This document shows, piece by piece, positions 1 to 64,000 of a stretch of DNA of 64,000 bases. Position 1 is the stretch's first letter. Every line of letters starts with the position of its first letter. The notes under the pieces are model-generated. The model was not told where the DNA came from, did no database searches, and saw only the letters and a program-made list of their open reading frames with translations. The translations under genes and the position numbers were made by a program. Source of the stretch: Antedon bifida (Eukaryota; Echinodermata; Crinoidea; Comatulida; Antedonidae); NCBI GenBank assembly GCA_963402885.1, contig OY727103.1, positions 1,490,501 through 1,554,500 on the forward strand, given 5' to 3'.

Positions 1-121
1 AAAAGTATCCATACTATAAGCTCTCAATCAATTCTGTGCCCAAAAGGCTTTTCAATCGGGCAATGGAATTAATTTAAAAAGTATCTGTGTATTACTTTTT
101 CCGAATGTTTGTTTTATTCAG

Positions 122-2875
122 ATTTTCGTTTGATTTTTCAAACTGAAGGCCACGAAAGAGAAGGCATGCTAGAAAAATATATAAACGACGAATGGGGTGC
201 AATTTGCCCTTCAGGATGGGAGAAGCCAGAAGCAGACATAGCATGTAACCAGTTGTATGCATGCCCGGCACAGACTGCATTGCTGGAAGCTACATATGCC
301 GGTTTTAAAAAAGCATCGAGTGTACCAATAAAAGTACGCTACTACAGTTGTCATGGTAATGAGACTACGCTCGATGAATGCGAATTTGAGCTTGCGCAAG
401 ATGACGATAACACGTGTAAAGGTAACGATGAACGCAGAGCTGGTATAGAGTGTAGAAGTAAGTACGGTAACTCAATCACTTTATCAATCATACACAGTAC
501 CAGCTGAAATTATAGTTCTTCCAATACCAATTGAATATTGAGAAGCCGCATTACTGACCGACTACTAATGATAACAATAAAGAACTTACCCCATCAACTT
601 CACGAAATGCTTTACCGGCTTGCTTTTAAAATATCCACAAATAAACGGTTACAGTATTATAATCCACCACAATAAGACAATCTATGAATCGCAGGTCATT
701 TATAATTCCCAATATCAATCCATAATGGTTGTTTTTTCTACACAAAGGTCAATAAATTCCACATTTTCTATGTTCACTTTCCTACTAAAGCCGTTAAGCA
801 TCGAATGGCAAGTAGGCCTACCGCATTCCACGCGTGTAGGCACGTGTGAAACTCATTTACATATTACGTGGCTATTGATGTAAACATTTCTTTTTGTTTT
901 TGTAGCAAATTGTACGAGGCCAATAATGACAGAAAGTCTTCTGTTGGTTCCCGATAAACAGTATTACGCGCTCTCTGATAAAGTGAAAATATCTTGTGCG
1001 CCCGGGTACCGCCCTCAAGATGGCGGCAACAGCGAAGAGACGTGGACCTGTCAGACAACTTGCAGTTGGGAAGAAAAACCGTTACAATGTAAACGTACGT
1101 ACGTGCGCTGTGCATCTATTTGAAAGATGTGCGCGTGTGAGTCCATGTTTGTGCACGGTATGCGCTAGGGTGATGAACTGAGTGGGTTTGGTAGGGTGTG
1201 CATTTTGGAGATTTTGGGAATGATGTATGTGTGGTAGGAGAAAACATTACTTTTCACGAAAAGAGACTCACTGAAAGTCTGATAGAAATAGCACAATAAG
1301 CGCGTGCACATCGTGTTAAGCTTGGTTCTCACTTTGGATTCACGCGAATGAGTTGGCCAATCACAAGCAACACAATGATCCATCGTGTCGTGATTGGTCA
1401 AAGTTACTTGCGTTGCGCTTACGTCGTTGCGTTGCGTCCTAGTGGAAACCCAACTTTACACCATCACTTCTTCCTTTTCAACTTTAGCTGTGTGTGAACA
1501 GCAACCGCCCGAAGTTAACAACGCTACTTTTCGTCCGGAACAAGACTTTTATTTTGTTGGTACCAAGGTGGCATACAGTTGCCAAGAGAGGTTCCAGTTA
1601 GAAGGGCTAGCTGAGGTCACGTGTGGTGAAGACCGACAGTGGAGCGCAGTATTACTAGAATGTATAAGTAAGAATTTCTTTCTTTCTCACCTAGTTTGGT
1701 CATCGGTTATGTCGCAAATGAAAAAGTGGAAGACGGTAACATGCGATTAACGGATGACGTCAATAAAAAAGTGATGACGATGATGACGATAATGATAAAC
1801 TTTACTCATTTCATATATGTCTACATGATTTGTATTGAGTGTATTAATTGATTTTATTTTAAAATCATGTTTTACGTTGCTTTTCATTTTATAGGCAACA
1901 CAGAGTCTAAACATAAAAAAGTTGGAGCAGACGACAGTAAGTGTTATTTTTCTAAAGTATTTTTATGCGTTTTTTGCGATGAAATCTAACTTTTGATATT
2001 CATTTATGCATTTATTCATTTATGTACTGGTCAAATTATCAATTGTTTGTTTTCTTTGCAGCAATGGGCGTTTTACCAGCGGTCGTAGCGTCTATTGTCA
2101 TGGCAACTGCTTTAGCTGTGGCTATCGTATTCTTCATCGTTTTAGTCGTTCAACGGTAAGCATGATGCGCGTCAACTTATTGATGTCATCGATATTTACA
2201 ACAACAGAACTGTACATGTATACTTGTTTAAAAAATAAGAAATATGAAAATGAAATAATATGAAAACAAACAACGTGATATAATGTCATTAACGTGATCA
2301 TGTCACGATAAAAAAACAAGATAAAAAAAACTATTGATTACAATTTACTTTGTCAACAGGGCGAGAATATTTTTAGAATACGAAGATTCTATTGAAGGAA
2401 TGTCGCAGAAAGATGACCTTTCAGAAAAGTAAGAATCATTAAAAAATAAATTTATAACTAAAATAGTAATAGCGAAATGTCAGAGAAAATTTGACAAAAT
2501 TAAGAAACGAAGTCGGCACGCTCAATCGGCTACAGGAACCTTTAACCTTCTGTGTCTCCCCCTCCACACCCCGCTCCTCCACTTTCAGTGACACTTCGTG
2601 TATTTTTGTTCGCCGGAAACAATAGAAATAAATATAACTTTCAAAGAAATTCTAATTTTCTTCTCATGTTGTTGTAGACAGAGGAGTTCACGAAAGCACA
2701 TTTTTTCCAAATAGAGAGACTGGTGTAACATTAACAATTCAGTCATTGTCTGTTTGTCTTTATATTCAACAGTATGAGTGTAGACAATGATATATATGAG
2801 CTGGACATGGACGATATGACGTCACAGAATGAGGAGGAGAAGTTGGAGATGAAAGAAGTGAAACAAACGCAATAA
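122..2875 (+). CDS. SRCR-Sushi (CCP) single-pass membrane receptor, 3' part
   Basis: Partial gene; its 5' exons lie before the window. Exons: 122-457, 906-1094, 1488-1667, 1895-1936, 2062-2155, 2360-2428, 2773-2875, all with GT-AG borders and consistent phases. The first exon encodes a scavenger receptor cysteine-rich domain (WGAICPSGW, YYSCHGNETTLDECE, GIECR). The next two each encode one Sushi/CCP module with paired cysteines and the usual C-terminal W and C. A short charged linker (NTESKHKKVGADD) follows. Exon 5 encodes one hydrophobic membrane span (VVASIVMATALAVAIVFFIV). The last two exons encode a short acidic cytoplasmic tail ending KQTQ. Modules of this kind occur in cell-surface recognition proteins, so a role in immune or adhesion recognition is an inference. 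The tail has no clear ITAM or ITIM. The overall domain architecture upstream is unknown, so no orthologue is named. Confidence 0.85.
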
Positions 2876-3548
2876 ATAGAACGAATCCAGGATATAAATG
2901 TAATAACCTATTATCAACGTATACATGTAATATGGAAACGGATTTGAAATTCTGATGGCAAAGTTTACCATCAAATTGTATTTTTATTTAAGATAACATT
3001 TACCCAGAACAACGATATTTTTCATCAAAGTCCCACGGAAAAGATTCTTTCTCTCAATTACGAATTTTTATCAAGGATTTTTAAAAAACGGGTGATTTTA
3101 TATTTTAATTACATAAAAGGAAAATGTAAAAATAAAATGTGTAAACGTTGTGCAATACGACGCTTGTGATTGGTCAGATGATTTGCGTTGCGCATACGTC
3201 TTAAACGCGCATACGCGGAAACTGAAGTTTGTACAACGGACAAACACCACTGTCTGCATTCTGTATTATAGAATAATGTATTGATTTGTCTGTATTCATT
3301 TTTATGTGCAATTTTTATCTAAATATAGTATTCATTTCGTTTCATCAGTGTAGCATATAATGCACCTGAATTATTATTCAAGTTTTTAATAAAATAAATA
3401 AACTAATTCACTATTTGTATTCATTTGAAATCAATAGCCTTATGTCCTCATCATCCAAACATCACGTTTACCTAGACCCTCCATCAGCACCCCCATTATT
3501 CCAGTAACCCCTTTTTATTTTAAATGTTTCTCAATCTATTTAACCTTG
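2876..3548. other. 3' flank of the SRCR-Sushi gene
   Basis: AT-rich non-coding DNA. An AATAAA hexamer overlaps the stop codon region (about 2872), and more lie near 3131 and 3390, so the transcript 3' end is probably inside this stretch. Around 3155-3200 there is a short GC-richer patch resembling 1375-1430 (GATTGGTCA followed by TTGCGTTGCGC), a dispersed repeat fragment. I see no further coding signal. Confidence 0.5.
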
Positions 3549-3799
3549 ACAAATCGACGCTACTAAATTGTAGATTATACCTGATGCGCATGATCACAAA
3601 TCGACGCTACTAAATTGTAGATTATACCTGATGCGCATGATCACAAATCGACGCTACTAAATTGTAGATTATACCTGATGCGCATGATCACAAATCGACG
3701 CTACTAAATTGTAGATTATACCTGATGCGCATGATCACAAATCGACGCTACTAAATTGTAGATTAGACCTGATGCGCATGATCACAAATCGACGTTACT
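3549..3799. repeat. 47-bp tandem repeat, left block
   Basis: Five full units of 47 bp plus 16 bp of a sixth, nearly identical to one another. Each unit starts ACAAATCGACGCTACTAAAT and contains the palindrome ATGCGCAT. The block stops 16 bp into a unit, where the sequence becomes unrelated. The same array resumes at 4845 at the complementary point of the unit. Confidence 0.95.
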
Positions 3800-4047
3800 T
3801 AAGTATACGTACTCAACCAATCCAAGTTTTGAAATTTCAGACATTATTGTAAGAAACACAATAACACTTTTTAAAAAACTTGTTTGAAATTATTTATTAT
3901 AAAAAAGAGATATACTAGCCAGGCTCGGCGTCGGCATCTTTACACATTTCTATTATTTGTTCCCAATTTTCTGACATAACTTAGATGTTCTTAAAATTGA
4001 GGGCGCCAAACATAAAATTTACGATATCGAAAGGGAAGGAAAGCCAC

Positions 4048-4297
4048 AGAAAAAAAAATATGGTGTGCTCCCTTGCCTCTAGCACGGTAAGGCTCTCTCA
4101 CAGCCTTGGGGGTACCACACATCAGATGCTTTGATGTTATCGCCTCATAATGTGTGGTGGAAAGGGGGACGTTTAAATCTGTGAACCCCAAACACAGAAG
4201 CTCGCATAGCTTTAACTCTTTTCCACCGACCGGCATGGGGTTTGAACCCATGATAATCGTGTTCCACGACGCTCTACCGACTGAGCTATCCGGCCCT
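4048..4297 (-). mobile_element. tRNA-derived SINE-like element
   Basis: On the minus strand the unit opens with GCCGGATAGCTCAGTCGGTA, a typical A box, followed by the B-box-like GGGTTCAAACCCC. It continues about 180 nt beyond the tRNA-like head and ends in a run of T, a Pol III stop, at 4050-4058. The would-be acceptor stem is mismatched at several positions, so this is not a working tRNA. Head plus body plus T-run is the layout of a tRNA-derived SINE. Confidence 0.65.
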
Positions 4298-4435
4298 CTG
4301 GTTTAAATCAACGTTAAAACTAGATTCGTTTCCTCAAAATGACGTCATGGAAAGTTATGACGTAACGATTAGAATGACGTAATATGAAGCGCGTTTAAGA
4401 ATATACTATTGTAACCCTTCATTACTCGTGTACTT

Positions 4436-4519
4436 GTGGCATAACGGGTAGTGCTCTAGTAACTGTTTTAATTCTCTCAGTTCTACTAGCTGGGGTTCGA
4501 ATCCCTACGGATTTTTTTT
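4436..4519 (+). mobile_element. tRNA-like Pol III unit (SINE head or tRNA pseudogene)
   Basis: GTGGCATAACGGGTAGTG resembles an A box and GGGGTTCGAATCCC is a good B box. An intervening arm is longer than in most tRNAs, and an eight-base T run follows at 4512-4519. The acceptor ends do not pair well. Probably a tRNA pseudogene or the head of a SINE. Confidence 0.5.
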
Positions 4520-4844
4520 GATTTTTTTTTTATAAGAGAGATATTTAGAGATTCAAGTTAATTTAGGATAGGCAGGGGATAGTCCTGAAGACTTATATTC
4601 TTTCCAATTTCCGGGCACCTAGCAACTCTATTTTTTCAAAATTATTAGCTCCACCAAACCATGGTGGGCTGGTCCTGTAGAATTATAATTTCGTTTCATA
4701 TGTTAATGTATACGTGCAATTAGTTTCTTTTAACTATAACTCTTATCACCTTTTGTCAACAATAACGACTGTTTATGTTTATGCTGTTTTTGTTGGCAAT
4801 AAAGTATAATTTCCGGTCTTTACGTTGCGCGCTAATGGGAACTG

Positions 4845-5187
4845 AAATTGTAGATTATACCTGATGCGCATGATCACAAATCGACGCTACTAAATTGTAG
4901 ATTATACCTGATGCGCATGATCACAAATCGACGCTACTAAATTGTAGATTATACCTGATGCGCATGATCACAAATCGACGCTACTAAATTGTAGATTATA
5001 CCTGATGCGCATGATCACAAATCGACGCTACTAAATTGTAGATTACACCTGATGCGCATGATCACAAATCGACGCTACTAAATTGTAGATTATACCTGAT
5101 GCGCATGATCACAAATCGACGCTACCAAATTGTAGATTATACCTGATGCGCATGATCACAAATTGATGCTACTAAATTATAGATTCG
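4845..5187. repeat. 47-bp tandem repeat, right block
   Basis: Continues the array that stops at 3799: the remainder of one unit, six full units (starting at 4876, 4923, 4970, 5017, 5064 and 5111), then a decayed unit ending near 5187. The terminal unit carries several substitutions, as often happens at the edge of a tandem array. Confidence 0.95.
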
Positions 5188-5430
5188 AGGAATTTTATTT
5201 GTTATCTATGCCAATAACTGCTGCTCATTTTACTTAGTAAACCAAGACTTTTCTTTAAAAAATCTTGAAAATATCATATTAAAATAAGCAATGACCATAA
5301 TTGTTATAAAGTGTCACATTTTCGTTTAGTGATAAAAATGAACATTAAATACAGTTCCTAAATTAGGAACAGTAATCTTAATTCCATATCCAATCATAAA
5401 TACTATTTTAAAAATCTTCATAACAAAATG

Positions 5431-5800
5431 TTGGATTCGAACCTGTGACCTCTAACTTACAGGGTGAGTGCTATAACCACTGGACCACATACAATGGTAC
5501 GTGTAGTACATACGATGCTAAATAAATTACAGTTAATTAGCAGTAAAATCTACTAAGAATATAAGCACTTAAAGTAAATTAAAATAAGGTGTTCCAGTAG
5601 ATATACAAATGCTTAGTTGCCGCAACGATAGATACCAAGAAATGATCAAGTGCTCAGAGGTCTAATTGCTAACCCCCTTATCACATTTGAACCATGGCAA
5701 ATATACCATTGCTACACACTAATGCATGTATTCTACTGTTTAGCTTCATTATTGATTATGAGTATATCAGGTTTCTTTATAATCCAACGATGTTGTTCAA
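5431..5800 (-). mobile_element. tRNA-headed interspersed repeat, copy 1
   Basis: The minus strand reads GTGGTCCAGTGGTTATAGCA (A box) and later CACAGGTTCGAATCC (B box) at 5431-5492. The adjoining sequence on the + strand (ATACAATGGTAC, then AAATCTACTAA, AGCACTTAA, TTCCAGTAG, and an AACGATGTTG-type end) reappears in the same order at 31060-31545, so this is a dispersed element rather than a tRNA gene. Confidence 0.6.
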
Positions 5801-5875
5801 TTAAATAATACAAACATTATTATTATTCATTGAAGGTTCCAATTGTATAATTTAATTAAAATGATTAATAATTAA

Positions 5876-6698
5876 CTACATAAATAAAAAGTCATAAACA
5901 CTGCAGTCTATGTTCATTTCTTGTAACAACCTCACTAAATTTGCCTTGGTGGCGCCGTAACCGTTTTTCCGTCTCCAGGTGTACAAGATAGCAAAGTACT
6001 GGTCTTTAACCGAGTGCTGATGCTGTACCTGGCTCTGGTATAGCTCAGCCGACGTTAGGCCTAGCATACCAGCTATGATGTTGAAATCACCGCTGAGATG
6101 TGAAGCAACGCGGGCTAGGTCTCTTTCAGATACTCGTTCATTCGGAGAGGCTAACCGCCTTGAGGCATGGTCAACTTCTGGTTCGTACGCTGATGGCTCT
6201 TTCATGGATTCTGACATCATAACTAGAAGACACAAAAATATTGAAAATAAGATTGTACATTGTAGATCAATTGATCATCATTATTTTCACAATTCTTACT
6301 CTACTTTCAAAATTAATCAGATATAAATCCAAACTTTCAAAACTAAACCATGTACAATTTGGAGAAAGTGACTCACATTGATTTTCAGTGCACTGGACTG
6401 GTTGCTTAGGAACGCTGCTTACATTTCTAGAATCTATTAATAACACATCATACAAATGTGGATAAGTAATGCGTAGCGTTTCTAAAAATACGTAAAATGT
6501 CCGCTGATCTTGTCGTGGTAACGAGTCCAACAGGAATTCAGCACGCTCCTTCCTTGTTGCTTTCCCAATGATCTTCTGCATCTGGTCTGGAGTGAATATA
6601 AACTCCTGAATCAGGTAGTTGTTAATTTTTTCAACATCAAGATCATTCAAAATCAGTCCTCTATTTTTCTCCAGAATATATCTATGTTTTTCCTCCAT
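5876..6698 (-). CDS. CRADD: CRADD/RAIDD-like adaptor: CARD plus death domain
   Basis: Two exons: 6698-6377 and 6222-5876, joined in phase 1 by GTGAGT...CTTCTAG, giving 222 residues (vertebrate CRADD is about 200). Residues about 1-90 form a CARD (MEEKHRYILEKNRGLILNDL opening; helices with TPDQMQKIIGKATRKERAEF and FLETLRITYPHLYDVL). After a linker, residues about 135-222 form a death domain (DLARVASHLSGDFNIIAGML, YTWRRKNGYGATKANLVRLL). In vertebrates CRADD joins caspase-2 to PIDD through these two domains; the same role here is inferred from domain order and length. An acceptor (TATTATAG) lies about 33 bases before the ATG, so there is a non-coding 5' exon upstream; a short upstream ATG reading frame precedes the start. 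Confidence 0.87.
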
Positions 6699-6739
6699 GA
6701 TTTAATAACTTGTATTCATCATTGATTCCTATAATATAA

Positions 6740-7230
6740 AGCAATTTAAATAATGTTAGCCTTTATATGTAGGCCTTATCTATATGCTACCCAGCTGAAA
6801 GTTGATTTAGAGTAGTAAGTAGTAGCATAGGCCTAAAGGCCAATTTTAATACACAGACGAGAATTAACGGTAAGTGAAAAATGTAGCTTGTCTGACGCAG
6901 AAACTGTATCTATCCTTAGCGGAGGAACCGCCTTTCCGCTCCAGTGTAAATGGTCATAAGGAATAATAAAAATATATATAAGTTAAATTTACCACTAAAG
7001 CATGTTAATATCAACCTCTATCTACTCACACATTGAGTGATACTCCAGTTGGAGTTTATCAATTATTTAATCAAGATCAAGATCAAGATCAATAACATTA
7101 TCTTATCATAAAACCCTACTAGGCGATACCGGGCTCCTACCTGGTAATACCGGGACTACTGGGCGTAGATTACTAATTATAATAGCCTAGTAGGCCTAGG
7201 CTTATGTATGTCGTATTACCACGTCCTACT
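6740..7230. other. Upstream region of the CRADD-like gene
   Basis: No coding signal. Holds a short (GATCAA)n tract near 7075-7090 and repetitive CCTACTGGG/TACCGGG sequence at 7120-7230. The CRADD-like 5' exon and promoter are probably here or beyond the foldback element, but I cannot place them. Confidence 0.4.
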
Positions 7231-8183
7231 GGGTCCTCCTAAATACCAAGACCTACCAAGACCTACCAAGACCTACCAAGAACTACCAAGAACTACCAAG
7301 ACCTGTCAATTTAAAGTGTTAATTTAACGAAATATGATATATATAGACTTCTAATAGCATTTCCAACAATAAAACCTTAATTTTAGCGCGATATAGACAC
7401 CAAAAATGTTAAATAATCGACAAGCTTCGCGTTCGCGAAACGAACTGAGTTGATGCATACATTGCGTCACAAATGTCCGTATTGCGTCAACTAGTATGAC
7501 CTACCAAGAACTACCAAGACCTGTCAATTTAAAGTGTTATTTTAACGAAATATGATATATATAGACTTCTAATAGCATTTCCAACAATTAAACCTCAATT
7601 TCAGCGCGATATAGACACCAAAAATGTTACGAAAATGTTAAATAATCGACAAGTTTCGTGAAATGAACTGAGTTGTTGATGCATACATTGCGTCACAAAT
7701 GTCCGTATTGCGTCAACTAGTATGGCTCACTGACACTCGACGCAGTTCTCCTGTCATAGGCCAACTGGGTCGTAGGCCTACATTTAACATTTTTGGTGTC
7801 TATATCGCGTTACAATTGAGGTTTTATTGTTTGAAAAGCTATTAGAAGTCTATATATATTATATTTCGTTAAAATAACACTTTAAATTGACAGGTCTTGG
7901 TAGTTCTTGGTAGGTCATACTAGTTGACGCAATACGGACATTTGTGACGCAATGTATGCATCAACTCAGTTCGTTTCGCGAACGCGAAGCTTGTCGATTA
8001 TTTAACATTTTTGGTGTCTATATCGCGCTAAAATTAAGGTTTTATTGTTGGAAATGCTATTAGAAGTCTATATATATCATATTACGTTAAATTAACACTT
8101 TAAATTGACAGGTCTTGGTAGGTCTTGGTAGTTCTTGGTAGGTCTTGGTAGGTCTTGGTAGGTCTTGGTATTTAGGAGGACCC
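7231..8183. mobile_element. Foldback DNA transposon, non-autonomous, 9-bp target duplication
   Basis: A 953-bp palindromic element. Its ends are perfect inverted repeats starting GGGTCCTCCTAAATACCAAG and ending in the reverse complement. Directly outside both ends is the same 9-mer, CGTCCTACT (7222-7230 and 8184-8192), a clean target-site duplication. The termini consist of ACCAAGACCT-type decamers; inside, each arm repeats a module of roughly 200 bp (AATTTAAAGTGTT, GACTTCTAATAGCATTT, CGCGATATAGACACCAAAAA, TTGCGTCACAAATGTCCGTA). No transposase frame is present. A 9-bp duplication with long TIRs fits a Mutator-like foldback element; the superfamily is an inference. Confidence 0.88.
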
Positions 8184-8192
8184 CGTCCTACT

Positions 8193-9122
8193 AGGCTAGC
8201 CCTAGCCTACAGGCTACTAGGCATACAATAGGGCCTAGCTAGGTAGGCTAGCTAGTTAGGAGTTAGGAGTTAGGACTAGCTACAAAGGCCTAATGCATTT
8301 TCGTATATTTGAAATAACCATAATTACCTTGATAATTCTGCTTGTGCTTTAATGAAAATCAAGTTTATTGTTGTCGCACTTAACGACAAAGGTCCTTATT
8401 GGTGTGGCCATCTTGTTGTTGGAAAGTACCCATTGAAATGATTGCCAGAATGTGTTACTTACACTAGTATCGCGATAAAAATACAATAAATTATATATTA
8501 TTGTTTAAAAATGATTTTATGTAAAATATGTATTCATATTAAGATGGAAATATATATTTCAGAATTACTACTACTGTACTTATTTCCTTATTATTCCTAT
8601 TAATAACAAGATTTATAGTCAAGGTTTATAGTCTAAAGGTCAAGGTAAATCAAGGTAAATCAAGATGCATTAAATATAAGTAGCTTAGGGACTCTATGAT
8701 GAACGTGCTCGTGGATGATTTTATTAGAAGAGAGGCGCAGCTCTCATCTCATTTTTTTCAGTCTTGAAATATAAAAAATAAATACTGCATAAGGGTAATT
8801 TAAATAAGATAAATTGAGACATGTAAGTTGACAATGAAAATTAGTTATTTAGGTTATTCGAACATAGATTTATAATTGTTTTAACAACGAAAATTCAGAA
8901 ACGCAATTGGTATCACATCACAATTATAAATATATCACAATAAATTGTTTGTTGTTTTTTTTAATCAAAAAAGATGTATCATATTAAAATAAATTTATAA
9001 AAACAGAAACAAAAATCGATGAAATAATTATTAATTCTATTGATTCGGCAAGTTGAATAAATACTCTCAGGAGCAAGTAATAGGCAAATTAATTAGCAGC
9101 TGCTTTTAATCGATCAAAAAAG
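8193..9122. other. Intergenic, no gene seen
   Basis: AT-rich sequence with AGGCCTAG-type motifs near 8195-8290 and a GGTAAATCAA short duplication near 8645. No credible reading frame or RNA gene until the tRNA cluster. Confidence 0.4.
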
Positions 9123-9194
9123 GGGGTCATCCGGGAATTGAACCCGGGACCTCTCGCACCCTAAGCGAGAATCATGCCACTAGACCAACGACCC
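9123..9194 (-). tRNA. tRNA-Pro (AGG), copy 1
   Basis: A 72-nt cloverleaf on the minus strand. The acceptor GGGTCGT pairs with ATGACCC with one G-U pair. The D arm is GGTCTAGTGGCATGATT, the anticodon loop CTTAGGG carries anticodon AGG, and the T arm is CCCGGGTTCAATTCCCGG. A T6 Pol III terminator follows at once (9115-9120 on the + strand as A6). No intron, no CCA encoded. Confidence 0.96.
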
Positions 9195-9443
9195 ACACAT
9201 ATTAAATAAACAAACATAACAATTGTAGAAGAGTATTTGTTGTCGCAATTGTACAAGCGCAATTGAATTGGTCTTTTTTTAAACACAAGATGTGTTAATT
9301 AAAAATAAATACATTTATAATAACAGAAAAAAAAATCTATGAAATAATAATATTATTCTATTGATTCGGCAAGTTGAATAAATACTCCCAGGAGCAAGTA
9401 ATTGGCAAATTAATTAGCAGCTGCTTTTAATCGATCAAAAAAG

Positions 9444-9515
9444 GGGGTCATCCGGGAATTGAACCCGGGACCTCTCGCACCCTAAGCGAGAATCATGCCA
9501 CTAGACCAACGACCC
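9444..9515 (-). tRNA. tRNA-Pro (AGG), copy 2
   Basis: Identical in sequence to the copy at 9123-9194 and in the same orientation. Flanks are also shared (TTCTATTGATTCGGCAAGTT and AATTAGCAGCTGCTTTTAAT downstream), so the duplicated unit, about 321 bp here, is longer than the tRNA. A T-run terminator follows. Confidence 0.96.
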
Positions 9516-9807
9516 ACACATATAAAATAGTCAAACATAACAATTGTATAATAGCATTTTGTTGTGACAAGTGTACAAGCGCAATTGGTTAATAATGGTA
9601 TCGCAATACAATAAATATAAGTATAAGATAACAAATTAGGGGTTTTTAAGCAAAAAATGTGTCAATTAAAAATAAATAAACTTATAGAAACAGAAAAAAA
9701 AATCTATGAGATAATAATAGTATTCTATTGATTCGTCAAGTTGAATAAATACTCCCAGGAGCAAATAATTGACGGATTACCAGCTGCTTTTAATCGATAA
9801 AAAAAAG

Positions 9808-9879
9808 GGGGTCATCCGGGAATTGAACCCGGGACCTCTCGCACCCTAAGCGAGAATCATGCCACTAGACCAACGACCC
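9808..9879 (-). tRNA. tRNA-Pro (AGG), copy 3
   Basis: Identical to the other copies; spacing to copy 2 is 364 bp. Its flanks match copy 4 more closely than copies 1 and 2 (TTGACGGATTACCAGCTGCT, and the AGGGGTTTTTAAGCAAAAAA block), so copies 3 and 4 arose by a later duplication step. Confidence 0.96.
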
Positions 9880-10170
9880 ACACATATGAAATAGTCAAAC
9901 ATAACAATTGTATAATAGCATTTGTTGTGACAATTGTACAAGCGCAATTGGTTGATAATGGTATCACAATACTATAAGTATAAATATAAGATAACAAATT
10001 AGGGGTTTTTAAGCAAAAAATGTGTCAATTAAAAAAAAAAAAATTTATAGAAACAGAAAAAAAAAATCTATGAGATAATAATAGTATTCTATTGATTCGT
10101 CAAGTTGAATAAATTCTCCCAGGAGCAAATAATTGACGGATTACCAGCTGCTTTTAATCGACCAAAATAG

Positions 10171-10242
10171 GGGGTCATCCGGGAATTGAACCCGGGACCT
10201 CTCGCACCCTAAGCGAGAATCATGCCACTAGACCAACGACCC
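10171..10242 (-). tRNA. tRNA-Pro (AGG), copy 4
   Basis: Identical tRNA body and first in transcription direction; 363 bp from copy 3. The 3' terminator is weaker than in the others: after CCCC the minus strand reads TATTTTGG, a four-T stretch. Confidence 0.95.
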
Positions 10243-12553
10243 ACGCATATAAAATATTTAACATAATAGTATAATTGTTTGTTGTCACCTAATAATCTGA
10301 GAAGCATAGGCAAAGATAAAAAAACCCAAAAAGACATTCTGTATTCCTTCACCGTTAAATATAAAAAAAGTCAGATACAACATCAAACAATAAATACAAT
10401 TTTTTTTTTTCCAGAGCCTCTTATATTCCAGGGAAGAAACAATATTAAATTTTAAAAAAGTATACGATTACTGTACAACATAAAAGCCTACCATGAGAGC
10501 TGAATTAATTTTAATATCTCATTTAATTTGAGATTCACTCAAAATATAGCAATAACGTTATCACAAAAACTTAGGAGAAATACGGTCAATTAATAGTATA
10601 TTAATAGTTTTCTATTTAATACTATATTTATAATTATTAATATGGCATTTCCACCACCTGACGTGCATTCATTATTCAGGCACCCTAAGCTAGTGTAAGA
10701 AGTCATTTTGATAGATTTTTCGTCCAGGCTTTTTGCGGTCTTCATAAATAATAGTAATGCAACACTACTGTATGATTCTGGCAATCAAAATGTATGGCAA
10801 TGAAAAGTCGCATGATTAAAAGATAAATAAACGAGATTATCTCTAACAAAAACTAGAATATTTCCCATAAACATATCTTCATGACTAACTAAATGTAAAC
10901 AATGAAGTGGTCAAATAGATACAAATTTGGAAATAAATGAATAAAATGGTAATTAGTAATAATAATTGGCTGTTGGCTGCGCATACCTACCGGTCTGCGC
11001 AAAATGGGTAGCGCCCCCTATACTTGCAAAAAGTTGAAATTTCTGGGGCGGCGGAGCTTGGTACCAGACACGTCAAAAAAGTTGCCCAATCGTTGTTACG
11101 AACAAGTTTAGAATACGCGGGAGCAACAGTTATAACAGACTAACCAATCAACGAGTTGCAGCAAAAACAGTGACAACGATTTAGCCAATCACAGTACTTG
11201 AATAAGTTTATCTAAACTGTGCCAATTGCCTTGCTTGTTTTGTATTGCATTGCACAGGGCAGATTTCACATCTAAACTGTAAGGTAAGTATATGGTCGCA
11301 ATATAATATTAAATTAGTCGACTTCAGGCCCTGTGACATATTAATGTTGTAGTGTACTCTAGATGCCCTGTTTATGGCATCTTTTAGCTTTGTTCCTATA
11401 TTTTCAATTAATAGGCCTAGCTAGAAAATATGTTTTCTTAAAAAGTGCAAACTGCCCTCGCTGTGATCATCAACCTTGACGTGGTAGCGAGGCTTGTGTG
11501 TTTCCAAATGGAAGCCAAACTAATGATGATTCTAACAAATATATAACACATTTATTATTTATTGCTATATTAAACAAGTTGATTAATTTCAAACATGCCA
11601 TGTAAAAACGAATATTACAGTCAGAAGTAAATTTCTATGAAGTTTATCGCTATATATATACGCTGAGATTGAAAAGGAAAAACATCTAATAAACTCATAA
11701 CACATACAGTACACACCAGTATTGTAAAGTTTATTATAAAGAATTTAAAATTACACATTGATATGTTTTGGTATTAATTCATTTTTAATAACATTATGAC
11801 CATTACACCTAAAATATGTTTTTTAAACTATAATAATAACATATATTAATAATTAATAAACACTTAATACTACAAAACAAAAGCACTTCTAAAGCTTTTA
11901 CCGACTGGAAATTGAAAACTTTATAAATGGTTCCTACTGTAAACGGATTATCCTCTATTGCTTAAAACGGCCATAAAAATGTTTAAATTGTTTTCACAGA
12001 GTTAACTGTACCATTTAACATTATTAATCTATGTCATATGACATTTTTACTTTTACAGAATATCTGGTTTTTAGGATTATACATTTGTGTCTACACTATC
12101 AAAATTTATGTGACAAAAAAAATGTGATGTGCCCATATATGGACATGAGATCATATCACTACAATATTTGGGCACATTTTTCAAACTAGTTTGATAGTGT
12201 AGACAGAGCTTTAGGCTTCCTTTCATTTAGAAAATCCTATTAAAAGATAAAAATTGTACTTGGTGCAGTGAGTCCTTTAAAGATCAAACAAAGCCTCTGG
12301 GATTGGAGGGTGCAGGTGCTACAGCTGAATACTACGAAGATAACATTGACAATACTACCATATATATATAATTACACCTACTGATTGGAATATACTGAAA
12401 TATAATAAAAATAAACTGGAAAAAATAAATATTAGAAAAATAAAATGAACAATAAGGATTTAGTGGTAGAAGTGTCAATAGTTCTGTCTCTGTTTGATTC
12501 TGATCACGCTTGTTCCAAAAACAGACAACAGTCATGTTTAAGTCTGTACTTAA
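10243..12553. other. Intergenic between the tRNA cluster and the PRA1-family gene
   Basis: No supported coding gene. A GC-richer patch at 10975-11285 (GCGCCCCCTA, TGGGGCGGCGGAGC) ends at CTGTAAG followed by GTAAGTA at 11283. It could be a promoter with a first non-coding exon on the + strand, possibly a distal 5' exon for the copine at 14033; this is only a guess. A MITE sits at 12088-12212. The rest is AT-rich and featureless. Confidence 0.35.
12088..12212. mobile_element. MITE copy 1 (family with GCTCTGTCTACACTATCAAA ends)
   Basis: A short palindromic element. The left end begins TGTCTACACTATCAAA and the right end finishes TTTGATAGTGTAGACAGAGC. Inside, TGATGTGCCCATATATGGAC is mirrored by TTTGGGCACAT. 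It has no coding capacity. Ten copies of this family occur in the window; several begin TTAAGCTCTG or end GAGCTTTAA, so the target site may be TTAA. Confidence 0.85.
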
Positions 12554-13519
12554 TTATGATCGCGCTTGTTCTTCAAGTCCGAGTTCAAAGAGCAGCATCC
12601 CCATTGGTGTTCGCTTCAGACCTAATGATTCCAACTTCTTTCCCATTTTATTCTTTAGATTTCTCATTCGCATAGAAGCATGAATAAACATTACTGCAAG
12701 AAAAAATATATAATTAGTATCAACAAAAATAATTGTACATAATAGTAATACACAAACTAATGAAATCTGAAACTGATCAAATAAAAGGCTACATACTTGC
12801 AATTGGGAGAAGAATTCCGATGATAAACACGAGGACTGCCCCATAGACATACATACAGAAGTAGATACACGCCAAGATTATAGATACACTCAATATCGGA
12901 TGATTCTGCTTGATTTGGATCAGTTCTCGTCTGTTGTTGGTCGCAAACACAAATCCCGTAAACACCAAAACCATTATAAAAATACCAATGAGCATTGATG
13001 TTGGGTGAAGACACCTGCCATTAAACAAAAACAAAGAATACACATAACCAAATTAGGCTTATGATTAATTTACTTTAAATATATAATAATATTCCTCATC
13101 TTTTTTATTTCAAATTAATTAAATTTCAGTATATCACTGAGCGGTTTATAATTCATGTTCTGTACCTGATGTGTTTATAATAATATATATACACTGTACA
13201 TTACTACTAGCCTACACAGAAAGTGAGCGTAGGCTCTATTCTATTTATTGCATTTTATAATAATTTATTATCAATATGACATTTTATTTTATTAATATTA
13301 GGCCTAGCTAGGCCTATATTATAATTATTAAACTTACCCAATAATTAAAAACATTACAATTATAAACAACAAATAGTTTGATTGGTAATATAGCATATTA
13401 TCTATTATTCGGTTTGTCCATCGAATTGGATCGGTAACAGATGGAAAAGAGAATCGAGCTGGGTCCAGTAAGAAGTCATCAAGCGGCCTGAAAGGAGGAA
13501 ATTCCACGTCGCCGTTCAT
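12554..13519 (-). CDS. PRAF2/ARL6IP5: PRA1-family membrane protein (PRAF2/ARL6IP5-like)
   Basis: Three exons: 13519-13338, 13014-12797, 12693-12554; in frame, 179 residues (PRAF2 is about 178, ARL6IP5 about 188). The N-terminus has the family pattern FPPFRPLDDFLLDPARFSFP, then IRWTNRIIDNMLYYQSNYLL. Two pairs of hydrophobic segments follow (residues about 50-100 and 115-150), then the conserved cytosolic end MRMRNLKNKMGKKLESLGLK RTPMG. I chose the ATG at 13519 because family members begin a few residues before the PLRxxDDF motif; an in-frame ATG lies 24 bases upstream. The family acts in the ER and early secretory membrane, in Rab/Arl handling and transporter trafficking. The gene is head-to-head with a copine about 0.5 kb away. 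PRAF2 and ARL6IP5 cannot be told apart by eye. Confidence 0.9.
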
Positions 13520-14032
13520 GATGTTGTCACTCCTTAAAAACAAACACTCGTCTCACGGTGGCCTAGCACAAAGTACTAGATTATTATGTTAAATTTGACA
13601 ATTACGATGTTTTCTCTCTTAAAGTAGATGTTTAGGTTCAGAAGAATTAGCAGCTATAACTAGTATTCTGCAAAACAAGGTGTTTCTGTGTTTAAACAAG
13701 CGAAAAATAAAACCAAAAAAAATAACACCAATCCTCATCGACGACTGAGGAGGCAAACAAAATATACCAAATTGGTAGGTCAAATAAGTATAGTCGACTT
13801 TTTAACAGGGGTGGTATATCGATACTAAAATCTGATTGGATAGATCGTAGACTTTGACAATAATGGATTGATCTAAAGGTTAAAGGTTACAAAGGTAGGC
13901 GTGTTTAGTTTTTAATCAACAAGCAGGGAAATCCGTGTTTTGATCCAGATGTAACAATAATAATATAATTAATATTCTGATTGTCGTCAAATATATTTAT
14001 AAATTTCAGATTTAAAGGTTTCTTTAAAAAAC
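13520..14032. promoter_or_regulatory. Shared 5' region between the PRA1-family gene and copine 1
   Basis: A 0.5-kb gap between two divergent start codons. A good acceptor (AAATTTCAG, about 14003-14010) lies just before the copine ATG, so that ATG sits in a second exon and a non-coding first exon lies upstream. No TATA box is obvious. A bidirectional promoter is possible but not shown. Confidence 0.4.
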
Positions 14033-19565
<5,533 letters not shown>

Positions 19566-20900
19566 AGTGTCACCCAATTATACTTACCATAGTGTACACT
19601 ATGTTGTGCCTTATGCCGGCCCTCTTGCGTCAGGGACCCCTTAAAGTGGAGGTATAGTAAATGAAGGCAAAGAATTTAATGGTAAAGCACTCTTTAGATA
19701 GAATACCAATCAATCTTTTCCATATAAGATGTTTGCACCAAGATCAGTTAAGTTGTGTGTGTGTGTGATAATGAGTATAATATTCAAACAAATTAGTAAT
19801 TAAGTGTATTGTAAATGTAATTATGTGTAAAGGGCGACTTATGAACAGTACATTGTCAAAGATCAAAGTTGGTATATAAGTGTTTCTTCCATTGTAAGAT
19901 TATATAATCATAATATTAATATTATATTTAAATATATTTCATGAAAAACACTATATTTAAGGGATATTTTTTTGAATGAATATTAAATTTTACAATATGT
20001 TGTGTATATTTTTATGGTATATTTTTATGGTATATTTTGAAAAAGATTATGAATTCTTGCCAATGGAGAACAAATAAGATTAAATAATTAACTTAAATAA
20101 TTCATATATATAATTGTATACACATTTGCAATGTTTACTCCAGAAGTAAACTGGACAGTTTAGAATATTTATGGCAACATTTGCTTTCTCTTCCCATCAT
20201 CATGTAGTTGGCAGATTTATAATAACAATACCATTAATAGAGGGTCTTGCAAGAAGACGTTTCTTGTCACGCAAGACCCATAAACGAAAAGAAAAAAATA
20301 CATTTGTATATATTATATATAAATTAAATAAAGGTCATGACAAAAAGAGTTTGAAGGTTTAGTTTGAATACATTGATACTAAATTATTTTAAATGATTTA
20401 TAAATGATTTTTTTTTTTATTTGTCAAGTCGGATATGTTTATATTCTTTGATAACAAGTACTGGTCAATTATTTTGTATTTTTATAATCAATTGCTTATT
20501 ACAATTATGTACTTGGATCTTATGGCTAAGTTGAATATTTTAATTGTGTGTTACTTTTGTAGATTACTAATATGGTAAATAAAGTGTTGGTGAATTATAA
20601 ATATAGCATATTATGTGTGTGTACTAAGTATACTAATAAAAGAGTAGTCAACTTTAAAAGAAGTCTTGTGTCTATTGTGCATGTGTGCATTATTTTACCT
20701 AGGCCTGTGTCAAAGATGAATGTAGTTTTTAAGATGGATGAGTTAGTTTGTCTTAACAACACATTGACAAAAACAGACATTTTGCACAAAATTATGACTA
20801 AAGTTAATATATTATTTTGTACTGTACATATTGATGATAAAATAACTTGGTTACTCATTGTTATTTGAGATCAGTTCCAGTATGTGAGTTTTGACATTAA
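19566..20900. other. 3' flank and probable 3' UTR of copine 1
   Basis: AT-rich, with several candidate AATAAA signals (for example near 20329 and 20577). Open frames here lack any splice or family support. The position of the true transcript end cannot be read from the sequence. Confidence 0.4.
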
Positions 20901-20949
20901 TAATATACAGTACATTAGAAATTCTGCTAAACAACTAAATAATAAATAT

Positions 20950-21120
20950 TTTAAGGACATACAGTACAACTCTCCTAAAACCATTGAAATGTCCAAATTG
21001 CGAGTCTATTTTTATTACAGTACTTCATTTTAAATAACATTTTAAATATTTAGTAGTAAAGAATTTGAGATTTGAAAGAATTATAGGAAGTGCAGTTTCA
21101 GGAGAGTTGACTGTATAATA
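20950..21120. repeat. Inverted repeat downstream of the YGIQE gene A, shared with gene B
   Basis: CAACTCTCCTAAAA (20968-20981) faces TTTCAGGAGAGTTG (21096-21109). The same pair, with similar intervening sequence (AAGAATTTGAGATTTGAAAGA here), lies downstream of the paralogous gene at 32154-32252. It could be part of a 3' UTR fold or a short transposon remnant. Confidence 0.6.
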
Positions 21121-21727
21121 TTAATAAACAATTATAACTTGCACACACAATATTATGTTTAAAATCTAATTCAAATTGCATCAACAGTTCTAAGCAGCAT
21201 TCATGTATTTACAAACATTTATAATCACTACTTAATTATAATTTATATTAAAGAATGATTTACTGTACTTCACAAGGGAAAGAATAACAGAAGTTTAACA
21301 GGAAGGACTGTTTTAAAGATGTATTGTCCCTTGAAACACAAAAAATCAAAAAAGTCAAAATATTCTAAATTTAAATTTGCCATATCAAAGTAATATTAAA
21401 GTTATTGACTTTAAGTCCAAAAAAAAAAGAGCCAAAAAACAAGTTTACGTAATTAACAGGTAAATTAGTTTGATTACATTTCGTCTTGAAAAGTTGTTTT
21501 TTTGAACAAAAAAACATCTGTATTTCAGTTAAATGATTTTTTTTAAAACTAATTTGTGGTGAAAGTTAATAACTATTATGATACTTTTTTCAAAATCTTT
21601 TTTTTAAATATTTTTTTGGAATTAGTCAAAGTGACAATACATCTTTAACTGCTCGGTCACTTTCTGTGGAAGTGGAAGGCAGAGTGATGGCACCATACTC
21701 GATGAGCTGTACTTTTGAAGTCACAAT

Positions 21728-24700
21728 TTAAGAGGAAAACTCTGACTCAGCATCAGCATCAAAGTTCTCCTGAAAATAAAAAGAAAATAAATTGTTTGTT
21801 TAATTTAAAATTGTATCAACAAAACAACTAGCAAAGAACCATTTAAAATGTAATTTGATGTGGTGAAAATTGTTAATTTCAGACGCCATTTTTACCGGCA
21901 AATGTAGGTTTTTTCTTAATGCAATACCCCACGTGTATGGATGCGTGTAGTATGCGAACAAACATATAAACAAACTCTCTCTTATAAATAATAAATGTTT
22001 ATATAGTACTGTACCTCTTGTATACCATAAGGTGGGTCTTCTTCGATAGGCTCTACCCTACCCCCTCCACGAGGATTGTGCAGGCCAGTCTGTGAAAATA
22101 ATTTCATAGTTAATTTCATAGTTAATTTCATATATTTATATCATTATTATATCATATCATTACTTTAATTTTCATCATTATTTTCAACAATAAGCAATTT
22201 TTATTCTTCCAAACAGCAGATAAATAATTGATTACACTTTCAAGACATCTATTATACCAGGGTAGTCATTTATTTTACTATATTAGACTAATTCCATAAT
22301 TTGAATAGTATATAATTTATATTAATACATTTGTCAGTTTCTGGTCGACAAGGCTTTATTTTTTTTTCCAAAAATAAATTAAGAAATGTTTTTACCTCTT
22401 GAATGCCGTACGCTTGTGGACTTTCAATAGGCTGTGGTCCACATTGTTGATGGACAGTCTGTAAATAAATGTTTACATTTTTAAGATATATTGTCTGAGC
22501 AGTGATTTATATTTACTATATAAACATAATTTTGAATGAAATAAATAAAAATATATCATACATTATATAAAGTGTTTAATTACTTTAAAAAATTTGAATT
22601 TTTAGAAAGATCCACTCCACACATGGCCTAATGCCTTTTTAAGTGCTTTAGATATAAATTGTTATTTACCTCTTGAATAGGAATTCTAAAAGGATTTTCA
22701 AATGGCGTCGGCCCTAAAAAGAAAAATAGCATTGATTTACGAGTTGGCAAAAAGAACAAATGCAAAAATTAAAAAAACAATTGAAAAAAGCTATCATGCA
22801 TCAATAAAAAAAAAAACAACTTCACACCTGAGGAATGCCTGCTATGAGGTTTTCTTTTCCTTTTTGATGTTTTCCGTATCCTTATGTTGTTGTTGTTCTT
22901 CTTCTTAGGTGGCCGCTGTTTGGTGACAACTTTCTTGTCTTCTTCACACATTTGTTGCATACCAGCTGATAAAGGTTCAAATTCATCCAGAAACTCTGGA
23001 CTGCATCGAACACCTATAATAATGTAAGGGTAACAGTTTCACATATACTGTCATACACGGTTTCCAAAACAGTTTTCAAACTACATATGGTATGGAAATA
23101 TGTAATTCCTGACCTTTTTCTAATCTACTTATAAATTTATGTTATAGATATCTTAAATTCATGTTTAGGTAACAGTTAACAACAGTAAGTCCTTTGTCAT
23201 TTTCATACCGATGGAGTTATTTGTTTTTAGTGTACAGCATGAACAAATGTTTCTTTTTTAGTGCAAGGCAAATTTCATCTATTTATTTACTTCAAATACA
23301 AATAAAATACACAGCATGATAATTGTTGGGGTTTGCTCAAGTTACAGTTTATATAGAAAACACAGACCAAATTTTCATGCCAGAAGAGAGAAATGTTGTT
23401 TTCTATGGCAGGTATAGGTCAAAAGGCCACTTACCATTTACATTAAGGTTTAACATTTAATATAGGACAATGTACTATAATTATTTTAACAAAATGTAAT
23501 AGTATAATGTGAACAAAATAGTTAAAAAGAGAACCCATATAAGACCTTATGAAATTAATATAAAATAATTAATACATACCTGTACATCCAGAAATTTCCA
23601 TTTTCTTTGTTTCAGCAACCGTTCTTTGCTCTGGAAATCCGAATCTTAAAAAAAAAAAAAATGACAATTTCATATCTTCATGGTAGAATCTTGAGTCTCT
23701 GTGGCTAAAACATTTTTTTTACATTTATCATAATTTGGGTTATGTGTATGTGTTGCAATCTTTTGAATTAATTTAAATATTTAGAATCTAACAAAGATAA
23801 ATCTTACATAGTAAACATAGTCAACATTAACATAAAACACTGAATCCAATATTGGTTTTCTACTTCGTTGTTTGAAAATTCCATTGTGAACTGTCCAGAA
23901 TCTTCAACTGAAGTTTGTTGAAAATCTGGTGATATTGGTGACTCCTCAGAGTCTTCTTTTGATTCATCAGACAATCCGTCATCATCATCATACCTTTGTA
24001 AAAAAGAAAATGGAGAAATTTAAGTAAAATATGCAAAGGTTTGTACCACCAATGACTCAAACAATTTAACCAAAACTTACTTCTCCTTAATGTCTGAAGC
24101 ATCAGCATTTTCCTTTTTTTCTGAATTAAAAAAGTATAAAATAGTTAAAATTAACATTACAATGTTTAACAGTAAAAATAAACATATAAAATACAACCAA
24201 TATTTGTTGTTATAAATAACAACTGAAAATAATGTATGTACAAGATTATCATTATCATGTGATGGTTTAGAACTCTGAATAATATAAATAAAAACAATTC
24301 TTTTTTATGAAAACGCTATTATAAATGATTACCTTGAACATTTTGTTGTTCAGAACATGCCACACTTGCTGCTTCAGATTCATTAAAACCAGTATCAGCA
24401 TCCTGCTCATTGCTATAACAAATGAATAAAAAAGGGTTAAAAGGGTAAAAAAAAATCCTTAGTCTAAACCGTGTTACCTAAAGATATACAGTACATCCAC
24501 TAGCACCAAACAACAAAATTAACTATTTGACAAATTACAAATAAGAAAAATGCAATAAAATAAATTAAAGTAAACTCGGGTTTACAAGATTAAAATAGTC
24601 ATGCCGCCAGGAAGTCAGGGCAAAGGCCAGTATGTAGGTATCCCTTTGGTGAGACAGGAAATGTGTAACTCTTAATTTTCCATTCAATTATGTTTTTGTA

Positions 24701-26794
24701 CTAATTGGATGCTTAAGTGAGTAAGTTATGAAAAGGCAAAAACAATACAGTATAACAAACATTCCTTTTTAAGTAATACAAAAATACAGTTAAAATGCAA
24801 TTAACAACTACTGTAGTACTATACCAACAAGCAAATACAAACTTTATAGCTTTAATTTTTTACCTTCAATAAACTATTGTAACCCCTAAAAGTGGATAAT
24901 AAATCAAAATCTTATGATGAGTATGACTTAATTAAGATTTAAAGATTTAAATATGAAATACTTAAGATTCACTCTCAGAAACTGTTTCAAAGTTCAATCT
25001 GTAAAACTTACCGTATCTGGTCAGCTAGCACCTTATCAGGCAACTCTCTTGGTGGAACTGATTGCTGCTCACTAAGAGCATCAATCTCATTATCATTTCT
25101 GTCAAAATAAAAAAAAACCATCACAAGCAACTGTAGTACATTATAAATATGTATTTAACATGTTTATGTATTTCTACAGTGTCTTTACAAATCACTTACC
25201 ATAGAAGTTGGTGTTGTTTTAAATAAATAAAACTTACATGGAAAGTGCATACTAAACAGTTAATGAAAGTATTAGTCCTAACACTGGTTTATTGTACAAA
25301 CTTAAATATGTAGTGTATAGTATTAGCAGATTTATTTTAAGTGAGAACAATTATGTGCTATCTGTCAATGCTAAGGAATAACGGATTAATAAATTATTTG
25401 CAGATTATAATTAGTATATGTCTTGAGGAACAAAATATCTCAACTTAAATAATATGCCTATTTTTTTCCGTACTTTTTAAAATAAACTTTTATCATGAAA
25501 GTAATTGATCAAATCCCAATATAAAATAGATGCAATTTTGTTTTAATTTTTAATCAAAGTAGTCAAATGGTTATTGAATATGACATTGGTAATTGACAAT
25601 GCGATATCTTGTACTAATATTGTAATGTGATACCATTTTCAAACAATTGCGCTTCTGGAATTTTGGGAAAGTTGACTATGAGGGCGAGGATATAATTAAG
25701 CATGTAATAAAAAACTGTAAAACAACAAATAATACAGTAAATACTATGGATTTGACCAACCAAATTGATTTAATTTCGTTGGCCAAATGTGTACGTTAGG
25801 TCTATAATAGGCCTACAGTATGACCTCTGAATTTTCCTGGTTGTACAACAATTTGTTAGTCCATTATACAAACTTTTAAATTTAACATAAAATAATGGTA
25901 ATTAGTACATTTAAAAAAAGACTTTAAAAAGAAGAAAACAATTATCTGAAATGATAAATTAGTAAAACAGTGTAAATAGCAGTCAACTGGAGACTCTTGG
26001 GCTAGACTAAACTACCTAACTAAATGCAATTTGGAAAGAATTTTGGATGAATATTCTGATTTTGGTTGAGAATCCAATTTTTGTGAAATTAAATTTTGAA
26101 AGAGTAGACAGCAGCATAGAGCAGGGTACAGTATGTTACAAGGCACATGTTGATGTTAAAAAACAAAAAAACAAGTGCATATCCAAAAACTAGTACAGTA
26201 AAGGGGTTTTTATCCATTTAACACACAAACATTCATTATTTTGTATTTACAAATAAAAAGTTTACATTTAGGTATTACCAAATGTCAAAATGATTAGATC
26301 TTGCTAGAAAAAGTTCAGAACACTACACAGAAATTCAAAATTTTAATACAAATGTAAGTAAAATTAGTATAAACTATGAATTTAACAATGAGGGAAAAAT
26401 AGAGGGTTGCAATGAAAAATTACCTTTGAACATTTTGTTCTCAGAAATCTGATAAATTGTAGAAAATGTTCTTGGTCAATAGTCTTGAATTTGAAAGGAC
26501 AATATCATGTAAAACAGTCCAGTATAACAGAAATATTGGATAAACCTTAATGTTATGTTGTACTCCTATTTACATATTAGTCAACAAGATCTAAGCTGAT
26601 ATTATGGATTGGTTTTATAACAATTCATGAGAACTGAGAAATTATTTACTTAAATTTTCAATAAATACAGTATTTATTGTTTTCAGTTTACAGAAATGTC
26701 CAGTAAGCAGATGTAAGGCAGTTTTCTTGACATAGAAGTAACATTTCAAATAGAACTCACAGTATAGTATGTATACTTACTTAAACTCGGACAT
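21728..26794 (-). CDS. YGIQE-module gene A, unknown family
   Basis: I do not recognise this protein. Exons: 26794-26781, 25098-25012, 24412-24333, 24120-24081, 23993-23808, 23644-23580, 23013-22828, 22713-22670, 22458-22396, 22089-22015, 21769-21728. All junctions keep frame, giving 293 residues. The N-terminal half is acidic (YDDDDGLSDESKEDSEES). Residues about 180-215 are strongly basic (KQRPPKKKNNNN, RKTSKRKRKPHSR), consistent with a nuclear signal. Three small exons then each end in the same way: IPIQE, AYGIQE, PYGIQE; the last two also carry a PIE motif and are phase 0 at both ends. The end is acidic (ENFDADAESEFSS). The 23993-23808 exon is the least certain: its 3' part encodes a hydrophobic run (CFMLMLTMFT), and an earlier donor is possible. 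The first coding exon has only MSEF plus two bases; a 5' non-coding exon probably ends at 29396. Confidence 0.72.
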
Positions 26795-27639
26795 GCTCCA
26801 AAACCTAAAAAAAAAAATGTAATAGTTCAGTTGTGTCAAAGCATACAACAAAAGGTAAACCACATTGCGGTGAGGAAAGCCTTAAGGTGTTGTAAACATG
26901 TAACTTTATTATGTATTCAGGAGCACATACTTTTAAATATTCATTCAACAAGGCTGCAAATAAAATACATTTTATTAGCTAAATAATTGCGTCCATAAAA
27001 ATAGTCCCTGCACAAACCCTAGGCCTCATCATTCATAAAACGGCATAAAGGTAGCAGTGCGGTGATGCATACACTCTTGGAGCTCCGCCTTTTTAACTCA
27101 ACGTGAAAATGTCAAATATCAACTGTTTGTTGACATGACACTAATCAATTCATTGATAATAGTTTAGATACCACGAAAAAGTATCTAAACTATTATAAAT
27201 CATGATAGTTAGATAGTTTACTTTATTACTACGTACCAACAGTGATAAAAAGCAAATTTTGTTCACAACTTGACTGCATTGTGCTTAAAACATGAACTTT
27301 GTCAAGTGATTATAATATAGAATGACTCATAAGTTGAAGTCATATAGGCCTCACATTTTAAAATACATGCATTTTGTAAATACTGCAGAAGTGTAGCCTG
27401 GTTGCTGTCTAGGGAGGTGCGAAAATTGTAAATGAGGAACTAACCGCATGATCAACCCCCTCACCCTGGGGTTGACCTAAGAAAATTTTGAAAAATAGAG
27501 TACACTGCAGCCCTCACCATAAGAGCTAAGAAAATTTAAAGAACTAGAGGGTTCGCTTGCGCACTCTCTAGTGAGTGTACCCGAATGGACCAATGCCTCT
27601 GGAAATTGAGGCTCGGGTGACACCCATATGACTCCTATA

Positions 27640-28170
27640 GTAACTAAATCGCACCTAATTAGTTCAATTACTAAAACAAATTGTATTTCACGTAAAGTAA
27701 AGGCTTTTATAATTAATTAGTTGAATATCTAAAACAATTCAGTTGAATCACTAAAATCACATTATAGTTCACGTAAAAGTAAAGGCCTTCAATAAAAGTT
27801 AAATTACTAAATAAAAACAAATTGTAGTTCACATAAAGTAAATGCCTTTAATCATAAACGATTAGTTGAATATCTAAAACAAATAAATTGTAGTTCACGA
27901 TTCAGTTGAATCACTAAAATCACATTGTAGTTCACATAAAAGTAAAGGCCTTAATAAGTTAAATTACTAAAAACAAATTGTAGTTCACATAAAGTAAATG
28001 CCTTTAATCATAAACGATTAGTTGAATATCTAAAACAAATTAATATTGCATTAGTTCACGATTAATTGAATCACTAAAATCACATTGTAATTTACGTAAA
28101 AGTAAAGACCTTCAATAAATAAATAAACTATTACTAACTAAAATCAAATTGTAATTAGAACGTAAAGTAA
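27640..28170. repeat. Degenerate tandem repeat upstream of gene A
   Basis: Irregular units of about 60-130 bp built from AATTACTAAAAACAAATTGT, AGTTCACATAAAGTAAATGC and ATTAGTTGAATATCTAAAAC. Related but shorter sequence occurs at 42830-43085 in the duplicated copy. Confidence 0.75.
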
Positions 28171-29389
28171 AAGCCTGCCATTTCAGCCCCAATATTTCAT
28201 AATACAAATTATATTAAGAGTTATTCATTTTGCCATGTATTTGTATTTTCTAGACATATCGACGAATAAAAATATTGAATGTCGCCACCAACTGCAATTT
28301 TGCGGGAAGTCACGGGACATGGAAGCCAGTTGAACAGCGCGAGTGTGTGAAAATTACCTTGTGATATCCACACATTTCGAAAGGAAATGCTAAAATTTGT
28401 CATAAAATGGAACAATAGCGTAATACTGAACACTATAATGTTATCATTCTACGTTTTGTGGTACATCTGAGATAGATCAGGTAGATATCCAAGGCAGAGA
28501 TTCTCCATTGTATTCGCCTATGTCAGAATTAACCATAATTTATATATAGATGTTTGACAGAATGACCATACTTTAAAATAATTAATAGGCGTGTCAATTG
28601 TCATATCTTTTGAGCCTGTCAAATTTGAATGCTCAGAAGAAACTGACTGCCTACTGCTAATTACTAACTACCGTACCCAGGGCCAGGCAGGTACTGTGGC
28701 TAAGGATACTTCCATTAGAAAACCAGCATTGTGTCATCACATGCTGTAAAAATCAATAGATTAGGCTACTAAAAAAATCTTAAATGGTCAGTAAAGATGA
28801 TCGACCTAGTCCTAATCATTGCGCAGTGACAATTTTATTGCAGAAAAAAAATTAAAATACAATTTTCCTGATCCCAGATCTTGGTCTGGTAGAAAAGGCA
28901 GTAGTACTAGTAGTGACCTCGACTGACAGGCCACCATCCTAGTGCATTAATCAGTCTAGGCCTGCAAAAATATTTATTATAGCTCAGGCTACACTATATT
29001 TGTGCTGATAGGTGCTAATTTACTAATACTAGCCTAGACCTAGCCTATCATCAGGTTAAAAATAAAACTTAATAAAAGCCATGCATACTATTTGATATTT
29101 TACTAGCTAGGATAGCCTGGATCATGTAGCTACGATACGAGTACTAGCCTACTAATAGCCTAGGCCTAAGTCTTTAGGCTAGTTAGGCCTACTAGCCTAG
29201 GCCTAGGCCCTAGTAGTAGTAGTAGTAGTAGGGCCCAGCCAGGAGTAGGGGCAGGCAGGGTTCAAAGAAAGAGTCGTGTTTTTTAAAGTAATAATTGAAT
29301 GATTTACCAAAACAATTAACATGCATATCTAATGATATTAATTATTACTGTCTTCTCTAATTTACAGTAGTGTATGTTTTTACGTACTT

Positions 29390-29480
29390 ACTCACTTTCT
29401 AGGCCTAGGCTAGGGATTTTTCTCACACACTACGCACCAGATGATTCCCGCGCGAAATGTAGTAACACTGTAATTTATGC
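29390..29480 (-). promoter_or_regulatory. Probable promoter and non-coding first exon of gene A
   Basis: On the minus strand a GC-richer segment (CATTTCGCGCGGGAATCATC) leads through AGGCCTAG motifs to a strong donor, AGAAA then GTGAGTAAGT (donor at 29395-29390). The first coding exon at 26794 has its own acceptor, so a first exon is needed, and this is the best candidate. It is preserved in the duplicate at 44184-44290. Confidence 0.5.
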
Positions 29481-31054
29481 AATTGCAGAGTCACCAATCA
29501 CAGGAGAGTTGAATATTAATTGTCCAATCACCGAAGAGTCGAGTTATCAGTAAGTAAATGATACTAAAAATAACCAACACGGTCATGAACAACCACGGAA
29601 CAATTCCCATTCAATTCAAAATATTACTTATAAATATTATTAATTTAAAAAAAAAATAATGATAATAATATGAATAATAATTTTGAAACTAGATTTAAAC
29701 TTTGACAAATTATCTGCACAACAACACCTTGTGGATGTACACTAGAAAACGCACAATTAGGACCAGATAATATGTTGTTGGTGCTAAATTCTGTCTAGTT
29801 TGTGCCTTATAGTATATACAGTATAATACTGTATACATACTATACATACAGTGTAGTGTAGTTGAAATTACTGGACCCACTTTTAATCAAATTTTTAACA
29901 TGATGACATCATCAAAATCAAACAATAATTGAAGATAACAATTTTGGAAGATAATTGTTTAGCAACAACATATTAAAATGTTGAAAAAATTCTGATACAT
30001 AGAATTGAGATGCGCGCTGTTTTAAATGTGATGAACTATGACGCAAAATCTGAAAATTCGACTTTTTTTATTCAACAACTGGCCACATGATGATGTCACA
30101 ACATCCAATTGGCAAAATGTTTACATGAATCCGTATCCCAAATTAAAATAGTTGTAACTCATGCGAAAGATAATTAATTATCCTAGAGAATTTTTTTAAC
30201 TGGGAGAAAATGGAATACGAACAAGCAAGATGCAAAATTCATTAAAAAAAAATGTGAATGGCCATATGACGACGTCAGACTACTTGTCAAGCAACAATGT
30301 TACATGTATTCATATCTACAACTCATTAGCTTTCAAAATAAGTTAAAAAATAGTGGTTCATCAGTCTTCCTGAAGCGCAATAATAGATTTAAAATAAGAA
30401 TATTTTTACATAAATGTTTATTAAATAGCAATTTTTAAGTGTACTGTTTTTAAACTTTAACATGCACATGCATGCAAGTCAAATTCATAAAAATTAATGA
30501 AATTTATCACAGAAGGTATGAAGAACAAAAATCAATTGCAAAAACTGACTTTCTATGCTATGTACGAGCTGTACGCAAGTGTGCGTGCGCGCAATGCAAA
30601 ACAAATCGAAAATTTCGAAATGTACAAAATTTTCCTGAAATTTATAGAAAATTGGTTAGAAATTAATTTTGCACAATTTAAAACTTTAAATGCACGTGCA
30701 TGTGTAACTTTGTTAGGAACACGCCATTTTTACTCCATAGAAAGTTTGCCCTTGATATGAATTAAATTTTCACCAAGTATCAATGCAAAATGACTTTTGG
30801 TTTTTAATCTATGATCAATCAATTTTATTCATAAGATTGCGCCCAAGTCACGTTGCGCAACTTTGATGTCATTTAAAAACAGGTGCACAACTTCACATAA
30901 ATCTTGAGATGTTGAAATAAGTTACGAAATGTTATGTTTACACGTTTTAGAGGTGCAGATAACTAAAAAAGGAAAATGTTGTTAAAATTATACACTCACT
31001 TAATTGTCATTCAAAAAATGTTTTATTGAAATTGTCATCTATGTGATGTTAAGT

Positions 31055-31545
31055 CTAGCAAAAGAACCTGTGACCTTACAGGGTGAGCGCTATAACCACT
31101 AAACCACATACAATGGTACCTGGAGTACATATGATGCTTATAAAGATGACAATAAATTACATTTAATTAGTGTAGTGTTTACGTAGTTATTTATGTAAAT
31201 AGCCTACTTGTTCTGCAAGTTGCATTACTTGCATATTGGTCTGCAGATGGTTAGTCCTTTATAATAACGGGGCATACAACGAGGGATACAATAGCGTTGG
31301 TTATAGATGCGATACATGCTAGTAGCCTACTGCACACAACGTTTGTTATATGAATGTGAGAATACAAATAAAAGCACTTGACTGGATTATTTGAAACTGT
31401 TTCTTTATTTGGTATATCACAATTAGTACAGCAGTTAAATCTACTAATAAGCACTTAAGCAAATTAAAATATGGGTGCTCCAGTAGCTCCATTATGTGTA
31501 TATCAGATTTCTATATGATTCAACAATGTTGTGATTACATAATAG
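31055..31545. mobile_element. tRNA-headed interspersed repeat, copy 2
   Basis: Shares CTGTGACC, TTACAGGGTGAG, GCTATAACCACT and ACCACATACAATGGTAC, and later AAATCTACTAATAAGCACTT, with 5431-5800. The T-arm sequence (GAACCTG) is decayed relative to that copy, and an extra 100 bp or so is present in the middle. Confidence 0.6.
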
Positions 31546-31735
31546 ATAGTATCAAAGAACTTCCATATGAATTGAGGCTTCAACAATTAAATCGCAGTCA
31601 CAAGTTTAAGAGGAGACCTAATATAAACAAACAAAATTCTTATACAAAAAGTGGATACTACAGTAGTAGCATTAACCGTGAGAAAACAATTTAGTTTGAC
31701 AATAATAAATCACTGGAACGCATTGCCATAGTCAT
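31500..31735 (+). pseudogene. Degraded C-terminus of a non-LTR retrotransposon reverse transcriptase
   Basis: One frame reads ELPYELRLQQLNRSHKFKRR, and after a frame change reads RKQFSLTIINHWNALP then a stop at about 31730. The patterns RLxxLN...RR and ...RxxxxWNxLP are characteristic of the ends of LINE reverse transcriptase proteins (CR1/Jockey-like). Only this tail is present and it is broken. Confidence 0.65.
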
Positions 31736-32139
31736 AGTCAATGCAACTTCTGTAAATGTTTAGTATTGGTCAAAAAAGGACTTTAATACCATTCTGGGCT
31801 TTGAAGCATAACTAACAATATTTATAATTTGATAAAAGATACTTTACAGAAATTGAGGTAGATCGCATATTGCTATTCTAATTTTTTTACAAGCTACATT
31901 TAATGTAAAAATAAATACTATAATGGTCCTATTGCGATAACTTTTTTCTTTTCTAGGCTAGACCTAAAGACCGTTCACCGTGAGATACTTAGGTTGTGCA
32001 TTGTTTCTCTCTGTTTATTATAAATTACCATAAAACGTACTTTTAAGACAAAGAATGACCTGGTTTAATGTTTTTAAAGTAATATATACACATTTTTTTT
32101 ACAAAACGGCAAAAATTGTAGGGAATGTGTCTTTAATTT

Positions 32140-32270
32140 AAGGTCATACAGTACAACTCTCCTAAAGCTATTTAAATGTGCAAATCATCATCATCATTTT
32201 AAAGTAGGAAAGAATTTAAGATTTGAAAGAAACAGTGCTGCTTCAGGAGAGTTAGACACCCAATATTATG
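32140..32270. repeat. Inverted repeat downstream of YGIQE gene B
   Basis: CAACTCTCCTAAA (32154-32166) faces TTCAGGAGAGTT (32241-32252). It corresponds to the pair at 20968-21109 beside gene A, but with a shorter loop. Both lie beyond the stop codon, 0.28 kb away here and 0.62 kb away in A. Confidence 0.6.
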
Positions 32271-32533
32271 GGTTTTTTTTCTTATAATGCACACACAAAA
32301 AAAAACATAGCAAAATATTTAAAAGCAGCTTTTTCTCAAATATTTCTATTAAATTTACAAATTTACAAGTAAGAATGACATGTGGCAGAATCATTCTACT
32401 GCCCTCGCAATGAGCACTAAAATGTTTTTCCTTCAATAGTTATAAGGAAAAACATTTTAGTGCTCATGGTTGGATGGAGAAAAGATGGAAGACTACTGGC
32501 AAGATTTGAGGACAGGTGTAGAGAAACAATGAG

Positions 32534-35500
32534 TTACGAGTCTGACTCCTGAAAAAATGTAAAGAAAATAAATAATTAACATTTTAATTTAAAACCAATA
32601 AAATTTAAACAATTGTTCATAGTGTTAAAAATTATGTTTGTACAATACCTCTTGAATGCCATAAGGAAGGTCTTCTACTATAGGCTCTACTCCACAAAGA
32701 TTGTGAAGGCCAATCTGTAAAAATAATTTAATGGATGCATTTAATTAATAAACAGACCTCATATTTAACACACGTTATTTTTTATTTTATTTCATACGCA
32801 TCCAACAGTGAATAACCTGCCTATTCCAGGATGGATGAACTATTTTATAGTTTATCATGCTTATAAATAAAGTCTCATTTGCGTTTTATGAAAAGGAGTT
32901 GAAAGATTGGATTGGATTGGACCCTAAACCCTTAACCTTGTTAACCACCAAGTTACAGCTCCACTATATTTTTTTTCATTTTGGAGAGTAAATCAATATT
33001 TGTACCTCTTGAATGCCATAATACAGTTCTTCCTCTATAGGTTGGGGTCCACATCTTTCATTCCGTTCAGTCTGTAAATAATAGTTGATACTGAAGACAT
33101 CTCTTATAATGGGCGGTGATTTATTATATGTTCATTTAATTGTCAATGAGTTATATATATTGTGTGTTTATAATTTTACCAAATGTTTAATTACTAATTT
33201 GAATTTACACTCATTGAAAGATAAACTCCACATATATTTTGTTACAAAGTGCTTGGTTATTTGCTTCAGGAAGATTTAAATTAAATGAGAGTATCCCTTT
33301 GCAAAAAAGCCGTATACGAACGTATACGATTTACATACGTTTCGTATATGTTTCGTATAGGAAGTCCATTTCGTATACGAAACGTATACGCCAATTCGGA
33401 AGTTCCTGCCCGCATAATAAACATATACGAACCGTATACGATCATTTATAAACAATTTCCTAATTATACGATCCGTATACAATCCGTATACGATCCGTTT
33501 ACGATACGACGCGTGTACGTATACAAACTGCATCATATTACCAAGCGAAAAGGGACTGTCCCTCTTTTTACAAGACGACGATAGCATACGTTACGATGGC
33601 AGGAGCATCTTGACTGCAGTAATTCGTGTACAATTTGTTTGTTTTTTTTTCAGTCGGTATATGTACATTAAATTCCCTATGATGATTTAGTTCATATTTT
33701 TCGCTAATGAAAAAAATTGGTGCTGTATTTTACAAGACGTTATTTTTCTATCAAGCATAAAAACCCACCCAGGCTGTTCCGTCTTGTTTATCCCCTCTGC
33801 TATTTCTTTACCTTTGGTACGTTCCATTAATAAGTGAATCATACAAAATGTGCTGTTATTAATTTGAAAGTGCTTTAATTAATTATAATGTACTTGGAAA
33901 TAAATAAATAAATTTTAAATTGGGCCCGCAGTATATTAAATTTAAAACGAGTAAGTAAAATCCATAAATTACGATGTAACAAAAATGTAGAATACATGTG
34001 ACTCCCTATTATATATATGGAATGATCCAAATAAATTCGCCCAAAACGTGCCTGTGTTGTGTGTGCTGCATGCATACATGCATCACATGGATGGATCAGA
34101 TTTCATTCATTTTCAATCATGTGTTGTTGTCCAACAGGAAAAAAAATGGGATGTAGGCCTAGTTACAGTGGGCCAAAGTAGATAGTAAATTCGATGACTT
34201 CTAGCTAGCTAGGCTATAGGCATATTGTAATTGTATAGATCGAACATGCAGTAACTAGCTACTGCAGCAGCTCTAGTAAACTAAGAGTAACTAGGCCTGG
34301 GAAAAATACGCCAAGGAAAAGAGTCTGTGGTACACTCATTGTGAAAATAAGCTAGCTAGCTTTCCCCTATATATTAGATTTGGTTATATTGTATTATTTT
34401 AATAACCTACTCTAGCTAGTAGTAAATCAACAACGGTGAAATGGAAATACGATGCATTATGGATATCATCGTTGCAAAGTTAGGGGGTGCCAACAAAACA
34501 TTCAACAGCCAAAAATACGAAAAAAGAAGCTCCGACGTTTTAAAGCATTTTACTATTTTAGGCATCAGAACTAATTGCTGTAAATTTCCTAGAGTTGTCA
34601 CTGATGAATACAATTTAACATAACCTACTTTGGTACGTTCCATTAATAAGTGAATCATACAAAATGTGCTGTTATTAATTTGAAAGTGCTTTAATTAATA
34701 ATAATGTACTTGGAAATATATAAATAACTTTTAAATTGGGCCCGCAGTATATTAAATATACTGTAACTTAAAAAATCCAAATGATAAATTGTACGCGAAC
34801 GTAGTAAAACCAGATAAATGTTAAATACTTATTTTACATCTCCCTGGTAAACGCTGATAGGCCAAGCGGTATTTAATTATATTTTTATTGATTTAATTCG
34901 TAAATTAAAAAAAAATCGTTAATATAAATATGTGAACCTTTGTAACTTTTTGTTGTATATGCGCGGGCGCGAGATACTTAATAAGATAGGCTTTATTCAT
35001 ATCATATGTTGGAGTGGTAAACAACTATGAGCCTAGTTGCGAGGATACCGCTTCGTAACTACGTATTGACGTATAGACGTTTTACTATTGTATGTAATAA
35101 ATTGTGTACAATATTAGTAGCTAATAGTTTTGTTGTGCCCCTCTGTACACACGGCTGCTGGATATTTGTTTATCATTTTAATGAATGTAGTACGTGTCTA
35201 ACTCCAAATAAAGATATAACTAGAACACATTTTTGATCTTTTTCAAGAATCTGATAAACATGACTCATCTTTTTACATAATATACAGCATCAGCATGTAC
35301 AATCTAATTTAATTATCACACAATTGAAAAGAAAGGACAAGGATTTCAAATAAACTGTTACAAATAAACAATTATGAATGAAATAGTTGGGGTATTGTTG
35401 GGTCCATGGGAAATCAACAATGTTTAGTAGACTTATTTAATTTGTTATTTACAGTTGAGGGTGGTTATTTTTTAAAGACATGTTTTATGATTTCTTAATC

Positions 35501-38500
35501 ACCAAGCAGAAATACCGCTGAGATAAATGAAAGCAATTCAATCTGTTCGCTTAACCGGTAAAAAATTGAAAGAAATTCGATATACTGTATTTACTATAAC
35601 CACTAATTTTGTTTTTTAATTTTTTTCTACGGAAGTGATCAACTTCATATTCAAAATCCGATTGTATTCATCGTTAAATAATAATTATTATATAATGTTA
35701 ATGTACATATCAACACATCCCACTTCTGTTTTGGATCATGGTTTTCCTCTTCCGCATTATTTGCCAAAGTATTGTTACTCCATCTCCACTATACTACAAC
35801 ACATGTCGCGGAATAATATCGCTTAACATAAACGATGTAATTTGACCACCTAAAGCTCGCACGTGGTGTGACGAATTGAGAAGATCGAACGACGCGACGT
35901 ACCCGATGATATGCATGATTGGCCACCAGAGAGCCGAGTCGACCACGAGTTGCAACTGTAGGCAACCGAGCGACGATCGGTCGTCGTCGGCGGCTGAACT
36001 TACTGACCTCTGTCATATTTTATAAAGGAAAACTGCAAACAACATCGTGAAAATGGCCCCTTGTCTTGTCCTTTCTAGGCCTACCTAGTAGTAGTATACC
36101 TGTTTAGCGTATTTTATTGACTTGCGAAAAACGTTGTTTGAATTTTATCGGTAGCCTAGGCTATCTAATAAATAGAAATAAATATGGTCTTATGTCCTAG
36201 CTGCTACTACTACTACTACTACTACTATACTAATAATACTACTAGACTAGTAGTGGCTGGTGCTAGCTAGGCCAGAGAGCCGGCCTACGTACGTATTTGT
36301 TGTAATGACAATTTAAATGTTTTATTTAGCTCTATTCTACTCATTACTACTATTATAATTTATAAAATGGCCTAGTTTGTTCGTATATGATTCGTATACG
36401 TCCCGTATACGATATTCTTATCATGAATAAACAACGTATACGTTACGTATGCTAAACGTATACGACGCCAACTCTTTGTGGAGCAACAGAGTGGAAATAA
36501 TGTAAACAGTGAAATCGTATACGATCCGTATACGTCGTATACGTTTTCAGCGTATACGGATCGTATACGGCTTTTTTGCAAAGGGATTATCACAGTTTAT
36601 TTCAATCCTATATAAATTGTTATTTACCTGTGTTCCAAATCCAATGTCAGGTTGGTTTAATTCAGGTCTTAATTGCTGGATACATCGTGAAATATGTTCA
36701 TTCAGTACTTCTGCACTGCATCCTATAATAAATGTATACATTAGTTGTACTTGCCTTCGTAATTGTAGCAATTCCAAGTAGATAACAAATAGCTAATTTA
36801 ATTATTCTCACAATTACTACCAAAATAAACCCATGAACTGACCACAAAAATTACATAAATACCTGTGCATTCAGGTATAGTATTGGCTGGTGATGGTTGT
36901 AGATTGTTAGCTGGCGAAGCACCAGTCTTCTCACATTTTTCTGAATAAAAAAAGTTTTAATTAAATTCAATATTATGTCTGAAAACTATACAGTAGAAAA
37001 AAATAAATTAAACAAAAAATTTGTTGGTAAAAAAAAACATTGGGTCATACAAATTGAGCTTGTCATTTTTGGCAACTGTTGATAAACAATGATTATACCA
37101 TCTGATTCTTCAGAACTAGCATCTGATCTGAAAGCCGCACTTGCCTCCCCAAAACCAGTATCCGGTTCTTGCTCATTTCTATACGACAAAAAAACCCCAA
37201 ATTAATTTTTGTTAACTGTTACAGCAGATAATAACCAGGTTTAAAATATAGGATTAAACAAAAAAAAACATAAATTGAGAAAATAGTAAGAATATTGGAT
37301 AACGTAGAAAAAAAGTAGAGCCTAATGGGTTGTCTGAAAATAAAAAATGTTAGTTGTATATGTCAGAATGCAGGTTAGAGAGCAATAGCCTATTTTCATT
37401 TTTTCTGCTCATTTTTTGTGCTTCGCAGATCTCTAGTTATGTTGTAACTTGGCCAGCAGATGCATGTATAATGTAGTTGTGAACTTGACCTTGGTTTAAT
37501 GAAAATATGGTCGCGTAACATAACTACACATGATTTTCTAAACTTCTTAAATTGAATATAAATTCAAAACTAACAGCCTTCTTAAACTGAGGGTCATCTT
37601 CCTGTATCATCAGCAAAATTTTTGAAGATGGGCTTTTTGCACAGACGCGTTTAAAAATGCTCAAAAACGATGCGCGCAATTTTGTCACACTGCTTGTACG
37701 CAGCTTAGAAAGACTGTTTTTGCACGTTCTTTATTCCTTTCATTTTTGATGAATTATGAATTAAAAATAATGACACAGTACACGTGCAAGTCAAACTTTA
37801 AAAATCGTGTGCTTGAAAATGCGAATTTGTGTAAAAATATGCCTATTTTAATCGATTATAACTCTGGGATAGTGACTTAACTTATTTAGATCAAAATTTA
37901 GACCATAAGTATGTTATGGCATCATCACATGGCCATCTGAATTTTAAAAATTGACACACTTCATCACATTCAATAAACTTATTTTTCATTTTGAAAAAGT
38001 CAAATTCAAACAATCGAATAAATGTGAGTGGCGTAAAATAAAAACTAATCGTCAACTAAACAGTTTACAATGCCAATTTTGTTAACAGTAGACATTGCCT
38101 TGCTGCGGCCTACTGTAGACTAAGCCTAATAATTAGCATAATATGCATGTTATGATGCGCTGCGCAATAAATACATTTTTTTTTTTAGTCACTGTATTGC
38201 TGCAATGCAATAATTTACTATGCACATGTTATATTATAATAATAATTGATCTGAAAAATAAATGAATTGAAATGAAATATAAAAAAAAGAAGAATGTAGG
38301 TGTATGTGCTCCCTCCCAAAAATGTAACATTCTCACCAAGCAAATGAATAACCAAGGTTAAAAGTGTTTGTGTGATATTCTAAAGAATTTACTTGAATTA
38401 CAGTACAAATGATACAGTTACTAGTTACTACATCGATACTATTGCATTGCACATCGATACTATTGCATTGCACATCGATACTATTGCATTGCACATCGAT

Positions 38501-40558
38501 TCTATTGCATTCCACATTGATACTATTGCATTGCACATCGATACAATTGCATTGCCCATTGATAGTATTGCATTGCACATTGATACTATTGCATTGCACA
38601 GCGATACTATTACATTGCACAGCGATAGCTATTGCAATAAACATTTTATTATTAAATGCTTGAATTTTAATATATTAACCACATATAAATAACTCTTATA
38701 TTATATCAAATTATACAGTCAGTATACCAATTAGAGGATGACAATATTTAGTGTATAAAATGTATATAAAACAAGCTTTGTAATAGGGTCAAAGTAAGTT
38801 ATTTATGAAAAGGGTGCAATATAAATTTATTATTATTACTTATTTTGATCCAAAAATCCATGCACCAAGCCACATGACCACTGAACTAAGTCAAGAGCAA
38901 TCAAGACTTTTAATTTAAATAACATTTTATATTTACTTACTGAAAATTAGTGTGTTATCTACAGTAAATAAACACAAATTTATTATTGATGACATTGTGA
39001 ATGTAAAATAACTGTATAATATATACTTTTCATTAGCTCTCAACGTTACAAAGTATCCAATAACTTACCGAGGTTCCTGGTTTTTGGGCAAATTTCTTGG
39101 AAGACCTGAATCCTCATCAAGAGAACTTAAACCGACCTTCTCCTCACTACTGCAAAATAAAAAATGAATTATGAACATTTGTACAATTATTTTTAGAAAA
39201 TTAACCATCCATATAACCAGGTAGGTATAAATACCAACATTAGGGGTTGTCTGAACATGAATTATGCATGTAAAGTCAACTCTCCCAATAATAAAAACCT
39301 TTGGGCTGGCTTAATATGTCTGGTAAGTTCCGAATGTGGTTTTAATAGTAGAGAAAATAGAGAAAATTCTGGTATTGGGAAAGTTGACAATGAGGATATA
39401 ATTAAGCATGTAATAAAAACTGCAAAAACAACAAACAATAATAATAGTAAACATATAAAAGTATGGATTTGGAAATAATATAATAATAAATAATATGGAA
39501 ATCTGTAGCCTACAGACTTATTGACCTCTGAATTTTCCTGGTTGTACAACAATGTGTTAGTCGATTATAAAAACTTTTAAATTTAATGTCAAATAATGGT
39601 CATTAGTAGGTTTAAAAAAAGACTAAAAAAAATTATCTGAATAAATGAAATGATAAATTAGTAAAACATAGTTAAAAAAAACTGGAGACTCTTGGGCTAG
39701 ACTAAACTACCTATCTAAATGCAATTTTAAAAGTTGGAAAGAATTTTGGATGAATATTCTGATTTTGGTTGAGAATCCAATATTTGGGAAATTTAATTTT
39801 GAAAGAGTTGACAGCAGCATAGATGTAGGGTACAGTATGTTCAAGACACAAATTGATGTTAAAAAACAAACAAAAAAAGTACATATCCAAAAAGTATTAA
39901 AGTGGTTTTTATCCACTTAACACACAAACATTCATTATTTTGTATTTACAAATAAAAAGTTTACATTGATTCATTTTAGGTATTACCAAATGTCAAAATG
40001 ATTAGATTTTGAAGATCACATAGACATAACAATCTAGGAATAATGATGTTTGGGTACTCAATAGGTTTAAGTGCACACACTTCACTACAAACTCACACAA
40101 GCAGGAGAGGTGATTAGGTTATTGTTATAGAAAGTTCAGAACACTACACAGAAATTCATCAATTTTAATACAAATGCAAGTGAAAATGTGGGAAAAATAG
40201 AGGGTTGCAATGAAAAATTACCTTTGAACATTTTGTTCTCAGAAATCTGGTAAATTGTAGAAAATGTTATTGGTCAATAGTCTTTAATTTAAAAGAATAG
40301 ATCACGTAGTCCAGTATAACAGAAATATTGGATAAACCTTGATGCTATGTACATATTAGTCAACAAGATAAGCTGATATTATCGTTATAAAAATTCATGA
40401 GAAAATTATTCACTTAAATTTTCAATAAATACAGTATTTATTGTTTTCAGTTTACAGAAATGTCCAGTAAGCAGATGTAAGGCAGATTTCTTGTCATAGA
40501 AGTAACATTTCAAATAGAACCCACAGTATAGTATGTATACTTACTTAAACTCTGCCAT
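32534..40558 (-). CDS. YGIQE-module gene B, paralogue of gene A, unknown family
   Basis: Exons: 40558-40545, 39149-39069, 37178-37099, 36940-36863, 36722-36628, 33071-33006, 32714-32649, 32548-32534; all in frame, 164 residues. Shared with gene A: the start exon (MAEF against MSEF), an exon opening RNEQ with DTGF, an exon ending CTG, and two phase-0 exons with PIE...YGIQE (CGPQPIEEELYYGIQE and EPIVEDLPYGIQE). The basic nuclear-signal exon and the acidic exon of A have no counterpart, so B is much shorter. Its fifth exon gives a possible helix (SAEVLNEHISRCIQQLRPEL) and ends GFGTQ, reminiscent of the YGIQE end. The intron between 36628 and 33071 contains a 3.3-kb DNA element. The probable first non-coding exon ends at 44190. 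Function unknown. Confidence 0.7.
33292..36588. mobile_element. 3.3-kb non-autonomous DNA element with CGTATACG-rich ends
   Basis: Ends are inverted repeats: ATCCCTTTGCAAAAAAGCCG then TATACGA on the left, the reverse complement on the right. Both subterminal zones (33310-33530 and 36380-36575) are packed with the 8-bp palindrome CGTATACG and close variants. Inside is a direct repeat of about 120 bp (33815-33936 and 34627-34755, TTTGGTACGTTCCATTAATA onward). I see no transposase. A target duplication is not clear. It lies in an intron of gene B, about 40 bp downstream of the donor of exon 5. Confidence 0.8.
38431..38637. repeat. 21-bp minisatellite in an intron of gene B
   Basis: About nine to ten copies of a unit close to GCATTGCACATCGATACTAT, with substitutions increasing toward the right end. 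Because the period is a multiple of three, several frames stay open across it on both strands; none looks like a gene. Confidence 0.93.
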
Positions 40559-41084
40559 GTTCTTGAAAATCTAAAAAAAAAAAACATGTAATATTTCAGT
40601 TGTGTGTCAAAGCATACATGTACAACAAAAGGCAAACCACATTGCAATGAAAAAAGCCCCAAGGTGTTGTAAATATGTTCACCACATATTTTAAAATATA
40701 ATTCATTCAACAAGGCTGCAGATAAAATACATTTTATTAGCTAAAAATGGTCCCTGCACAAACCCTACTAGGCCTCTTCATTCATAAACTGGCATAACGT
40801 AGCAGTGCGGTGACGATGCAGTATTTGCACTCTTGGCGCCGCCATTTCAGTTGTAGATAGGCTAACGTAAAATGTCAAATTAACTGTTTGCTAACATGAA
40901 ATTAAATCACAATACAGTACCACATAAAAGTGTCTTAACTATTATCAATAACGATTAGATATTTATTGCTAGCTAGTACGTACAACAGTGTTAAAAAGCA
41001 AATTTTTTTCACCACAACTTGACTGCACTGTGCCTCAAAACACAAACTGTGTCATGTGATTATAGGATACCAGCGTTGCCAGCG

Positions 41085-42430
41085 ATAAAATTTAATTATG
41101 CCGTAGCCTGTCTCAAATAAATTGGGAAAAAATAATTGCCAAATCCCCAAAAACAGCACCACCAACGGTTGCATGTCTAAAAAACGTCTGTAAAATAGGG
41201 CCTAAAATTGTATCCCCATGTCATTCAAAATGTATATTTTTAGTTTTGTGTGTAATAACTAAAATTAAAAATTCCCAATATCTGGGGTGCGAAAATGATA
41301 ATTGTGAATGACACCAACACTAAAACACTTAAAATAGGAAATAAAAAATATATATTAAGTGTCTCCAGGACCTCAGCCCACCATGGTCGAAAAATGGCAG
41401 TTATAATTTAAAATAGGAGATAAAAAATATATATTATTATTCATATATTATTATTAAGTGTCTCCAGGACCTCAGCCCACCATGGTTGGGGCTAAGAAAT
41501 TTTGAAAAATAGAGCTGCTCAATGGCACTTAAGTTGAAATAAAAATGTATAAGAGTCTCTAGGACCTCTGCCCACCATGGTCACTGACTGGTGGGGCTGA
41601 GGTAAGAACATTTGGGAAAATAGGGCTGCTACGATGCAAATGGGACCTAATTTGAAATATGGGAAACAATTTCTCTAGGAGACAAATTTGTTTAAATTAG
41701 AGCTGAATACTGAATAGCTTTATTTGTCCATTATCATATAAAATAATAATAGAAATTCTTCTTAAAGATTGGCAAATATATATTAGTACAATTAAAAACA
41801 GATATACATATGAAATATAAACAAACATCAAAAAATAGAATACACATATTATTGCACAAAAACTTAAGTTTAAAAAGTAGATTTTTGGAAGTTAAAAGTA
41901 AAAATACGATAAAAAGCATAAAATAGATAGATACTAAGCTGCTAAGTTACTGCCCTTTTAAGGGTTGTGGTAGGGGTGCGGCCGCTTATAATTATGAACT
42001 GAAAAAACAAAAAAACCTGTTATGTTTTCATTGAATTGTCTCTACAATTCTGGGATCCAATAACCTGCATAATCCTGAAATAGCCTCTTCGGTTTCGTTG
42101 TGCTGCCTATCTCACACACGGTAGTTTGTGAGCAGGCTTCCTATCAGAAGAGTTGATTGAGTCCGAAATGAAAGGATAGAGGAACTATTGTACGGAAAAA
42201 AACTGACAGACCTGTTTGTAAGATATATTGTGTAAGGTGATATACGAAATTGCAAGATTAAACAAAATATTATTCTTGTTCTGTGGTATGTTATTTTTTT
42301 TGGTTGTTCAAAAAACACAAAATTATGCCATATTATGCTAAAAACGGCTAAATAATGCCGCGGCATTATGCCAGATGCTGTGGGCCTCTAAATAATGCCA
42401 AAAAGCATAATAATGCCAGAAATGGCAACT
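41085..42430. mobile_element. Insertion specific to copy B of the duplication
   Basis: At the matching point of copy A (about 27320) this sequence is absent. The ends may be short inverted repeats: GTTGCCAGCGATAA on the left and TAATGCCAGAAATGGCAAC on the right. Inside are three copies of a block containing GACCTCAGCCCACCATGG or close variants, a sequence also found inverted at 4655-4675. No coding frame is evident. Confidence 0.6.
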
Positions 42431-44183
42431 ATCAGGATGACTCATATTTTAAAATACATTCACTGTATTAGTATTTTTACATATTTTTTTTCTGCAGAGG
42501 CGTAGCCTGGTTGCTGTCTAGGGAGGTGCGAAAATTGTAAATGAGGAACTAACCCCCATGATCAACCCCCTCCCCCTGGGGCTGACCTAAGACAATTTTG
42601 AAAAATAGAGTACACTGCAGCCCTCACCATAAGAGCTAAGAAAATTTAAAGAACTAGAGGGTTTGCTCGCGTACCCTCTAGTGGGTGTACCCGAATGGTT
42701 CTCGAAAACATGACCAACGCCTCAGGAAATTGAGGCTCGGTTGACACCCATATGACTGAATCCTATAGTAACATTGAATCGCACCTAAATTTAATTAAGT
42801 GATTAATAAATAGCATAAATAATTGGTTAAATTACTAAAACAAATTGTATTTCACATAAAGTAAAGGCCTTTATAATTGATTAGTTGAATATCTAAAACA
42901 AATAAATTGTAGTTCACGATTCAGTTGAATCACTAAAATCACATTGTAGTTCACATAAAAGTAAAGGCCTTAATAAGTTAAATTACTAAAAACAAATTGT
43001 AGTTCACGTAAAGTAAATGCCTTTAATCAATATAATTGATTGGTTGCATATCTATAACAAATGAATATTGCATTAGTAGTTCACGATCAATTTTGCGGGA
43101 AGTCACGGGACACGGAAGCCAGTTGAACAGCGCGAGTGTGTGAAAATTACCTTGTGATATCCACAAATTTCGAAAGGAAATGCTAAATTTTGTCGTAAAA
43201 ACAAAAATGTAACAATAGCGTAATACTGAAAACTAATGTTATCACTCTACGTTTCGTGGTACATCTGAGATAGATCAGGTATCCAAGGCAGAGATTTTCC
43301 ATTGTATTCGCCTATGTCAGAATTAACCATAATTTATATATAGATGTTTGACAGAATGACCATACTTATATAATAGGCGTGTCAATTGTCATATCTTTTG
43401 AGCCTGTCAAAATTGAATACTCAGAAGAAACTGACTGCCTACTACTATTACTAACTACCCAGGGCCAGGCAGGTACTGTGGCTAAGGATACTTCCATTAG
43501 AAAACCAGCATTGTGTCATCACATGCTGTAAAAATCAATAGATTAGGCTACTAAAAAAATCTTAAATGGTCAGTAAAGATGATCGACCTAGTCCTAATCA
43601 TTGCGCAGTGACAATTTTATTGCAGAAAAAAATTTAAAATACAATTTTCCTGATCCCAGATCTTGGTCTGGTAGAAAAGGCAGTAGTACTAGTAGTGACC
43701 TCGACTGACAGGCCACCATCCTAGTGCATTAATCAGTCTAGGCCTGCAAAAATATTTATTATAGCCCAGGCTACACTATATTTGTGCTGATAGATAGGTG
43801 CTAATTTACTAATACTAGACCTAGCCTATCATCAGGTTAAAAATAAAACTTAATAAAAGCCATGCATACTATTTGATATTAATACATTTACTAGCTAGGA
43901 TAGCCTGGATCATGTAGCTACGATACGAGTACTAGCCTACTAATACTAATAGCCTAGGCCTAAGTCTTTAGGCTAGTTAGGCCTACTAGCCTAGGCCTAG
44001 GCCCTAGTAGTAGTAGTAGTAGTAGGGCCCAGCCAGGAGTAGGGGCAGGCAGGGTTCAAAGAAAGAGTCGTGTTTTTTAAAGTAATAATTGAAAGATTTA
44101 CCAAAACAATTAACATGCATATCTAATGATATTAATTATTACTGTCTTCTCTAATTTACAGTAGTGTATGTTTTTACGTACTT

Positions 44184-44290
44184 ACTCACTTTCTAGGCTA
44201 GGCCTCCTAGGCTAGTCTTTTCCTTTAAAAACAATCACCGCTCTCTCCTCACACGACGCACCAGATGATTCCCGCGCGAAATAGTAACAC
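44184..44290 (-). promoter_or_regulatory. Probable promoter and non-coding first exon of gene B
   Basis: Counterpart of 29390-29480. The minus strand carries TTTCGCGCGGGAATCATCTG and the same AGAAA/GTGAGTAAGT donor (44189-44184). It differs by a roughly 30-bp replacement (GTCTTTTCCTTTAAAAACAA on the + strand) between the donor and the GC-rich part. Confidence 0.45.
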
Positions 44291-44929
44291 TGTAATTTAT
44301 GCAATTGCAGAGTCACCAATCAACAGGAGAGTTGAATATTAATTGTCCAATCACCGAAGAGTCGAGTTATCAGTAAGTAAATGATACTAAAAATATCCAA
44401 CACGGTCATGAACAACCACGGAACAACAATTCCCATTCAATTCAAAATATTACTTATAAATATTATTAATTTTTAAAAAAAATAATGATAATAATATGAA
44501 TAATAATTTTGAAACTAGATTTAAACTTTGACAAATTATCTGCACAACAACACCATGTGGATGTACACTAGAAAACGCACAATTATGACCAGATAATATG
44601 TTGTTGGTGCTAAATTCTGTCTAGTTTGTGCCTTATAGTATATACAGTATAATACTGTATACATACTATACATACAGTGTAGTGTAGTTGAAATTACTGG
44701 ACCCACTTTTAATCAAATTTTTAACATGATGACGTCATCAAAATCAAACAATAATTGAAGATAACAATTTCAGAAGATAATTGTTTTAGCAACAACATAT
44801 TAAAAATTTGAAAAAATTCTGATACATAGAATTGAGATGCGCGCTGTTTTAAATGTGATGAACTATGACGCAAAATCTGAAAATTCAACCTTTTTTATTC
44901 AACAACTGGCCATATAATAATAATAATAA

Positions 44930-45180
44930 TAGTCCATTCTTATATAGCGCATATAAGCAAGCTCTCAATGCGCTGAACATTATTACCCCAGTCATTTTTT
45001 TGGATCAAACACACAAGTAAAAAAATACTCCCAGAATGCAGCTAGTAATCAGCGCAAAGTTGTGTCTTGGTCTAACCGGGTTCCCAATTATACACCTGTG
45101 TGGAGAGAGGCAAACGTAAGTAAAGTATCTTGCCTAAGGATACAAGCAATGCGGCGAGAGTTGGATTCGAACCTCGATAT
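44930..45180 (-). mobile_element. SINE-like insertion in copy B of the duplication
   Basis: Copy A reads straight through from CAACTGGCCACAT to GATGATGTCACAAC at about 30085. In copy B a 250-bp segment lies between them. It has an (ATA)n tail at 44930-44940, a TTATATAGCGC...CTCAATGCGCTG segment, and on the minus strand a B-box-like GAGGTTCGAATCC near 45165-45177. A tRNA-related SINE in minus orientation fits. Confidence 0.65.
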
Positions 45181-46240
45181 GATGTTGTCACAACATCCAA
45201 TTGGCAAAATGTTTACAGAAAACGTGTTACTCATGAGTATCACTTTTTATTTTGACATATTGAAATTTACTGTAAAGATGAAAATGAGATTTTTTTGATG
45301 TGATGATGTCATACAAATTAAAATATAATTAAAGATAACTAATTAACCTAGAAAAGTTTTTAAACTGGGGAAAAATGGAATACGAATAAGCAAGATGCGT
45401 TCTATTAAATGCGATGCTTAAATGAGACAAAAATTCATTATTTTTTATTTGAATGGCCATATGATGACGTCAGACAACTTGTCAAGCAACAAAATTACAT
45501 GAATTCATATCTACAACTCATTAGCTTTCAAAATAAGTTAAAAAATGGTTGGTCAACAGCCTTCCTGAAGCGCTATAATATATTTAAAATAGGCATATTT
45601 TTTCATAAATGTGCATTAAATAGCAATTTTTAAGCATATTTTTTTTAGTTTTTAAACTTTAACATGCACGTGCGTCATCATTCTGCAAGTCAAATTCATA
45701 AAAATGAATGAAATTTATCACAGAAGGTATGAAGAACAAAAATCAATTGCAAAAACTGTCTTTCTATGCTATGTACGAGCTGTACGCAAGTGTGTGTGTG
45801 CACAATGCAAAACAAATTGAATTTCGAAATGTACAAAATTGTCCTGAAATGTATAGAAAATTGGTTAGAAATTAATTTTGTGCAATTTAAAACTTTAAAT
45901 GCGCGTGCATGTGTAACTTTGTTTGGAACACGCCATTTTTACTCCACAGAAAGTTGACCCTTCATATGAATTAATATGAGTATCAATGCAAAATGACTTT
46001 TGGTTTTTAATCTATGATCAATCAATTTTATTCATAAGATTGCGCACAAGTCATGTTGCGCTTTGATGTCATTTAAAAACATGAGGTGCACAACTTCACA
46101 TAAATGTTGACAAAGTTACAAAATGTTATGTTTACACGTTTTAGAGGTGCAGATAACTAAAAAAGAAAAATGTTGTTAAAATTATACACTCTCACTTAAT
46201 TGTCATTCAAAAAATGTTTTATTGAAATTGTCATCTAATA

Positions 46241-47138
46241 AAGATGTGTAAGATTGCCTTTTTATGGCAGACATTTGAATAATTAAAACAAATAACACTA
46301 AAAAAATAAAATATTTTAAAATTTTTCTGCAGTTTATAATATTATACTGTAGTTATTTCTTATTTCTTTCTAAATATTGCCAACACATGTACATGTGTAG
46401 ATTATAAAATCAATCTAAAACTTGAATGCATTACACACATTTTTCTTGTTTGACTTACTGTTTTTGGCCAAAGAGAAATTATAATATAAAGTACTTTGCA
46501 CCCCTTATATTTACAGTAAAAAAAATATGTACAAAAGAACAAATCATTCTAAAAATGTACTGTATTACACTCATCTTGTTCGGCTGTTACTGTTTTTTGT
46601 AAAAAAAAGAAAATTATTGTACAGTAATAATAAAACAAATGTAACTTACTACTATACTATAAAACTTTGCAACCCTGATATTTACATTAAAAATTTACAT
46701 TAGATCAATTATTCTAAAAATGTACTGTATTCCACTTAACTTATTCGGCTGTTACTGTTTTTTTATAAAAAGAAAATTATTGTAATAATAAAACAAAAAA
46801 TCTTTACTACATTATGTAACCCTGATTATTTACTGAATCCAAATCGTTTTAAAATTACCACAAACCTAAAAATATTTATAAAAATAGATATTGTGCATAG
46901 AAAGCTCACATAAAGCTTGTTGATTAAATAAAAAAAACAATAACCAATGGTCTTCCCTCCACCCTAGTTTATACATATTACCAGGTGGCTATTTCTTCCA
47001 AGGCTTATTTTGTAAAATTATAGTACATTCGGTTCTCTCTCTGGTAGATCCCTGAACAGGTTAGTGGTTATTATGGTATTCATTCGAACCTAAGAGTACA
47101 CACACACAACACACACACATTACGTTCCAGGAACATTT
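46241..47138. other. Region between the duplication and copine 2
   Basis: AT-rich; two related stretches at 46490-46620 and 46660-46790 repeat AAAAATGTACTGTATT, TTCGGCTGTTACTGTTTTTT and AATAATAAAACAAA, a local duplication of about 150-170 bp. A short (AC)n tract is at 47100-47120. Probably includes the copine 2 3' UTR. No gene seen. Confidence 0.45.
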
Positions 47139-53300
<6,162 letters not shown>

Positions 53301-54201
53301 TATTGTGGTCTTTAAACTTCAAATAGTAAACACGAAATGTTTTTAGTTTCTGTTGCAATCACTTTCCTCTAAAAATACACATTATATTTCATTCATGACA
53401 CATAATTCCCAAACACATTCCAGGATCTGAAAACACAACAACACAACTGCGCATGTGTTTGTCTGTGAGAAGAAAGACACGCCCACTTTAACTTGATATG
53501 ACGTCATATTAGATGAAATCGGTGACCAGAGAGAGGGGCGGAGTCAAAAACAAGATTATACTACCTGCACAAGAACTGTTACTAGTACTGTATAAACAAA
53601 AAATACATTTTTAAGCACATTGTTTACATTTTATTTTTAAATATCTTGCATTCCACAAAGAAAGATTATTAAGTAGAATTTTCCACAGTTTAAAAGCACA
53701 GTCAATATTTTAAAATTGCAAATAAACTAGATGTTTTGAAAGAAAGATTCCCAAATGTACTTTCTTTTTGTTTGCCATAATATGAACTATATCATTAAAA
53801 AAAACATTTCATCTAAAATAATTATACATTCCTGAATAAAAGTCAAATCAAACGACATATATAGCAACCTGTAAACCTAACAATCAAACAAAATGAATTG
53901 GCAGTGGCTGGGTGTAAGTTCAAAACAATAGCTATATTACAGTAAAATAAAAACACAATCAAATGAATCTCAACAACATCCTCTCAATCCATACACATTT
54001 TGTTCCCACATGATATAGCATTCTTACGAGTTTATAGTGAATCTTTTTATAGTGAATCTTTTTAGAGTTACTAAAATACCTTTTTTCTTAAAATATTTCA
54101 AAATTTATTAGCTGCTTATTTATATTAAATGTAAATAAATAAACATAAAGAGAAGAAAATTTTGAAATGAACCTTTTCTTGTTAAGCCCATGGGATTACA
54201 T
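53301..54201. other. Gap between copine 2 start and ALG10 stop
   Basis: The first 250 bp upstream of the copine 2 ATG are richer in CG and include GGGGCGGAGTC (53535) and CACGCCCAC, plausible promoter elements for copine 2. The remainder is AT-rich and should include the ALG10 3' UTR. No gene seen. Confidence 0.4.
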
Positions 54202-56130
54202 TCACCACATAAACCGTTGAATATCATTTGAATGAGGCCAGGTGAATGGTTTATATGCAAATAAATAAAGAGTAACAACATTAATTGCCTGATAAAGTAT
54301 AAACTCAGCACCAATTTGAACATAGCTACCGGTTCTCATATGAAGCCTGGCTAGTAGGTAGGGAATAATAAAATACCTGAACTCCATTAGCTTCTGAGGT
54401 ACTGTTGATGCCATCATACATATAAAAAACACTATTTTAAAGAGGTATGTCCCTGGTTCGGTATTAATAGAATCGAACATGCTCCACCCAGCGTATAGGT
54501 ACATTGGTATAAGAGCGAACCGAACAAATTCGTGCCGACTGAACACGTTCTTCCACACGTAGAACGTGTAGTGACGATTATCAGCAAGCAGGTACGAGTG
54601 CACGTATGTGAAATTCGTAATAAGAGCAACGGAAATTGCTATGAGTATAGCTAGAATAAATATGTTACGTAAACATGCTTTTAGAAAAGCGATTACTTTA
54701 CTGGGTGTGATCAGGAAGGGTACCCCTAAACCTAACGTAAAACTAAAGAAATAAAATATTTGCGGGAAGTTTAGTACAGCTTGGTGACTTGTACGATCAC
54801 CGACCACTATTCCGTCGTTTACGTAAATAAAAATTGCAAATCCGCACATTAAAATTAAATAAGGTGATAATAGAATGAAAAGAAACATAAAGTTAGGTAC
54901 TTTGTGTATATGGGTAAGCACTGACTTAATGGCTGTGGTGATGGAATGAAGTACAAATGAATGTGTAATATGTGATTCTAACTTAGTACTCTTTTCAACC
55001 TCCCTAGCTACAATGAGACCAGCGATAAATACCACCCACACGATGTTCGTTTGTCTAAACATGATTGCGCATGCTCCAAAGATAGCGGAAGAAACGTGGC
55101 GCTCTTCAAGATAGCGCAAATACATGAGCAAGATGAAGAACGTTGAACCGACATCTGTGTAGTAAAGGAACGTGAAAAAGTACAAGAGTGGCAGGCTTGC
55201 TAAGTTCACTGCTGTCATTATGTATCTTGAGTTAGAAATGTTCTGAAATGAAAAAAATAATTTAAATTATTTCCAAATGTTTAAACTTAAAAGAAGAAGG
55301 GGAAAAATGAAGATCAGAAACGCATCAAAGTTCGTTTTTCTCAACAGCTGACGATTCGTATAGCTCACATGCCATTTTAGATAACTTGGCTGAGCCAGAG
55401 TGGACTTCACTTTACACCTCCAGGTTGGTAAATTATACAGTACTTTACAAAATTAAGCCCTGCAACAAACCATATTACTTACCCTTTCATATTTGTTAAT
55501 GCGCTTCTGCAATCGATATAGAAACCAAAGATTACCAACAGTGAATAACATATTAGTAGCTCGTAACAGAGAAATGTCACAAATATCTGCAACGTCCATC
55601 CTTGTAAGATACGACAACGGCCTGAGTAATGTCACGGATACGATGTACAGTCCTGGTAGTGTTGTGATCATTGGATCCCACTAAAAAAACAAATTGATAC
55701 TATAGATTAGACAACAAATGTGTGGTCGCCAATATAAGAGCTACGATTCACTAATGTATCACTGTTTTACTAATTTTTTTCAATATTTGATTACTTTTCC
55801 ATAATTTGTTTAAATATTTTATTGTACAAATAAGCATTCCAAGACACCACTACTAGGAAGTAGGCAGTTCTCTATATATGTACCGGGGTATGTACAGATA
55901 TATGTTTTTTTATGTGGCAATTCTCTTTGTGAAATCACTGACAAACTGATTACCTTGTCATACGACCCATTACAATAATTAAGAGCCTGTGGGACGTGAA
56001 ATATCTCATCCATATATGGAATTGGTTGCACATTTCTAAACCAAAGAAAAACTGCTAGTGTTGGAATAAAAAAGCAAAAAGACGCTAAATAGCCTGCAAC
56101 ATTGCTTTCTTTCTTCTTGTTAATCGGCAT
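54202..56130 (-). CDS. ALG10: ALG10, dolichyl-phosphoglucose alpha-1,2-glucosyltransferase
   Basis: Three exons: 56130-55954, 55680-55483, 55242-54202, all joined in phase 0, giving 471 residues (human ALG10 is 473). It adds the third, terminal glucose to the lipid-linked N-glycan precursor in the ER membrane. The family signature is clear: PYMDEIFHVPQALNYCNGSY near the N-terminus, WDPMITTLPGLY straight after the first junction, and YYTDVGSTFFILLMYL and FRQTNIVWVVFIAG in the third exon. Many hydrophobic segments cover most of the length, as expected for a multi-pass enzyme. The ATG at 56130 follows an acceptor (TTTTTCAG) by 3 bases, so a non-coding first exon lies upstream. The gene is head-to-head with KIN, with about 1.1 kb between start codons. 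Confidence 0.95.
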
Positions 56131-57222
56131 TATCTGAAAAATAGGAAGATGATTTTTATTACTAATCATTCACAGAGGTAAAAATAAAAATATTTATTAG
56201 AAATTTAAAAAAAACAAAGTCATTAATTTATTGTTGCAATCTTTCTTTCACCGAGGTATAAGTAAGTTTAGTCTGTTTTTTCTATACTTCCAAGAGAACA
56301 GACAATTTATATATGAAACACAGTAAATAACCTATTCTAAGGCTAAGCCAACACCAGCCGAGATGCACCCGCAGAGAGGAAGAGCTTTTCAACGTGAACA
56401 ACAAATTAAAAGCACATATGATATGACCACCTCGGCCTAGCCTACATACCTGCTAATTTGTATCACAGCAAACCGTTTATTTTTAATGATACTTTTACAA
56501 TATGATGCTCATAGTATACTTAACTAAAATATTGAGGTTTTATGTAAGTTTACTTACATTTTAAGGCAGAAGTTGCTTGGAAACAAACAATCTAAAATTC
56601 GGTCAAGCGAGAAGAAAACCTGCAAAATATGTTTGTTTTGGTAGGGTGGTAGTAATAACGAAACTAATGTGAACCAACGCGGATACTATGCTTGTTTCCG
56701 TAATCAGTTCAATGCTGTCGTATCTGCGGTGGTGTATTTACAAAACGAATAACTTTTTTACGTGAAATTTAATTTACTCTAAAAAACAACAGAAAACGTT
56801 ATCCTAGCGTATCATTTTCAACTACACGTTTGGTTACCTACAAAGGGTAAGATTGGTGACTGTAGATTATAAGATAATATGATGTTTTTTGACAAATTAT
56901 TAGTTTAAAATCCAAAAAACGCTAGGCCCATCAGACAGTTTACTTTTACGGATATGTTTGGCCAAGAACAACGACGAGAGGCCCCGAGAGAATAGTTTAC
57001 TTAACATAAAGACATGGGCCTAGAAATCGGACAACTAATCTAATCTATCATTTTTGCTTATACTTAGCATAACCATTTCTTTAGATTCAGTTATTGATTT
57101 TTTTTTTAAATTCTCAATGATTGCGAATTATTTTTGATTTCATCATATCTTTATGGAGCATTCCATTGTATTTTACTATTATATGTAATGTAATATTATC
57201 CTTCGTTAGGTTCTTAGAAAAT
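56131..57222. promoter_or_regulatory. Divergent 5' region of ALG10 and KIN
   Basis: Contains the non-coding first exon of ALG10, probably ending near 56560-56650, and the 5' leader of KIN. The stretch 56640-56740 is the least AT-rich and could hold both start sites. An acceptor-like TTCGTTAG lies about 14 bases before the KIN ATG. No TATA box was recognised. Confidence 0.4.
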
Positions 57223-59826
57223 ATGCCGAAGAATGGATTTCTGACCCCAAAAGCAATTGCCAATCGGATAAAAGCAAAAGGACTGCAGAAGTTGCGATGG
57301 TATTGTCAGATGTGTCAAAAGCAATGTAGAGATGAGGTCAGTTCTTGTGTACATCTCTCCCTCCCACCATACTTGTAAATTTTCAAAAGCAGTACTCTAC
57401 TATTGATTTTTAATGTGAAACGAAATACATTATTCTTCAGTGTATTAATACCAGGGAAGAGTGAAATTAATATTCTTACCTTAATCAGATTGTTAATCAG
57501 ATTGTTTATCAGAGTGAATAAAAATCATTAAATAATCATAAACTATTTGTTTCAGAATGGGTTCAAATGTCACACGATGTCCGAGTCTCACCAGCGACAA
57601 CTTCTCTTGTTTGCTGAAAATCCAGATAAATATCTTGACTACTTCTCAGAGTATGTAACCAATAAATAAAACTTGAAAAACACACATTTTTGTTTGTTGC
57701 AAATTATATTAGGGCAGGTGGGAAGAACAGCTACAGATTTGTATGTAAAGCTTTAAAAAGAGAGTCTTACCTCATTTAAACAGTCTAAAAATAATGATAA
57801 TAATCTTTTGTATTTTTAGGGAGTTTTTTGATGGTTTTATGGAGCTACTAAAGCGTCGATTTGGAACTAGACGTATCCATTCTAATGTTATTTACAATGA
57901 GTACATTCAGGATAGAGAGCACATACATATGACCTCAACACAATGGGAAACATTGACAGACTTTGTCAAATGGCTTGGCAGAGAAGGTGATCAGGTTTTC
58001 TTTATTAATGAGCAGGAAAAAAAAATTAACCACTAGCCTTAAGATCTGTCTACACTATCAAACTAGTTTGACAAAAAAGTGTGCCCAAGTATGATAGTGA
58101 TATGACATCATCTTGGGCACATCACATTTTTTTGTTGATAGTGTAGACAGAGCTTTAAAGCTCTTTGGGCCTTTTAAGTTTGTCCAGCATAAAGTGCATT
58201 CTACTTTCTCTCATTTTTGTTATTACATATTATTATGTATCTTGTGAGAATAAATTAAATTGGAAAACTGGAGAACTCTTATTTGCCAACTGAAAAATAA
58301 TTATGATTTTGCCCCTAGGTCATGTGACTGTAGACCTCACTGAGAAGGGTTGGTTTATAACCTACATCGACAGAGACCCAGAAACTCTTGCACGCCAAAA
58401 ACTACTTGAAAAACGTGAGAAGGTTGAAGAAGATGACGAGGAAAGGATGCAGAAATTTATTCAGAAACAAATTGAGAAAGCCTCTGATATGGAGAAGAAC
58501 AAAGTAAACACAATTGTTTTTATATCTGTAAAATTTTTGTTTAAGTGGGCAATAAAATTGAAAATATTTTACCATTTATTTATTATCAATTTTTAATACT
58601 GTATCACAGAATGAAACGGTGTATACAGATCTGCAACGCGATGATGAAGACAAAAAAATTGCTTTTAATTTTGGAGCAGCAAAATCAAGTAAGGAATCCG
58701 AGAGTGAAAGTGTTCAGCCCGAAACATCAACTAATGTCTTAAAAGCGGCGGCAGCAGAGGCTGCATCAACGAGTAAAAAGAAAGAAAAAGATGATAGAAA
58801 ACGAAAAAAATCTGCGCTAGAGGAAATAAGAGAGGTGAGAGGATAGACGACAAAGATATCAAACAAAAAATAGACAGAATCTCACAACATTTTTTAATTA
58901 TCTTTCTTGTTTTTATAGATGGAAGAGAAAAAGAAAAAAACAGAAAATCCAAAAAAAGATTATTGGCTTGCCAAAGGAATTGTGGTTAAAGTTGTTACGA
59001 AGAGATTAGGAGAGAAATATTATAAAAAGAAAGGGGTAATCAAAGTAAGAAAGTGTCCAAATATGGTAGTGATATGACATCACATTTTGTTGTCTGATCA
59101 CATAAAGTTTTAGAGTGTAGACAGAGCTTTATAGTTATATATATTATTATACTTAATTAGTAAATTCCGAGAACTTACTGAAGCATAACAAATGTTAATT
59201 TTTTTCATAGGAAGTTCGTGATTTATACACAGGATTTGTTAAGATGATAGATTCAGGGACGACGATAAAAGTTGACCAGATGCACGTAGAAACGGTCATT
59301 CCTGCTGAAGGTACAATATTACCCCTGTTATGGTTTCAATGACAAGTATTTGACCAAGACTTTATTTTGGGGCTAAAATAAATAAGTTAGTTAATTCATG
59401 GAGAAATAATATATAATTATTAATATTTCTCCATGGTTAATTGAACTAAAGTTTGTTATTTTTTTAGGGAAGCAAGTACTAATATTGAATGGTGTACACA
59501 GAGGATGTAAGGCAACTCTACTCTCATTGGACAGCGACAAATATTGCGTCAGCGTCAAGTTAGATTCGGTAGGAAAATGAATTATTTACTAAAGTAGAGA
59601 AATGCAATACATACAGAATAGTTGTCAGTGGACTGTTGGCCAGTAGGGATTCTTTCAATTTAACTGAAATATAAATTAGCTTTAAATATTTAAACATGCA
59701 TATAATGCCACAAAATATGGCAAATCAAATCTTATTTTGCGTGTACTTTTGTTTTAACAGGGACCAACGAAAGGAAGAACAGTGAACGGAGTGCAATATG
59801 AAGATATAAGCAAACTTGCGCAATAA
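57223..59826 (+). CDS. KIN: KIN (KIN17) DNA/RNA-binding protein
   Basis: Nine exons: 57223-57336, 57556-57650, 57820-57986, 58319-58503, 58610-58834, 58919-59044, 59211-59310, 59468-59568, 59761-59826; 392 residues, against 393 in human KIN. A CHC2-type zinc finger is at residues about 28-50 (CQMCQKQC ... CH), followed by the conserved winged-helix-like domain (FFDGFMELLKRRFGTRRIHS, GHVTVDLTEKGWFITYIDRD). A charged, Lys/Glu-rich middle follows, then the C-terminal tandem SH3-like/KOW region (DYWLAKGIVVKVVTKRLGEK, KQVLILNGVHRGCKATLLSL). The protein is nuclear and takes part in DNA replication/repair and mRNA processing in mammals. A MITE sits in intron 3 and another directly after the exon 6 donor. 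Confidence 0.97.
58039..58157. mobile_element. MITE copy 6, in KIN intron 3
   Basis: Both ends are present: TTAAGATCTGTCTACACTAT and TAGTGTAGACAGAGCTTTAA. TTAA-like sequence at both borders is the clearest hint in the window for the target site of this family. Confidence 0.85.
59051..59131. mobile_element. MITE copy 7, left-truncated, at the KIN exon 6 donor
   Basis: Starts inside the element (AAGTGTCCAAATATGGTAGT) only 6 bp after the exon 6 border at 59044 and runs to GTGTAGACAGAGCTTTA. The intron is just 166 bp, so the element makes up about half of it. Confidence 0.8.
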
Positions 59827-60100
59827 TGCCGACAATAAATAAAGCTATAAAAAACCAATATGGTGAAGGGGTAGGAAGGAGAAAGAATCGAAACAACATT
59901 CTTATTGTGTTTGATACATCAAAAACACATGTTAAATGAATCAGCAACGTTAACAAAAAATAAACCTTTGTTCTCTTTTATTTTTGTATTCAATAAAAAG
60001 AATTGTGTAAAATTTCAGACCAATGCATTTTATTTCATTTAAAAAATAAATAATCACAATGTGTATACCCTGGGTAAATAGAAACGAAATGTGCACTTGT

Positions 60101-60264
60101 AAATCTCTGTCTACACTATCAAACTTTATGTGACAAAAAATGTGATGTGTCCATATATGGACATGATGTCATATCACTACCATATTTGAGAATGTCACTA
60201 CCATATTTGGGCACATCACACTTTTTTTTGTCAAACTAGTTTGATAGTGTAGACAGAGCTTAAG
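60101..60264. mobile_element. MITE copy 8, full length
   Basis: The best complete copy, with both 22-bp-class ends and the arms TGATGTGTCCATATATGGAC and GGGCACATCACACTTTTTTT; a duplicated CACTACCATATTTG segment lengthens the centre to about 164 bp in total. Confidence 0.88.
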
Positions 60265-60648
60265 AAAAGTGCTTGTAAAGGAACCACTGCAAGATAAGCA
60301 CCCTGCTAACACCTTGAATACACAGATACCATAGTCATTCAAGTTTGATGTCTGCCTTAAAAAAGTACAGAAAACAAATTAGATTATAGGCAGATTATTT
60401 GAACTAAGATATACTTTCAAAAAGCATTACTTGTGCTACCTATTGAAAACAAAATATATATTTTTAAATGTTTACATTAACTGCACACTTATTTAAAAAG
60501 TACTGTGTAACTAATTTTACTTTGGTAAAAATTTGAATGCCTAAGCTAAATAAAAGTGATTTATCTCAAATCAGAACCCTGTTCATTATGAAAAATTCAC
60601 ATTCAGTATACCCTGCATGATAGATATTAATTAAATTACATAAATAAA

Positions 60649-60747
60649 AGTGTGATGTGCCAAAATATAGTAGTGATATGACATCACCGTGTCCATATAT
60701 GGGCACATCACATTTTTTTTGTCACATTTTTTTTATAGTTTAGACAA
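60649..60747. mobile_element. MITE copy 9, left-truncated
   Basis: Begins AAAGTGTGATGTGCCAAAAT, keeps the central CCATATATGGGCACATCACA, and ends with a decayed terminal repeat (ATAGTTTAGACAAAT). Confidence 0.75.
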
Positions 60748-61123
60748 ATATATTTGGAAAAGTTTCAAAATTGTTTGATTGCAAAATTTTGTACAATTCG
60801 TTTGAAATGTCAGTAATTTTTGTTCAGTAATAGGTATTCTACATTGCATATCATATTAAAATTTCCATGATTTGTTTTTAATTGAAACGAACTACTGTTT
60901 TAAATATTTTCACACAAATGTACACTGAATATTAGAAAAGTTAAATACCATGTTTTTATCAATTGTGCTATGAATTAGTTGTTTTTAAATGTCCCGAGGA
61001 TGGATTTGAAAAATGCACAGCATATTCCACCAATCAAATCGCAAGGATACAGTTATGGTTTTGGTAGTAGGTATTGAAACCTAGGGTTACAGTACATGAC
61101 ATCTAGGCACCATCAACCTAGGG

Positions 61124-61254
61124 TTAAGCTCTGTCTACACTATCAAACTTTATGTGATGTGCCCAAATACGATAGTGATATGACATCATGTCCACATATG
61201 GGCACATCACATTTTTTTTGTCACATAAAGTTTGATAGTGAAGACAGAGATTTA
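61124..61254. mobile_element. MITE copy 10, downstream of AASS
   Basis: TTAAGCTCTGTCTACACTAT on the left, TTTGATAGTGAAGACAGAGA on the right; it lies about 54 bp beyond the AASS stop codon and so probably within the AASS 3' UTR. Confidence 0.85.
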
Positions 61255-61307
61255 CAGTGCATGCCATCCAAGCGCCATAAACCAGCAGTCCTTCCATCAT
61301 CCACATA

Positions 61308-63864
61308 CTAATGATACTTGATATTTGTACTGGCCATGATATCTTCAACTTTCAGTCGATTTAGAATTGGTTTGTAAATGTTTTTGCCTAGTGGAATCAT
61401 GACACCCTTCTCAACAATTTCACCTGAAAATAAAATGGTAGGAAAAAGTATAAAACATAAAACTGGCACCGGTTAAATACAAACATTTAGGACACCCCTA
61501 TTAAGGTGACAGTTTCCTGTGAAATGAGCAAGAGAATATATGGATATATACATCCAACTTAATTCAGGGAATCCCTTATTCAGGGAATCCCTTATTCAGG
61601 GAATCCCTTATTCAGAGAATCCCTTATTCAGAGAATCCCTTATTCAGGGTATCCCTTATTCAGGGTATCCCTTATTCAGGGTATCCCTTATTCAGGGTAT
61701 CCCTTATTCAGGGTATCCCTTATTCAGGGAATCCCTTATTCAGGGAATCCCTTATTCAGGGAGCCCCTTATTCAGGGAGTCCCTTATTCAGGGAATCCCT
61801 TATTCAGGGAATCCCTTATTCAGGGAATCCCTTATTCAGGGAGCCCCTTATTCAGGGAGCCCCTTATTCAGGGAGCCCCTTATTCAGGGAATCCCTTATT
61901 CAGGGAGCCCCTTATTCAGAGAATCCCTTATTCAGGGAATCCCTTATTCAGGGAGCCCCTTATTCAGGGAGCCCCTTATTCAGGGAATCCCTTATTCAGG
62001 GAATCCCTTATTCAGGGAGCCCCTTATTCAGGGAATCCCTTATTCAGGGAATCCCTTATTCAGGGAATCCCTTATTCAGGGAGCCCCTTATTCAGGGAAT
62101 CCCTTATTCAGGGAGCCCCTTATAGGGGTTCTAAAGATCATTAAGATACCAGATCATACAATACCTTCAAGAATCATCTTAGCCCCGATTGCAGCTGGGT
62201 ATCCAACAGTCTTTGCCATTGCTGAGAAGCCATAGGGATCACCGTACACAACAAGGGAGACCTCATGAGTCTCTCGGTTACCGTTACTCCATTCTACGCC
62301 AGCTTGATTACGCATTATTACTAAATCACGTTCTCCGTCCCCTGCAAATAATCAAACTATCAAATTATATCTGAATTTATTGTAACAAATATTTTTAAAA
62401 ATTGGAATGCTATCTAAGTACTCAACAGAGCGATCTAAGTACTCAACAAAGCGATCTAAGTATGGTATGCTAAATGACTGTGCTTACTGTATGCTAGCCT
62501 CTTGCTCAGATGGTTTGATAGACTCTGTAATAAGGATCCATTCCTCTCAGCAGGTGAGTCTGCAAGGAGGCCAAGTCTACAAAATAATGAACACAATTAT
62601 CAAGTAGTATAATTAACATAAATTAGTCTTTCAATGGTCATCTACAGGAGCTTAATATGGAGCTTGGTTAGTGGAAATACTCAGAATTATGAGAACAATC
62701 TTGATAAAATGCACAACATACTCATCTACTACATTAGCAGCATCTTCATCTTCTCCCAATTTCTCAAATACCATTTGTTTGAGAACGTTAGCACTGGTAC
62801 CGATGTCTTGTCCAAAATGAGCACACATTAACTCACGCTATGGAAATAATTTTATAATATAGAAATAAGTGTTTAGAATACCAACAATAAATTTCATATA
62901 CAACCAGTAATAAACCTTATAGTTACTTTACTTTCATGAGTACATTGTATCTGACATTGACAGTGTCCATTAGGACTATATATTCATTTTTCATATTTAA
63001 TCTGTAATTAGCAGATGACGTGAAATAAATCAATGTTTTGCTCTATTCTGACGTAATTTGTACTTTATACTAAGTACATTGAGAATACTTGGGCTGGACT
63101 CGAACACACAACCTCCAGATCACTAGTCTGGAGGTCTAGAAATAAATACCAATACTTATTATTTACCCAAGTAATTGCCGGAGCTTCTTCATGAAGTGCT
63201 GGATGTGGATTATCGTCAATGAGTCCAAGTTGGAATAGACCATTGGATGCATGACAGTATCCCTGTAAAGATATAACATAGAATGTCACATAGCAGAAAT
63301 GTGTAAATAGCCAATCAAGTTATCTTAAGTTTAAATAGACAATTGTATGGCAGTAACCTGCATAAAACAACATTGAATGGTCATAAAATGTGTAAATAGA
63401 CAAACAAGTTATCTTAGTTTAAATAGACAATTGTATGGCAGTAACCTGCATAAAAGCAACATTGAATGGTCATAAAATGTGTAAATAGACAAACAATTAA
63501 TCTCAGTTTAAATAGACACTAATTATTAACACTGTTAAAGATAAACATTGATTGTCTATGTTATGGAAAATACCCATATTAAATAGATAATGTCTTTAAT
63601 CAGAATTATCATATAGCTAATGCTGAAAACTTTACCTTGTATCGAAGTGAGCCTCGAATAAAGTTATCCACGGTTTGCACCCCATACGTGAAGACGTACT
63701 GAGTCGAGTCCCGGTTAGGATAGCCTTGTAGGTTGAACCCTGGTAAGAAGTTCATATCTTTGCTAGATTTCATCAGATGACCTGGTGGGATGTACACTTC
63801 TTTTTTGTTGCGTAAAAACTTGGCATCGCGCCCAAGACCGCTGAGAACACCGTACGGACTCCAG
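61308..63864 (-). CDS. AASS: AASS, alpha-aminoadipic semialdehyde synthase, C-terminal part
   Basis: Partial: the 5' exons are beyond the window. Exons, 5' to 3': 63864-63636, 63262-63167, 62837-62722, 62576-62488, 62341-62165, 61423-61308; phases agree, about 273 residues. This is the saccharopine dehydrogenase half of the bifunctional lysine-degrading enzyme (mitochondrial; saccharopine to aminoadipic semialdehyde plus glutamate). Family sequence: NLQGYPNRDSTQYVFTYGVQ, GSLRYKGYCHASNGLFQLGL, YGDPYGFSAMAKTVGYPAAI GAKMILEG, and the end KPILNRLKVEDIMAS. The stop TAG is at 61308-61310. The lysine-ketoglutarate reductase half is not visible, so a monofunctional enzyme is not strictly excluded. 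The last intron contains a large 16-bp minisatellite. Confidence 0.94.
61560..62124. repeat. 16-bp minisatellite in the last AASS intron
   Basis: About 35 copies of GGGAATCCCTTATTCA with two common variants (GGGTATCCC, GGGAGCCCC). Variants are clustered: GGGTATCCC units on the left, AATCCC and AGCCCC units mixed on the right. The unit contains a near-palindrome (GGGAATCCC). Sixteen is not a multiple of three, so three units make a 16-residue period and the frames stay open, giving a false 231-residue frame. Confidence 0.97.
63090..63142 (-). mobile_element. tRNA-like relic in an AASS intron
   Basis: The minus strand reads ACCTCCAGACTAGTGATCTGGAGGTTG (broken here as an anticodon-like hairpin, CCTCCAGA facing TCTGGAGG) followed by TGTTCGAGTCC, a B box. 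No matching acceptor stem was found, so a SINE fragment or tRNA pseudogene. Confidence 0.5.
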
Positions 63865-64000
63865 CTGATAATAACAAATTAGATTATTGCAATTTTAGGC
63901 ATACCATATTGAAAAAAAGACATCTGACCTATGACTTTAACCGGTAGACAATCACCATAACAACCAAGCACCAATACCTTCTTAATAATTAAACACTGGT

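Follow-up and report, generated by a model that had tools for sequence, protein, structure and literature searches.

Two minus-strand genes, gene A and gene B, lie in the window, the 64,000-nucleotide stretch of Antedon bifida DNA that was analysed. Rebuilt from the window, gene A (26794..21728) has 11 coding exons amounting to 882 nt with the stop codon and encodes 293 aa, and gene B (40558..32534) has 8 coding exons (495 nt with stop) and encodes 164 aa. Every internal junction of both chains is AG/GT, the phases match and the frame is closed, which bears out the initial annotation of two in-frame multi-exon genes of 293 and 164 residues. As predicted exon models, A and B look like real, fast-changing protein genes (Table 1). 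The least certain part of the models is the 3' end of A exon 5, because an odd hydrophobic stretch (YWIQCFMLMLTMFT) stands there; no counterpart of this exon was seen in B by self-comparison of the two genes.

The pair is flanked by two copine-like genes in opposite orientation, at 17589-19565 (+) and 49038-49430 (-). Intron 5 of gene B carries a 3.3-kb insert (33295-36585, ends counted by hand) with inverted ends (CCCTTTGCAAAAAAGCCGTATACGA) and many GTATACG words near them, which looks like a non-autonomous DNA transposon. Elsewhere in the window, CARD and Death-domain reading frames, which we take to be RAIDD-like, adjoin at 5876-6701 (-); an inverted repeat with two 402-base arms of 97.5% identity occupies 7228-8186; a tandem array of GIPYSGNPLFRESLIQ-like units at 61523-62235 is open in all three forward frames; and a dispersed repeat of ~40-170 bases occurs at many places between 12077 and 61261, its copies lying both close to the copine and KIN17 genes and away from them.

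Table 1. Features assigned to genes A and B, in window coordinates.
Feature	Position	Strand	Basis
A coding exon 1 (MSEF)	26781..26794	(-)	exon model
A exon 2, acidic N-terminus	25012..25098	(-)	exon model; aligns with B exon 2
A exon 3 (NEQDADTGF...)	24333..24412	(-)	exon model and A/B alignment
A exon 4, KEN tripeptide inside	24081..24120	(-)	exon model and residue scan
A exon 5, acidic, 3' end uncertain	23808..23993	(-)	exon model
A exon 6	23580..23644	(-)	exon model
A exon 7, helix-like start (SPEFLDEF..., by eye), then lysine/arginine block	22828..23013	(-)	structure and function inferred
A exon 8, module 1 GPTPFENPFRIPIQE	22670..22713	(-)	exon model and module scan
A exon 9, module 2 CGPQPIESPQAYGIQE	22396..22458	(-)	exon model and module scan
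A exon 10, module 3 VEPIEEDPPYGIQE	22015..22089	(-)	exon model and module scan
A exon 11, acidic tail and stop	21728..21769	(-)	exon model
B coding exon 1 (MAEF)	40545..40558	(-)	exon model
B exon 2	39069..39149	(-)	exon model and A/B alignment
B exon 3	37099..37178	(-)	exon model and A/B alignment
B exon 4, 5' end similar to A exon 4, 3' end to A exon 6	36863..36940	(-)	end comparison
B exon 5, 5' end similar to A exon 7, donor to A exon 8	36628..36722	(-)	alignment and end comparison
B exon 6, module 2 CGPQPIEEELYYGIQE	33006..33071	(-)	exon model and module scan
B exon 7, module 3 CGVEPIVEDLPYGIQE	32649..32714	(-)	exon model and module scan
B exon 8, tail ESDS and stop	32534..32548	(-)	exon model
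Gene A putative promoter and non-coding first exon	29396..29529	(-)	motif scan; transcript start inferred
Gene A promoter elements	CCAAT starts 29494, 29524; E2F-like TTTCGCGCGGGAA 29445-29457; donor GTGAGT after 29396	(-)	donor by hand count
Gene B putative promoter and non-coding first exon	44190..44352	(-)	motif scan; transcript start inferred
Gene B promoter elements	CCAAT starts 44316, 44347; E2F-like site 44269-44281	(-)	donor position by hand count
A 5' block: upstream region, exon 1, most of intron 1	25700..31041 (lower limit approximate)	(-)	self-blastn and identity profile
B 5' block, alike A block	39367..46237	(-)	self-blastn and identity profile

Duplication, the 5' block and probable exon fusions

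Self-comparison of the window, in which the alignable parts are homologous exon by exon, shows A and B to be the products of an old tandem duplication. Identity between their 5' blocks, counted over aligned columns in bins of 200 bases, is 0.76-1.00 in 27 bins out of 29; some bins hold large gaps, and gapped blastn gives 77-94% for the main pieces. The best stretch (A 28.2-30.0 kb) reaches 0.95-1.00, and identity collapses inside intron 1, below 25.8 kb, where the last two bins give 0.54 and 0.38. Downstream of the block the synonymous divergence is 0.7-0.9 and the introns scarcely align. Because the 5' ends resemble each other much more closely than the remainder does and the likeness stops so abruptly, homogenisation of the block after the duplication, by gene conversion or by a second duplication between the genes, is the likeliest account; uneven constraint is a less likely cause.

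The middle of gene B is shorter in a specific way. B exon 4 looks like a fusion of A exons 4 and 6, and B exon 5 like a fusion of A exons 7 and 8; the 20 bases at the B exon 5 donor are identical to those at the A exon 8 donor. In each of the four fusion end comparisons 0 of 500 shuffles (single-letter, not dinucleotide) reached the observed score, as against 498 of 500 in a control comparison of the end of B exon 5 with the end of A exon 7. Two internal deletions in B would be the simplest account, though a comparison of A with B alone leaves the direction unpolarised. The second fusion would remove both the lysine/arginine block and module 1, and so would explain why B has neither. The number of modules thus varies as anticipated, with three in A and two in B; the proposal that symmetric exons come and go cleanly agrees with this difference in count but not with its apparent manner, since the loss in B looks like an exon-fusing internal deletion.

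The module exons

Five modules, in A exons 8-10 and B exons 6-7, fit the pattern P-[IF]-[EV]-x(4)-[YI]-[GP]-I-Q-E, each over 12 residues. The mini-exons ending in YGIQE are entered in phase 0, as described earlier, and measure 63, 75, 66 and 66 bp; the related exon ending in IPIQE is A exon 8 (44 bp, entry phase 1), whose module 1 deviates from the others. The formula PIE-x(3-5)-YGIQE of the initial annotation needs amending: across the five modules the gap is always exactly four residues, and the PIE does not hold throughout, the second module of B reading PIV.

A six-frame scan of the window with the loose module pattern gives these five places only, with GT directly after each; the same pattern has no match in 60 Markov-1 simulated windows, in which the bare pentapeptide [YFIW][GP]IQE matches seven times, never followed by GT. 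The genome search covered 315,563,634 bases (315.6 Mb) in 27 contigs. YGIQE alone carries no meaning there, given 51 matches versus 88 for its reversed control. YGIQE followed by a GTR donor has four matches, all within A and B, and its reversed control one; this search misses modules whose pentapeptide has changed, IPIQE among them. When protein A was searched against the genome, all eight matches lay in gene A itself; since B was missed, this search responds poorly to short exons that have diverged and may overlook diverged relatives elsewhere in the genome.

Fast evolution around conserved modules, as first suggested, is seen in the comparison of A with B: 20 of 57 aligned residues are identical over exons 1-3, versus 13 of 21 and, for module 3, 17 of 22 in the module exon pairs, and nonsynonymous change (pN) differs between modules and exons 1-3 with a permutation p=0.0002. 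Over the 43 module codons dN is 0.20 and dS 0.72, a dN/dS of 0.29 (bootstrap 0.09-0.69; 6 of 2000 replicates at 1 or above), so the module exons behave as constrained coding sequence, with the limit that a pairwise A/B ratio cannot tell whether both copies are constrained. For the 57 codons of exons 1-3 the values are 0.67 and 0.88 (dN/dS 0.76, bootstrap 0.32-1.57), and for the 17 codons of the helix-like start of A exon 7 and B exon 5 the ratio is 0.55 (0.06-2.14). The N-terminus evolves fast and shows no detectable constraint; its ratio does not demonstrate positive selection. In the four exon pairs whose lengths were compared, A and B differ by 6, 0, 3 and 9 nt, always a multiple of three.

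Several known short-motif classes were compared with the modules. The TRAF2-type ligand motif, [PSTA]-x-[QE]-E, was rejected by eye: PIQE occurs in A module 1 and PIEE in A module 3 and B module 2, and A module 2 and B module 3 have neither. STAT3-type SH2 domains bind Y-x-x-Q; YGIQ is present in four of the five modules and missing from A module 1. The KEN box is an APC/C substrate signal; KEN stands at residue 63 of A and nowhere in B, and this candidate was also rejected. The core of LC8 ligands is given as [TVI]-Q-[TV], with T or V after Q (PMC3078936); the LC8/DYNLL motif was rejected as all five modules read I-Q-E. Among LC8, TRAF2 and STAT3, no class appears to fit all five modules.

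Putative promoters and predicted proteins

Upstream of each gene lies a putative promoter in which two CCAAT boxes, spaced 30 bp (A) or 31 bp (B), stand just upstream of an E2F-like site, with a GTGAGT donor just downstream; the inferred start site precedes the first coding exon by 2.6 kb (A) or 3.6 kb (B). An E2F-like site with paired CCAAT near the inferred start, the arrangement looked for as E2F/NF-Y control, is thus present in both genes. On the minus strand of the window CGCGGGAA occurs twice, once per gene and within TTTCGCGCGGGAA; the full TTTCGCGCGGGAA occurs twice in the window, and the shorter TTCCCGC, on either strand, five times. Since both promoters fall within the 5' block that is alike in the two genes, they are not independent evidence. 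Genome-wide, the layout of two ATTGG followed by TTTSSCGC has 12 matches, two of them at A and B and eight in two repeat-like clusters, with three for the reversed control; every one of the 12 lies on the reverse strand, leaving the forward strand without a match, which may be a fault of the gapped search. The ORF lists at two of the ten other sites (L025 and L029) contained no gene recognisable by eye.

Clusters of E2F-like and CCAAT elements are typical of cell-cycle genes. The layout is rare genome-wide; at A and B it gives a hint, though no proof, that these are cell-cycle or germline genes. Peaks of E2F4 and NF-Y are described as overlapping in human ENCODE data, and CCAAT and CDE-CHR elements are said to cooperate at G2/M promoters (PMC7793273). 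What A and B have in common with such genes is confined to the promoter, namely the E2F-like site and the CCAAT pair at a spacing of 30-31 bp; neither protein has a Pfam match above cutoff.

Both proteins begin with an acidic region (23 D/E and 8 K/R in residues 1-80 of A; 16 D/E and 6 K/R in residues 1-60 of B), so the earlier statement that B lacks both the acidic N-terminus and the lysine/arginine block is right for the block and wrong for the acidic part. In A this block, with K or R at 14 of 37 residues and no D/E, is likely a nuclear signal. Both proteins keep a short segment of helical appearance (by eye), CS[PA]E[FV]L[DN]E..., and, judged by composition only, are probably disordered for the most part. 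With E up to 10, Pfam gave one match for A, far below cutoff (9.8 versus 32.3 bits), and none for B, and phmmer against PDB sequences gave none for either. A literature text search for YGIQE returned, as far as titles and abstracts go, only an unrelated context of bacterial pili. The motif matches nothing in the sources compared (Pfam, PDB sequences, YGIQE in the literature); proteins of the presumed kind, small, largely disordered and with side-by-side copies of a docking peptide, are common.

Interpretation of the gene pair

We tentatively propose that A and B form a lineage-restricted two-gene family, in which P-[IF]-[EV]-x(4)-[YI]-[GP]-I-Q-E, a short linear motif that would be new, may have spread by duplication of its own exon and a cell-cycle promoter may have been kept alike by gene conversion while the proteins diverged. 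The modules are probably binding motifs that dock on one partner. For function we favour, tentatively, a disordered adaptor that is expressed in the cell cycle, acts in the nucleus and carries its multivalent peptides at the C-terminus: the promoter would confine expression to dividing or germ cells, the product of gene A would enter the nucleus through its lysine/arginine block, and the C-terminal modules (three in A, two in B) would bind the same partner side by side, avidity arising from repeated weak peptides. Gene B, without the nuclear signal and one module, probably by internal deletion, may provide a shorter form with another location or a competitor. ASCIZ, a multivalent disordered hub ligand of LC8 (PMC5963919), is similar in that it repeats a short peptide with a central Q within a protein that is disordered (or, here, looks so); the difference is that LC8 motifs have T or V after Q (PMC3078936) and all five A/B modules have E.

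A distinct possibility, which falls short of being probable, is that A and B are diverged members of a known conserved disordered cell-cycle or meiosis family whose docking motif is the module; the motif would then not be new. Profile models of short disordered proteins are insensitive, so that such membership could escape detection, and the helical-looking segment kept in both copies fits such a family, as does the promoter-like arrangement, which resembles that of cell-cycle genes (PMC7793273). The Pfam and PDB results at E up to 10 speak against it. For gene B itself, the missing A coding sequence and the 3.3-kb insert with inverted ends in intron 5 would suit a decaying, unused copy with deleted exons; we consider this unlikely, as the B frame is intact across eight exons, module 3 keeps its 17 of 22 residues and the module dN/dS is low, although this ratio is only moderate evidence because a pairwise value cannot assign constraint to both copies.

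Symmetric micro-exons also raise the question of a variable secreted protein. Schistosome micro-exon genes encode mostly secreted proteins with a leader; no leader was seen by eye at the acidic N-termini of A (MSEFKNDNE) and B (MAEFNSEEK), and A has a strong lysine/arginine block that is likely a nuclear signal. Such genes resemble A and B in being fast evolving with short symmetric exons (PMC5825161), and the short phase-0 exons here could be skipped without a frame break; unlike in those genes, most A/B exons are not micro-exons, and the module exons number only three and two. A secreted product of this kind is thus very improbable.

On the reading of a lineage-restricted family with its own motif, the A/B pair opens no new class of mechanism. 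If confirmed, it would be a compact case in which a motif exon multiplied inside a gene and deletions that fuse exons then cut back the set in one of the duplicates, the promoter remaining alike, and it would provide a new, testable peptide motif with a likely nuclear partner.
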